Positions 1 to 64,000 of a stretch of DNA of 64,000 bases are shown one piece after another (position 1 is the stretch's first letter; each line of letters opens with the position of its first letter). The stretch is taken from positions 23,468 to 87,467 of the forward strand of contig VCMS01000236.1 in assembly GCA_022539475.1 (NCBI GenBank). Direction: 5' to 3'. The stretch is from Gracilaria domingensis. Taxonomy: Eukaryota; Rhodophyta; Florideophyceae; Gracilariales; Gracilariaceae. The position numbers and the translations under genes are program-made. The notes beneath the pieces are model-generated. The model was not told the origin of the DNA. It saw only the letters and a list, made by a program, of their open reading frames with translations, and made no database searches.

Positions 1-353
1 GTTCTATAGCTTCACTTGGATTGCCATAATTAAAAGGATGGAGTTGGATTGCGCCCGAATACGTCTATAAAGGTCGTAGAAGCACTTATGAACGAAGGAG
101 TTGTAGACATGTTATTGTTGATGACGGTGGAGCCAGGGTTTGGAGGACAGGCGTTTATGGAGGGTGTTCTTGACAAGGTGCGACATGCAAGGGAGTTGTA
201 CCCAAGAATAGGGATACAGGGGATGGGGGTATTGGACTGAGTACTGTGAAAGGAGTAGTGAAGGCCGGTGCAAACATTTCAGTTGCAGGATCTGCCATCT
301 TTGGCTCGAGTAACCCAGCTCATGTCATAGCTGGTTTTCGAAAGGTTGGTTAG
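1..353 (+). pseudogene. RPE: Ribulose-phosphate 3-epimerase C-terminal fragment, frameshifted
   Basis: The translation from about position 43 carries the family signature for the phosphate-binding and catalytic end of ribulose-phosphate 3-epimerase, which interconverts ribulose-5-P and xylulose-5-P in the pentose phosphate and Calvin cycles. Visible motifs are 'LRPNTSI', 'MTVEPGFGGQAFM' and, in a second frame, 'DGGIGLSTVKGVVKAGA' and 'VAGSAIFG', ending at a TAG at 351-353. The two parts are out of register near 211-216, where one base appears to be missing before the 'DGGIG' codons. Upstream of about 43 the frame meets a stop (31-33), so either an intron ends there ('attaaaag' could be an acceptor) or the gene is degraded. 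The window edge cuts the rest. Identity is clear. Whether it is a pseudogene or a living gene with a sequencing error is open. Confidence 0.62.
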
Positions 354-408
354 AGATAGTAGCATAAATTTATTGTTTATTACATTGTTACCTTTACGTG
401 TTATCACG

Positions 409-774
409 ACTACATTCTCCGTCTCTATTGGAGATGTATTTCTCTTGTATCACAACCGGGAAAGGATGTGAGAGAACATAAATATATCCCCAGTGGACGC
501 TGAGAGGGAGGATGAACTACTCTACGTGCTATCATTGTTACCCATCCGGTGTCGAGTGGTGACATATTCTCTTTTTGTCACAACCCACACAGGATGTGAC
601 GGAAGAAGATGCCCCCAGTCGAGACAGAGGGTCAGCTACTCTAAGTACAATCACTAGTCCCTAGCTTGCCTCCACTGGCAATATCTTCCTGTTTTGCTAT
701 AACTATCGAGTGAGGCTATGGTGGAAGAGAAAAATATCGCCGGTCGAGGCGAGGTGGGTGGGGATTATGTGAGC
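409..774. repeat. Diverged minisatellite, about 3 copies of a 115-130 bp unit
   Basis: Three successive blocks share the order 'ttgtatcacaaccgg...aggatgtga...ccccagt...gag...ctactcta...atcact'. The blocks start near 409, 541 and 659. Anchors such as 'cacaacc' at about 455 and 579 and 'aggatgtga' at about 463 and 592 show a period of about 125 bp. Similarity is partial, so the array is old. It lies directly downstream of the epimerase fragment. No coding potential was seen. Confidence 0.5.
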
Positions 775-989
775 GCGAAAGAGGAGACAGAGAGGTGGCG
801 CTTAAATAGTGGAAGGTGCGGGGTGTACAGTAGATGTTTTGGCGGGAAATGGGATGAGGGAAACAGGGACAATCATGGTGCTGGATATAGCCCGTGTGGT
901 TGGACAGTGGGGGTGGACAGCACAGTTTAGCTCGATTGCACTGTATCGCAGCGGAAACTTCGATCCAACTACTACTTCTTTTTCTGAAG

Positions 990-2293
990 ATGTCGAACGG
1001 ATACGTGAAGGATGAGGAGCTGTTGGCGCTGTTGGAGGGGGAGGAGGTACCGCAGACGCCGTCACCAAAGCGGGAAGAGGACGTGATTACGGCGGCTGGT
1101 CGGATGTCGCAGAAGAAGGAAGTGGCCGATGAAGGAAAGAAGTGTGAGGCGAGGAGAGGGGATGGTGATGAGGTGGAGAAGGGGGTAGAATTGGAGGTGA
1201 GGGGGTCGCAATGGAGAGAAGGGGTGCGGTGCATCTGAGTCAGTTAGAGGTTGGAGACCAGATAGAGAGTGGGGGCGGAGAGGGTGACAGGGAGATGCGG
1301 TTTGTGGGGGAGATGAAGGCGAGGGTGGGGATGTTGGGGTTGGTGATGAAGGAGCAACTGGACGATGGAATTGTGGAGATTGTAACGGAAATGGGCGGTG
1401 TGGTGCTGAGTGGGGGTGGTAGTGGTGTTTCGGTTGAGGCGATTTCGAGCCTGCGGAATTCGTTGTCGGTATTGGGAGTGGAGATGAGAAATCATGTGTA
1501 TGGGATAGTGGAGTGTGCGGGAAGGGAGGTTGGAGAGTTGCGGGAGGAGAATAGGGTTCTGAACGAGAGGTTGGACGTGCTGGAGAAGGAGGTGAAGGAG
1601 CTGTGCAAGAGGCAAAGATTGGTGGAAGAGGAGACGGTGAAAGGAGGTGTGGAGGGAAAGACGGAGAAGGGAAGTGTGGGAAGGGTGGCGGTGCAGAAGG
1701 GGTCTCCTGTGACACCGAAGACAAAGGGTGGTGGGGTTGGGGATGGGAAGAGCCGTCTGAAGAAGAGGCGTAAGGAGATGAAGAAGGTGGTGGAGGAGGT
1801 GCCGCGGGAGGGAGTGGGAGCTCCGGTGGTGACTGGGTTTAGGAGTGCGGCGGAGGTAGCGCGGACTGCGAAGGGGATTCTGAGGGGACAGGAGGAGAGA
1901 AGGATGGGAGGGATTTGAAGCCGTTTTGGGGCGAGGCGGGTATACGAGAAGGGGGAGAGTTGTGCACCTGACTTCTACAAAATGAACGCGTGATGGGCGA
2001 GAAATGGGTAAATAGCGGGGGTGGTGTGGACTGGGAAGAAGTGATGGGATGATTGAGGTGGGATGAGTTGCGATTGGCATTGCAACATGGGAGAAAATGG
2101 AAACGCAAACTAGCACGAGTGCAGTTTTGAGAGAGGGTCGCGGAAAAGAGTGAATGGGACCATGCGGCGAAGTAGAACCTCTACAAAACTAGGGGACCCA
2201 AGAACTAAACTGCGCGAGATGGAATTTAATATTCCAAAATTTCTTGATTTTTTGAGTGCCAGCCTCTGCTACCCCCTCGCGCGCCCCAAATAG
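990..2293 (+). pseudogene. G-rich coiled-coil ORF of an unnamed repeat family, copy 1
   Basis: The coding strand is strikingly G-rich and C-poor. An N-terminal piece (990-1238, starting 'MSNGYVKDEELLALLEGEE') is followed, in another frame, by a longer piece (1211-1918). The latter has a coiled coil ('VGELREENRVLNERLDVLEK') and a basic stretch ('KSRLKKRRKEMKK'). After broken sequence, a last in-frame tail at about 2200-2293 reads 'KLREMEFNIPKFLDFLSAS', then 'YPLARPK' and a TAG stop. The same coiled-coil plus basic layout and a matching tail occur at 44115-44909, so this is a dispersed repeat protein, probably a TE ORF1 or gag-like product. No catalytic domain is visible and the family is not recognised. 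Confidence 0.5.
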
Positions 2294-2301
2294 ACCCAAA
2301 A

Positions 2302-2772
2302 CTAGCTTAGTTTCCAAAGCGAACAGACTATATTCCACTTTGCAGAACACAGACGTAACATACTTAGCGCTTTCGTATGGCCTGTAAGACTTCTATCCAG
2401 CGAAGCGCTTCTTCGTTTCTTCACCAGTTTTATCGGAGTCAGTTGATGCCCAAAAACACTAGACTTTGAACCCATTTCCTGATAACGCTCCTTAAGTCGG
2501 TTGTCCTCTAGTAATCGCTGCTTTGTTTCAGAGTCAATTCCATCGCAGATAAGAAGGTGCTCGCCAAATCGTGACGCGTTAGGTCTGGCGGATCTGGAAC
2601 GGTAATTGCACGTCTTGCAAGCCCACGAAATAGGACCATCTTCTCCGTTGGGTAGTGGTAAAGGGCTAAGTTCGAAGTTCTGATTCATCCACCATTTTCT
2701 GGGTCGACCACCTTTCGCCTTGGACGACAAGGTGCTGCCGTTGGAGCTCGTATGGCTTTGGTTCTCAGGCAT
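2302..2772 (-). pseudogene. BED-type zinc-finger fragment, hAT-like transposase N-terminus
   Basis: The 156-residue ORF begins with an AT-hook-like 'GGRPRKWW'. It then shows a BED-like finger, 'WACKTCNYRSRSARPNASRF' followed by 'HLLIC', giving C-x2-C and H-x4-C with the aromatic residues expected ahead of it. In hAT-family transposases this module sits at the N-terminus and binds the transposon ends. Nothing of the RNase-H-like core or the dimerisation domain follows, because the frame runs out after about 60 more unconserved residues. It begins 9 bp downstream of the tail of the G-rich ORF on the other strand. This is most likely a truncated hAT relic. A host BED protein is less likely. Confidence 0.5.
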
Positions 2773-3350
2773 GTAGAACTGTTTTGGCTATGAAAAGCAG
2801 CAGTTCTGTTCGTTGAATAGAGGATAGACGCAGCGCACGTTTGTTTATGATCAAAGATGTTTGCGACGCCTTCTTTGACTGAAAAGATTGGCAAGATAGT
2901 TCTGGAAGAATGTCAAAGAGAAGAAAAACTGCACAGTGTAATGATTGGATTTTGTTTCTTTTGTTGTACAATATGGCGCAACAAGTCAAGACTACAAGAA
3001 AGAGAGTATACTTAATGCTGATCTGCCGCCAAGAGCTCGAGATCAGATATTTTGATTTTGCAGCTATAAAGGTTACAGTTTTCGAAAGAAAACTGTAATA
3101 CTGACGTTGAAAGGTCATACATCTTGCTTGAAAGAACGTTTTCAAACACTTTGTGTTGTTTTCGTAATAAGTTTAGCACGGAGGTGCACAGAAAGCGATA
3201 CGTTTCCGATTTGCAGTACATTGATCCGTACTATGGATCACTCTGAGAAGTATCAAGTAACGGAACAACCATAGCATGAAGTTTTCATGAGAAGGGAAGT
3301 AAATTTCGTTTTCACAGATTCTTGGGTATGAATGCCACGAGGAGACTACT

Positions 3351-3377
3351 CGAGACCACTCGAGACCACTCGAGACC
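3351..3377. repeat. 10-bp tandem repeat (cgagaccact)
   Basis: The unit 'cgagaccact' occurs 2.7 times in perfect register, preceded by a partial copy 'gagactact'. Each junction creates a CTCGAG palindrome. Confidence 0.8.
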
Positions 3378-3433
3378 TTCTAGTGGACATCTTGCGCATT
3401 AATGGGCGAAAACCCTTGTCTTCATGCAGCAAC

Positions 3434-3496
3434 ACTGGTCCGTGCGTTGCACGGCACAATTTGTGCCATGTATAGCCGTGCAACGCACGGACCAGT
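3434..3496. repeat. Perfect 22-bp inverted repeat (hairpin)
   Basis: Arms 3434-3455 and 3475-3496 are perfectly complementary (arm begins 'actggtccgtgcgttgcacg') around a 19-nt loop. The hairpin ends 22 bp before the left terminus of the pogo-like element and is outside its TIR. It could be a fold-back MITE or a structured RNA element. Confidence 0.8.
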
Positions 3497-3518
3497 TTTG
3501 TTGAACACCAGACCCCTA

Positions 3519-5567
3519 CACCCAGTGACCGCGTTAGATGTGGCCCACACCATTTATTGTCATCAAAAGTAAAGCGATGGTACCTTGATTAGCGTGAGCC
3601 ACGGCAAAAGCGGTACCACACTATATTGGGTGTAAACGCATTTAATGCGGGCCACAACATTTAATATAAACTGAATTAACGTTACTTAAGTCACATCCTT
3701 GTAACAACTCACTCCGAGACAATTTTCCGGTTAAAATGGTTCCTGTGCTTCGCTAAAATGTCCTGAAGCACAGAAAAAAGCTGTCAAACTTCCCAACTTC
3801 CGTTCAGATTGGGAGCCAGTCCAGTCCTAATCATTGCCTTTCGAGCGTACGTTATAACATTCACATCTTGCTGACGATTAATATCATCAACTGCAGCGGC
3901 TACAAGCTTTAGAAGAACACGTTTCCCACGGTTTTCAAGTTTTCCAGACTCTGACTAAGATTCCGTTTTGATCATCTACATTTTATATTCTTCCCATCTT
4001 GTGTACCATGCGCATTTTATTTTCTGAATGAAAAACGAATCCGCTGGCTGCAAAAGATGCGTGGCATTAGGCCAAAAGAATTTTAAATCGGTCTTAATAC
4101 GTTCCTTTGCAGCATGCAGTTCTTCAGTGTCATTGTGACCGTTGCAGTTACCCATAAAAAGGACTCGTCTGCCCAAATTGGGCAGTGTCTTGATTGCCCT
4201 TGGCTCCGAAAACCATTGCGAAAGAACTGTTGTGTCGATCCAACCTTTTGGTCCCGTGCGATATGAAACTCCGGGAACGTCATCAGGGACACCACGAAGT
4301 GGATAAGATCTCGATTTGTTGGTGAAAACCATGAAGGCAGGTTCAACACGTGCACTTCGACCACCACTGATTGTCACCATCATTGTTATTCACTCTCCTC
4401 TTCAGACGCCATCACTGTACTTCACCGACTTTCCTCCGCAAAATGCGAGAGTCTTGCAATTATCCATGTTGATAACGAAGTGTGTTTCGTCCATATTTTC
4501 TATATCTATTTTCTTAGAACTCCACTCTGGAATCCACGGGACAAAACTCCCAAACGGTACGCGACTTCCTTGTGAATGGATTCGGTTTTTTGTAAAGACA
4601 ACATCAATTTTCCGGTGTGAAAATGACTCACACTTCTGTGCCGATCCATGAATGTCTGAACCCATCGTCGTGTGACACAGTGTGATATCGTTTTTCTGTG
4701 AGCGTGCATCGATAGTTTTCTTTTGATAAAACGAACTCGTTGAATCTTTGATAAGATCCAGAGCAAAGCACTGCAGGACTTTCCAGTTGATCTTGACACC
4801 GAAATTGCGATGTCTATCAAACTCTTGCACCAAGTCGAGATGCAAAGACCGCACCCACTCACGAGACTTTCGACCTCGTCCGACACGTGCTTTCAGCTGC
4901 ACTTGCTTTACTTCGAGGTGAGTGTTACGGGTAATGCTCGTGCATGAATCTCGAGTTTGGGAGTCTCCATTTTCGTCAACACAATCTTCTTTGCTTTGCC
5001 AAATTCTACTTGCTTTCATAAGGTTGGCTTTCAACGAACTGCGAAAGAGTAACGGAAATTGACTTACAGCTTTTGAGATTATGTTCTTCACATCATTTGT
5101 CTGAGACTCCTGTATCATATAACCAGCAATCTTTGTTTTTTGTGCTATGGTTAGCACATTGCTTGGTGCTTTGGATCTCTTCTGGGGCGGTTTAAGAGAG
5201 GCATTGCGGCTTTTTGGGTCATGCGAGGCAGGTAAAGGTGCAAAATTAGTGGTGGATTTTAAATTCACAGAAAAGGGAGTATGTCGTGCGGCGGCTCTTT
5301 GGAAGGCCGCTACAATGGGAGAAGCACTGAGTGGAACGCTCATGTGGAATGAGAATGGAAGAACTTCTCTTGGATGGTTTTTTTGTACGGCTTGAGACAA
5401 GTTATTATCTCATGGGGCAAGCAGTGCAGACCGCCGTCGACTCGTCGGCCTCTAACCCACATTATTTTTGACACAGGATCTCTCTGGCAGTACCGCAATT
5501 AGCGTGGGTAACTTTATATCCGTTACCACGGTATATAATCACCCACGTCTAATGCGGTCACTGGGTG
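3519..5567 (-). mobile_element. Complete pogo-like Tc1/mariner DNA transposon with TIRs and TA target duplication
   Basis: Both ends share the terminal inverted repeat 'CACCCAGTGACCGC'. Similarity continues inward for roughly 25 bp ('GCRTTAGAYGTGG'), with further related motifs deeper in. The element is flanked by TA dinucleotides at 3517-3518 and 5568-5569, the Tc1/mariner superfamily target duplication. It is about 2.05 kb with one reverse-strand transposase reading frame (3976-5400), the usual one-gene layout. The frame has two internal stops, so this copy is not autonomous. Confidence 0.85.
3976..5400 (-). pseudogene. pogo-like DDE transposase with two in-frame TGA stops
   Basis: One reading frame runs from 5400 to 3976 and is interrupted only by two TGA codons six codons apart just below 4405. 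The N-terminal third is basic and rich in Lys/Ser, with a helix-turn-helix-like stretch ('LTIAQKTKIAGYMIQESQ'). The DDE core follows. The first acidic residue is in 'ENMDETHFVIN', the second-position block reads 'VLFMGNCNGHN' (usually D-N-x-x-x-H, so the key Asp appears changed to Gly), and the third is in 'NATHLLQPADSFF'. The pattern matches the DDE_1/pogo family, whose enzymes cut and paste the element at TA sites. The stops and the altered second Asp both argue that it is dead. Confidence 0.75.
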
Positions 5568-6073
5568 TAGCTAGAGAGAGATGAAAGCGAATGCAACGGC
5601 AAAAACTTAGATTACTAAAGAGCACAATAGGATACTGTACACCAGGTGTTCCCACGTGCACGTGTACTTCTTGAACTGCCAGAAAAACTCAGTGCCACGA
5701 GTGCTCCCGGTACCCCTGTATTCCGCGCTGCCTTCGGCGAACATCATGTTGAGCCTACACAGCTGCCTCCAAGGCACATCCGTAAGGAGGCTTCAATAAG
5801 AAACCACTCGTTCTGGTTCCAATTTCCACGTATCTCATTCCTTCGGTAGCATCACTCAATTCAAAGTGCATATCTGCCATCATTTATCACGATTGTGTGC
5901 CATAACCGCCCCAAACTCTCTTTGGCGACGACCAGATTAACTCCATCACCCAAAAGGAAGACAAACAGCGCAAACGCGAGAAATCTGCCTTTCTATTCCT
6001 TCGTACGGTTTTCACCGAAGCAAATAGGCACTCTTCGCGGAGCAACGTACCCCAACTGGTTACGCACCGAATC
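5568..6073 (+). promoter_or_regulatory. Upstream region of CYP51
   Basis: About 500 bp lie between the pogo element and the CYP51 start codon. No ORF here resembles a gene. It must hold the CYP51 promoter and 5' UTR, but no TATA box or other defined element could be picked out with confidence. Confidence 0.3.
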
Positions 6074-7721
6074 ATGGATTCTGTATGTTCTTACGTTCAG
6101 GCGACATTCTTGGACACTGTTTCGGCCGCCAAAACAGGTGACATCGAAGCGATTGGTTGGCTTCTCGTCATTGCGCTGTCCATAGTTCTTGGCTTTATAG
6201 CCTTCTTTCAAGTCGCCGTCGGTGATGCCAAGGTTTCAAAAGCCAAAAGGTTGGGCAAGTCGATACCCCCTCCGAGCTATAACGTTGGCCTGCCCTTGAT
6301 TGGCAACGTGCTGGCGTTTGCAAAGAACCCATTAGACTTGGTCTGGGAAGGTTATGCGAAGAAGGGGGAGGTCTTCACCGTGCGGCTCTTGACAACGCGT
6401 CTCACGTTCCTCATTGGACCAGCGGCATGTGAAGCTTTCTTTAAAGCCTCAGATACAGAACTTGATCAGAGCGAACCCTACAAGTTTAGCATCCCAGTGT
6501 TTGGGAAAGATGTGGTTTACGACGCCACCCTCGAAAATCGCCTACAGCATTTTCGCATCCTGTCAATGACCCTGAGAGTGAATATGCTCGAGACCTACGT
6601 CCCGCTTATGATCAAAGAGGCTGAAGACTTTTTCGCAAAATGGGGCGATGAAGGAGAGCTTGATCTCTTCGAAGAGCTCGGCAATCTTATCATTCTCACC
6701 GGTTCTCGTTGCATTATGGGCCGTGAAGTGCGTGAAAATCTCTTCGGCGAGGTGTCACATCTTATTCATGATCTTGACCAAGGCATGCAGCCAATTTCAG
6801 TCCTTGCGAACTGGCTACCCATCAAAGCTCACAGAGTGCGTGATCGTGCGCGTAAGAAGATGGGGGAATTGTTCGAACCAATCATCCGGGCTCGCCGCTC
6901 AGGTCAGAACAGAGAAGATGATATGCTTCAATGGCTTATCGAAGCAAAGTACAAGAATGGAAAACCTTTCACGGAGAATGAAATTGTTGGTATTCTCGTC
7001 GCAGGCGTAAGTATACAATCTGTCTTTTTCAAATCTATAGCTCGAACGTGGCTTTCATCCGATTCTAACATTCTTTGCTTGCTAATTGGCTTTCTCTCAG
7101 TTATTTGGAGCGCAACATACATCAAGCGCTACATCAACGTGGATCGGAATGCACTTGTTACGTGACGAGGCTATGGTTCTGCGAGTCAAAGAAGAACAAG
7201 AGCAGGTGCTGAGCGCCACTGGCGGCAAGTTGAATTATGAAGCTTTGACCAAAATGAATCTTCTTCATTCATGTATGAAGGAAACACTAAGAATGCACCC
7301 GCCTTTAATTTTCTTGATGCGAAAAGTACTTGAGCCGCGTCCAGCTCTGGGAGGGCGCTATATAGTTCCGGAAGGCGATTACGTTGTGGCATCTCCAAGC
7401 GTTGCGGGTATGCTTCCCGACGTCTTTGCTGAACCAAACAAGTGGGATCCTGATCGATTCTTGCCGCCCCGTGAAGAAGACAAGATTGCTCCCTACTCAT
7501 TCCTCGGTTTCGGAGCAGGTCGGCATGGTTGCATGGGAGAGGGTTTCGCTTACGTTCAAGTGAAGACAATCTGGAGTATTCTGCTGAAAACATTCGATAT
7601 GGAGGCCGTTGGAAAGTCTGTGCCCGAGCCCAATTACAACGCCTTGGTAGTAGGGCCAGCCCACGGAACGTGTATAGTTCGATACAAACGCAAGAAATCC
7701 TTGAGCCCCGCAGAAGACTAA
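6074..7721 (+). CDS. CYP51: Sterol 14-alpha-demethylase (cytochrome P450 family 51), two exons
   Basis: Exons 6074-7006 and 7101-7721 are joined across a 94-nt intron (GTAAGT...CTCAG, phase 0), giving 517 residues, normal for the family. The enzyme removes the 14-alpha methyl group of obtusifoliol/lanosterol-type sterols on the ER membrane. An N-terminal membrane anchor spans about residues 27-49, with a proline-rich hinge ('IPPPSYN') after it. The CYP51-specific I-helix 'FGAQHTSSATSTW' is reassembled exactly across the splice, which supports the intron call. The ExxR motif is 'ETLR' (372-375), the PERF-like region 'DPDRF', and the haem loop 'FGAGRHGCMGEGFAYVQ' with the thiolate Cys at about 455. 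The substrate-recognition B-C loop 'FGKDVVYD' is intact. A cytochrome b5 gene lies tail to tail 29 bp downstream. Confidence 0.95.
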
Positions 7722-7750
7722 CGAAGACAAGAAGTTGTTCGGAATTTACC

Positions 7751-8287
7751 TTAATCCCCTTTCTTGTCCGATATTTCGGGTGGAGCAAGATCTCCGATGT
7801 AGAACTCATCGATCTTCGTTAAACAAACGTGGTTAGATTCATCACTCAGTTCTCCGTGCGCATCAAACTAACAGCAACGAATATCTGACGAGGCCAGAAA
7901 AGAAATGTAACAATCTTCGTTCATGCTTTCTATGAAATTTCAACTTACCATGTCCCATACTCGTGCCGGGTGTTGCGACCCAGAAAACCCTTTTGTGGAA
8001 TCTCGTCCTGCGTTTCGAAGCAGAGCTTCACCTCCTGGATGCAATGCAAGGTAGTCAGTGAAGTCGTAGACCTTGCCTTTTATAATGAGCCAGACATCTG
8101 CCTGCGAATTATGACTCGAAACTTCTTCCTCGGTAAAAACTCGACCAGATCCAATACTTGATGCGGTCTGAGGGGCAGACAGCACTGCAGATCCTCCTCC
8201 AAGACCTCCATGTCGATACCGACGGATTAGAACATATGCCCCAACACAGAACACCAGTCCAATCACCGCCAAAGGTAACGTAAACAT
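7751..8287 (-). CDS. Cytochrome b5, N-terminally anchored, two exons
   Basis: Exon 1 is complement(7949..8287) and exon 2 complement(7751..7813). The 135-nt intron starts GTAAGT and ends 'aacgaag', with a 'ctaac' branch-like site, and the frame joins in phase 0. The 133-residue product has a hydrophobic N-terminus (residues about 4-21), a Gly/Ser linker and a b5 haem domain. The haem ligands are His83 in 'HPGGEALL' and His106 in 'SQHPARVWDM'. Splicing restores the conserved end 'WDM-IDEFYIGDL'. Cytochrome b5 passes electrons from NAD(P)H reductases to ER desaturases and P450s. The anchor is at the N-terminus rather than as the usual C-terminal tail, because the protein ends only about 12 residues after the fold. 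It converges on CYP51, a known type of b5 client. Confidence 0.9.
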
Positions 8288-10211
8288 TAGTTCTTGTCTC
8301 TTTCAGCGTACCTTCCTGATACCAAGAAACTTCTGTGGCAGCTCACCAATCTGAACCACGCTTTTGTTGAAAGGAACGTAGCGGGGTTCGGACAGTTTCG
8401 GAGTGACAGACACCTAATGGTACTGGTGCAGACTATCTTCCGTATGCTATTCGTTTGTTGAACTGGTCGCCGAACCCTCTCACGCCTGATTCATCCGTTC
8501 GTACGAGATGAATGTATGGAGCGCGACGTATCAGGATATCCCAATGTCATTATACCATCAGTGCGCGGCACAGATGAATATTTTGAACGCGTTTTCGAAT
8601 TCTGGTTACCGGTCGGTACAGTACCTTTGAGTCAAAGGTAGAAAACGATGGCGTTAACATAGCTGCGCCCTCATATACAAACGGTACCGTCAAAGGCTTT
8701 GAGTCAAAGGCTTTGACGGTACCGTTTGCCTTTGACGGTACCGTTTGACTCAAAGCCTTTGACGGTACCGTTTGCATATGAGGGCGCAGCTATGTTAACG
8801 CCATCGTTTTCTCTGGTGAAGTTCCGTCCTTTCCCTCAAAGAGAATGCTATGGATGGTTATGAAGTGCCCGAAGTGAATGTCGTACGAAAGAACTACTCC
8901 ATACGCACATTAACAATACATGTGCAGTTCAAACAGAATCGGCCATGATATGACAAATGTCTAGGGGGCGGAGACATTTCTTTGCCGTAAAGAGAGAGAG
9001 CGCGAGCGCGAGCAGAATGCATTTGGGAATTTGACGTCTACGCGGATGTGAAGTAATATCTAGACTCCGGTTCCGAGCTCTGCCCTCAAATGTTTTCGCA
9101 CTTTCTTCTAACGATATACTGGAATGCGACACTGGAATGTGACCTGTTTCTTCGACTGTTCTCATTAGTGCTGAGTAAGTACCAGTGCGCCAACGTTAAT
9201 CAACTTTCTTTTCAAGGAACATGGTCTCTCTTATCATGAACGATATTCGCAGTCACATACAATCTGTGCGCAAAGGCAATGTATTTGAGAAAGTGAGGGA
9301 ATAGTTTTAGACGTCAAGCTCAGAGAAGTGATCACCGTTGAGTCTCTAGCGAAACCAGAACAATTCGTTGGCGGTATCTCCCACAGATTGTCTTTGGTCA
9401 CGAAAGGTACACCAGTCGGCGCAAGAAATGGAGTCAACACCCCCTCGTTTTCATAGTGCTACAGAAGATTGTGATATGTGGAATCGTCCACACCTCATTG
9501 TCTACATCAGCGCTCCGAGCTAGGCAGACGGTTTTTCCTCTCATCGCTACTGTTCTTTCTCTTCTTATTTGCGAGTCATGCGCACGTATCTTCTCGTCTT
9601 GCGTGTGGTTAACTAAAGACCCCCCACAATATGTACCGTCTGAAAACATGTCCATGTAACATACTGAGCTGCACACTTTGTGAACTACACACTGTGTGAG
9701 CTACACACTGCCACATGGTTGTACTTCGAACGAACGAACAAGACCTTTATTTAAGGGCAAATTGCATTAGGGTCTCTTGAGGTTCTCGATCTGCTTCAGC
9801 AGTTCGCTCACATGATTTCGCTCCTTCTTTCATTGATTCTCTGCACTTATATCTCCTCATTCAGGCTCTCCAGACCTCAGCAGAAGAGGTACACCACGAC
9901 AAGCCCCCCTTGCATTTACCATATTGCGCCGCCTGAGAGATATTGGCAACATTATACTCGTCCAAGTTTCACTTCAAGAATGGGGGCATTTGCTTCACGT
10001 CTAGGCTGGAATGCTGAAGGTTTCAGCCCGGAGCGACTATAAGGCCCCTCTTTCACGCGTTCCCTTTCTTGAGTAAAGGTCATTGCTTCCTGAAGCATCC
10101 AGCCGCCTCGTCGTCGCTCATCTCTGCCGTATGGCCTTCTTGTTAAATACTTATGATTTACTATACGTGAACAATCTAACAACACTCTGGAGTCGAGTAC
10201 CTCCTAAGTCC
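8288..10211. other. Intergenic region without recognised genes
   Basis: Apart from the fold-back at 8641-8811, no ORF here has recognisable motifs. A purine-rich run 'gagagagagcgcgagcgcgag' lies near 8991. The promoter of the cytochrome b5 gene should lie just above 8287, but no element was identified. Confidence 0.5.
8641..8811. repeat. Long fold-back: 68-bp inverted arms around a KpnI-like palindromic repeat
   Basis: Arms 8641-8708 and 8744-8811 match as inverted repeats at 67 of 68 positions. The 35-bp centre and the inner arms carry four copies of 'CTTTGACGGTACCGTTTG' in alternating orientation, each with the 10-bp palindrome 'ACGGTACCGT'. The left flank has related 'cctttgagtcaaagg' sequence. 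The whole could fold into a near-perfect cruciform or hairpin. A fold-back MITE is the simplest reading. Confidence 0.85.
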
Positions 10212-12722
10212 CTATCTGACAGTCACATCTTGACTACCCTTCTCTTGTGATATCTTCTTTGTATTCAAAAGCTTCGAATACTCTATAAGAAGAACCTCAA
10301 CATACATTTTGATTGCTTTTTGAGTCAGAAAGTTTGCAGCAAAGTCGTTAGCGTTTTTGACAATAGCCTGTGCTTCGGAGTCATGTTCTTGGGCCCATTT
10401 GATCTTTTCGGTTGTGTCCAGAAAGAAGAAATCTGTGGGTATGTAATGTGTAAACGGTTTCAGAAGCGGTTCCCAGAACTGGCCGCAAGGTGTCTCCTGC
10501 TTGATTATCGCCGAAGGACCAAATATTTGCTTGTTAAGCCGATCAGCCCAGAAGCAGTTTCCCTCGGCATACACAATATATTTAAACTGATGGTGATCAG
10601 CTTCGCTTAGAATCTTCATCTGATGCATTTCACCACCCCATCGTCCGCTAACCCCAACATCGAACAAATCTGGGTTTTCCGCAGATAAGAAATGGAGACG
10701 GCTTCTTCCAGATTCTTTGGCGTGTTTGTCCGCTTCTTCTTTCGTTTTATAAAACATGCTTGGGCGATTTCCACCGCGAAATACAGCCTTCGCTTGTTTC
10801 TCTGCCCATGGCGTTTTGTCATAGGACTTGTATTTCTCCATTTTAGCATCCCAACTTTTTAGTCCCCCCGGACAGGATCACCTTCCCACATTGGAAACGG
10901 TATGTTGTCCGAAAAGTTACAGGAGACAATGGTGAATGTCGGACTGCTCTCCTGATATACAGAACCTCTATAGGTATGTTCGGCATTAACAGTCTGAACA
11001 CAGTCATGAACAGCGACGATGAATTCTGTATCAGGAACGTTCCCTTCCTTGGCAATGTCGCTCAACAATCCCACCAGCTCTTGGATACGGGTCTTGTAGA
11101 AAGGTTTCGAATTCTTTGTCATCTCATATGGATCCAAAAGATAGAGTTCTGTATACAAAAGCTTTGTTAGAAGAAAACCGAAAGAGGCTGTATGTGTTCC
11201 AAAACGGGAAGTATTATACGTACTTTTCTCCACGAGTTGAAAGAGAATAGTCTGAATTCCTTTGTTGGACCCTGGTGGGCTTAGTGAGTATGTCTTCCGC
11301 CTTAGAATCTCAAAAAACGAACGTCTATCAATCCCGTCCCCAAACGGAGCAAGATATGCTTTCACAAGTTTTTGGTAGTAGGAACGAACTTTGGAATCAT
11401 CCAGTATTCCAGTGTCCGCTGGAACCTGTAGTTCTTCCATATTTCTATTCATCGGATGTGGTCCGGTATACGTGCTGTTCACAGTGAAGGGCTTGTTCAG
11501 AGCCTCAGATTTCTTCTTTCCTTTCTTCTTTTTCTTCTTCTTGCTTTTCTTTTTTCCCTTGCCCTCACTTGATGACTTCACGGAGTGCTCTGCACCATCT
11601 TTTGATGAAGACACGGACTCTTTTTTATTTTCAGTAGTGGTTGCGGACGATATCTGTGCTTGTTCCCCCTGATTTGGAGTGGATTCAGAGTTGGTTTTGT
11701 CCTCCGATGTCTCATTCTTCCGAGGATCGTGCTTTACAGATGAACCAGAAGCCTCAGATCCTTCAGAGGCGCTTTCAAGTTTGGAACCAGCTTTATTGGC
11801 TCCATTCTCATCTGTAACGGCTGTAGGTGATGTCTTTGATTCTGTAGTTCCTGGAGAATTACTGCTTTTCTTCTTTTTCTTTTTCTTCTTCTTCTTCCCT
11901 TTCTTCTTCTTCCCTTTCTTCTTCTTTCCTTTCTTAGCTGCACTGTTGCCTTTCTGTTCTGTCTGTTCTTTCGACGGAGCATCCTGATCACTTGAAGCGG
12001 AAAGTGGGGAGGCTGCTTGTTCCATTTTACCTTGTGGAGATGTTTCATTCCTTCTCCCTTGCTCTGGTGTCTTCGCTGATTCCGTTGCCTCTTTATTGCC
12101 CTCAGTTTCAAGACTATTTCCATGCTCGTCAAATGATCCAGTGAGACCGATGGCCCCAGGAAGGAGATTTGAGCTCCTTTTCTCTTCCACATCTCCTTCG
12201 AGATTTTCAAATTTCTTCCCTTCGCTTGCTATAGCTCCGGGTAACTGAATCTGAACAGTTACGTTTTCCTGATTTGGAATATGTGGATTTGTTGGGATGG
12301 CCACTCGCATTATTTCGATCACTTTTTTCTGTGACTGAGGCTTTGGTCTCGATGCTGCGACGTCCCAGAAGGTTGAAATATACACAAGAATGAATAAGCT
12401 GAATAAGATCTGATTTCACCGTAAATGAAGATAAACGGAAGTCTCGTGTCAGTTTCTTATACGTCATGGCGACAAAAGAACATTTTGATACACAAGCACT
12501 TACGTATCCCCGGTTGTGGATAACAAAAATTATCGCTGTTCGGATGTAATGGCTCCATATGATGAGAAAGGACTCTTGCATGCTATTTGATTCTTTTACG
12601 GTCTTTGTCCCTTTCTTGGGTCTGTGAGATGAGCTCTTCTTCACATATGCCTGTCTTGAATTCCTAGACGAAGATTTATGATGTATCCTCATGACCAAGA
12701 GTAAGAAATAGGAATGGCACAC
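10212..12722 (-). CDS. GT90 (CAP10-like) glycosyltransferase with Lys-rich stem, one frameshift
   Basis: The C-terminal 210 residues (10841-10212) carry the GT90/CAP10 signature: 'AVFRGGNRPSMF', 'PDLFDVGVSG', 'FKYIVYAEGNCFWADRL', 'FTHYIPTDFFFLD' and 'EAQAIVKNANDFAANFL'. GT90 enzymes transfer Glc/Xyl from UDP-sugars in the ER or Golgi. The upstream 508-residue frame (12385-10859) has long Ser/Glu and poly-Lys low-complexity stretches, then conserved-looking sequence ending 'NIPFPMWEGDPVRG'. The two frames join as 'GDPVRGGLKSWDAKMEKY' if the G6 run at 10864-10869 had one more base. A likely first exon, complement(12504..12722), ends at GTAAGT. Together with 'ILFSLFILVYISTFW' after a 94-nt intron it would make a type II membrane anchor. 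The domain call is firm. The frameshift may be a homopolymer error. Confidence 0.75.
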
Positions 12723-14068
12723 GCCGAACTTTCAGCCAACGTGATGGGCCTTCAGTTGACAACTCGAGAACTCCGCGTTCTTCAAGAGAGAGGGTTGCTT
12801 CTAGATGTAGATATAAACTTACTTTTGCCTCGTAATTGGGGGCAGATGACGATGAATGAGAGCGAGGGAGAACTCTGCGTTGTTTGAGCTACCCAAAACT
12901 TTTAGGCAAAGCATTCCATGATTCCATAAAACACGACGCAAATGGATAGCTGCCGTTCTTCTTTTTCCTCATCATCCAACGTCTGCAAAAAACTCTTCGA
13001 TATTCAGAACCTGTCCACAAACCTTTTAATTCGAAGACACAATATGAATTAAAATCGCACAAGATATCCAGACGAAACGCTGCGTATTCCCATTTTCCTT
13101 TACAGGGTATCTGCAATTATTGAGTGAATCATTTCTACATTTGGTCTTCACGGCGTCTGGAGTCTAGACTCTGGACTCATGAATACGACGGAAAACCAAA
13201 GTGCGGGCCTCTCCCGGAGTCGCCATTCTCATAGACAGGTAGATGATTAATGCTTCCACAGAGTGAGAACCGCTGGATCGAAAAAGTCATGATCATCACG
13301 ATGATGGGTGTTCGTTCGTAATTTCGTAATACTGCGCTTGCCTAATTTGAGGATTCCGCCCAACGAACGTATTGCTCGAAGGAACCTTAGGTTCCGGGCC
13401 CAGAAGCATGTACTGCACGAAAGTACGACGGTAGCCCTTACCGTCCACCCCCCGATGGTACCAAAAGTACGTGCAAGAGTACTATGCCTTCGGTACCATC
13501 GTACAGGACATTCTCCGCCAGTCGAGTGAAGAGAATCGATTCGCATTACATGAACGGTTGTGAGTGTTCTGGTGGGTAATGTAGTAAAGGGTTGGCCCTC
13601 GTCAATGATCCTCATGGACAGAGGTATTTGCATTCATCCACAGAAGGACAGCCTTGGAAATCTCATGTAACATGCAGATTGTGACCGAAGATTGTCCGTT
13701 TGCATCATGTCCGCAATGCGGTAGGCGAGAGTCTCTCGCCGCGAGACGATACATGTGTATGACACAGTGTGCCACTGCCGTTTTGAGCTTTATTGTAAAC
13801 GTTCCTCGGACAGTGTCAGATCCGCTCATGTTTAATGCAGCTTCATATATGTGGACGATGCATAAGTACAAGTATTTCCCATCCGGAACCTTTCCTGGAT
13901 GGACGGACATTCAGATAGAGCTGAAAACAAAAAATCGCTGACACCAGCTAGGCGCTTGTTTGGACACGTGAGGATAAAGCTCTTGCACCCCAACTCATCA
14001 TTTGAACCCGGCGCAGCAAGGTATGTCTCACTCAGTCAAAACTTGGAAGCAAGTTTAAGCCCAGAACA
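12723..14068. other. Intergenic region without recognised genes
   Basis: None of the ORFs in this 1.35 kb shows family motifs. A 10-bp inverted repeat 'CGATGGTACC' is at 13453-13462 and 13492-13501. The region must contain the promoters of the divergent GT90 and armadillo genes. Confidence 0.45.
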
Positions 14069-15874
14069 ATGTCTACGGAAGACACATCGCCCAAAACAAT
14101 ACAAGATGTCAATGAAGCGAAGCCAGAAAGAAACGTCCTAGAAGCTCCAAAGGCAGTCAAGAACAAAGACGATGAAGGGGACGAGAAGAGAGCACGCTTA
14201 GTGAAGGAAGCGAAGAAGACAGTTGCAGAGCTTCTTAATGCAATCGAGAAGGATAGGGCGGCAACGCCTGGTGATCATGGATACGCGTTTTCTCAAAACC
14301 CTTTAAAGGTCTTTTCATCAGCCGACGTCGTTACTGTTGATAAATTTGTTGCGTCTGGCGGAATTCGTTCTATATCTATGGCAATGAAGAAGCACTCGGC
14401 ATGTAGTGCCGTGGTGAGCTCTGCTAGCAGGACCCTGGTTACGCTAATGTTCTATGATCCCTCCGTCACAGAAAGTGCGATAAAGGCAGGCTTTATTGAA
14501 AGTTTAATCATCGTCCTCTTCGCCCAAGCAGATGCTGGGAGTGAGGACGCCAAAGTTTCCTCATTGAAAGCATTGCGTGGTTTCACTCAAGATGAAGAGA
14601 GAAGAAAGGAGATATTTGAGGGAAAAGGACTTGAAGCAATTATTGCTACCATGAACAAAAGCACCGATAACCCTAGGGTTCTGTCTCATGCTGCACTACT
14701 TCTTTCTAACTTAGCTTTCGGTAACTCACAAATCAAAGACGCAACTGGAGCAATGGGCGGAATAACTGCCATCTGCAATGGAATGCTGACACACCTGAAC
14801 CATCAAGGGATGCAGGCACGTGGTTCGCTTGCTCTTCGTAACCTGTCCTACAACTCGGAGTTGAATCACAAAATCTCAGGGGAGAACGGGGCCGCCGAAG
14901 CATTGATCAAAACGATTGAAGCATACCCTAACGACCGAGAAGTTGTTCACCAATCGTGCGTCGCTTTAGTGAACTTGTCCAACATAAACGAAGAAAACAG
15001 AAGAAGAATCACACGAGCGAAGGGGGCTCCACTTCTTGTCAAAATGATGCAAATGCACCCCGAGTCCATGACTGTGAACGACGACTGTGTTTCAATCATT
15101 CGAAACATTTCTGTTGGAAACATCGAAGGTCAGTTTGAAGTCGGAAATTGTGGCGGAGTCGCTTTAGTGTGTCAAGTAATGAGAAAGTTCGAGAAACGGG
15201 GTCAGCTGGCAGGGAAAGCATGTGCTGCTATTCGATATCTTTCCTTTCTCGCCGAGAATCGAGATCGAGTGTGTGCGGAAGGGGGAATTGAAGCAATTGT
15301 AAACATTCTCAAATCGCATATCGCTGACCCAAAACTTGTGGAGCACGCCTTACTGGCCATTGGAAATGCCACTTTCGAACATGATGAGAACAAGACTAAG
15401 ATCGGACGATGCGGGGGGATCGTAGAAATCATCAAAGTCCTTGAGCAATATCGTTTGAATGCAGGCATTCAAGAGCACGGGTGCAGGGTTCTTCGGAACT
15501 TGGCCGACAATTGCGAGTTCAACAGTGCTCTCGCAGCAGAGAATGGTGCGATATATGGAGGAACTTTAGCTTTGATGGGATTTCCGGAAAACGCCTCTGT
15601 CCAAGAGCAAGCATGTGCAATGCTACTGAACATCACATTCAATGCTTCGAACTTGGAAAAAGTGGCGCAGGGAGATGTGACGAGGCTTGCTGAGAAGGCC
15701 CTGGCTATGCACCCAAAGCATCGTGGTGTGCAGTTGCAAGCTGGAAGCCTTTTGGATCGCCTAGAAGATTACCAGGAAGGAAATTTTGGCTCTGATTCTA
15801 GACGCACTTCAGAGCATAATACAGGTCGTTCCGGCTTTCTTGGATTCGGACGACTTCGTAGCAGACATAAGTAA
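14069..15874 (+). CDS. Armadillo-repeat protein
   Basis: The 601-residue intronless ORF has a charged N-terminus (about 70 residues rich in Glu and Lys). From about residue 90 to 580 it has tandem armadillo repeats of about 42 residues, each with hydrophobic helices and recurring 'ALLLSNLAF', 'LALRNLSYN', 'VALVNLSN' and 'ALLAIGNATF' third helices preceded by 'GGI' turns. The C-terminus is Ser/Arg-rich ('GFLGFGRLRSRHK'). Armadillo solenoids bind extended peptides and act as scaffolds. The even repeats with 'GGI..I...M' recall the ARMC6/Vac8-like class, but no specific partner can be named. No transmembrane segment or signal peptide is visible. The start ATG is the first in frame and is followed by a plausible acidic leader. 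Confidence 0.85.
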   Translation: MSTEDTSPKTIQDVNEAKPERNVLEAPKAVKNKDDEGDEKRARLVKEAKKTVAELLNAIEKDRAATPGDHGYAFSQNPLKVFSSADVVTVDKFVASGGIRSISMAMKKHSACSAVVSSASRTLVTLMFYDPSVTESAIKAGFIESLIIVLFAQADAGSEDAKVSSLKALRGFTQDEERRKEIFEGKGLEAIIATMNKSTDNPRVLSHAALLLSNLAFGNSQIKDATGAMGGITAICNGMLTHLNHQGMQARGSLALRNLSYNSELNHKISGENGAAEALIKTIEAYPNDREVVHQSCVALVNLSNINEENRRRITRAKGAPLLVKMMQMHPESMTVNDDCVSIIRNISVGNIEGQFEVGNCGGVALVCQVMRKFEKRGQLAGKACAAIRYLSFLAENRDRVCAEGGIEAIVNILKSHIADPKLVEHALLAIGNATFEHDENKTKIGRCGGIVEIIKVLEQYRLNAGIQEHGCRVLRNLADNCEFNSALAAENGAIYGGTLALMGFPENASVQEQACAMLLNITFNASNLEKVAQGDVTRLAEKALAMHPKHRGVQLQAGSLLDRLEDYQEGNFGSDSRRTSEHNTGRSGFLGFGRLRSRHK

Positions 15875-16044
15875 CTTCATTGGTAACCGAGAATGTGTTT
15901 CATGGACCACTCAATATGGCCGTCTAATCCATCTGTAGTACTGTAAAATCAAAGTGCTAAATTGTCTTCTCTTCTTCTTCACTAAGGTACAAGGTTCCCT
16001 ATTCCGAATCTGACTACTACCTATCCATTGATAATTCTCTCGCT

Positions 16045-16148
16045 TCAGGATGGTCTAGGCTTTGTATTCAACACATGTAACATTTCTCCATATTGGAACA
16101 CGTGGTAGGCGGCAATTGCACTGATGAAGAAGAGAGTGACGTACGCGC
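16045..16148 (-). CDS. Possible last exon of a small membrane protein
   Basis: On the reverse strand a pyrimidine tract and 'tctcacag' acceptor end at 16149. The following 104 nt encode 34 codons to a TGA: 'AYVTLFFISAIAAYHVFQYG', then a short polar tail 'TKPRPS'. That is one credible transmembrane helix. A donor-like 'gtaaga' lies about 90 nt upstream (near 16240), but no convincing first exon with an ATG was found. It may be a small organellar or ER membrane subunit, or chance. Confidence 0.3.
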
Positions 16149-16341
16149 CTGTGAGAAAGAAGAAGAGAATGTAAGATGAATATTTTGCACGGTGACGTTG
16201 AATGGAAGAACACGAAAGTTTGTATTTTAATTCTTACTTAAAGCCTTTGGGATGGTAATTCAAAATTCAAACAATAACAGTGGGACTGCCAAGCCAATCC
16301 TTCAAAAATTCAAATCCTAGCTGTGACATCTCGGCGGACCG

Positions 16342-17964
16342 ATGCTGGAACAATCGAGCCATACCCTCGCCTTGTACAAGAAAGTTCTTCTACACGTAAA
16401 TAGCGAGCAGGTATTGTCGGAACCTCATCTTCATACTCGGGACTCGCTCTCTGTCGCAAAACTCATGGCCCCCAAGCAGATTTTTCAAGATGACAAAGCC
16501 CTTGACAAACTACTGGACAACTTGCTGCACACCGCTCAGGGCAACAACATCGGCATGTCTACTACGCTAGGCTCTTATTCTGAGAATCAAATATCTGAAC
16601 CGAACATAAGTGAAAAACTCGCAATAGCAAATGGACTTCTTCAAGAGAACAATATTTGTTCAGGACTGCCAAGCCTCCAGGGCGATGGTAGCAATGCCAG
16701 CGATGTTCTTTCGTATACCTTGACCGCAATCATTCACCTCTGCAAATGCTGCAAAGCCAATTCCAATCTGCGAAACGAAGCTGAACGCTCGGTTCATGCT
16801 GCAAACGAGGAGCTCCTCCGGGTTAAGAGACTAAACGAAGTTAAGAAAGAAAAAATCTCTCGACTGGAAACGAAGATTGCGACAATGAAGAAACAAGCAA
16901 CTGATGCTGAAAAAGAGAAGAAACGGATTGTTGCTGGCCTAACAACGGAGTGTAATGAACTAAAAATCAAGTGCGCAAGGTCAACATATCGTGTCAATCA
17001 CTTGTCCCTGGATGTCAAGAAGCGAGAACGGGAGTACAGTCTCCTGCAACAAAAGGTGCAAACCTTGATGACCAACACCAAGCGATTGAGTATTGAGCCC
17101 CAAATTGTTGCCATCGTCGCAAATAATGCAACCAAAGCCCCATGTATAAGCCGAGAGGAATCTCTCGAACGAGAAGAACGGGAGTATCAAGATTTAGTAG
17201 CCTTATCGGAGGACCAATGCGTGAATGAAGTTATCGCTGAGAATAGAGCTCTCCGAGATCTACTTCTAGCAGTGCAAGAAGAACTCGATGACTTGCTTAT
17301 CTCTAATCCGAATACGCGCGACTACTCAAAAACACCAGCAAGGCTTCCGACGAATGAGCATAGCCCAGTGGATAGTCAAAAGGCTGTGGGACTGAAATCC
17401 GATGGACTTCCATATCCTGAAGAAGAATCACTTGCGACAGAGAGTACCTCTAATGACACACAAAACGCCTCTCCCCTTCAAGAAGATTTGCAGTTATCAC
17501 TACAACCGAGTAGACAAAGCTCCGCAGAAATAAGAGACCAGGAACATGAACACGCGGAAGGGACACTCGAGGAGACAACGATGAACGAAGCATTTGAACA
17601 TTGTGACGGGGAAACCCCGAAAACTCCAGCTAACCTAAAGTACGACTCAGAATTCAATGAAGCTGGCGGGCAGAGAAGAAGTGAGGGAAATGATTCACAT
17701 CAGGCATCATGTCAAGAGGAGGAGTTCAAGAGTCCTGCGAGCAAGGCAGACGCTGAAGTAGGAACTCCGATCACGGGTAGTTCTGATCGAAATGTGATGA
17801 GCCTCAACAACTTAACTCCTGCACTTAGTACAGAACAAATGAATCTACCATTCGATATGATACGCGAAAACCTTGAGCGCAGTCTAGACCAGAAGTTTGA
17901 ACTCTTACGACTTGCCATGCAAGAAGTTGGAAGAACTGGGTCCCCGAATGCCACGAAGGCTTGA
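16342..17964 (+). CDS. Coiled-coil protein, ADIP (SSX2IP/Msd1)-like central region
   Basis: The intronless ORF encodes 540 residues. A helical N-terminus contains 'LSYTLTAIIHLCKCCKANSN'. A coiled coil runs over about residues 145-240, ending 'VKKREREYSLLQQKVQTLMT'. That 'K-K-E-R-E...LQ-Q-K-V' ending, after a long Lys/Glu coil, resembles the ADIP domain of SSX2IP/Msd1 proteins that anchor microtubules. The match is by eye only. The second half (about 300-480) is acidic and Ser/Thr-rich low complexity with several Ser/Thr-Pro sites ('GETPKTPANL', 'EEFKSPASK'). A final amphipathic helix ('FDMIRENLERSLDQKFELLR') closes the protein. The start could also be the in-frame Met of 'LMAPKQIF' (about residue 42). 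Function is uncertain. Confidence 0.65.
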   Translation: MLEQSSHTLALYKKVLLHVNSEQVLSEPHLHTRDSLSVAKLMAPKQIFQDDKALDKLLDNLLHTAQGNNIGMSTTLGSYSENQISEPNISEKLAIANGLLQENNICSGLPSLQGDGSNASDVLSYTLTAIIHLCKCCKANSNLRNEAERSVHAANEELLRVKRLNEVKKEKISRLETKIATMKKQATDAEKEKKRIVAGLTTECNELKIKCARSTYRVNHLSLDVKKREREYSLLQQKVQTLMTNTKRLSIEPQIVAIVANNATKAPCISREESLEREEREYQDLVALSEDQCVNEVIAENRALRDLLLAVQEELDDLLISNPNTRDYSKTPARLPTNEHSPVDSQKAVGLKSDGLPYPEEESLATESTSNDTQNASPLQEDLQLSLQPSRQSSAEIRDQEHEHAEGTLEETTMNEAFEHCDGETPKTPANLKYDSEFNEAGGQRRSEGNDSHQASCQEEEFKSPASKADAEVGTPITGSSDRNVMSLNNLTPALSTEQMNLPFDMIRENLERSLDQKFELLRLAMQEVGRTGSPNATKA

Positions 17965-17975
17965 TTTCAGACCAA

Positions 17976-18827
17976 TCATGTATCCAGCTCGAGACTGATT
18001 ATCGTTCCTTCTAGAATCGACCTTATTCTAATCGGTTTAAATCCGGCAATAACTGCCATATCCACAACCCTCTGGTTGGAGTAACACCCTTTGGACAGAA
18101 CTGCGTTGGGTCTTGCGATGAGATCTTGGTATGCTGCAACGATGCGATTTGTGCTCACAGAATGTTCCAGGAGAAGGACTCGCCCGCCAGGTTTCACAAG
18201 TCGTCGCATTTCTTCCAATACTTCCATCGGGCTTTCATAAACACACAAACAAAAAGTATCCACAATCGTATCGAAGGAAGAGTCCGGGAAGTCAATCATA
18301 TCCGCTGAAGCTCTTGACAGAGTGACTGGAATTTCATAACGCTTTGACCTTTGAAGTGCTTTTGCCAGCATCGCAGAACTCAAGTCTATCCCAGTGATAG
18401 ATACAACTTTCTTGGAGTCATAATAAGGAATATTGACGCCTGTGCCGATGCCGGTCTCTAGGACGCGACCAGTCGCGCGAGAAAGAAGTTCAGAGCGCAA
18501 ATCCGTGAATCCAAGAAGGTTTGTTAGATAATTGGATCCGTCTAGCTCGTCGTACGTCTCTGCAAAATCGTCATAATCTGGCTGCTCAGAATATCCTAAA
18601 AGAGGGCTTGGGAGACAGAATGTACCAAGTAAGACCTGACGTCGAGTCAGGGAGCATTGAAATAGTTTTCGCTGAGTGTTTCCGGTTGCTGCCTGTCGTA
18701 CCCTCAGACACGGCTTTCTAAGACGTGAAGAAAAATGAGGGTAAGTTAGAAAAAGAGGTGTTCTCTTGCATGACATTGATTGGGTCATTAATGTTCCGAA
18801 GGTGTTTCTTGTATTCAGTAAACACAA
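17976..18827 (-). CDS. Class I SAM-dependent methyltransferase with N-terminal targeting sequence
   Basis: The 283-residue protein contains the SAM-binding motif I 'RVLETGIGTGVNIPYY' (about 121-136), the acidic loop 'ITGIDLSSAMLAKA', motif II/III 'FDTIVDTFCLCVYESPMEVL' and post-motif III 'LVKPGGRVLLLEHS'. The ending 'GCYSNQRVVDMAVIAGFKP' resembles METTL7/OMS1-type Methyltransf_11 proteins. The first about 80 residues are Ser/Arg/Thr-rich with few acids, then 'TRRQVLLGTFCLPSPLLGYS'. This twin-Arg plus hydrophobic stretch resembles a bipartite plastid/thylakoid-lumen presequence, although a membrane anchor is also possible. The gene is convergent with the coiled-coil gene, stop to stop in 11 bp. 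The substrate cannot be told. Confidence 0.8.
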   Translation of the reverse strand: MCLLNTRNTFGTLMTQSMSCKRTPLFLTYPHFSSRLRKPCLRVRQAATGNTQRKLFQCSLTRRQVLLGTFCLPSPLLGYSEQPDYDDFAETYDELDGSNYLTNLLGFTDLRSELLSRATGRVLETGIGTGVNIPYYDSKKVVSITGIDLSSAMLAKALQRSKRYEIPVTLSRASADMIDFPDSSFDTIVDTFCLCVYESPMEVLEEMRRLVKPGGRVLLLEHSVSTNRIVAAYQDLIARPNAVLSKGCYSNQRVVDMAVIAGFKPIRIRSILEGTIISLELDT

Positions 18828-19505
18828 ACTCCTTGCCCAATTCGAACCACAAGTTTGCGGGTGTACTAGGCTTCTAGCCCAGTCTCGAAAGACTAGGACT
18901 TGAAAGATTTGTATCGACGAACGAAACTGACAACTGGGCTCTGACTAATTGACTTGGGCGACGCGGAGGGCTTGAGCTGAGCTCAAATCTATTCGGGAGT
19001 CTCATGATCAGAATGGGGAGTTCTCAAAAATAAGTCATTTCAACAAAAATGCTCTCAGTCATGCCTTCAAATGACCTTCGTTTTACAGGATGCAGTCTGG
19101 CTTCAAACTAAGGTCAAAGTTTGTCTTTCTCATCCACGACTCGTGGACGAGAAATGGCTACGACGGCAGCGTTGGTACGTGAGTCACAGTCAAGAGGAAC
19201 CCACAATTGCCCCAAAAGACCGTGATGGGTTTTCAGAGCAAGGTGACTCCCCATGCAGAACACAAGCATAGACATCATAAGCTGGTGAAGGAAGAATGAT
19301 TGCAATACAGAATATGCGAACATGAGAGCATTGAGAGAACGAGGATTTGCCCCAGACGGAGGCCGATGCTTAAATGTACACAGATAGCCTGACGCTGACA
19401 AAAAACATGAAACGAAATCTTGCATATTCCCCGAGACTTACGATTCAGCGCACATGACAAGCACTGCTGAACGTGAGACAAATGAGTAAAACGAGCCCCT
19501 TTGGC
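18828..19505. other. Intergenic spacer
   Basis: This 0.68-kb spacer separates two reverse-strand genes. The short ORFs on both strands lack motifs. It should carry the methyltransferase promoter and the 3' end of the upstream pseudouridine synthase gene. Confidence 0.45.
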
Positions 19506-20573
19506 TCAATCGACAACCTCGCCAAGAGCATATTTCACAAGGTTCAACTCCTCTCTGTTTAGAAACGCTGATTCTCCTGGTGCATTCAACCCATCCAAAG
19601 TTAAGCCCATGAATTCAACCCTGTGAATCATTGTAACCGTGTACCCTAGAGCACCGAGCATCTTCCGAATTTGTCTATTTCGCCCCTGTTGTAACGTCAC
19701 CACCAATTCGTTGTGTTTCCTCCTAACCTTACACGGCAATGTCCTAGAAACCCGTCTCGAGCTCTTGCTTCCACTTCTTCTAGAATCTGTTGTAATCACC
19801 ACGCCTTCCCGTAGCTTCATAAGATCTTCATCCCGCACCATACGATCCGTAGAAACCTCATAAGTTTTCGAACATACTTGTGATGCGCCCAAAACTGCAT
19901 TCGGAAGACGACCATCAGATGTGAGTAGAATCAAACCCGTGGAAGATTCATCCAAACGCCCTACTGGGAAAAGCCTATCTGAAATGCCAGGAAGCTTTAC
20001 TTCTTGAATGATGTTGTTTTGAAATGACTCATCGGTTGTGCACAGAACGTCAGAGCGCTTCCAATGCTTAACGTAGTGAAAACTTTCTGTGATTTTCTTC
20101 ATTGTAAGACGTTCCCAATCCATTGGTTCCCCGTCCAATGTGACCAGATCTCCTGAAAATACTCGAGTTCCTGGTACTGCCAACTTTCCGTTAACTTGCA
20201 CGCGATTCTTCTGAATAAACTCATCAGACTGCCTTCTGGACGCAAAGCTGGTGAAGCACTTGTTTATGCGAATCCCTTCTGATCTCAATTCCCGAGAAGC
20301 TTCCTGGTTTCCGAAGACATTCGAATAACTTAATCTTTGCTGTGCCAATGAGCTTCTACCGGTGTAAGCTGTTTGGAGCTGCGACTTTCCAAGTTCGGGA
20401 CAAGCAATACATCTACCAAAAAAGCCGTTGGAACGAAGCCGTACCGGCGCACCGTGTGCCCATGCCAAATTCATGTTCTTCTCTGAATGACCTAATCTAA
20501 GCGCCCAAACGGGAGAAACCTTTGATTCACAACGTCTCTTGAAGGTAGGTTCTGACCTTAATGCACCTAACAC
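19506..20573 (-). CDS. RsuA/RluB-type pseudouridine synthase, probably organellar
   Basis: The 355-residue intronless ORF has a basic, acid-poor N-terminus of about 95 residues, consistent with a plastid or mitochondrial presequence. An S4 RNA-binding domain follows ('IRINKCFTSFASRRQSDEFI', 'VQVNGKLAVPGTRV'). The RsuA/RluB/E/F catalytic domain has the invariant Asp at about 208 in 'FPVGRLDESSTGLILLTSDG', the Tyr block 'SKTYEVS' and the C-terminal signature 'LQQGRNRQIRKMLGALGYTV'. These enzymes isomerise specific uridines in small or large bacterial-type rRNA, so the expected site is organelle ribosomes. The C-terminal 'V.LHR..F..L.L.GL..G' analogue is intact. Confidence 0.92.
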   Translation of the reverse strand: MLGALRSEPTFKRRCESKVSPVWALRLGHSEKNMNLAWAHGAPVRLRSNGFFGRCIACPELGKSQLQTAYTGRSSLAQQRLSYSNVFGNQEASRELRSEGIRINKCFTSFASRRQSDEFIQKNRVQVNGKLAVPGTRVFSGDLVTLDGEPMDWERLTMKKITESFHYVKHWKRSDVLCTTDESFQNNIIQEVKLPGISDRLFPVGRLDESSTGLILLTSDGRLPNAVLGASQVCSKTYEVSTDRMVRDEDLMKLREGVVITTDSRRSGSKSSRRVSRTLPCKVRRKHNELVVTLQQGRNRQIRKMLGALGYTVTMIHRVEFMGLTLDGLNAPGESAFLNREELNLVKYALGEVVD

Positions 20574-23500
20574 AAACCTTGATGGGAACCAAATACGAAG
20601 GGTGCTGGAAACTTCCCGGAAAGGACTTCATGCCGGAGGCTATCAGGGAGGTCAAACAGAGAGGATCTTAATTTACGGACATCGTAACGTGCGCGGGTGA
20701 TCAAGACTCAAAGGGCCCTTCCAACACAGTCCAGGCTAGCTAGACAAGACGCATCGTGGACACGACGAATTCTGGGAGGTGTCTATAATTTGTCCAAAAC
20801 AAATTGTACAATTCTAAAAATTATGGAAACCTCTCCAGACAGTCCAGAAGACAGACGGAAATGCGCTCGCGCCAAGTGGCCTGGCCCGGTTACCATGGTT
20901 CATAGGGTTGTGTTCCTTTGAAAAAACCAAGAGTTGTTTTTAAGACGGTGTAACCACCGTCAAAGTTTGTCTCTGCCTCAGCGTTTTGTTGTGAAACAAT
21001 TGCGCCGTGATGAGAGTGTACGTAGTTTGAATTAACAGCGTCAGCACTCCAGTGCATAAAACAATGAAGTAGTCATTGGAAAGTAGTCATAGACTCCAGT
21101 CGGGATCACAATCTTGGCTATTATTAAAGCGTAGCATCTTCTGCAGGGTCGTTTTTGTGACCACGTTTTTCCTGGCGTTCAAGAGTCATGAAGTCCGGCA
21201 CTTTGTAGTCAGAACGTAGTGAAGACAAATACCATGTACAATTTCAAAGAGAGTTTACGAGAAAAGATTTACCAGTAGACATTCTCTGTACTGAAAAAAT
21301 GGTTCTCTACGAAATAAAAACGCTAGGCAGTATCGATGGAAATGGTTTCGATTTGGTAAATGACTGTAGCTGAGCGCGGAACTCTCATAGATGAATATCA
21401 AACTAGAGAACAATGTTAGCCTTCTTCCGGGTTTGTGCCGACAACCGCTCCGTTGCGATTGCTCATGATCTTTTGAAGTTCCAAAACCATTTTTAAGTCG
21501 CCTGCAGGAGGCGATTGTCCTCTTGGTGCGCTGAAAAGGCTGCTTTCGGAGTTAATAAATTAAAAGATGGAAGGCTTTGCTATCATTTGCACGATTGCAC
21601 AGATTGTAAACATTCATTGCAATTCCACCCGCCTCAGATTAAGTTTAAGTTTAGGGAGTAGTCTATCTTGAAAACAAGCGAGAACAGGGGTACTTTTTAC
21701 CCCTGCTTTCTCTTGTTCTCAAGATAACCTGTACCAACGTCGCTTTCGAACCCTATGTTTGTGCTTTTGCATGTCCATCTAAGACTTGGGCAAAGATTTG
21801 GCGTCAAAAAAGTTTGAATTCAACAGCACTACTCATATGTTACGTCTTCGCGTATACTTTGGATCTCTTCCTCCGGGTGCAGTGGTTTTGCTGACCAAAC
21901 TGCTTTTAAGGCGTCCATTTGAAGCTCTGTGTGCGTGTCCTTGTCATACAATATACATGAGTGAATTGCTATTCATAGTTCTAGCTGAAACTTTGTATCC
22001 CCCACCGTTCGCTGCTACGTTTAAGGTTACAAAGACGAGACAAGCTGTTATAGAAGCAACCGATTCTTTCAACTGTCATATGAGTTGCATCTTGCACCAT
22101 GCTACTATATATCAATTGGATGGGGGATATGCATTGACAAAACGGACATTTCTCGAGCACCTATGGAGGAGAAATTGTTGCTACCCACTGCAAAGAGGTA
22201 TCCGTGCAGCCCAAAGCAGGGAAAAAGAAGGAGAAATGTATGCTGATCTGCAGACTTAGGCTTCGTTCGCGATTTAAGAGACAAGAATTGGCCACACTCG
22301 ATCGGTGAGGATCCCTGTCCTCGTCCGATCGGTTTTGGCTTTAAAAAGAGTCAGTGCGTCGTAGTCATGTCAAAATCTGACGTAGCCAGTCAGCCACGAA
22401 TACGCGCCTGCTTGTAGGGTGTCTTAATGTCCAATTCTTATATCTGTGGCTCCTCAGTTACCATCTTAACGCACGTGGGGAATTGATGCTGTGAAATCAG
22501 CAAAACGTGTCATCATTGCGTCCATACTCCTGAAATCTATGTTCATAGAATAGAATAGATTGCAAGCCCATTGATTGCGTTCTATCTCTGAACAAAAGAT
22601 AGTGGGAGAAGTCTGTGTTTTCTTCGAGATCAAATGTAATGGAAACTTCAGTTTTTTGGTGCAAACTGAGTGACAGCGTTTGGTTGTAGCTGAGAAAGAG
22701 CTATGTACCTTGTCCATGCAAACTATTTCTGCTAAACTGCCCAGAAAACGTTCATCTTCTTACTCTGCGCTGCTCTCCGAGCTTATGTGCAACTCAAATT
22801 TTGTTTCACAAGCATTGTCCTTCTCAGGTCCTGTGAACAACATGTAAGTTAGCGCATGCGTTAGATACTTGCAGTGCAGTATGATACCGTTGAGAGTGAG
22901 ATTATGAAATATTATTATGACTATCAGAGCAACCAACCTCTCTCTATATATATTTAATTATTATGCTTAGACTATTACATGGCCAATTACGTGGCTACCA
23001 AATTATTATGCGGTCCTCTCCGCCTTTTTATTAGTAGTATAAAAGGGATAGAACTTGCTCTGGTCTACCAGAAGAGTTCATCCAAGCCTAATTAAAACCA
23101 CCATCTTTATAGAGATTGGGAAAGTTAGCGCATGAGATTTCTGGTACACTGTTTCCCTGATAAATGGGGGTTTGCGATAAGGGTTCTTGGTTCTAAAAAG
23201 CCTCGAAGACAAAACCTGAACGCACTTCGGTATTAAAGGCCAAAAGCTCGTAATCACTAGCCCTTTGGCCTCTGAAAGCACGCCTCAAATGGCAGCAGTC
23301 GTAAAGCAGCCCATTTTCACAACCCCGCCACTCTTTGTAACGCTATGGGACAGCTTACTTAGTCTACCTTCAATAACCTTGTACTGCCACGAAGCAAATA
23401 TTGGATGAATCAAAATCAGCAGAAAGGATTTAAACGTATCTTCCTCAAGTGCCATTTTTCCATTTCTCTCTTTTCGTGGATAAAAAATGAAAACGTCTCA

Positions 23501-24251
23501 AAGAACAAGGGAATATGGCCTTTTGTCATGTTCTTTACTATGGAAATTGTGCTCTAATTCCTAATACAATTGAATAAAATATGGCCTTTGTCGAGTCATT
23601 TGTAAGCACAGGGAGCAAACTTATTGCGCCGATGAGAAAAAGTATTTTGGCAACTATGAGAACACCAAGAACAATGGGCCAGCACAAGGCCCCTTTTTCG
23701 GTTAAGGGCCATCACTATTATATGGCTCGCGCTCGTTTCAGTTCACACCGGCTTCATGAGGCAATGTGTATCTGGCCGTACAAAAAAGAACAAAATCGCC
23801 CCACGGGACATTTCCCTATAGTTTATTGCTTTGGATTCGAATCTTATGGGACTCTTGCATATAAGAATACGTTGAGCATGACTCCAAAAAGCTTTGGCCA
23901 CCAGAAACATACCACAATCGAGCAACCAAACAAAAACCCTTTCGAATTAAAAGCGTACAAAACTCGGCCGCCAGAAAGATGCTCCTCGTTAGGCAGCAGA
24001 AGAATACTCTTTTTGGAAAGGGTACTTAAAGAACTTGTAACCAGAATTGCCGGAAAAGGTACGAAGGTAGGTGCAGTAGGGTGCTGAGCAAAAAGAGGGT
24101 AGTCACCCTGCTCGTAACACGCCTTGGAACTCGTGCTTGTATAGTTCCGAAAATATTTGTGCTACTTTTCCTTCAACATCTCCGCATCAGTGCTGTGCTC
24201 AGGTTCTCTCCTTTCTGACTACTCGTACTTCGCTTCAAAATCTACCTAGCG
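20574..24251. other. 3.7 kb of sparse DNA without recognised genes
   Basis: ORFs of 157 residues (21786-22259) and 168 residues (23581-24087) on + lack any motif and have unremarkable composition, so neither is called. The notable structure is the long hairpin at 21664-21726. AT-rich sequence with repeated 'attattatg' spans about 22900-23010. The last 100 bp must include the protease promoter. Confidence 0.5.
21664..21726. repeat. 29-bp imperfect inverted repeat (hairpin)
   Basis: Arms 21664-21692 and 21698-21726 are complementary at about 26 of 29 positions, with a pyrimidine loop of about 5 nt. The inner stem 'caggggta/tacccctg' is perfect. Confidence 0.75.
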
Positions 24252-25517
24252 ATGGCCTTCATGTCGAAACAATCATGGGTTTGCGGCAGCGTGAGCACTT
24301 ACGTTGTGTTTCTTCTTCTCTTCGTCATTGTGAAGGCCGGAAAACCAAACATTCAAAGCAGACCGATAGCCACTGATTTCAAGGTTGATAAGCAGACATG
24401 TGATAAAGTCCTCCCAGTCGTCTCTCGACAGGACTCAGGTCGGCAGGAAAAAATCGTAAACGGAGACGACGCGCCCAACATGAGATTTTACATGGCCGGA
24501 TTGGCAAATTCTAGGGGAATTTTCTGCTCAGCTACGTTGCTTTCCGAGTACTGGGTATTGACAGCTGCACATTGTCCGATTGATTTCCCAAGCGATTTCG
24601 TTCGGGTTGGGGCCGCCACCGAGAGTGAAGGAACAATTGTCGAAGTTGATGAAGTATTTATTCATCCTGACTACGTTGAGAAATCGGGATTACGGAATGA
24701 CGTGCAGTTGGTGAAGCTGAAGAGCGCCGTCCCGAAAGACTCCAAGTTTGTGGTGCTCAATAGCGATTCTTCGTACCCTGCTCCATTCTCTTTCACTCGC
24801 ACGAGTGGATACGGAGATTCTAAGGACACTTCCAGCCCTGACAGCGGCGTCCTGCGCGAGGTTGACGTGCCCGTTGTGGGAAACAAGCGTTGTAGGAGAC
24901 AGTACAACGGCGTGTTCAACATTCGGAAGAGAATGCACATATGCGCCGGTTATGATGAAGGTGGATGTGACTCCTGCCAAGGTGACAGCGGTGGCCCGTT
25001 GTACACGTTTACTGCAGATCGCACTCTGGTTCAGGTCGGTGTTGTTTCTTTTGGCCTGAACTGCGCCGACGCTAAATCACCTGGCGTCTACGCTCGAGTG
25101 TCGCAGTACATCGACTGGATGAAGTCAGTTGGAGCTGAGTTCCAGACGACGACAGCCGGAATCAATGTGTTTAGTGCCGACGACATACCTTCCGAGTCCA
25201 CTCCAACTCCCACTCCGACCTCTACTCCTTCTCCGACTCCGACGGCGACCCCTGCTCCCACTCCATCCCCATCGCCTGCTGCTGAAGTGTCGTTCTTTGA
25301 ACAACTCATCAACTGCTTTAGTCGCAATCTCTTCATCACAACTGACGACGGTAGTCGTAAGAGGGTTACGGACCTTTCGGCTGGAGAACGGGTGAGATTT
25401 GGAAAGAACGGAGACTCTCGAATTTTCCAATTCCAGGAAGAAGACAATGGGGTACTTAAGTTTTTGCAGGTTGAATGTAAGGTATGCGAGGCTCTCATTT
25501 TGCCGTTCTGTAGCTAA
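24252..25517 (+). CDS. Secreted trypsin-like (S1A) serine protease with Pro/Thr linker and C-terminal extension
   Basis: The 421-residue ORF starts with a signal peptide (hydrophobic 'YVVFLLLFVIVKAG', about 17-30). A propeptide follows, ending at the activation site 'K-IVNG' (67/68). The catalytic triad is His107 in 'VLTAAHC', Asp150 in 'LRNDVQLVKL' and Ser246 in 'CQGDSGGPL'. Asp240 sits six residues before the Ser, which predicts cleavage after Lys or Arg. Cys pairs typical of the fold are present. After the last helix ('YARVSQYIDWMKS') come about 25 residues of Pro-Thr/Ser-Pro repeats, then a Cys-containing C-terminal domain of about 80 residues ('INCFSRNLF', 'ECKVCEALILPFCS') that was not recognised. 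This tail may bind a substrate or wall polymer. No intron is needed. Confidence 0.9.
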   Translation: MAFMSKQSWVCGSVSTYVVFLLLFVIVKAGKPNIQSRPIATDFKVDKQTCDKVLPVVSRQDSGRQEKIVNGDDAPNMRFYMAGLANSRGIFCSATLLSEYWVLTAAHCPIDFPSDFVRVGAATESEGTIVEVDEVFIHPDYVEKSGLRNDVQLVKLKSAVPKDSKFVVLNSDSSYPAPFSFTRTSGYGDSKDTSSPDSGVLREVDVPVVGNKRCRRQYNGVFNIRKRMHICAGYDEGGCDSCQGDSGGPLYTFTADRTLVQVGVVSFGLNCADAKSPGVYARVSQYIDWMKSVGAEFQTTTAGINVFSADDIPSESTPTPTPTSTPSPTPTATPAPTPSPSPAAEVSFFEQLINCFSRNLFITTDDGSRKRVTDLSAGERVRFGKNGDSRIFQFQEEDNGVLKFLQVECKVCEALILPFCS

Positions 25518-26292
25518 CACACATGAATGTGTACATGAATTCTTTTTCTATTCAAAAAATTGTTGAAAAGCTCTGAGCTTTCTCAAGCCTTTGAATCACT
25601 CTCTGGCCAGAAAAATTCATGATCAAGAGAAGAAAGTGCACAAGCGACAAAACTACTTCATAAATTATGTGATGCTTTAAAACAAACGACATTCATTTTT
25701 CCGAGTCCAACGCGAGCAGCAGCTTCCTCCTCAGAACAGCGTTGCATATAGTAAGCGCGACAAAGACGAATGCAAGCAAACGTCCGACTCGTTCCTACCG
25801 TGCTGCACATTCATGACATTCTAGGAAAATCTCTCGCTTTCTCCTGTCTAGCTTTTCACAGTTGGAAACAAGAGCATCTCGAATAAATATTTGTTTTACC
25901 GCCGCAATGACATTGTGTCAATATCAATCAACGATGTGAAAACGCCATTTTTGTGATGCGTCGCCGGTGACAGCCAAGGGGAGCAAATGCACTAAAAATA
26001 GGTTTGATCTCGTAGATTCTGCTCCGAATAGTGCAAAAAGCGGCCAGGAAGATACTCAAACTAAACAACAAACAAAACAATATTTATATTTGAAATATAA
26101 ATATGATTGTTTTACAAAAACCCGATATAAACAAATTCTTGCCTTTATATCAAATTACTCTTCTCAAATCTTCTCCAATCAGCGCGCAATTTTTTACACC
26201 AAGTTACCGCAATTAAAGTGGTCTACAATATTTGACGAAGCCCTTTTTGCCTGAAGGAGGCCTATATCAATGTCACCCCACAGCAATTACTG
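25518..26292. other. Intergenic region
   Basis: No gene is seen. A perfect 12-bp inverted repeat with a 1-nt loop ('atatttatattt g aaatataaatat') is at 26080-26104. Confidence 0.5.
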
Positions 26293-26436
26293 TTTTGTCA
26301 TTGACCACTTTTCGCTATCCAGAACTTCCCTTTCGGGACAGGTTTGGTAATTTAATTGCGGCGTCCTTAATTGACCCCAATTAAATGTCAAAACATAAGG
26401 TTAGATTCAAATGCTTGGCCTTTTGGGGAAGCCATC
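26293..26436 (-). repeat. Split direct repeat B2
   Basis: Begins 'ttttgtcattgaccactt' on + and ends 'gccatc'. Pairs with 26679-26822 (same length, about 11 differences). Confidence 0.8.
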
Positions 26437-26472
26437 GGAGAGGGAGGGCGGGAACAAAAACCAGAGTGTAGC

Positions 26473-26665
26473 CACGAGAAGTTGGGAGAGTCAGACCGGA
26501 CGGCACTTTGTCGGGTGGCGCGGAAGGACGCTACAGAGAGAAGAAGAGCGAACAAAGACGGCGGCGGCCATCTTCTCCTGCCGCCTATCCGTCGGAGCTA
26601 GAAAGGCCTTACACGACACCCACGTATACCTATTTGTTTGTTCATCCAAAAACCAACTTCTCGTG
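26473..26665 (-). repeat. Split direct repeat A2
   Basis: Bounded by a 13-bp inverted repeat 'CACGAGAAGTTGG' / 'CCAACTTCTCGTG'. Pairs with 32030-32222 (same length, about 14 differences, mostly transitions). Weaker similarity extends a little beyond both sides. Confidence 0.8.
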
Positions 26666-26678
26666 CCTCAAAATTCTA

Positions 26679-26822
26679 TTTTGTTATTGACCACTTTTCG
26701 CTATCCAAAACTTCCCTTTCGGGAAAGGTTTGGTATTTTAATTGCGGCGTCCTTAATTGACCCCAATTAAATGTCAAAGCATAAGGTTAGATACAAATGC
26801 TTGGCTTCTTAGGAAAGCCATC
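26679..26822 (-). repeat. Split direct repeat B1
   Basis: Second copy of B, lying between A2 and the recombinase gene. Confidence 0.8.
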
Positions 26823-26929
26823 TCCCAAACCAATATTTCGTAATGACTATACGTTCTGCGCCAATCGCAAAACCAGCCATGACTTGTGTCCAAGAACAAT
26901 GCTACTTAAGTTGAACAAAGCCTTAACAG

Positions 26930-28049
26930 CATTAATTGAGATCGTCCATTAGTGAGATAATGCCGTACAAATCCCAAACTTTTCTATGGGCCGGTTATCG
27001 CAATGGTCTCCGCTGACAATCCCCTTAGATAATCATGTCAAGCACCTCCTATACGTGCTGAGTGTGACATTATTATAACAGACGTTACACCAAAAAAACT
27101 TTGCAGTCTGACGCAAACAAGTTTCGTACTTGGCATATGATATCTTAAATAACTTTCTCTTTCCTAATTTACTGTTTACACAGGCAAGTTCTTCAAGCAG
27201 TATAAGTGCGACTTTTTTTCGAATGAGGACAAATTGAAACGGCCTCGTTTTTGTTTCTCTGACAACAACCAAAGCAGATCCTTGCGGACATTCTGCAAGA
27301 CGTTCATCTCCAGGCAATGCGATGAGATCGTACTCTAGACTCAACACTTCAGACACGCGCAGATATGCTCCCCAAGCCACTGCCAAAGCAACCGCTGCCT
27401 CCCGCATATCTTGAGATAATAGTCTTGCTGCCATTGCAAAACAGAGCTGCTTTGTCAGAGAGAAGGCTGAAGAGGTTGTATGACTTTTGTTCCACCATTT
27501 CAGTGCCCGCATTGTGTGGAATAGTCTTCCCTAGGTTTGCGGAACCATAATGTGCAACATACTCACAATGGTGCTCATCTTTTGCTTGTTTCCTGCCAGA
27601 GGCTTGAGCTCGAAGCAGTCTTCTGCGTAGTTTGACAACAGAACATTCATGCCCTCAATGTCTGCCACAAACGTCGACACATATGATTGGAACTGAGAAA
27701 AAGCCTTGCTGTACACTTTTATAGTTTTCTTTGATAATGACCTCGCATGTAATGTGTGTGATTGAAAGAAGGCTTCCGGTGACATCAAAAGTTGCTCGTT
27801 CAGCTTTCCGAACTGCTCTCGTGACTGACGAGAATCCAAAAGTTCAGTCTTATTGAGGCTTTCTTGTCGCTTGCCGTTTCGTCCTACAGCAAGAGCAGCT
27901 CCACCATGCTTGCTGCTAGTGGGTTCGGGCATTTTCATTGTACCCCTTCGCAAGCGCTGCGCCCTCCTAAGTCGCAATATTGCCCTGACTGAGGGGGTGA
28001 GAACCACTCCGTTTGAAAGCTTGCCTCTGCCCTTCATTACCTCTCTCAA
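26930..28049 (-). pseudogene. Tyrosine recombinase of the Ngaro-like element
   Basis: Three frames must be joined. 28049-27531 has a SAM-like core-binding domain ('SLSKKTIKVYSKAFSQFQSY'). 27512-27033 has the catalytic domain start with the first Arg in 'AYLRVSEVLSLEYD'. From 27064 downward, in another frame, comes the rest: 'HSARIGGA' (the H-x-x-R box), 'HDYLRGLSAETIAITG' and 'FVRHYLTNGR' with the nucleophilic Tyr. Two stop codons interrupt this last part: one after 'GGA', and a TAG where the conserved Trp of the 'G-R-W-K-S' box is expected. The R-H-R-Y set is therefore recognisable but cannot be made as one protein. It would have integrated the element's circular DNA. Confidence 0.75.
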
Positions 28050-30683
28050 GATGACAGCGAGGGTTCGTCCGCAGTATTGAGTTCTGACGGAACGTGGTAC
28101 AGCAGAGGATTCAAATCGTGTGCGATCGACACTGCGGCGAACCGCCTGCAGGGCAGGGCAAGGCCAGGACTGGACGATCGGCCCTTCGGCAGGGCCTCGA
28201 TCGTAACTTTTGAATCCGAAAAAATCACCAGGGATGTCTTCTCAATACCTTTTGAGACAGCCCACTGGAGGGCGAGGTAGGCCGTCGTGGCTTCCAGGAC
28301 GTTTATGTGCTCCTTCCGTCTCCATTCGTGGACGAACGCTGTCTTCCATGTTCGACATTGGACGAAACTGTTGACTTCGCGTGAAAGCAGTTTAGATTGC
28401 GTTTTCTGACCATTGCGAGTGGCGGCCAAAATTTTGTCGAGCTCAAAAGGAGCGACTCGGGTATATACTACGGCGCCAGCCTTCTCCGAGGCGTCGAAGC
28501 AGAGAACGGTTTCTGCTAGGACAGGTGAGAACCGAATGAGAAAGGTAGGCAGCAGCCTACTCAAGGACTGAAGCTCCTCCAGAGCCGAATTTCGCAGTTT
28601 GGGAACTTCCTTTCCCTGCCTGCGCTTTTGCAAGTATCTGTACAAGTTGAGCAGCAGAGAGAGCGCCGGTCTCTTGCCCAAAGCAGCCCACACAAGCTTT
28701 CCTGTTATTCTTTCAAATTCTTTTATGCTTAGTTCGTCTGACTCCAGCATCTGTTCCACTGAATGCAGAGCCTTGCCGGTTTTGAGTGGGTCCGGATACG
28801 CCAATCGTTTTGGTAAGTCGATACACCAACCAATGAATTTGATTCTTTCGTGGGCAATCTCACCCAGTGGGGATGATTTCGATGCCTTGATAGGGAGGCC
28901 CATTGACTCGAACTTGCCCTATAGCATCTTTTGAAATGCCACCACAGATTTCCTTTCGCATTGCTGGAGTATGAATGATATGTCATCAATGATGTGGAGC
29001 CCCGTTACATCATGCGAGTCCCGGTCGGACGCAGATGGGGCAAGTGAGGAGCGCCCAAGAAACGTAAGCTCTGGAGATGGTTTGGGGCATAGTGGGTGTC
29101 GTAGGAATGTTTCGAACGAATTGGTGATGATTGCAGAGGCTAGGCTGTGAGCCACATACACTCACCATTTCTACCCCATTGGCATTGTGCATTGAAGTGG
29201 CCGCACTTCGTCGCATACGTTGCTTGTGTCGGGGGTTGAGCTCTGGATTGCGGCTCCGGTGCTCTCACATAAGTCGCCAAAGGAGATCTTTGACAAGGGA
29301 AATATTCGAGCCATGTCCACCGGTAGGCGTATATGGTGGAACATGTTTTCGATGTGAAGTAGAATGCGCTCAAGGTTCCATTTGAAAACGATAGTGCACG
29401 GAAGTCGTCCGGTTTGGGCAGAAAAGTGTACGGCAGCTCAGGTAGAATTTCGTTTTGCCACTTCGGCCAACTGATAAGCCTGTCACGATGGGCGCTCTTG
29501 ACAACTGCAAAGGATTTCATGATGATCAAATCAGCACGCTCACTGTACCACGGTTCTTCTTGTTTCACCACTGACCATTGCAGCATTTCAGCTTTCTGGG
29601 CTTTCTCAATAACTGCTACGAACTCTTTGTGTTTTCCAAAGACTCGAGAACGAACAGGTGGCTTAGAGTTACTTGTACCGCATCCACTCCTCCGTAGATT
29701 CTGAAGGCTGTTATGCAATGGAGTGAAGACCGCTTCATGCCCGTTGGGAATGTACTGCTCCCATTTCACCGCGACTGTGCTCCGCTGGCTTGCCAGTAGT
29801 TCGATCCGGCTTGCGATGATGGAGGTGGCTGTACCCCTTGTCAGTGTATGGGTGCATTCGTTGCTTGTACGTGAGTACCGCTCTTCAAAGAATTGGTTCC
29901 ATGAATTGTATGATGTAGCCCCTAGTTCGGCGATGGAGTCAGTGTTGTATGCAATAGGGTTCAATTGAGGCTTGGTTCCTGAGGTGGAAAGCAACTTCCA
30001 GGTTTGGACTCTTCTACGCAGGGATTCGTAAGCTCGCCTTGACACGGCTGATTTGTTCGATACGTTGCTGTTTTTTCCCGTACGAGGGTCGCAAAAAAGG
30101 CGATTCAGGGAGCTGATGGCCTCCCCGAGCATAGAATTTTGATCTTCACATGGAATCTGAATGGGAAATGTTCTCATTCGTTCTTCTGTCAGATATCCCG
30201 TGGGCTTCGCTTCGGTCTCTGTTGCTGCCCAAAGTGGCTTTTTCGCGCCTCGCGTCTCCGTGGGGATCTTCTGCTCATTGTACGGAACGCATTCGTTGCT
30301 CGCACTTCTGCATTCCACCGGATTGTTAATTTCGAATCCAGCTCCGGGACTATTGTTGTGCCGGCTGGCGAAGACTCTAGCAGTGTCATCGCGGAGGACC
30401 AGGCGGTAGACCGTGTCGCCTGTCTGTGTCGGACCGAGTGCTCTACATGCAAAATCGCGTATAATCTGCGCAGGACTACCTCCATCCACTCGTTTGTTTC
30501 CAAGGCTTCCCTGATCGCGTTGTATTTGAGAAGATGAAGTTGTATGGCCCGTGCCAGAGTGTGAGCCTCCCATTCCGGGGCGAATATTTCTCCGTGAGGG
30601 CCCCGAGACCATTGCTGGTTTGACATTGCAAGCTCTAGATTGACGCCTTTGTTTAAGAGATGTTGTAGGATTTGCCTTCCCAC
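28046..30683 (-). pseudogene. Reverse transcriptase-RNase H of the Ngaro-like element
   Basis: The reading shifts among frames. 30683-30189 and 30612-29140 cover the N-terminal region and the first RT blocks ('AVVKSAHRDRLISWPKWQNE', 'LSAFYF'). 29161-28919 holds the catalytic box as 'GLHIIDDISFI' (Y-x-D-D changed to I-I-D-D). 28903-28046 contains the RT end 'KFIGWCIDL' and an RNase H with 'CFDASEKAGAVVYT', 'HINVLEATTAYLALQWA', 'VIFSDSKVTIEAL' and 'SELNTADEPS'. The last Asp box is typical of DIRS/Ngaro RNase H. The order gag-like, RT-RH, YR agrees with the group. At least two frameshifts and the altered catalytic Tyr show decay. Confidence 0.75.
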
Positions 30684-30731
30684 AAGCTCCGTGACGTTCA
30701 GAGTGCGGAGGGAGTACCCTTTTCCTGGGTA

Positions 30732-31358
30732 TTAGAGAAGGTTTGGTGGCACGTTTGCAGTATCTTTTCCGTTCTCGTCGATAATTGTGATTCCTCCAAG
30801 CTTCATGGGTTTTTGCTTCTTCCTTGACAGTTCTTCATCGCTTTCTTTGGTTTGCAGCAAGTCTCCGAGAGGTGGGAGGGGAGCGCTCGTAACGTGGAGG
30901 GGAGGGTTTTCGTCCTGCACCGGCATTGCGGCAGCTTCGACCTGGTTTGCTTGGAGGTTCCATGTCAACTTCCAACCCATTACCGAAATCAAAAGATCCT
31001 TTGTTTCGCTTTCATCATTGAAAGAGGCTAGGCTTGAATCGTGATCCTTCGCCTTTTTCATTATTTGCAGGAGCAGAGTGTGGTTTTGCTCACTCATATG
31101 CTTCAGCTCTGGCAAAGACATACCTTCAAGTGTTTGAATTGCCTTTTCATCCTCGCTTGGAAGCTGCGTTTTTGCTTCCTCGAGGGCATGGAGAGCACAA
31201 ATTAGTTTTTGCGTAGTAGAGCTGCCGTCAGACAAGGAGGTCTTAAGGTGGGGGGGAAATGATGCCAGAAGATCATTCAGCTCATCATCTTTCAAGGATG
31301 TAATTTGTTGCTGTGTGCAGCTGGCCAGGCTTGCATATGTTATTCTTAGATGCGGCAT
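30732..31358 (-). CDS. Gag-like ORF of the Ngaro-like element
   Basis: An uninterrupted 208-residue ORF is the first on the element's coding strand. It is helical and acidic-to-neutral in its first two thirds ('LKDDELNDLLASFPPHLKT', 'SLPELKHMSEQNHTLLLQIM') with a short basic patch ('ELSRKKQKPMKLGG') near the end. It has no zinc knuckle. Its role as ORF1/gag rests on position only. The 31359-32029 stretch upstream would be the element's leader and holds nothing else recognisable. Confidence 0.5.
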   Translation of the reverse strand: MPHLRITYASLASCTQQQITSLKDDELNDLLASFPPHLKTSLSDGSSTTQKLICALHALEEAKTQLPSEDEKAIQTLEGMSLPELKHMSEQNHTLLLQIMKKAKDHDSSLASFNDESETKDLLISVMGWKLTWNLQANQVEAAAMPVQDENPPLHVTSAPLPPLGDLLQTKESDEELSRKKQKPMKLGGITIIDENGKDTANVPPNLL

Positions 31359-32029
31359 GGCAAGCAGTGATCAGGAGTGGTGCAGTTCAAGGGTTATTGT
31401 TTTTCACAAAACAAGTGATCTACGTTGTGATGGTTGGCGAGCGCGGTGATGATTTTGCGTCAAGGATTACGCGTGTTATATCGCTGATGATGAGATTAGA
31501 AAATTCGTGTACCTGCTTTCTGTATCGCTGGTCAAAACAGGATTCTTCTTTCTGGGAACATACGCTGTCTTTATAGACTGATATCAAGGAGACAATTTCG
31601 AATTATATGCACAGATCTCGTCTAAGCCTTCTGTTTTGAAGGCGACGCAGTTATGTTACGCTGAACGCTGTGGTGGTTCCTCAGAAAGGAGATTCTTTGT
31701 CCACAGCAGAAAATAGATATCGCCTTGTTCGAGCGATTTTGGTTATCTTGCGAAATACTAGCAAGTGTAGTAGCGGAGCCTTGATTATTTAGTTCCAGGC
31801 GATGTTGGAACTCCACCAAAAGTGGTCTTATAGAAGAGGTGTTTGCGGTTGTAGCTACTAGTAGAAGTTCTAGTCACTTGCAGAGGAGGGTTGGGCCCTG
31901 GAGAGGATTTCCACTGATCAGCCTAGCGATTTGTCTTTCAGACCTTGGAGGCGCTGAGTTGGTCGTCTTTCGCCACGAGGAAGAGAGAGGCCGGTCAAGA
32001 GAGAGGAATAACAAAAACAAGATTGTAGC

Positions 32030-32222
32030 CACGAGAAGCTGGGAGAGTCAGACCGGACGGTACTTCGTCGGGTGGCGCGGAAGGACGCTACAGAGAGGAG
32101 AAGAGCGGACAAAGACAGCGGCGGCCATCTTCTTCTGCAGCCTATCCGTCGGAGCTATCAGAGCCTTACACGACACCCACGTATACCTATTCGTTTATTC
32201 ATCCAAAAACCAACTTCTCGTG
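32030..32222 (-). repeat. Split direct repeat A1
   Basis: Starts the element on its coding strand and carries the same 13-bp bounding inverted repeat as A2, with one substitution in the + strand left arm ('CACGAGAAGCTGG'). Confidence 0.8.
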
Positions 32223-32236
32223 CCTCTAAATTCTAT

Positions 32237-33469
32237 ACTAAACTAAAAAGTTTGCACACAAAATTAGTCTGGCCGACATCATTTACTTTTGACAAAACTT
32301 GTGTGTCCCGCTGTCGTACAGCCACCAGTAATTTTCCTCGGTTGTAAGGAGTCGGGGATGGCTCAACGTGTCAGGTTTGGAATAGAACAAAAACTCTACC
32401 AGTCCCTGACTGTTGCATACAATCGTTTGATATATCGACGTTTTAACATATGGCGTTTTAAAACGTTTTTTAAACGTTTATTTTAAATTCTACTTTATTG
32501 AACGTCTTATACCTGCACACGTGGTCACACACGTGTGATAATTGGCGAAAGCAGGCACTCTACAACCCCTTACAACTGCAACCGGCAGCAGTTATTTGCT
32601 TCATTGCAATTCTCGCAGAAACCACGTCGTCTTCGGCGCTGGTGTCGCTTTCACGCGCTGTCGCTTCGCCACTTGCGAACAAAAGACAACTGCAACCATT
32701 TGCAACCATTCTTTTCACTGCTGTGACCGCAAAGCCTCGTTCTATGCGCCACATTTAGCTTGCAGCAGCGTCCGTTTGACATTCGCACACAAAAGTAACT
32801 CCAAGCATAAGCTACTACTCGCTCTGCTCTTTTTCTTGAGAAAAATGGTGTTGTCTTCGATAGTGCTTCATTTGAGCCGTGTTGGGTTGCCGCTTCTCTC
32901 CAAGTTTTAAAAGAAAAAATCTTTAAATGGAGAAAAGAGTGACAAAAACTGATCTTAAGATCATTGTGACTACGGTATTTTTGATGAACTTCTGGGTGAT
33001 AAAAATGAGGGGTGTACAAGACAACAACGTTTTTAACACGAGAGAAAACAACTTTCTAGATGCCTTAAATATCTTAAAATGTTTTAAGATGTTTCAAACA
33101 ATTGTATGGATTGTTGTTACACACGTAGCTATTGGACAGTAGCACTGCCGATCTCGTACATAGGACAAGCTTCAAGAATCTCTAGTAACCCTTTCGAGCC
33201 ATCGGCTTTGCGCTCACTTTGTTCCCACAGTTTATGGGCCGGACGTAACAAAGCGAACAACGTCCCGATCCGCTGCAGATCCTACCTCAGCGTCATTTTG
33301 CCTTACGCCAGATCCACCGCCGCAGCGTAGAAGAAACAACAAAAACCAAGAGCCCAATGCTACTTGTTGCAGCAACAGCAGCAACATTCTCACTATATGA
33401 CAGACCAAAGCAAATCTACCTAGTTCGTACAACTGATGGCCAAAAGACAAGTCAACGCCCTTTAAAAAT
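32237..33469. other. Spacer between retroelements
   Basis: No supported gene. A run of 'gttttaaaacgttttttaaacg' palindromic motifs lies at about 32454-32478. The expected 5' LTR of the following Copia body was looked for here and could not be identified. Confidence 0.4.
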
Positions 33470-36150
33470 TTTGTAGCTCTCTACAAAACAACTCATCACG
33501 TATTTGGGACTTCAGCAACAAAAATCTCCAAGAGCTTACTCAGCGCAACTTCAGACAATGGCAAGCAAGCATAACAGACATTCTCACCACCCATGGATTT
33601 CCCGATCTGTTTAATGATGCATTTGTGGCCGACAATGAGACAAAGCAAAAGGCCTTCGCATCCTTCCGCATGATCGTCCCAACCAGCATTTCAGACGAAG
33701 TTAATGAATTGGTTCTCGACTCACTCTTCGAACAATGGCCGGTTTACATCATCAAGTACTTAAAAACCCCATTAGACTTCTCACTAAAACGGGATATCGA
33801 CCAGCTCTTCATTGAAGCTCAAAACCTCCGATTTTTTCATGACTCCGGCATCACCGCCTATATTGAAAGTCATCAACGCTATCAACCATTTATGATTGAA
33901 GCAGGCGGAACGGAGCTTTCAAATGAGAACCGTACTGTCAGAATCTTGCTGCGTGTACTATGCAAAGATCAGAACCCTTTCTCTGGAATAGCGGCAACAT
34001 TACTTGCAACGAATACACCGAATAATATAGTGGAAGTCAAAAAGGCATTGGAACCTATGAGTCTCCGACAACCACGGTCTCCGTCCATACGAAAGTATTG
34101 GGACAGCTCGACGCAAAACAGTTCGCCCAACCGAGCACGATCATCGACACTCACTCCCACGAGATCCTCGAAACCTTGCTGTCCTCAATCTCTGAGATGA
34201 CCTCTGCGATGAAGCGAATCGAAGGAAAGCTTTCTACCCAACACCGTGCCCCACGCAACCCGCGTCCCAGCGCCAATTCACAGGCTCTTAAACCAGCAAA
34301 GGGCACCGCCAAACAGGCAAATGCACCCAACGAAGGGGAAACCACTGATTTGCAGGGGCAGCTCCTCCATGCAGTGAATGCACTCCGAGAGGCACAAGAC
34401 ACTAAACCGGACAATAACGATGACAGTAAGTTCCTTCTCGATTCCGGCTCAAACCCAACTCACTCGTCACTAGACCTCGCGGATACTTCCACTCTAAGCA
34501 ACCCCGTCCATACTGTAATCGCCGATTCCTCCACAGTTCCGATTACACAGATGGGGACACTGCTGATGCAAACTGATAACGGACGCACGATATCAGTACC
34601 CTCGCTTGCGTCTAAGCGCATCCATGGCACTCTTCTATCCGTGCACGCCCTATCCAAGAAATACGGAATGGCGCTGTTCACTCCCTCCATTGCTTTCATT
34701 ATGGACGTCAAAAACCCTCTCCAGATCATTGCAACAGCTCCATTTCGCAACAATGGCTACTACGTCAACGCAAAGCAGCTAGCCTAACACTAAAATGGCC
34801 TAGCCTCACCCACGCATACCACTCACACGTCAACTTCGCTTCCCGACGTGAACCTACCCACCCTTGACCCAACTCACAACGTCGCACTTCCCCGAGCCAA
34901 GAAGCGAAAGGCCATGACTGCACCCCAAGACCGCGGCGTTAAAGCCACACCAAATCCAATCGTCACCCCCAACGCCACACCAGCAACCTGCGAGAAACAC
35001 AAGACCGAAGTAACTCGCGCTTTCCACCATTACCACCTTCTTTACAATCATCTTAACGTGCGAACGCTTCAACGCATGGCTAGGGTCAACCTCCTCAACT
35101 CGAAAAAAATTCTGCGCCGCACCCCACCCAGCATTCACTGCACTGGATGCATAGCAGGCAAACGCACGAAAGCGCCTCACAATAGTGCCAGCCACAACCA
35201 CCTCATCGGACGCTTACTGTCCTCCGACATCACCGGATCAATCAAACCGACCTCGACACACGGCAACAACTACTTCGCCGTCTTCTTGGAGACCCGCACG
35301 CAATTCCTCATAGTTTTCTGCGTGAAAACACGCTCGGCAATTCTCCCAGCCATAAAGCAGGTGCTCGACACTATGCGCAACAAATTCGGCTACGCCCCGC
35401 TTCTCCTCACCGCCGATAACGCAGGGGAATACAAATCGTTCTCGTTCTCCCAAGCTCTCAACCACCACGGCACTTCGGTCACCACCTCAACACCCTACAG
35501 TTCACAAGAAAATTCGTTGGTTGAAAGAGTAATGGGCACAATTGTCTGCATCGTACGGTCCAACGTAGCACCCTGCGGCTTCCCTGCGCCACACTGGAAA
35601 GACGCACTACGAGATGCGGTCCTTAAATACAACCGCTCTCTGCAAATGACTACCAGAGCTCTCCCATTCACTCAATGGCACAACCAGGCTCCATCGCTCA
35701 CAAGAGCATTCGTTTTCGGCCAGCTCGGCAGTATTCCAATCATTACGGACACCACCAGCCAAAAAAAGCTGGATCCCCGTGGCACACTCAGCCGCTACAT
35801 GTTCGGAACCAACGACCGGTTAATAATGGTGCAAGTACTCGCAACCAAGACCTACTGACATCTCCAGGCAGTCCAATTCCGCCCATACGTTTCCTCCACG
35901 GACCCTGTCCTCACCACCGCGGCCTCATTCAAAACTTTTGCACCCACACCGACATCGACGACAATCTTGCCATCGTCTCCCGCGCTGGCATCGCGCAAAC
36001 AAGCGCAAAAGTACCCAGACGCACATCTTTGGGCTCAAGCCCACGACGCCGAAATCGACAAGCTTGACAAATTGGGCGTCGTCTAATGGCTTCCACGAGA
36101 TGAAATTCGGGCGAAACTGATCCCTTTAACCATGAAATATAGGTACGAAA
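33470..36150 (+). pseudogene. Ty1/Copia retrotransposon body: gag, protease, integrase, start of RT
   Basis: Gag (about 33470-34200) begins with 'NFRQWQASITDILTTHG' and a capsid-like region. It shifts frame near 34090 into a piece ending with the protease motif 'FLLDSGSNPTHS' (34430-34470). The integrase frame (34848-35858) has the GAG-pre-integrase zinc site 'HHYHLLYNHLN'...'CTGCIAGKRTKAP'. It also has the D-D-E set: 'LSSDITGS', 'LTADNAGEYKS' and 'YSSQENSLVERVMG'. A further fragment near 36010-36150 reads 'AHLWAQAHDAEIDKL' and 'WLPRDEIRAKLIPL', the usual start of the Copia RT domain. The sequence then breaks off. The order protease-integrase-RT defines Copia. RT, RNase H and the 3' LTR are missing. 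Confidence 0.8.
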
Positions 36151-36903
36151 GGGTGTGGTACATAAGTTGTCATTTGGATGCTTAGGCTCTATGTCGAACA
36201 TGGTTGACATATCTAGAGCCGTATGAAAACTTTTTAGAAAAGGGGAGTGCAATTTGAGGTTGGATGGCACCAAAGGATGATACATGGATGCCAAATGGAT
36301 GGCGCATTGAGTGCGATCAATGTGCGATTGCAGCTTAATTTCGCGGTGTCACATTGTAGGACGCCCGCTAAGCACATGCAGCGCACTTGGAGTGCATGCG
36401 ATACATGTTGCACTCCATCTGCGCCCACACTGTCCGCACTTCGCCCCCAAGATCTCAGTTTGCACTCCACGCGCACTCACAATAATGAAATAAACTATTA
36501 AAAAATTAAAATGCCGTGCCAAGGGTGTCACATTGGAACGCGGATGCTCTACAGGCGGATTGGAATTGGAGGCTAAGCACCCCGAAAGATGCACTCCATT
36601 TGCACTCACAAAAATGAAAAACTTTCTTGTAGGGGAGGTTTTATGAGGACAAAATGTTGTCATAACCTATGAAAAGTATGCATATTCAAGTAGTCTTAGA
36701 AGTTTCAGAGCCACTCTCAAGTAGGGTTTTGGAACGATATAAGTAGACTACCGTACCTTACAAAAATAGGAAAACGAGGAAGAGGCAGCACCTCCAGGGC
36801 GAGGTTACAGACGTTTCGTTGATGCTCCGACTTCTGTCTGCGAGCAACTTCGTGACCTTTGGCAAGTAAAAGACCTTCGTGCTCAATTGTGACTTGTATA
36901 GTT
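36150..36903. repeat. Non-coding repetitive sequence with diverged direct repeats
   Basis: Blocks starting 'gtgtcacattg' (36349 and 36528), with 'gctaagcac' and 'ttgcactc..caca.aatga' following each, indicate a degenerate direct repeat with a period of about 140-180 bp. The motif 'gcactcca' recurs. It interrupts the Copia body and precedes another element. No ORF of interest. Confidence 0.4.
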
Positions 36904-39237
36904 ATGGGCCCAGAATGGAAAGGACGTGGTGGCCGCAGACCCTTCCGATTGGCTACAGCAGTTCGTTCGAAGAAGCCAGGAGAAGTGCCAATCTACGATG
37001 AAAGAGTAGACGTTCGAGCCTACCGGAGAGCTGTAATCAATTGTATCAAGTTTCAGGATCTCGCAGACAAGGATTCAGACCGACGACTATCACTCGGACA
37101 ACAAGTATTCGCCATTCTTGGAAATATTCGGGGAATTGCAAGTTATCGACTAGCGCACATCTCATCTATGGTGTATTCGGAGTTTACTCAGGAGGAATTT
37201 GGACAACTGGTGGATTACATCTTGAACACTATTGATCCGCTCGACAGGGAAACCGCGTTTCTCGATACAGCAAAGGCTTGGAAAGAGCTAATGCTTAAAT
37301 CGCAGGCCAAAAGACAATCCTTTGACGAGTACTGGCAAGAATATAGTGGTATTTGCACTCAGTATGCATATGCGCATGGAAAAGTCGCCTAGTCACCCGG
37401 AGTTCAAGAGCTTCTAGGTCTGTTGCGCGTCCTTAATGCCAAACTGGATCGAGCATAATTCACATGGGCGCTCAAGAGCGCTATGGAATATCCAAAAGTC
37501 AGTGATAAATACACAAGATCCTTTGTCTATTGCAGGTCAGACTCGAGTGGTACGGTAGGGAGCGCAATCAGCAGCAGATATTATTAGGCAGGGGATAACA
37601 TCCAGTATCGGGCGTCAGACTGAATCTCAAATTGGGAGTTCTGGAGGAGAGGCTGGACCAAGCACTCCACATGAAACACCACAACCGATGAGTAGTGTGG
37701 GCTTGAGTGCTGCGTTTACTGTCCAAGTGAATGATCTTCGACGAAAATCGGACAGTGCGTTGGCAAATGTGCAACAGGTATCATTGGGTTTAGATCAATT
37801 GGGTGAATCTATTGAAGAATCTCCAATCCGACAGTACATTCAAACAGCAGAAGCATCTTTGCTGGCATCTCAGAGGACATTGGACACATTGCAGTCGTTG
37901 AGCAAACAGATTTAAAGCATGAGAATTTCAATGAGCGAAGAAGCAAGCGGCAACGACCAACGTCAAGACAAAGCTATCATAACCATGGATTCAGTTCGTA
38001 TTGCGCTGCTTAGAATTGACCGCAGAGAGTCAGCAGCAAGGACTCAGCTTAGCTCAAGTGGATTTTCTTGGAGGAATACGGCAGAGAGGCAGACCTTCAG
38101 CAAGAAAACTACTTCTAAGTCTAACGAGCGAGAATGTTGGATCTGTAAGGTAAATCATTTTGCCTATGAGAACTCCCCATGCAAAAAGGCGTTGGAGAGC
38201 AAGCAGAAGCTGAGGAAGACTAAGAAGAATCAGAGACCGAATCGAGGTGATGATCAGACAGAATTCCCTCTTCCTGATGATGAAGGACCAAGTTCGAAGA
38301 ATGCAACGTTGAACACATCTCTAGACATTCTGTACTGGTCAATGGCCCTGAATCCTATGAAAGACTCTTCCACAAAGAAAGAGCTTTGCTCAATCATTGT
38401 TGATGGTGGTGCAAAGGGTACTGTAGTTGGAAAGAGCAACTACAACCAGCTATGCAAAGCTCTTGGTATAGGACCTCTTTTCAAACAAAATTTGGAATCT
38501 GACTGAACAGCTCACGCTTTTGGGACTCCTGAGAACAAGTCGCAATCGCAAGAAATCATCGCAAGATGTCTACTTCCTTTACTTATTGGAAACGGTGAAG
38601 TATTATCAGTTGAAGCCTTGGTTGTGGATGGAGACGTCCGATTTATGTTGGGGAAGGATAACTTGCAGAAGTTCAAAGCAATTGAATCTCACGCGAGGGA
38701 ACGTTTATCTCTCATGAAAAATGGAAAACGAGTATCGATGCCTACCCCAGTGTCTCCGAAGGATGGGCACGGCAGGATTCTACTGTCGCGCACGACTTTC
38801 AGCATGAATGTGGCCGAGTCCCTTTTGTCTCGATCTCGAGCACCCAAATCAGATAAGGAGGCTGTCAGGCCCATAAGAAGAGTGCAAGGCAGAACTCCTT
38901 TGCCATCTAATTCAATGAATCTTTTGTTCGAAAGGGCAGGCAAGTGGCAACCATGGATGAAGAAGAATGTTAATGAACTTATTCGGAATTGTGAGGTTTG
39001 TAATCGAAGCGGTGAGCCCGAGCAGAGCAGAGCAGAAAGTTTAGTCTCTCACGCCTCGATCAGGACTTCAATACTCGTGTGTATTTTGATATCATGTATG
39101 GGAAGAACCGGATGGCTCTACATGCTGTCGATGCTGGAACAGGATACTCCGAGATTTCAGCAATCTCTTCTGTAGAGCAAACGCGGAAGCGCGGTATCAG
39201 CGCTGATGATGCTCATAACACTTGCACCGAAGTTTGA
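36904..39237 (+). pseudogene. Second LTR-retroelement body: gag, zinc knuckle, protease-like, integrase N-terminus
   Basis: A gag-like region (36904-37392, 'YWQEYSGICTQYAYAHG', then further codons after in-frame stops) is followed by pieces at 37688-37915 and 37919-38506. The latter has a knuckle-like 'CWICKVNHFAYENSPC' and 'IIVDGGAKGTVVGKSNYNQL', which resembles an aspartic protease (D-G-G-A). 38618-39070 ends in an integrase zinc-site half, 'VNELIRNCEVCNRSGEPEQS'. In another frame at 39064-39237 is the integrase core start 'VYFDIMYGKNRMALHAVDAG'. The element then stops abruptly where the next LTR begins. Class is Ty1- or Gypsy-like; RT is absent so it cannot be placed. Many stops and frameshifts. 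Confidence 0.6.
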
Positions 39238-39535
39238 TCAAAGGAAAGGAAAGTATGAAACTTGGCACAAAAGTGGGATATTTTGAGGTGATTGGATGTC
39301 GGAATGTCCGCTGGACTGGCCATGGTGTTGCACGTGGTATTGAGTGGTCGTGGGTACACGTGGTCTGATTTGGGTCTATTCAGAGGGGACTTGTTTCGAT
39401 AGTCATATTATTTACTGGCCGCTGATGCGGGCTGGTCACGTACACCACGTGTGTGGCTTGCACAAGTGCGAATTAGATTATTTAATTTAGTTTAATTAAT
39501 TTACCGGTTACGGTATAGAAGGCGACTTCGCCACC

Positions 39536-39924
39536 CTATAAGAAATTTTTGCGGCTTGCGGATCACGCGCGGATGTAAATTGGATGGTTTTTCGAAAATA
39601 GGAGCGCACTATGTGGTGGAATGGAAGATTAAAATCGCGTCCTATGACCTCATTTAGGGTGCCAAAAGAGAGTGTGATGTGAGTGTAGGAGGAGTGGGAA
39701 AGGATAGTGCAAGTGTCATAACGCACTCAGAACAGCCTATCATGCAATGAGAACAACCTCAGCACACACTCATATGACATTCACAAAATTGAAAAAATTG
39801 ATAATTTAATGTGCACCGTTCCAAAATAGAGGTCGCGCGGAAGGCTTAATGAATGTAATTTGAGAGTCCGCAACATCCGATTGCCTTCATGTTACGTTCA
39901 CAATTTTGAAAAAATTTCTTATAG
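39536..39924 (+). mobile_element. 389-bp MITE, copy 1, inserted in the 5' LTR
   Basis: Ends are 'ctataagaaattttt' and 'aaaatttcttatag', a terminal inverted repeat of about 14-15 bp. A candidate 5-bp duplication 'gccac' flanks it if the ends are extended by one base. No coding capacity. Confidence 0.8.
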
Positions 39925-40116
39925 GGCCACCTCCACCTTCAGTAAAGGGTAACCACGTTCGGCTCTGGACTAGTTTCGCCTGCGCGAAGTGCACCACTCC
40001 TCCCGGAGAGTCACCGCGTATGGTGCGTTCTAGCTCCATCCCTCGCGATCACTCAGGCAATTCTGATCATTTGTGTGCATTGCCCTCGGGCTAGTTCCGT
40101 CTTCGGACACCCTTCC

Positions 40117-40505
40117 CTATAAGAAATTTTTTCAAAATTGTGAACGTAACATAAAGGCAATCGGATGTTGCGGACCCTCACTTTACATTCATTAAGCCTT
40201 CCGCGCGACCTCCATTTCGGAACGGTGCACATTAAATTATCAATTTTTTCAATTTTGTGAATGTCATATGAGGGTGTGCTGAGGTTGTTCTGATTGCATG
40301 ATAGGCTGTTCTGAGTGCGTTATGACACTTGCACTATTCTTTCTCACTCCTCCTACACTGACAGCACACTCCCTTTTGGCACCCTAAATGAGGTCATAGG
40401 AGGCGCTTTTAATCCTCCATTCCACCACATAGTGCGCTTCTATTTTTGAAAAACCATCCAATTTACATCCGCGCGTGATCCGCAAGCCGCAAAAATTTCT
40501 TATAG
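40117..40505 (-). mobile_element. 389-bp MITE, copy 2, opposite orientation
   Basis: Same length as copy 1 and about 94-95% identical to its reverse complement by eye, 192 bp downstream. Together they form a long inverted repeat inside the left LTR that the right LTR lacks. Confidence 0.85.
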
Positions 40506-41087
40506 CGTTTCATTGTGCAGATACCTGCTTAACCACAAGTGGTAGAACTACCAACTCTGTATAGAGATCTTTGCCGCGTGGGCTTAATACACGTCGCCGT
40601 CACCCGCCGCCGGGTCGGTTGCCGCTTTCGGCAAGCCCCGCCGGGGGTTTCCTTTGGGTTTTCCCTCTTTTTCCACATTTTGCTTAGGGTTTCCACTGTC
40701 CACTGGTGCTGCCCACTACTGTGGTCTCCGTTTCCGGATCTTCACCTAGCCTGTTCCCCGTCAACCTCCGAGGTATATCCTGAGGCACGGGTGGTCTTAC
40801 GCAGGCCATTTTTCGTGCACGGAGGGCTCATTCCCTGAGTCTACCTCCCCTAGGAAGCAAGGACTCGAACGCCTTGAGTGTGTCTCCCGTCCCCGGGTTT
40901 GCACTACAAGTGGTCTCCCGACCTAGAACGGGTTTGAATTGATCCTTGTAAGAAATCTCAATGGTGAGAACACACTGGTTGGTCAGTGAAAACCCCAGTT
41001 GTGTTGGTTAGTTGTTTACTCTTGGGAGTATCGAGATTTCTCGTTGTACATTTGACCTCACCATTGTTCGGTACACCGTGGTCCGGT

Positions 41088-42593
41088 ATGGCGCCGCCTG
41101 CGCCGAACTCTCGGAACGGTTTGCCCAGAGGTGCTAGGGTGCCTCCGCCTAGGCCTCCGCTTTCTTGCGCTTCCGTACCCGCAAGGTCACCTGACAATGA
41201 ACACGTCCTGGAACCCCGGAGAGCTTCTTCAGTCACGTCGGGACCAATGGCCGCTTCTACAGCAGGAGCTCGGCCCGTTATGGGTACTCCTGCAATGGAG
41301 AGACCAGACGACGTGGTTGAAACCCCTGGGTACTCGTACCTCGAGGCTCAACTGCGTGTCAGTGAGCTCGTGCAAAACTCGTTGTTCGAGGATCTGCAGT
41401 GTCTCAGAAAGAAGCTTGATGAAGCCGAATTTGGAGATGCCTCCAGTAACATTCGTGTCTTACGTCAGGACTTGAATTCCATTTTGGAAAGTTTGGGTGT
41501 CCCAGCTGCCTTTGTTGAAGCTTGTCAATTCTCTATTCGGGAGATACGAACGGAGGTTGACCGTATAACGGTTCGGTTGCTCAATCTGGAAGATATCGTT
41601 CGGGTGGATAACGCGAACGCTACGCGACAGGCCGAAGGCGAAGGTTCGAAGCGCTCGACTCACCGGTCCCCGGTTCGGCGGAATCGGAAGTCTAAAAAGG
41701 AACTCCGTTATGACTCGGATTCGTCTAGTTCTAATTCTAGTGTTCGCTCGGCGAAATCGTCCGCTTCCAGCTCGTCGAGAGGCGAGGAGGGCCATAACCG
41801 GCATCGAGATCGATCTCGTGGAACGAAGTCAAAAGCGACATATGCCACTCAAGAAGTGATTCGCTCCCGCGAAAAGGGCAGACGTCACTTGAGATTCAAG
41901 GCGTTGTAACCAACGAATCTCTTCTACAGGAAGCTGTTATCGTATCGGTATTATCGATTGGACGAATTGTCGTCTGACCGTGACTCACTGAGCAGCGGTA
42001 AGGTGAGAGACCATATCAAGCGACTCACCATCGTGTTGACGAAGAAATTCGGTGGCGAAGACTCAATCATGGTTCTCGATTTCCTTGCCCTCTTTGTGCA
42101 GGAAGCCGATGTACTCGGTATGAACGAGGCTCAAGCGTTTCTCGCTTTACCCTACTTTCTTACAGGGATGGCCGAAGACCATTTCAACTCGGTCCGAGGT
42201 TCATCTCGGGCGTCCGAGGGGAGTGTTTCATGCTGGCTGGAAGCGGTCCAATACCTCCTCAGGTCGTATGCAACTATTAACGCGATTCACAACGCGACTC
42301 CTGCTCTACGAGACACGAAACAGAAGCCTGAAGAGACGTCTGGTATCAGGAGACATCGAACCCGTACTCGGGCGGTACCATTTCTAGTTGATTGTGAGCA
42401 CGGTTCATTCGGAATTACGAAAGATGCGCCATACCTGCGCGAGCTTCGTCAAGCGCTTCGTACCGTCTGCCGGTTCTTTTTCTGTCAAGGAGGTGTGGCG
42501 CCACCGCAATGCGGGTTGTCCCATCCCACGAGGTCACCATATCCCGTGGCAAGCCACCTGGCAATGTGTCGTCTTCCGTGTAGGAATCGATAA
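41088..42593 (+). pseudogene. Gag polyprotein of the LTR element, one in-frame TAA
   Basis: The frame starts at 'MAPPAPNSRNGLPRG' (41088) and runs through a coiled coil ('LRKKLDEAEFGDASSNIRVL') and a Ser/Arg-rich linker ('RDRSRGTKSKATYATQ'). It then meets one TAA at 41907-41909. The same frame continues with 'PTNLFYRKLLSYRYYRL' into the capsid-like block 'LALFVQEADVLGMNEAQAFL' and 'LTGMAEDHF', typical of Metaviridae-type gag. Conservation resumes straight after the stop, so it was one protein. After about residue 430 (42380) the similarity to gag fades, consistent with an internal deletion that removed pol. Confidence 0.65.
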
Positions 42594-43059
42594 GGTCTTC
42601 ATCCTTCACCACTTGAGAATGGAACCAGGGAGCTCTCGAATACGCCCAACCGCCGTCTAGTCGCGGGTCTCGCACGAGAAGCGATTCGCGTGTGATCCAT
42701 CCCGACGCATGCGCTGTAACCGGCATAGCTCCAGAGGAGTTCCAAGCCGATACCTCGGGGACCTTCATAGCTGAAGCAGCCGGCTGCTGACTCCCCTATG
42801 GCAGCGGGGCAGTGGCGAAATCGCCGAAGTATCCTGCTCGTGCAGAGCCAGGTTCGGCACCGAAGGGAACACCAGACTGGGTGGGGCCCCCTGAGGAAGG
42901 GAAAGAGCTGTCGTTAGAATCCGGATTCATCGAAGAATCGAGCTCTCGCGTTGCTTGGTCGTTCAAAATGTCGAAGTCTGCAGGAGGCGCGTGGTCACTT
43001 GAGAGTGTATCGCTGCTGAGCGTTGGTTTTCTTGGTATCAGAATGTCCGAGTTACTCAT
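42415..43059 (-). pseudogene. Antisense ORF in the LTR element, one in-frame TAG
   Basis: On the strand opposite gag, a frame starting 'MSNSDILIPRKPTLSSDTLS' (43059) runs 87 residues to one TAG and continues for more than 120 residues from 'MKVPEVSAWNSSG' to a stop at 42415. Composition is protein-like (acidic Ser/Pro-rich N-terminus, then 'LVRDPRLDGGWAYSRAPWFH' and 'DEDLIDSYTEDDTL'). It ends inside the 3' end of gag. Extra antisense genes between gag/pol and the 3' LTR are known in some plant LTR retrotransposons. No domain is recognised. Confidence 0.4.
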
Positions 43060-44114
43060 GCCTCAGCTTATATGTTCTCGCGAACGAGGTTGTGATGTCG
43101 CCGACACGGTGTTTCTCGACGTAAGGAGCGGGATGTGTATAGCAATCGCGATTTCGCTTTTGTGACCTGTTCCGTCTCATAACACCTCGGCTTTCCGAGT
43201 TGCCTCTACAGCAAGGTTATGAATTTAGGTGGCATTCTGACACCATATGGTATGGTGGCACCCGATGGGTTTTATGGATTGGTAACTGGTTGTGGCAATG
43301 GATCGCGTGTACGAGTGTATGGATTGGCTCTGTTACAGAGAAAATTGGATTGGTTGTTAGAATTAGTGCCCGCCAAGGCAGGTCTGCACAAGTGCAACAC
43401 GTGTGTGGCTCTGCCGTACTTGGCACTACTTAGTTTAATTATTTAGTTTAGTTTGTGGAAACCTATTTAGGTGATGGCGACCTCGCCGTCACCACCACAA
43501 AGTAAACTCAACCTCGTCCATGGCTCTGACTTGAGCGCCTGCGCGTAGTGCACAACTCCGCGAGGAGAGTCACCACGAACGGTTTCGCTTATTTCATCCC
43601 CAAGGGATCACTCAGGTATCCTGATCTAGCACTCTGTTTGTCTTCGGACTGTGCTCGCACATTTACTTGCAGGGGTCTGCTACTCTGGTGTTCAGATATT
43701 GTATCGACTCTGTATAGGGGTCTGCCGCGTGGGCTCAATACACAACGTCACCCTCGGCGCGGGTCTGTTACGGCTTGTCGCACGACCCCGCCGTCGGGTT
43801 TGTCTCTTTTCTTTTTCTTTCCTTTCCCTTTTTTTCCATCCTTTTCCCTATCTTTTCCCTCTTTTTCGAGGCACCTCCGTCGACCCTGGGTTCCTTTCCT
43901 TCCGTCTCCGATCAGAGATCTCCGAATTTCGGACGCTTGCTTACAGATCCCCTCTTGGCGATTTCCGCCGTCACCTCGGTGGTATTTCCGAAGTACGGGC
44001 GGTTTTACACCCGCGTTATCCGTATACGGAGGGCTCTTCTGCTGATTCTACCCCAAGGGAGCAAGGATTCGAGCACCTTGAGTGTCATTTCTCCCAAGTC
44101 GGATTTGCACTACA

Positions 44115-44909
44115 GGGATGGAGATGAAGAGGCATGGTGAGGGGATGGTAGAGTGTTTGGCGAAGGAGGTTGCTGATGTCAGGGAGGAAAATACGAAGTT
44201 GAAGCGGGGGTGGAAGTCCTGGAGGTGCTGATGCGACAGGTGGAAAACATGAAGGGGTTCTTGAAGGGGACGGCGGGAGGTGGTAGGCAAGGTTCGCCAG
44301 TGACGGCGAACAGTGGTAGAAGGAACAAGAGGGATGTTGACGCTGAGGAGGAAGAGCGCGGGTGGAGCCGTTTAAAGAAGAGAAGGGGAGAGGTGGCGAG
44401 GGTTGAGAAGAACGAAGGGGCGCCGCTTGGCGGAGAGGACTATGGAGAAGCAGGAGGAGAAAAGGGTACGAGGGTTGGGGAGCCGTATGGGAGCGAGGCG
44501 CGTATAGGAGAATGGGCAGAGCTGTGCGCAAAACTTTTACGAGATGACGTTTGAGGATACGCAGACTGAAACTCGTGATGAGTATAGTGTTTCGATGTGT
44601 GCTTCAGTTGGTTTGAAGGTCGCTGGAGCTGAGTGCCTGTGGAATGAGACCGGTTTGGTGGGGAAGGTTGTTGGGATGTGCACTGTGTTCCTGAATGGAA
44701 CGGGTAGCAAAACTAGTGCCAGTGAAATAAACGGGGAGGATCCTGGAAATGGATGCAATTTTGGTTCAAGGCCAACGGAACCTGCTGAAAAGCTAGAAAA
44801 ACTGAAGAAAAAATTACGTAAAGTGGAATATATTATTGCAAAATTTGTTAATGTTTTGAGTGCCAGCGCGACCTACCTCCTCGCGCGCCCATTACGCGGC
44901 CTAAACTAG
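44115..44909 (+). pseudogene. G-rich coiled-coil ORF of the unnamed repeat family, copy 2
   Basis: It begins where the 3' LTR ends. Pieces read 'LAKEVADVREENTKLKRG', then in another frame 'MEVLEVLMRQVENMKGFLKG' and 'RGWSRLKKRRGEVARVEKN'. A last frame (44544-44909) ends in 'KLRKVEYIIAKFVNVLSASA' and 'YLLARPLRGLN'. This parallels copy 1 at 990-2293 in order (coiled coil, 'GSPVT', basic 'SRLKKRR', then 'KLR..E..I.KF...LSAS..Y.LARP'). The LTR element seems to have inserted into it, since its start is missing. Function unknown. Confidence 0.5.
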
Positions 44910-45149
44910 CAACTGTTTCACAACTAGCACCCTGTTTTTCACTTCCAAGAACACCAACGAGTCCTAGACCGTCGCTACGGCACCTTGGCTATTGTTTTAC
45001 TGTTATTATTTCCGTCATACGGCTCTATCTACACTGCCCTCCTATACAGGTTTGGCCCACATTGTTCGTGAATATTTCCCGATCTCGCGAGTCGGTGCAC
45101 CGCTGTGCAGCTCTTCTGTCGTTCGTTTTGCCCATCATTGTTGGCCTGA

Positions 45150-45392
45150 ATATCTCTACTCGCTGTGGCTTGCCGTGAGCATCCGGATCTAGTGCCGGTT
45201 CTACCCCTTCCTTCCTCCGACTGCACGCCCAAAACGGGGCTGCCCGGATTTACACCCGGCTCGTGTCAGCCATATCGGAGGGTTCCATCACTGTCCCCAC
45301 CCTCTATAGGGAGCAGGACCTGAACACCCTGTGGGTGCTTTTCGGCGACGCGGCTGCTGTTTGCCCGCACGTGGGTTTGCACCACACAGTTA
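45150..45392 (+). repeat. LTR-like fragment related to the 3' part of the 39-44 kb LTRs
   Basis: It shares 'cggatttacacccg', 'cggaggg', 'tagggagcaggacctgaacacc' and the end 'gtgggtttgcaccacaca' with those LTRs, in the same order, at clearly lower identity. Possibly a solo or truncated LTR of a sister family. Confidence 0.4.
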
Positions 45393-45801
45393 CAATATTG
45401 TCTCCGCTTATTGTGAGGTCTCGAAGGATGTTCCCTCCTAGCAGCTCTTTCACGGCAAGAGTGGGGAGGGTTTTTCGTTTTCCCGCGTACACACCTAGGT
45501 ATTTTCGATTTAAGCTGTCCTTTCCTTTTTCGTCCGCACGTACAATTCCTCTGACCGTTACGGCTTTTCTTTCTCTCAAGGGGGGGTCTTCGGTCTGTTC
45601 GTCGGTTTTGAGGAAGTCTTGAGTAGAAGGAAGAGCGATACTCTTGTTCGTACGGGCTGGATCGCCTGGCGCGGGAACTGCCTGTCGAGTGGATAAATGT
45701 GGGATTCCGTTCATTGGGCAATCAAGCTTCCCGTCCATGGCTGCGACTGACGAGGACCTGCGGAGTGTCATCTGGATCGTATTCGAGAAGCGTTGGTTCA
45801 T
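45304..45801 (-). CDS. Unrecognised ORF adjoining the LTR-like fragment
   Basis: A 165-residue frame with varied, protein-like composition: 'ALPSTQDFLKTDEQTEDPPL', 'KYLGVYAGKRKTLPTLAVKE' and 'LLGGNILRDLTISGDNIVTV'. Its last 30 codons run into the LTR-like fragment. It may be a TE-derived antisense ORF comparable to the one at 42415-43059, or chance. No motif is recognised. Confidence 0.25.
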   Translation of the reverse strand: MNQRFSNTIQMTLRRSSSVAAMDGKLDCPMNGIPHLSTRQAVPAPGDPARTNKSIALPSTQDFLKTDEQTEDPPLRERKAVTVRGIVRADEKGKDSLNRKYLGVYAGKRKTLPTLAVKELLGGNILRDLTISGDNIVTVWCKPTCGQTAAASPKSTHRVFRSCSL

Positions 45802-47322
45802 ATACTTTGATTTTTGACATGAGAACCTTAAGCTTCTCAGGGTTCGAGTCAGCGATTTGTTTTACGTCCGCTGCTGCGGACTGAAGTAATTTTTCCGGCT
45901 CAGCTTTACTTTCTGGTTCGGACGGGCTTGAATTGATGAAGTGGGGATTAGCAAGACGATTGGGACTTTATGTGCGCTGTTAGTCTTCTGAAGATGATTT
46001 GGAAAAGCTCCAGGAAGAGCTGCGCTGATGACCAGGTGGAGCTGTTGCTCAGAAAGAAAGGTATTTTTTTCAAAGCTCATGGCTTTCAGGTTATTGTAGT
46101 CATTCATTTAGGGTCTGTACTCCCTTTCGGTGTATCTTATGGTAGTCGTTTTTTGTTATGGTCACTCGCTGAGAGAAAGACGTGAATTAAGTGTGAGTGG
46201 CTGGGCTTTGGGTACTAGATTATGAAGTGGGAGGTGACACAGGTCGTTTGGTTCTGTTTTTTTGAAGACAGTGTTGGTTTCAGAGCAGTTGCGGTGTTTA
46301 ACGTTATATTTAGTCTCTTTGAAGGTGACGGTAATTCATTTTCCTTGTTACAGGAGAAATGTTGGAGATAATGAAGATTTGATACACGAAAGAATCGCGT
46401 GTGGAAGCGGGAAAGGAAGTTTTGTTTTCTTATGTGTGCATAACGTGAATCGTCTTCGTTTGTGCGGAAGAACGGGAAAGGATTGCTTGTTTGACTATGC
46501 GGTGTGCGGGTTTGCAGAACGCAAAGTCTGATTGACAACGTAACACGCGGGATGAGCTATGACTAGGCTATGACGGCTTTGCTTAGGGACGCTGGCTGTA
46601 AGTGTGTAAAGGGTTCAATAATGGTTTTAACTCCCTGGCGTGGACGAGGAATGGACTGTGGGTGTAAAAATGTGTGGGCTTAGAAGTCTAGGTTTTCAGG
46701 TTTGTGATTTTGTCGCAGTGAAGCTGTGACGTTTGGGAGTAATCCTTCTTCGCGTTTGTTGCAACACAGAAGGGCTTTTGTGCTTTTTGAAATCTGTTAT
46801 GAGCGTATGTTATGCACAGCGAGGGCTCTGGAGCAGCTTCAGTGTCGCAGAATGGCTTTGGGTCTTTGTGAAGGCGGTTATGGGCGTGTGTGAGACACGG
46901 CGGCAGCTCTTGGGTAGCATCGAGGTCAGATTTCGATGCGATTCTGAGAAGGAGTTCTTGACAACGACGGCAATAGGGCTGGCGACGACAGAGCAGCGCG
47001 CTGACTCCTTCGAAGAGCCATTGTCTCGTCGTCCAAACTTTCGCTACAAAACTAAAAACTATTTTCGTATAAAAGCCATAATACTCTGTAGACACTAGTG
47101 TCTATTCGACAATTGACCTCATATGAGGTCAATTGGCCTCATTTGAGGCCGAAATTAAAACACTCATTATTTTAGTTCACTTCATTCCATCGCAGTTCAA
47201 ACCCATGTACACAGTCCTCCTTGATCTTCTCTTCCTTGGCGTCAACCAAATTCACGAGAATTTAGTACGCAACGGACAACAAACTCTGTGTACATCAAAA
47301 CACCCGACACATATACCCAACC
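45802..47322. other. Spacer upstream of the piggyBac-like element
   Basis: ORFs here on both strands are short and lack motifs. Three palindromes cluster at 47090-47150. Confidence 0.4.
47090..47150. repeat. Cluster of three palindromes
   Basis: 'agacactagtgtct' (47090-47103) and a 24-bp palindrome starting 'aattgacctcatatgagg' (47111-47134) are perfect. 'ggcctcatttgaggcc' (47135-47150) is near-perfect. They may mark the left end of the piggyBac-like element or a regulatory site. Confidence 0.6.
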
Positions 47323-49456
47323 ATGCCAAGAGCAAATGATCAACACACAGTTGTTGGAAACCGCGTCCACAGTCGTGCACGATTGGTATCATCCGAAGCT
47401 GATTGCAAATGTTTCTTTGGCAGCCAATGGAAGACAAAAATGATCAGTCGAACCGTCATGTCCACATCTCTCAATATGAACAACGGTCGTCGTCAAACAA
47501 TCGTGCGAATTAATTTTGAGCTACCCGGTCGCTGCAAAGAGTATGACATGAAACTTTGCAGCGTCAAGAAAGGTTACCATGTTATAACTGAAGAAGCAGC
47601 CACTCTTGGACGTCAACAGTGGTTGGAGACAAAAAGCGCGCAAGCGAACGAACAAGGCTAAGAAATGCCTCCTGGAGAGCAAAATATGACGTCAAGCAAT
47701 CCAAATGAGGAAGCCGCTCCAACGCCAATCATGAAGGAGAGCATTGTCGAAGCGCGTTCTGAAGTCGACGCTCATTTGACGATTTGGAAGAGGCAAAGTG
47801 TACCGTTATTGCTAAATGGTCAGATCTGAATGCATCAGTCGAAATTTATTGGTCCAATGGGAGATTTTTTTACGGCATGTCATGCTCCTCGGGACCTCAC
47901 ACCTTTTGATTTTTTCATCTGGATGTTTCCTTCCTCCGATTAAAACATTATGGTACACAAGAAGAATATTAGATTAGGAAGTATGGGATTCAAACACACA
48001 ACTACCCGGGAGATTCTTAGATTCTTTGGAGTGATGATATTAATAACTCGGTTTGAATTCAAAGATCGACGAAATTTATGGAGTTGTGGGTCTTCGTTAA
48101 AGTATATACAGGCACCCGGACTAGTTAAAGCTATGGCCCGTAATCGATTTGAGGCTCTCCGGAGATGCATCTTTTTCAGTGGCGAATCTGAGGAAGAGGT
48201 GGAAAACGAGGCACGATTGTCACGTGTGTGCGACTTCTTTTGAGCAGTCAATAATCATCGACGAACGTATGTCATGCCTTCAAGCTCGTTGTGTGTGGAC
48301 GAAAGTATGTCACGCTGGTATCGACTGGTTGGAAATTGGATAAACATTGGACTTCCGAACTACATTGCTCTGGACCGAAAGCCAGAGAACGGCTGTGAAC
48401 TGAAAACCGTTTGTTGTGGACAGAGCGGTGTACTTCTCAAAATCGAGATAACAATGGGAAGTACTAGCACTGAGACAATGGATTACTCAGGAGAATTTCA
48501 GCATGGCACATCTGTTCTATTGAGATTGGATCAAGACTGTTTCGGGAGTGATCGTCTCGTGTGCGCTGATTCCTATTTTGATTCTGTCGAAAGAGCAAAA
48601 TCTCTCTTGAAAAAGGGGATACGATTTATTGGTGTTATTAAAAACGCTACAAGACGGTTTCGTATAAAGCGATTGTCAGAAATAACTATTACGAATCGTG
48701 GAGAGCATGTATCAATGGTTTCGAAGCTTAATGAAATAGGAAAAGAAATGATGGCTGTTCTTTGGGTGGATCGGGAAAGAAGATACTTTATCACACATAC
48801 GGTTCGACCAATCCTGGCACTCCAATCAATCATACTCGCAGTAGAAACGTGAAAGACAAGGCTAAAAGTCCGTCTTTTTCGATATCCATCCCAGATGTTT
48901 GCGAGAAATATTACGATGTATGATCTAAAATTGGTCCTCACAATCGTTGTAGACAGGATGACCTCAAAATAGAGAAGAAATTAGAGTCAAGGAATGGCCT
49001 TCCCGAGTTAATACAACTCCATTTCCGATGTGTGTTGTGGATGCTTGGAATCTTTACAAAAGTTCTACTGGAAATCTGAAAAATCTATCAGCACATTCCT
49101 TCTATTTTGAACTGGGAGACCAGCTGATTGGTAACAACTGGGATTCTATTCGTCGAATCAGAAGAAATCCTGAAGAAGAGGTTGATTGTGGCTTGCTAGT
49201 GGCTAAAACCGATATTCATCTGGCGCAAACCACTCGGTAGCGAATGAATAAAGATAGAACTTTAACAGCTGCTGTTCACCAGGGAAGATGCAAAGTATGC
49301 AAGAGCAACATTAAGTCGAAGTACTTGTGCTCTGGATTTGTTAAGAGTCGAGATGTATCTATTTATTTATGTCACAGTTCGACTGGTCGCTCGCGCTTTT
49401 CAGATCATGTAAGTGACTGTAATTACATTGTGGGCATAAGTAATTCAATAAAGTAA
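47323..49456 (+). pseudogene. piggyBac-like (DDE_Tnp_1_7) transposase
   Basis: Pieces follow the order of the family. An N-terminal domain (47323-47661) has 'CKCFFGSQWKTKMISRTVM' and 'RINFELPGRCKEYDMKL'. The start of the core (47950-48243) has 'REILRFFGVMILITRFEF' and 'NRFEALRRCIFFS'. After one in-frame TGA, 48274-48852 has 'SSSLCVDESMSRWYR' (first Asp), 'LVCADSYFDSVERAKSLLKK' (second Asp) and 'AVLWVDRERRYFITHTV'. 49028-49240 has 'CVVDAWNLYKSSTG'. 49244-49456 is a Cys-rich tail ('QGRCKVCKSNIKSKYLCSG') like the piggyBac C-terminal finger. The enzyme would cut and paste at TTAA. Ends with a TTAA duplication were not found. Confidence 0.7.
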
Positions 49457-49887
49457 GAAGGCGGATGTCTAAATTTGTTTAGAGTTTGGATATAAATATT
49501 TTTAAAAGAAAACGAAGCATAAGTTTGATTACCTATAGACTTCTACTTAACTACTCCGCGTTTTTGGCTTGGAAGATGCAATTTTACTCTGCGACAAAAC
49601 TAGCCCCTTGACAAATGTCGCCTTGTTCTGTCTGCGGTTCAGGTGGGCGCTTATGCGTTTTTAGAGTAAATCGATTTTGAATAAATCGAGCTGCCAAAGC
49701 AGTTTTTGAGTTTAAATTTGAACTCAGCGAGGTTCGAACTTTGGTTTTTAATAGCCCTTTTCAAAGAAGAAAAGCTCTCCTTATAGCTTAACCCTTGAAT
49801 CTACGCAGTTCTTAAATTTCAAAACAAGCGCGATTTCTTATTTTCTGTACACGTGCTCCGAGAGCCGACGTCTTCCATGCACCAGGG
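49457..49887. other. Spacer
   Basis: No gene or repeat identified. AT-rich sequence between two DNA transposons. Confidence 0.4.
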
Positions 49888-51123
49888 ATGGAGGAAAAAG
49901 ACTTCTTGCTCTACATGCTCCTGTTAGACCAGATGTCACAGACAGCCATCCACACACAGATGCTGGTCAATCAAGGAGCTTTAATAGCCGCACAATCTTT
50001 CTCATGCTTGTCGTATCTCGACTTTCCCGAAAAGCAAAGCAAACCGCGACGAGGAAATTCTGTATCTGGATCAAAAGCAAAGTATGCTAAACGCTTTTCA
50101 TCTCAAGTGTATAATAACATACGCTTTAAAGATCCAGACGTTCTTTTGTTCGAGAAAACAACCCACATGACAAGGTAAGACTTTGGCAATCTTCACAACC
50201 TATTCCGTCAGCGATTAGAGCTTCCCATAGATGTCAAAAACAATTTCGAAGGACAGCAACGAATGCTCCGCCGAAGGCGTCTTGCAAGCGAAGAAATGCT
50301 CTCCATGTTCCTTGATGTTTTTGGTGGTTCCAACGAGGGAGGAGTAGGTGTGGAACGAGTTGCTCATCGCTACGGTGTATCTTCCGGAACGGTTTCGAAG
50401 TAATTTTGCGATGTTCCGTACGTCGTATTTAGAGCTCTAGGTGCTCCTGAACCTAAGCTCATTCGCTGGCCCCACGAATAAGAGAGGGAGGATATGGAAG
50501 GTTTACTTATCGATTTCCCGAACTGTGTCTTTTTTCTGGATGGAAACAAAGCAAGCGGTGGATGCATCAAAAGAACTCTGAACAAGAACGTGCCTACGAT
50601 AGCTAAAAAAAGCCCATGCCTGGTCAGTTCTTGTTTTTCGTGACCTGTTTGGACGCATTATACGACTCGAAATATTGGATAAAGGCGCAGAAAGTGACCG
50701 CAATCTGTATACTAGCTCTGAGGTTTTTCGTGATGCGCAGTCTTTTCGGTCGAGCGGGCATCATGGTATGGCTGACATGGGTTTTGTTGGCAGTGGCGCT
50801 CTTTTTGTGCCGTATAAAAGAAACGAAAGCCCGACGTGGATATATAGAACGGTACACAACAAGCGTATTAGAAAGCAGCGAATGGTAAACGAGTGGGGTA
50901 TCCGATATATCAACAACCGTTTCCGGTTGTTTTTAGGAAGATGTTCTTTCGAGAAATCACTGTTCCCCATTACCTATCACACTGCAGCATTGCTGCATTG
51001 CTTTCTAACTGGCAGTTGGATCCACGGGGTTATCCTCTACAACCTCGTTCCAGATACGAGGGAAAACTGCGTGCGCATGCTCATCAAGAGTATCAAGATG
51101 AGGACCTTGAGAAAGACACGTAA
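49888..51123 (+). pseudogene. PIF/Harbinger-like (DDE_Tnp_4) transposase
   Basis: One frame from 49888 is open except for three TAA codons (50176-50178, 50401-50403, 50479-50481). It reads 'RRLASEEMLSMFLDVFGG', 'RVAHRYGVSSGTVSK' (helix-turn-helix) and 'LLIDFPNCVFFLDGNKAS' with the first Asp. After a frameshift near 50620, 50675-51123 gives 'GHHGMADMGFVGSGALFVPY' (second Asp) and 'KRIRKQRMVNEWGIRYINNR' (the E block, N-E-W-G form). That is the Harbinger DDE set in order. A partner ORF lies tail to tail on the other strand, with a hairpin in between, the two-gene layout known for PIF/Harbinger elements. Terminal repeats were not resolved. Confidence 0.65.
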
Positions 51124-51140
51124 ACGTTTATTGTTCGGTG

Positions 51141-51225
51141 AGCGGCGCGCGGAGCAAGTCCTTCGATCCGGTCGCCTTCGAGTCCCTACGCTGCAGATTT
51201 GGCACTCGCCGCTCCGCGCGCCGCT
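51141..51225. repeat. 15-bp perfect inverted repeat between convergent ORFs
   Basis: 'agcggcgcgcggagc' (51141-51155) and 'gctccgcgcgccgct' (51211-51225), GC-rich, with a 55-nt loop. It lies between the 3' ends of the Harbinger transposase and its partner ORF. Confidence 0.8.
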
Positions 51226-51243
51226 AAAAGAGAAAGAAACATT

Positions 51244-52017
51244 TCATTCCTGTCCCACCGATTCACGATCCGGTCCTTCGGAAGACTGTTGCACGGGGTC
51301 AGTTGAGGCATCTGCATTGCCAGAGGCCGGAGGATGTGGTTCGTTTTCAGATGGTTCGGTAAGAGTGGGATCAATGAGAAGGAGGTCTGATGGAAGAAGG
51401 GGTGGTAGCGGAGTAGCAGGATCACACCCGTCAAGATTGTTGCTCGTAGCAAACAGACCGAACAAAGCACCGAATTGCTCACTTTGTCTACGATGTAGAG
51501 CCGCACTTGAGATTGCAGCTTTTGAAATGCGTGTTTGTGCTTATGAGGCTTGGAGCTCCGTGGGAAGTTTGCAGCGTTCTCGTTCTTCTCGTTCTTTTTG
51601 ACGCAATCGCTTGTTCTTTTCGAGAGGTTCCTTTCCTTCGGGGTTAGGTTTCTCCTTTTCTGCTCGGTACTCTTTGTTTCTCGCGAATGCCTTCTCCGCT
51701 TTATCATCTGTAATTAGAATCTTTTTCAATGCTTCATGTTTATAATGGAGAACTGTGTGATCCAAGACATGTTGGGCATCGTTCTCCCTACCACAAATCG
51801 CAGCTAAGGGCCCGTCACCCTCGCCATCTCCTTGAGTAGAGCAAATGGTAACCTTCTTTGCCATGTCCTGCACTGAATTTGCGATATGTCGTAAGCTGTC
51901 GGCAGTTATGCGCACCATATATGCCATTCTGCAGCTCATGTGGTATGTATCTTGTTGTTCTACTATTGTACTGTCCGGTACATGGCGGTTTTTGCGCGAT
52001 CTGCAACGGTTTTGCAA
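51244..52017 (-). pseudogene. Harbinger partner ORF, one in-frame TAA
   Basis: A single frame from 52017 to 51244 is interrupted only by the TAA after 'KLPTELQAS'. Downstream 'AQTRISKAAISSAALHRRQS' continues smoothly. The first half has 'DSLRHIANSVQDMAKKV', then Lys/Glu-rich helix 'HYKHEALKKILITDDKAEKA' and 'NKRLRQKEREERERCKLPTE'. The C-terminal half is Pro/Ser/acid-rich. PIF/Harbinger elements encode a second, DNA-binding (Myb/trihelix-like) protein beside the transposase. The position and basic helices suit that role, but the Myb core itself is not clear. Confidence 0.4.
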
Positions 52018-53870
52018 GTCTTTTCTAATGGTTTTATCTTCTGAACAGGAACGTTAGGGGCTATCAAGTTTCGGAGCACCCACGTTTTTCAATTTTGTTC
52101 ATGAGAAACCTTTGAAAAACGCGCTGTGGGTCGCACGGAGATGCTAGAGGAACGTTTAGAGTTGAATCTGGAACAAAATTGCAAATTGGTGGCTTTGCCT
52201 GCTGTATCTGATAGTCTGAAATGGCCGAGAGTGACCGGGGTTCGTTTGGGGTGACGACCATGAGAAAAGTAGACAGTGAAGACCAATGATCTCGGACAGG
52301 GTGCGCAATGAGAATAAGGTAAGCTTTTTGGACGATGGGTGCGGAGCGTGCTCTTGTTTTTGGGCCTAGGGAGCCTTTACACAGTACGAGGCAAGTTCCA
52401 CAACGCCGGCGAATCCTCGCCCGATACGAGAGTGATCCTCGTCAGCTATTTCCGTAAGGATCGGCCCAATAGCCCTTCGACAAGTTAAAAATCCTTACAA
52501 ACTAAGTACACTATTGATCGGATCCCCAGTCGAAATATGGGATATAGTTTGGATACAAGTTTGATATAGAACGCGTGATATATTTCGGATATAATTCACC
52601 GACGTTTCTGGGATATTAATGAGATATAGATTTGATACAAAATAGATAAACTTTCATTAACTACCAGACATATGCTTGAACTTTGATGGAAACGTTTTTG
52701 ATAAATCTGTCGCATAAGTTTAAGATGAGAACGATTATATTTGGATATGATTGAGGTGCAATTAAGTTCCCAAAGATGGTCTGTTTGAGGGGTTCTGCTC
52801 AGTACGTTAGATAAGCATCTAGTCGGAATTCACTATACGCAAGATAAAAATCTTGATTCCAGTTTTCAATGAAATGATGTGCTTTACGTCTGATACTGCT
52901 ACAGCCTACACTAAGAACGATCCTTCCATAACCGGAGATTAGTACCATCTGGGAATCCCTCGAATGCGGTGCAACACATGACAGAACACGTTGAGGTCAG
53001 CGACCATGCTCATGACGGCTCCCGCGTGGTGCCCGGCACCTGCGACGGCCACATGCGAAACGTCCACAGCCGCGATTTGTTTGTTCTTTGATCACTTTTG
53101 CATATCGTGACATATCATCAGCTGACCGCCTCTGTACAGCACGCTTCTGTGAGAATCGCTTGGTGTCAGCCTAGTTCGGCCTTCATGCTCAGCACTCAGT
53201 ATCGGTCCGAGTGACCGGAGTCGCTGTGCCCTTTTAGGCTTGGAAGACACACACAAACAGATCAAAGTTGCACTACATATCGATCCAGGCGCCACATGAA
53301 GCCAAACACAACGAAAAACGACCCCGAGTGGCTGCTGCTGGGCAGTCTCCGTTTCGAAGTCATCATGTTTCAATATAGAAATGTAATGCAATTGATACCG
53401 TGGGCGGGACTGGGGAGTAAATCCATCAGTTATGTGCGTCTGTCTCTTGCAGATGCTAGATTTTTTAGGCGAGGGTCGTCCAGAAATTGGCAAGGGTCGT
53501 CCAGTAAATTTTTTGAAAAAATATCGAGATCAATTATTTCAAAATTTGCAGATAATTGCTTGGGTCGTCCAGAATCGCTGTGCAGTAAATACTGGTGGGT
53601 TTTCCACTCGTCCTAGTTCTCTAGTCGAGGGCTACCTGAACTGTATTTCGCGAAGTCTAGGTTCAGTTTCCATTAAGGTGCACATTACACGATACCTTCT
53701 GCGGAATGATACCCTGCAACGCATGGAATACTAGTGCTAGTACAGATGATGCCCATTATGAAATCATACCGTTTTATTCGTATCTATTCTTCTATCGACC
53801 GCTTTTGCTAACCACTACTTCGCTATATTACATGTATCATATCCCCATGATGGAGCGGGTGTAGGCGCAA
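52018..53870. other. Spacer, AT-rich, without recognised genes
   Basis: Repeated 'ggatatag/gatatag' motifs occupy about 52540-52640. The motif 'gggtcgtccaga' recurs three times between 53465 and 53575. No ORF shows family features. Confidence 0.4.
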
Positions 53871-54022
53871 TCTGCGGCAGATGCCGCAGACTGCACGTCC
53901 ACCATCAGCTGTATCGGTAGAACAAATACGCACTCCGAGAGGATGAGGCGCTTCGCGCCTCATCCTCTCCGTTCCTCATGTAGGGAACCATGCCCAGATG
54001 CCTGGTTCCCTACTTGAGGAAC
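53871..54022. repeat. Three consecutive hairpins
   Basis: Hairpin 1: 'tctgcggca' (53871-53879) with 'tgccgcaga' (53882-53890). Hairpin 2: 15-bp perfect arms 53937-53951 and 53955-53969 with a 3-nt loop. Hairpin 3: 20-bp arms 53971-53990 and 54003-54022 with one mismatch. Hairpins 2 and 3 are separated by a single base. Confidence 0.85.
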
Positions 54023-54067
54023 CTGCACCTGCAACTCGTGAGCTACGTCCGCATCAAAAGTCATTTA

Positions 54068-54955
54068 CCTGTATACGCAAGCAGAAAGTATCCATAAGTT
54101 AGTCAATGATCCGTTGGATACATTTGAAATGCGATGGAACGTACCATTGATAAAACAAAACAGAAACGTTGCGCTAGAAAAGTCGAGGGACCTAGTAACT
54201 CGCAAACGGAAGAAGAAGCAGGAAAGAGATCGGTTAGATTACCAGCCCACCATCATCGTAAAGCGCGAAAGGTGTCGAAGCGAGAACTCACAACCAAGGA
54301 CACCAAGAATGCCCATGCAGCAAACATATTTCAAGATGCGATAAACGAGAGAGCAGCCTATGTCCCAACCAAGTACCAGAATCGCCTATCCCGAACAGCC
54401 AGAGATCGATCTTGAGAGACGAAATGAAATTGGTCGTTTTCCTGTATACGCAAGCAGAAAGTATCCATAAGTTAGTCAATGCTCCGTTGGATACAGTTGA
54501 AATGCGATAGAACGTACCATTGATAAGAGCAAAACAGAAACGTTGCGCTAGAAAAGTCGAGGGACCTAGTAACTCGCAAACGGAAGAAGAAGCAGGAAAG
54601 GGATCGGTTAGATTACCAGCCCACCATCATCGTAAAGCGCGAAAAGGTGTCGAAGCGAGAACTCACAACCAAGGACACCAAGAATGCCCAAGCAGCAAAC
54701 ATACCGCAAGATGCGATAAACGAGAGAGCAGCCTATGTCCCAACCAAGTACCAGAATCGCCTATCCCGAACAGCCAGAGATCGATCTTGAGAGACGAAAT
54801 GAAATTGGTCGTTTTCCTGTATACGCAAGCAGAAAGTATCCATAAGTTAGTCAATGCTCCGTTGGATACAGTTGAAATGCGATAGAACGTACCATTGATA
54901 AGAGCAAAACAGAAACGTTGCTCTAGAAAAGTCGAGGGACCTAGTAACTCGCAAA
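54068..54955. repeat. Tandem repeat, 2.4 copies of a ~374-bp unit
   Basis: Units start at 54068, 54441 and 54816 with 'cctgtatacgcaagcagaaa' (periods 373 and 375). Identity is very high between copies. The third copy breaks off after 'tagtaactcgcaaa' at 54955. Short frames inside it are not credible genes. It lies between the hairpin cluster and the Plavaka-type transposase. Confidence 0.9.
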
Positions 54956-55219
54956 AGTAACCCAAAGCCTTTTTCCTGCCGTTTACATGTCGCAGAGCGC
55001 GAAGAGACGTGGTGAGGATTGGTTAGTTTAGAACAAAGATACGTAGAAGGAAATGGAAGCACGTACGAAAAGACTGCACGGAAAGACTGCACGGAATACA
55101 TCCGTGAGATACGGATGCTGTCCGCTTTATGGAGGCGTCCGACGAGGGCGGAGAAAGAGAATGAGGTACGCTTCATGTCCGCTTAATGGAATTCATTCTC
55201 AGCACGCTACTTCGTAATC

Positions 55220-55281
55220 CGTCGTACTTTTTTCCGCCCTCGCACTTCGTAGCGAGTGCGAGGGCGGAAAAACGTACGACG
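55220..55281. repeat. 27-bp inverted repeat upstream of the Plavaka-type transposase
   Basis: Arms 55220-55246 and 55255-55281 match at 26 of 27 positions (core 'ttccgccctcgcact'), with an 8-nt loop. Weaker complementarity extends outward to 'ctact...agtag'. It may be a terminal or subterminal structure of the large element, or a promoter-proximal hairpin. Confidence 0.8.
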
Positions 55282-55647
55282 AAGCGGAGTAGAACGCGAG
55301 GATGGCACGGATCACGACGGTAACAAAAGATCGGACGTCGGACGGGCGGGGGCGGCGGCGGAGGGAAGAGATTTATTTTTCTGTGCGAGATTGGACAAGT
55401 GTACAGCGTACAACGTTGGGAAACCAGAGGTTTATAACCAGTGGTAGATAATACGAGAAGTACACCCTTGTGTTGAGGACGACGTGTACCTACGTTCCTT
55501 TTTGAACGAAAGCACGTGATTTAAACTCAAAATATATTCTCCGTTCTGAGCAACACGTCGATATTGACTGTCGCTCGACCTCCTTCTCCCTTCGGACGCC
55601 CTTCCGTTGCAGTCTTTGTCGTCGTTTCTGGTTCATTTCTTCTTCCC

Positions 55648-58600
55648 ATGGTCTACTACTGTACACATAAGAAGCGTGGGTGCCCCTTCGTTACTCGCCG
55701 AGGAGTCTTATCTCTTCAACAGCATGTCAACCATTGCCCGTTTCGTCTGAAAGCAGCGCTGGAAGACGACAATAGGCGGCCCATTCGGAGAAGCAAACGT
55801 CTCAAGCTTTCCGCGCCCGCGCCCGCATCTTCCGAAACGGTCACTGCCCCTTGTCGCCTTCCCGAGCCTCCAGTGTCCGAGGACATCGTCGACCCCACTC
55901 CGTGCGCCCCTCTCATTCCGGACACTTCGCATTGTGTTTCTCCTTCCCCGGGTCCCGCGTCATTAGAGCGAGAACACGGAAGCAGTTCCCGCCCAGTGCT
56001 TTCTGAGGAGACCCTCGGTGATTTGCATATGGATTATCTCACGGTTTGTCTGGCTTCAGTAGCTTCCAACCTTGGTCATCGTGAGGCGGACGAGCTAATT
56101 GGGCTACTTCGGGACCCGCGATTCTCGCAAAAGCGATTCAACGAGACCATAACAAGTTCCAAGCGCTGTACAGAACTGAAGAACGCCATTTTCGAACGAT
56201 ACGCCTCAAAGGACGGTTTCAATCGAAGAACTGTCTCGCCAGAAGGATGTAAGTTCAGCGCCACCCTCTACACGAGAGACCCCGTTCAGACACTTTTGAA
56301 ACAGCTCCAGTTGGCTAACAACGAAAACACATTCTTCCACCCTATACCTCAGACCCACTCCACGAAAATATCTCACCCCATGTCCGGCTCTCTCGCAAGA
56401 GACGCCACCTCAAAACTTAAGTAAATGGTCATGGGCTCTTTAGATAGTAGAATAGTGTGGTACTCCCAAGAAATAAGTTACAGTGAATCTTTCGTAGGTC
56501 TTCTGCAGGTATACACCGATAAGTCTTCAACAACTCTAAAGCAAACATCGGTTACCGCCTATCCTCTTCACCTCATATTTCTCAACTTCTCCGACGAGCT
56601 TCGCCGTAAGTGTATCCGTGATGACCTCACAGTAGTGGCATACTTCCCTACCACACTGACCGAGGTTTCCGCATCTGAAGCAGACGCAATGCCATTCGTT
56701 TCCAGCAAGTCTCTACGCGAGTCCAGGATGCAAATCCTTCAAGAATCTCTTCGTCAAGTCCTGGAGCCCATTCTAAATCTCACGCAGAAAGGTTTTCAGT
56801 TCATCGGGGAAGACAAACTAAGTCGAGTGTGCCATCCTCTGCTTGCAAGTTATTGTGCGGATATTCCTGAGGCTAAGGACATTCTGCCCATTCTTCATGG
56901 GACCAAAACGGAAAGCCCGTGTCATAGATGCAAAGCCCCTCGCTCATCTTTATGCAGTCCTATTCCCACCTCATTCAACGGACGTTCTCAAAAGCACACG
57001 AAAAGCATCCGAAAGACATACACAGCTATCTTGCAACATGCACAAAAAGACGAGGCGGAAAGACGTCCACGTCGTGCGAGGGAGAGGAGATCTCAAGCGG
57101 ATACTCTGATGCGTTCAAATTCCATATCTCTCATTCCTTCGTTCCTCGAAACTTCCGTAAGCCTTGGAATGATCCCGGGATTGTCTCCATACAGTCTGTT
57201 CTCATTCTAACCATTACACAACTTGCATCTCGGCATCTCAAAGTTGATAAAAACGGCCACAATCGAGAGACTGCAGTCAGACACCCTGTGCACCACAATA
57301 GGAACATCTGCATCGCGTTCATTTCGAACGATACGCACCCAACTCCTCAACCATGCAAACGCAATTCTAGCTGCCATAGAACGCGATTCTCCTGCCAAAG
57401 GTTTACATATCGATTTCTCCACGCAGGACAAAGGCAAATCTTTGAATGGTATCTTCACGAAAGACGGTCTCCGTGGAATGCTGGAGGCCAAAAACTACAA
57501 AGCACTTGACATGGTCTTCCCCTTCATAGGAGCATTCTTTGACATATGCTGTGGAGAACAGGACGTTGCCCCAATCACAACCGTTTTCTCTCAGTATTCG
57601 GACTTGCTCTCGACCTTATTCAGATACAATCGTGACCCGTATTGGACTGAAAGCTCTCTCCTGTGTCTTAGTTCAGAGATTGAAGCCTTCAAGCGTTCCG
57701 CAACAAAGACTCTGGCGGATTTTCATCCCTCCAGACTGGGAACTCTGAAGTTTCATCTTCTCGATCATCTCGTGGACGATATTCGCCGTCTGGAAGTATC
57801 AAGTACTACGACGCAGGCATATACGAACATGCACAACTGCTATTTAAGAGACACTACAAAAAGACGTCCAGAAGAACAGCAACGGCTGTGGAGGAGACTA
57901 TTCGCTCCATTGAGCACGGACATGTTAGAAAGCAATGGAATGGCAATACTCCTTACCAGCGTAATCCAGGTTTATCAGGAACTTCCACACAGCTTCCTCG
58001 GTTTGCAATGAGAGGGCGTTCTTTCACTTTACGAGCTCTTCAACATTGTGTTTCAAGTATGTCCAGTTCAAAAACATGGACTGCTGTTAGAGAGATGTTC
58101 TCAAGTACGGACACAAGGTCGATTCTTGATCAGATTGGTGAACAGGCCCTTCCTCCTTTCCTCAGTCTCGTGAAAGAAACACTGGATGAGCCCTCTATTA
58201 CATACTTCCCAGAAAAGACAAGGATAACTCTGGTGAATTCGGCCCTCGTGAAAGGCGGTTTCGTTCCGACTCTTGAACACTTCGATTCGTCTTCTAAGGC
58301 ACTTAAGCTGGGACGACCCAAATACCCCATCATCCAACGTGTCTTCGCTTCTCCAGCATTTGGTCCCAGTAGAAAGCCAAAGTTTTCCACTGTATTGGTA
58401 AGCGGAGAAGATTCAGAGACTTGGGTTGCCCAGGTAGTCGCTCTGATTCGAATATCTCTCCTTGATTCTGCACTTACCGCACCAGAGGTGGCATTCGTCC
58501 GGTATTTCGAGGTTTTACCCCCCGCAACAAACATCGACCACATATTGAAATGCATATCTTTACGGTGGGCTACAAACGATGAAAAGAACCACACTCTTCC

Positions 58601-58826
58601 GTTCCCTCGTCATTCCAAAGCGGAGACTATCGTAGAGTTAACTCCTTGGTATGGGATGGTTCCGGCTTCTGCACTACAGGGAACTGTCCATGTTGTTCGA
58701 TCAAACTACCCTGCTCCACCTTTTTGTCCTCCACTTCAATGGTTTCAACACCGATTCTACATCAATCGATTCTATCATGATTCAGATGAAGGACCAACTG
58801 AGCACGTTGATCTTGTACAGCCTTAA
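55648..58826 (+). pseudogene. Plavaka-type (CACTA/KDZ-allied) DDE transposase
   Basis: It begins at 'MVYYCTHKKRGCPF' with a C2HC-like finger ('C..KKRGC' ... 'LQQHVNHC'), then a Ser/Pro-rich linker. An N-terminal transposase region ends at an in-frame TAA (56422-56424). The same frame continues with the core 'FVGLLQVYTDKSSTTLKQ' and 'AYPLHLIFLNFSDELRRK' (the Plavaka 'Y-x-D-K/G-T...P..L...N....R' block), then 'ILPILHGTKTESPCHRCKAP'. A second TAA (57208-57210) is followed by 'PLHNLHLGISKL', 'ALDMVFPFIGAF', 'LGTLKFHLLDHLVDDIRRLE' and 'MHNCYLRDTTKRRPEEQQ'. A frameshift near 57990 leads into a C-terminal region ending 'VHVVRSNYPAPPFCPPLQWF' and 'YINRFYH'. Family features are strong. It would excise and insert the element. 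Confidence 0.75.
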
Positions 58827-59360
58827 ACATTAAGGGCTCCATCCTCTACATGTTCACCTTGTGGTGCCTTTTCTTGTGATCCTGTGTTACTTCCGAAATC
58901 GTTCATGTCCATTTCCTTGAACTCCATATCCCCTTCCTCGCATTCACCAACGAAGCAATCGCTAATAGACCCCAATCTTCGGCTCACACTGTCAATAAAA
59001 AATTGTTCTTTCACAGTGAGGTAAAGTCTTCCGTTCGACGGCATTCGATATCCAAATGTAGCCTCTCTCATGTCATTACCAAGAACCTTAGTCCAATCTT
59101 CCGTTGTCGTTCCAAAATTATGAAACTCGCTGGAATTGGTCCTCAAGACACGTCGCCTAAAATCCCCCAGAACATTCTTTATACACAGAGGTAGCAGTTG
59201 GGCAAACTTCTTTGTAAACAGTTTCTGTCTCTGGCCACCCCTTGACACATCCGTACTTAGAAGGCTCACAACCGTCAACACCCAAGCGTCCAAACGTGCG
59301 AGCAACAGTATTGTGCCATCTAAAAAGGTGCCGGTATTTTGTCTTCCACATCATATCCAA
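58823..59360 (-). pseudogene. Unrecognised cargo ORF, tail to tail with the transposase
   Basis: The frame ending at 58823 overlaps the transposase stop by 4 bp. It reads 'QKLFTKKFAQLLPLCIKNVL', 'LRTNSSEFHNFGTTTEDWTK', 'LYLTVKEQFFIDSVSRRLGS' and a very acidic end ('GECEEGDMEFKEMDMNDFGS'). An alternative frame (59360-59157) reads 'GRLGVDGCEPSKYGCVKGWP'. It is unclear which is genuine upstream of 59305. It may be the C-terminal part of the coiled-coil cargo gene that ends at 59404, since codons between the two remain readable ('VLKEFIGYDVEDKIP'). Confidence 0.4.
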
Positions 59361-59403
59361 TAAACTCCTTCAGTACTTGTACCCCGACACGGTTTCGGAA
59401 GAA

Positions 59404-61216
59404 CTAGTCTTGATCTTCCGTCGGCATATCCTCGACATTGTCCGCATTGGAGTACTTTAGACGAACAAATGGGGCTTTTCTCCACCATGAAGTGTTCGGT
59501 ACACCATTTTCGTCAAGACGCAGTATGTTCTCCTGCGCTTCCTTCAACTGCATTGTGAGTTCGTCAGCATTCTCTTCTATTAGCTTTGTTGTTCTCCAAA
59601 TCAGATCGTACCCCAGGAGCAGAAATAGTTTATCCCTCGTATTTCTCTTACGAACGCCCACGACGTCACTCATGGTCTGCCGCATTCTCTGCCTAAGGCA
59701 CATATCTGCACAAAGTTCCAGTATACACCTGTCGGTAAGAGATGCTTTTCTAATACCTTCCCAGCTCAACTCCTTCAACTCGCTTTCAACCATTTTCTTC
59801 AGCAAAGCATCTGGCCCCCCTCTACCGACGGTGTGAACATGCCAAAACTGCCCAAGAGCTCCACGGGGTTTTTAGGAACCATGTATGAACCACCTTCCTC
59901 CGGCTCAATAAGCCCTTCCCCACTCTCAGTTGCGTCTTCCACCTTCTCGGCACGGTTACCCCAATTTCGGGTGAGCGACTCACCTTCGAGCCATAGCTCA
60001 CTTGTTTTCTCCTTGCCCACGTCAGCATTTTGTGATACACTGCTCGAGCAACCCCTCGAAACTCGTCGCACACCTCAATTTTATGCTTCTTTCGACCTGT
60101 CTGCCCAGGTTCACCAGCACGTGTACTCCTATCTCCCTCCTGTTTCAGTGCCCCTCTTAGCCCTTCAATGACTAGATCCTTCTCTTCAAGCCTCTTTTTC
60201 AAAGCCGTACTCTGCTCTTGGGCGACCTTCACTAGAATTCCCCGAACCATCAAGTCCTCTTGTAGCGTCTTAACCTTTTCTTTCAAGCAATTCAGTTCAT
60301 TTAAAAGATCAGGTCTGTTCATAGAGCTTGAATTCACACCAGTTTGGATATCTTCCGTTATTTCCCTAGCTTCTTCGGCGACAGGCCCCGGTAATGCCGC
60401 AGGATTCGGTGTTATTTCGTTATCGGAACTATCCTCATGTGCCATAGCCTTAGACACGAGAGGCTGCAGGCGTTCTGTGTCCACCCTTGGCACGGCTCCG
60501 AGCTCCAACTCCCGTGTCTGTCCTCCTCCATGGCATGGTATATCAGATGAATTGGGTCTCGTACGAGCTGCAACGGCCCCCATTCTGGAAAGAGGGGAAG
60601 GTCGAAAAGTAACTCGTCTATCAGTTGTCTCTCGATTTCTTATTGTCTTTCTCCCTTGTCCGGACCCATTGCGAGGCATGATACGGTTCATAGCGGCCCC
60701 AGTTCTAGAAGACAGGGATGGACGGACGATCTTAATATACTAGGGCTCTCACGACTTCTCGTCATTGTCCCTTGTTGTCCAGATCCACTGGGCGGCGTAA
60801 CCCGCGCCCCAGTAGCTCCGGTCTTCGATATCGGCCGGGGACATGAAGGTTTTGGTGTCATACGAACCTCTTCGGTTCCAGTTGTCATGCCCTCCTGTCC
60901 TGACCCGCTGGGCCGAGTTACCTCATCTTCTTGAGGAGCAGAGACAGATGCAGATTTGCATTATCGGCAGTTGACGGCACGACATCGTTCGCTGATCCAC
61001 GAATTCTTGACGCAATCCCGGAAGACGCTCCGCTGCGAGATGGGCGAGAGAGTCCTGTAGAAGGACGCTCACTGACTCTCTCCTTCGTCGAGGACGACTT
61101 CCGTTTAGGAAGTCGGTGCTTGTAGCCTGATTCGTATCATCCGATGCTCTTCTCTTCTTCTGTCCACTCTTGTTCCTCTGCGTACTATTTCGCTTTCTCG
61201 GCGTCATACCCATGTT
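59404..61216 (-). pseudogene. Coiled-coil cargo protein with 40-residue repeats, frame-broken
   Basis: A plausible start is 'MGMTPRKRNSTQRNKSGQKK' (about 61216), a nuclear-localisation-like basic N-terminus. Three tandem 120-bp units (about 60570-60920) encode repeats built on 'P.GSGQ..' and 'RPISKTGATGARVTP'. A coiled coil follows ('LLNELNCLKEKVKTLQEDLM', 'ALKKRLEEKDLVIEGLRGAL'). In other frames come 'ELWLEGESLTRNWGNRAEKV' and 'ILELCADMCLRQRMRQTMSD' ... 'LFLLLGYDLIWRTTKLIEEN'. At least two frameshifts separate the pieces (near 60000-60040 and 59800) and another lies between repeat units. No enzyme motif is present. It sits in line with the SET and methyltransferase genes. Confidence 0.45.
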
Positions 61217-61249
61217 GTGGAGATAAACAGGGTAATGAAACGAAATGTT

Positions 61250-61279
61250 GGGGAGGGGGGGAGGGGGTGGGGGGGGGGG
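61250..61279 (+). other. G-tract, potential G-quadruplex
   Basis: The + strand has G runs of 4, 6, 5 and 11 broken by single A or T bases, enough for a four-stack quadruplex. On the - strand it reads as a proline run in an ORF upstream of the cargo start codon. It lies between the SET gene and the coiled-coil cargo gene. Confidence 0.6.
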
Positions 61280-61461
61280 TGCATGGTTCAGATATTCCGG
61301 GAGACTCCGCAGTTCCTGCTTTTTAGGAATTTGAGGTGCCCAATGGGTCGCAAATATCGCCGTTACAGATGAAGAGCTCCAGTGTACATGTACAACAACG
61401 CGTATTGCAGGCAGCTGCAACACTCACAAGCATATTTACTTTCTATTGGTACTGAACTCAT

Positions 61462-62223
61462 CTATTGCTCCAATGTCAGAGCCCAGTCCCAGGCGTACTG
61501 CTCTCCGTAGTTGAAATACAACTCTTCGCCCCTCTCAATATCTCTTACTGCTCTACAACGAAGTAGAGCATAGTTAGAAAGGTCTGACTTGAACTGTATC
61601 ACGGACTTCGCTTCCACCACCTGCACATTGGCACTTCGAGTCCTGTTTGACCGGGGCTCCGATAAATCGGGATCCCCGGCATGATATCCGGCGTCGTTAA
61701 TGTAGCCCCCGATACAAAAAGGCGCCGGGACAATGTAGACTTCGCTCTCCTTTCTATCCTGAGCCTGTCCTGGTCTGTTCCTCAGGTGCAGAAACTCCGT
61801 ACCAGTCACAGTGACCATCATAGAAAACAACTTGTACCGCACTGGAGTTGCTCCGAGACAGCCACTTCCATACGTTAAGTGTCTTTCCTTCCGGTTCGTC
61901 AGATCCGTGTATACCAAAGTTCCATAGAAATGACAGATAGTTTCCCCAGCCAATATCTTATGTTCCGTGAACACCCCCATACCAGCACGGGGATGTCGAA
62001 TCTTAGAAGATGCTATATGTAAGCGATAGCGATTGGCTTCAACAGTCAACAGCATATGCATATCCATAAGATTCAGAGCTCCTCGGTACTTCCCTCCCAA
62101 AGATCTACAGTACGCTGTCCACACTTCTCGACAAAGTCCCAGTCCTTCCAGTATCTTCCTAGGAACTGAGTAATATGTCCAGGCATCACTTGGTACTGGG
62201 GGTAACCAAATGGAGCCTCCCAT
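61462..62223 (-). CDS. SET-domain protein (putative lysine methyltransferase), TE cargo
   Basis: The ORF has 253 codons, but the first about 48 overlap the methyltransferase ORF in another frame and may not be used. The SET fold runs over about 79-245: 'GMGVFTEHKILAGETICHFY' (SAM/substrate start), 'YIVPAPFCIGGYINDAG' with the N-H/D box, 'RSANVQVVE' (Asn199), 'NYALLRCRAVRDIERGEELY' and 'FNYGEQYAWDW', the catalytic Tyr block. There is no clear pre-SET or post-SET zinc cluster. SET enzymes methylate lysines, often on histones. The box 'N-D' in place of 'N-H' occurs in divergent algal and protist members. The gene lies directly downstream of the DNA methyltransferase on the same strand. Confidence 0.75.
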   Translation of the reverse strand: MGGSIWLPPVPSDAWTYYSVPRKILEGLGLCREVWTAYCRSLGGKYRGALNLMDMHMLLTVEANRYRLHIASSKIRHPRAGMGVFTEHKILAGETICHFYGTLVYTDLTNRKERHLTYGSGCLGATPVRYKLFSMMVTVTGTEFLHLRNRPGQAQDRKESEVYIVPAPFCIGGYINDAGYHAGDPDLSEPRSNRTRSANVQVVEAKSVIQFKSDLSNYALLRCRAVRDIERGEELYFNYGEQYAWDWALTLEQ

Positions 62224-63997
62224 TCAAGCCGACCTCGGTCCCGATGTGGAACCCGTTCATAGGTCGTTGAAGCCGCATCCACCACCTCCTGTTCAACCAG
62301 GATGTCATTCTTCCCCCCGCGAATAACTTCGGCCATAAGAGTCGTTAGATGGTGCTTCGCATGGCTGAAACATGGCCTATTCTTCTCGCACCCCAAGAAC
62401 TTCCTATGCTTTGTCAGCGATAGGCACGCCATACCCGTAGAAAAAGTTCCCGCGAACATGTCCATGACAAGATCACCCGGTCTTGTGAAGCGACATATCA
62501 ACTCCTTCATCAACTCCCTCGACTTCTGCTCCGGTCTTATGTACTGCCCACCTGGTACTGAACTACCTGGCTCATGTACCTTCCATGTCAACCACTCCCC
62601 CGCTCTCGGTTTGGGCACCCGGTCAATTACATTCCTGTTAGCCGGGAAAGTGAAGGAATGAAATTGTTCTCCTCAAATGGAGTAAGACTGGCTTCCTCCG
62701 ATGGTCGCAATCCACGCTTCACCCCATGAACGGCGTACTCCGTTACGGGCTGTATCCCAAACTTCCGTGGATTCCCTCCAACATTACTGCGATCCCGGAT
62801 GAACACCAGTGGATTCGCATCCACTTTAAACGAAGGCATGAGTTCTGGTTTACCTTCGCTTCCAGCTTCATCTTTCGTACTCGCCGTTTCCGAAAGTATC
62901 CTGTGCCACACATGAAACTGTGCCATGGCACAGAATATAATGAAGTGCCCACCTGACCGAAGCGCGGAACTTATTAAGTCAGCCGTACGGATCATGTCTT
63001 CCTCACTGAAGACATCGTGACCACTATTCCGTTTGTTCCTCTTCCTTCGAGTGTTAAAGGGAGGGTCTGTTAGGACAAGCTGTGCCTCACCCCATAAAAT
63101 CTCACTCTGATTCACAAACGTTTCGTGTGTGTGCCTCAGGTCCTTCATGTCACAGTTGTACGCTACAAAGTGTGACTTTCTCATCCCCTTCCACACCTTG
63201 TCCATATTCATTCGAAGGAGACTGGATATCCCCTTCATGGGCGGCTCAATACCAGTCTTTTGGATGTTGTAACCGGCAACCCGAGATTCATGCTCCGCAA
63301 GATTCACCGGCTTCTCGAACTCGTCGCTATCGGAGCTCACGAGGTTCATATACTCTCGACGAGGTGGGGGTGGGGCAGACTTGGTCGAAGAAGGTTCGGC
63401 ATTACCGGAAGTTTTAGGGGTTTTCGTCAGTTCAATATCAGGTTTCGCGTGAATGCCGACATGGAACCCTGCCGCATGACGCATATCCTGTATCGGTTTC
63501 CATAGCAACTCCGAAAACTTCTGAAATCGAGCAGGCAACTCACCGGAGTCAGAGCTAGATACGGTATCCATCCGTATCTCCGAAAACTCTATCCAGTTCC
63601 TCATCTGATCAACCCGTAAGCTATAGAGGCTATCGTGGGTGCATATGGTTTCGAGGTCTGTCAAAAACTCCTTAGCCAGTATTCGCAGGTTTGTATCGCA
63701 TTCATCACTCAAGGTCTCCACCGATCCACTAGTACTGCTCTGTGGCACATCCTTTGTGTTGAATCGAGTACTCTGGCTCGGCGGGGCATAACCAGACTCC
63801 CGTGTCTCTAGCGCTGTATACTTCAACGTCTGCATATTCATGTAAATGTATGGTTTCACCATGTGCTGAACGTTCGTGTATCCAAGATGAGCCGCAAAAC
63901 AACTCCATGCCCATACGACCTCACTGATAGCGAATCCCAGTCGATCACAGTTGTCTTTGGAGAACGACGTAAAGTGGGTATGTACACGATGGTGCAT
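62073..63997 (-). pseudogene. DNA N6-adenine/N4-cytosine methyltransferase (beta-class order), one frameshift
   Basis: The first part (63997-62627) has about 300 residues of unrecognised N-terminus with acidic and Pro-rich linkers. The catalytic motif IV follows as 'AQLVLTDPPFNTRRKR' (63053-63067), then 'LISSALRSGGHFIIFCAMAQ'. The frame shifts by one base near 62645; in the new frame 'FPANRNVIDRVPKPRAGEW' leads to 'RPEQKSRELMKELICRFTRP'. Motif I is 'DLVMDMFAGTFSTGMACLSL' (about 62436-62464), then 'FLGCEKN'. Motif IV before motif I is the beta-class order (CcrM/HinfI-like, Pfam N6_N4_Mtase). 'DPPF' favours adenine over cytosine ('SPPY'). The C-terminus ends at 62073, inside the SET ORF. The true start may lie beyond the window. 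Confidence 0.75.
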
Positions 63998-64000
63998 GGT

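What the first reader, a model, noticed from the sequence alone, without database searches (positions are those of the whole stretch)
53871..63997. Large Plavaka-type DNA transposon that appears to carry a DNA amino-methyltransferase and a SET methyltransferase
Seen: a decayed Plavaka-type transposase on + meets, with a 4-bp stop-to-stop overlap, a compact array on - containing an unknown ORF, a coiled-coil protein, a SET protein and an N6/N4 DNA methyltransferase. Known: fungal KDZ/Plavaka-class elements can carry TET/JBP DNA-modification genes, and some eukaryotic retrotransposons carry C5 methyltransferases. Inference: this is one element that brings its own writers for DNA (probably 6mA) and chromatin methylation, perhaps to protect itself or permit its own expression. 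I know of no described element with this pairing, but could not search.
Basis: partly seen in the sequence, partly recalled or inferred. Interest (0 to 1): 0.92.

Follow-up and report, generated by a model that had tools for sequence, protein, structure and literature searches.

The report
Giant red-algal Plavaka transposon with methyltransferases
The end of this window holds the left half of a large, many-copy jumping gene in what is very probably a red seaweed genome; it carries its own enzyme that joins a DNA methyltransferase to a protein (SET) methyltransferase, so the element may chemically mark its own DNA and chromatin.

Summary
The window end (53437-64000) is the left half of a Plavaka DNA transposon cut off by a contig end. 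Copies elsewhere give both termini, CGTCTGTCTC.. and ..GAACACAGACG, an imperfect inverted repeat found 478 and 501 times exactly in the 77.9-Mb genome. The longest common form is about 22.8 kb; many copies are shorter. The host is very probably the red alga Gracilaria domingensis, not a fungus. MTase and SET are one gene: five of 30 copies read hold them in an open 1055-codon frame, and 23 of 29 homologues, one from Chondrus, carry both domains. Beyond the contig the element carries a second fusion (ParB-like plus probable 2OG dioxygenase), two HAD hydrolase-like genes and a 30-bp palindrome array (907 sites). Copies up to 13.8 kb show 2-bp target duplications (9 of 9); larger ones mostly do not (2 of 10), which I read as chimeric assembly or rearrangement. 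A role in self-marking or anti-silencing is inferred. Giant EnSpm/Plavaka-like elements with accessory genes are already reported from red algae; this is a new variant, not a new kind.

The parts
53437..53456 (+). Left terminus of the element (CGTCTGTCTCTTGCAGATGC), half of an imperfect terminal inverted repeat
   Evidence: 1 match in window, 0.02 expected; 478 exact copies in the genome, reversed-pattern control 0; homology of the copies L010 and L042 with the window ends here
54060..54955 (.). Left subterminal tandem array, 375-bp unit, 2.4 copies
   Evidence: Tandem Repeats Finder, 97% matches
55555..58826 (+). Plavaka transposase gene, broken by two in-frame stops and one frameshift; intact 1091-aa frame in copy L042
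   Evidence: Pfam PF18759 67.2 bits here, 68.1 in L042; alignment to L042 frame 98.8%
58823..61213 (-). ORF2, unknown function, coiled-coil-like by eye, convergent with the transposase (4-bp stop overlap); in pieces here, one 832-codon open frame in C171
   Evidence: a related Plavaka element in C171 has a similar convergent partner by eye; no Pfam match for the three pieces scanned. Upper limit approximate
61462..64000 (-). MTase-SET fusion gene, codons 209-1055 of the 1055-codon frame of L017; four single-base deletions, no in-frame stop apart from those the shifts expose; 5' end cut by the contig end
62350..63075 (-). N6/N4 amino-methyltransferase domain (motif DPPF first, FAGTFSTG later: permuted beta-type order; class name recalled)
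   Evidence: Pfam PF01555 E 3.9e-15 on the intact frame; best solved relatives are N6-adenine MTases. Coordinates projected approximately from L017 residues 516-753
61504..61983 (-). SET domain
   Evidence: Pfam PF00856, residues 81-240 of ORF 61462-62223, E 1.9e-8
1..2355 (+). Right end of a neighbouring 11.2-kb deletion derivative of the same element (C236:14614-25822), right terminus at 2336-2355, flanked by TA on both sides

Best explanation
This is the left half of a giant (about 22.8 kb) Plavaka-type cut-and-paste DNA transposon of a red alga, very probably Gracilaria domingensis. Shown: two termini forming a short imperfect inverted repeat; 2-bp target duplications on the shorter copies; gene order transposase(+) / ORF2(-) / MTase-SET fusion(-) / palindrome array / ParB-like-dioxygenase-like fusion(+) / two HAD hydrolase-like genes and others / right terminus, pieced together from overlapping copies; hundreds of ends in the genome; the MTase copies fetched are 97-99.6% identical to the window, i.e. 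recent. Inferred: the transposase moves the element; the MTase-SET protein methylates DNA (most likely adenine N6) and a lysine; the ParB-like-dioxygenase protein is recruited to DNA, perhaps to the palindrome array between the two divergent cargo genes; together they mark the element's DNA and chromatin so that it escapes host silencing or controls its own excision.
For: Termini 478 and 501 exact copies with zero controls; 2-bp duplications in 9 of 9 copies of 13.8 kb or less, and in a 22,840-bp copy, C20:34726-57565 (right end with one mismatch), that holds transposase, SET and dioxygenase hits. 36 of 93 MTase hits have a transposase hit in convergent orientation 2-12 kb downstream, against 1 in same-strand orientation downstream and 7 upstream in either orientation. 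Copy C171 has transposase (999 codons), ORF2 (832), MTase-SET (1055) and ParB-like-dioxygenase (1087, cut within the dioxygenase part) as open frames on one contig. Fusion conserved: 23 of 29 homologues carry both Pfam domains by the database's own annotation; in the alignment of 24 of them with the query D521, P523, D723, G727, N978 are invariant and Y1041 at 90% or more (that these are catalytic-type positions is my reading). AlphaFold model (mean pLDDT 77.1) matches CcrM and M1.HpyAVI N6-adenine MTases best. pN/pS among 31 copies 0.38 overall, 0.28 MTase, 0.36 SET. Palindrome: 907 sites, control 0; of the 50 listed, 49 lie inside an element or on the inner side of an element end. MTase copies' DNA identity.
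Against: Only 2 of 10 copies of 16.8 kb or more with two facing ends show the 2-bp duplication (yes: C20, C8:278212-298361; no: C29, C51, C54, C50, C23, C41:250663-267528, C570, C211); 9 of the 10 further candidates and 2 of the 10 groups lacked at least one end where I looked. No single copy was read from end to end in full size. Of 30 MTase-SET copies 5 are fully open; the rest have indels, an in-frame stop or are partial. The copies used for pN/pS were mostly fetched as best protein matches, which biases the ratio down; a count of distinct variants gives 0.56. Adenine versus cytosine-N4 specificity is not settled: N4-cytosine MTases also match. The dioxygenase call rests on an H-x-D ... H ... 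R pattern conserved in three sequences; no Pfam, no PDB profile match and a failed fold. ParB-like rests on a motif and one weak PHROG match, E 0.18. No function was tested.
Confidence: 0.78

Rival explanations
1. The mobile unit is the short (10-14 kb) element; the 22.8-kb forms with MTase-SET are composites made by recombination or by the assembler, and the cargo is not routinely mobilised.
For: Target duplications are in 9 of 9 short copies but only 2 of 10 long ones; some contigs, including this one and C169, end inside long copies.
Against: The one short copy read in full has left part, palindrome region, truncated ParB-like gene and HAD fragment in the same order as the long form, so it looks like a deletion of it; C20 is full size with a duplication; the convergent transposase/MTase order recurs at 36 of 93 MTase hits. 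An assembler's failure to span a 23-kb repeat would explain contig ends and mismatched flanks.
Confidence: 0.15
2. The enzymes serve the transposition chemistry rather than silencing escape: MTase-SET methylates the termini or array to time excision (as Dam does for bacterial Tn10/IS10, recalled), and SET acts on a non-histone protein such as the transposase.
For: The MTase resembles bacterial N6-adenine enzymes; the palindrome region is kept in the shortened copy read in full and inside other short intervals.
Against: No target sites known; ends are far more numerous than MTase hits scored and the short copy lacks MTase-SET, so such copies multiplied using it in trans or not at all.
Confidence: 0.25
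3. MTase-SET is passenger cargo without function for the element, like captured host fragments in Pack-type elements.
For: Most of the 30 copies examined carry indels or a stop; the right end also carries what looks like a captured metabolic gene piece, a ribulose-phosphate 3-epimerase fragment.
Against: The same fusion with invariant MTase and SET positions is found in 24 aligned homologues down to 22% identity; five of 30 copies are fully open over 1055 codons, 98.7-99.7% identical to each other's reference L017 in DNA, i.e. recent.
Confidence: 0.12

Closest known systems
Giant En/Spm (CACTA) families of the red alga Chondrus crispus, 16-20 kb with 4-5 ORFs (Kojima, Bao, Jurka 2013, Repbase Reports, as cited in PMC6431247; passages seen)
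   Same: Red algal host, CACTA-type relatives, enlarged size, several extra ORFs; a Chondrus protein (P0006, 1000 aa, 'adenine specific DNA methyltransferase') is a homologue of MTase-SET with both Pfam domains
   Different: Original entries not read, so whether they already contain MTase-SET is unknown; this element is in Gracilariales and is about 22.8 kb
Giant EnSpm elements of the red alga Bostrychia moritziana (Petroll et al. 2025, Curr Biol; not held; cited in PMC12477816, passages seen). That they are Plavaka is my recall of the abstract.
   Same: Giant red algal elements with multiple accessory genes; [quoted passage not shown]
   Different: There ParB is described as joined to the MTase; here MTase is fused to SET, and ParB-like to a dioxygenase-like domain
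Sola1-1_Ec32 of Ectocarpus (PMC12477816; passages seen)
   Same: 21.5-kb DNA transposon with an opposite-strand gene for an amino-MTase
   Different: Different transposase superfamily; MTase fused to ParB-like; no SET mentioned in the passages seen
PlavakaA/B and TET+ Plavaka of fungi (Kojima 2025, PMC12730594; passages and sections 4 and 20 seen)
   Same: Plavaka transposase, 2-bp (B: 2-3 bp) target duplications, DNA-modifying cargo as a class
   Different: Fungal; TET/JBP eraser instead of MTase-SET; termini TGT..ACA or CATCA..TGATG
HarbingerS and MuDR transposons with SET genes, Phytophthora (cited in PMC12730594 introduction)
   Same: DNA transposon carrying a SET methyltransferase
   Different: Other superfamilies; a fusion to a DNA MTase is not mentioned in the passage seen
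DIRS retrotransposons with Dam-like N6A MTase and retrotransposons with C5 MTases (PMC5890265; passages seen)
   Same: Eukaryotic mobile elements bringing their own DNA MTase
   Different: Retrotransposons; no SET domain (term absent from that paper)
Plavaka giant repeats of Amoebidium (PMC11244446; passages seen)
   Different: Tyrosine recombinases as cargo; no MTase-SET mentioned in the passages seen

Membership tests
Plavaka DNA transposon | Transposase matches the Plavaka family | tested here: met
   PF18759 67.2 and 68.1 bits, cut-off 26.3
Plavaka DNA transposon | Terminal inverted repeats | tested here: met
   CGTCTGT identical at both ends, 12 of the first 15 positions alike; 478 and 501 exact ends
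Plavaka DNA transposon | 2-bp (or 2-3 bp) target site duplication, after PMC12730594 | tested here: met
   Met for copies up to 13.8 kb, 9 of 9; for copies of 16.8 kb or more only 2 of 10, so for the full-size form it is inconclusive
Plavaka DNA transposon | PlavakaA (TGT..ACA) or PlavakaB (CATCA..TGATG) termini | tested here: not met
   Termini are CGTCTGT..ACAGACG, so it is not filed under either fungal subgroup
Beta-type amino (N6A/N4C) DNA methyltransferase | N6_N4_Mtase domain with DPPF/Y before the AdoMet-binding FxGxx-like motif | tested here: met
   Pfam E 3.9e-15; D521, P523, D723, G727 invariant in A1; fold match to CcrM
Beta-type amino (N6A/N4C) DNA methyltransferase | Adenine rather than cytosine-N4 specificity | tested here: inconclusive
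   Best PDB matches are N6A enzymes but PvuII and rotifer N4C MTases also match
SET lysine methyltransferase | SET domain above the curated cut-off with the conserved Tyr | tested here: met
   35.1 and 32 bits, cut-off 22.4; Y1041 at 90% or more in A1. The usual NHSC motif (recalled) reads YINDA here
SET lysine methyltransferase | Methylates a histone | not testable with these tools
   No experiment possible
2OG-Fe(II) dioxygenase | HxD...H...R in a double-stranded beta helix | tested here: inconclusive
   H178, D180, H254, R274 invariant in three sequences; no Pfam or PDB profile match; fold failed, pLDDT 28
TET/JBP dioxygenase | Recognisable Tet_JBP domain | tested here: not met
   No such Pfam match at E <= 0.5 for L050 or E <= 5 for P0031-P0033
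ParB/Srx-like domain | ParB N-terminal motif | tested here: inconclusive
   VDGLHRL-type motif by eye; no Pfam match; a PHROG ParB match at E 0.18 for P0032 only
Giant red algal EnSpm/Plavaka elements | Sequence relationship of transposases to the Chondrus and Bostrychia elements | not tested
   Those records were not read; only the MTase-SET homologue in Chondrus was seen

The most novel reading that the evidence does not exclude
A eukaryotic DNA transposon that carries a complete, DNA-targeted marking kit: one polypeptide that writes both a DNA base mark and a lysine mark (MTase-SET), a second polypeptide that joins a ParB-like DNA-binding module to a dioxygenase that reads, edits or removes base marks, and between their divergent genes an array of 30-bp palindromes that serves as the recruitment site, so that the element sets and resets its own epigenetic state.
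Probability: 0.2. Interest if true: 0.88.

Novelty: new variant of a known kind. Interest (0 to 1): 0.62.

Why it matters
It links DNA base methylation and lysine methylation in a single protein that is carried by a mobile element and kept across distant homologues. With hundreds of element ends in one seaweed genome, some copies with the fusion intact and at least one without it, it offers a natural test of whether transposon-borne methyltransferases mark the element itself, its shortened relatives and neighbouring genes, and of how giant transposons escape silencing. It also adds a case to the recent reports of giant transposons with accessory genes in red algae and gives it defined ends.

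Tried and rejected

Separate MTase and SET genes: rejected; one frame in L017, L019, L024, L030 and L056.

Element ending near the MTase: rejected; homology runs on for about 12 kb.

C465 as a clean end: rejected, its boundary is an assembly gap. C171 as a complete copy: rejected, homology stops short of both termini. C50 as a source of the right part: its stretch upstream of the MTase did not match.

Viral origin: a scan of viral contigs with the MTase-SET alignment found 101 relatives, of which 80 were kept; these match only query residues 507-804, none reaching the SET domain. In a viral fold search the 50 rows shown bear names of MTase, SET or ParB/Srx proteins or none; no name shows an MTase-SET fusion.

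ParB-like part by homology search: no protein at E <= 0.001. Dioxygenase fold: failed; PDB search with the single protein gave only chance-level hits.

Literature: the ten searches (listings only) and the passages read showed no paper describing an MTase-SET fusion in a transposon. Petroll 2025 and PMC3918813 are not held; Repbase Reports and Iyer 2011 were not read; so absence from print is not shown. Passages of PMC13182070, PMC12633428 and PMC13062707 added nothing on this point.

Decay versus assembly error: 68 single-base deletions (30 loci plus the window) against 9 single-base insertions (30 loci, counted) suggest that part of the frameshifts may be sequencing errors; not resolved.

The convergent count stayed 36 of 93; the upstream control rose from 5 to 7.

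Full report
What was checked. The window is C236:23468-87467 of an unnamed 77.9-Mb assembly of 680 contigs, and contig C236 ends at window base 64000. So the finding's right side is not an element end but a contig end, and the rest had to be read from other copies.

Host. A protein search with the dioxygenase-like cargo returned four proteins, two annotated to Gracilaria domingensis, one of them on a contig of 201,579 bases, which is the length of C250 in this assembly. MTase-SET relatives include a Chondrus crispus protein. I take the host to be the red alga G. domingensis (Rhodophyta, Gracilariales); this is an inference, strong but not certain.

Genes in the window. The transposase matches Pfam Plavaka at 67.2 bits (cut-off 26.3) and aligns over 55555-58826 to an intact 1091-residue frame of another copy, L042, at 98.8% identity; the window copy has two in-frame stops and one frameshift. 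It meets the minus-strand array tail to tail with a 4-base overlap of the stops. The array is ORF2 (coiled-coil-like by eye, in pieces here and one 832-codon frame in C171) and then MTase-SET. The window's SET ORF (61462-62223) and MTase ORFs (62073-62618, 62627-64000) are pieces of one gene: of 30 copies examined, five (L017, L019, L024, L030, L056) hold a 1055-codon frame across all of it without stop or indel; five have one in-frame stop (two of these without any indel); the others have indels or are partial. The window copy covers codons 209-1055 with four single-base deletions.

The MTase-SET protein. Pfam gives N6_N4_Mtase E 3.9e-15 (residues 516-753) and SET E 1.8e-7 (883-1042) on the intact frame. 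The closest solved proteins by sequence are N6-adenine MTases (M1.HpyAVI listed as DpnA, CcrM, MboIIA), and an AlphaFold model (mean pLDDT 77.1) matches CcrM and M1.HpyAVI first, with PvuII and the rotifer N4-cytosine MTase further down. Adenine is therefore likely, not shown. A protein search found 29 homologues at E <= 0.001; 23 of 29 carry both Pfam domains by the database's annotation, 6 only the MTase. Of the 29 I aligned 24 (left out: P0013, P0015, P0016, P0018, P0029); identity to the query is 22-41%, and D521, P523, D723, G727, N978 and others are invariant. Among 31 copies (30 loci and the window) pN/pS is 0.38 (N-terminal part 0.43, MTase 0.28, SET 0.36), but 29 of the 30 loci were fetched as best protein matches, which lowers the ratio; the figure from distinct variants is 0.56.

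The rest of the element. From the MTase start the homology continues through a region with palindromic repeats, a ParB-like plus dioxygenase-like gene on the opposite strand, two HAD hydrolase-like genes (Pfam E 5.4e-5 and 3.4e-10), an unidentified gene, and a ribulose-phosphate 3-epimerase fragment (E 2.9e-16), to a right terminus in C322 and C250. In C171 the ParB-like part and the first part of the dioxygenase-like domain lie in one open frame of 1087 codons, which leaves the element's homology before the HxD motif; in C169, C250 and C322 the two parts are in different frames at the joint. The G. domingensis protein P0031, as annotated, joins the two but skips part of the dioxygenase domain; two unnamed proteins, P0032 and P0033, hold the whole arrangement. 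The dioxygenase assignment rests on an invariant H-x-D ... H ... R pattern in three sequences; Pfam, a PDB profile search and a fold gave nothing. The ParB assignment rests on a motif and a PHROG match at E 0.18.

Ends, copies and target duplications. Copies of the left side start at CGTCTGTCTCTTGCAGATGC (window 53437), of the right side end with CACTTTGCAGAACACAGACG. They occur exactly 478 and 501 times in the genome, with no match to the reversed patterns. Of the copies with both ends that I tested, all 9 of 13.8 kb or less have identical 2-base flanks (C2, C8 three times, C9, C26, C19, C41:132780-146554 and the neighbour in C236:14614-25822). Of 10 copies of 16.8 kb or more, 2 do (C8:278212-298361 and C20:34726-57565, 22,840 bp, whose right end has one mismatch) and 8 do not (C29, C51, C54 with either of two right ends, C50, C23, C41:250663-267528, C570, C211). 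The size limit between the groups was set after seeing the data. C255 and C178 and 9 of the 10 candidates lacked at least one end where I looked and are not counted. Chance would give 1 in 16. I think the long copies are mostly chimeric in the assembly, since some contigs break inside them, but ectopic recombination would look the same. With 14 paired intervals averaging 13.5 kb (11 of 14 under 15 kb, contigs C1-C17 only) and about 480 ends, the family may make up some 6.5 Mb, roughly 8% of the genome; this is a rough estimate.

Do transposase and cargo go together? Of 93 MTase hits, 59 have a SET hit just downstream on the same strand, and 36 a transposase hit in convergent orientation 2-12 kb downstream; the controls are 1 (same strand, downstream) and 7 (upstream, either strand). 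Lists were capped, so these are lower bounds and the 57 without a listed transposase cannot be read as cargo-only copies. The short copy next to this window is an internal deletion of the long one: it keeps the left part, most of the transposase gene, the palindrome region, the start of the ParB-like gene, a bit of HAD gene and the right 3.7 kb.

Palindrome array. GTCGTGTTAGGGTA-NN-TACCCTAACACGAC occurs 907 times (control 0), often spaced by about 110 bases. Of the 50 sites listed, 33 are inside intervals between paired ends, 49 are inside or on the inner side of an exact end within 16 kb, and one (C2:387223) has no end nearby. It is present in short intervals too. In C171 one exact site (12119) lies between MTase-SET (8484-11648) and the divergent ParB-like-dioxygenase gene (12588-15848). 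A ParB-like protein with a palindromic array suggests recruitment, but binding is speculation.

How it probably works. The transposase and perhaps ORF2, which a second Plavaka element in C171 also seems to have as convergent partner (by eye), move the element by cut and paste; the 2-base duplications fit this. MTase-SET would write a DNA mark and a lysine mark on the element, the second fusion would bind and edit, and the outcome would be escape from silencing or control of excision. Only the anatomy is shown.

What is known. Enlarged 16-20-kb En/Spm families with 4-5 ORFs were reported from Chondrus crispus (PMC6431247 citing Kojima 2013; passages seen). [quoted passage not shown] from recall, its abstract speaks of giant Plavaka transposons in Bostrychia. 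Kojima 2025 (PMC12730594; passages and two sections seen) gives 2-bp duplications for PlavakaA, with other terminal letters than here, and mentions SET genes in HarbingerS and MuDR elements. So the kind is known. What I did not find in print, within the ten searches and the passages read, is the MTase-SET fusion in a transposon, its pairing with a ParB-like-dioxygenase fusion, and the palindrome array.

Verdict. Observation confirmed; interpretation partly supported; new variant of a known kind; interest 0.62.

Noticed in passing
window 1-2355 (C236:14614-25822): Right end of a neighbouring 11.2-kb internally deleted copy of the same element with a TA target duplication.
   Followed up: yes
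L055-L057 reversed, positions 17865-22757 (C171): A second, diverged Plavaka-like element beside the first, with transposase-like frames of 811 and 343 residues and an ORF2-like convergent partner, by eye.
   Followed up: partly
G000 genome-wide: 30-bp palindrome GTCGTGTTAGGGTA-NN-TACCCTAACACGAC, 907 exact sites, about 110-bp spacing; 49 of the 50 listed are inside or next to ends of this family.
   Followed up: partly
L050 2438-3349 and 3600-4352; L051 332-1453 and 1665-1949: Right-end cargo: two HAD hydrolase-like ORFs, an ORF that by eye resembles a ketopantoate-reductase-type protein (no Pfam match), and a ribulose-phosphate 3-epimerase fragment.
   Followed up: partly
L022 (C564), frame 850-4329: SET part replaced by a frame that by eye looks like a pogo/DDE_1-type transposase, i.e. 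a possible nested insertion.
   Followed up: no
C465:24000-34403 (L047, L044, L017): Two MTase-SET stretches in opposite orientation separated by an assembly gap.
   Followed up: no
MTase-SET copies, 30 loci plus window: 68 single-base deletions against 9 single-base insertions: possible assembly indel errors that make copies look more decayed than they are.
   Followed up: partly
P0031: The public record for this ParB-like-dioxygenase cargo protein is named 'cell-wall-anchored protein SasA', probably a misannotation.
   Followed up: no
window 6074-7165, 19506-20573, 24252-25517, 34848-35858: By eye only: a CYP51-like P450, a pseudouridine-synthase-like protein, a trypsin-like protease and a Copia-type integrase.
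   Followed up: no
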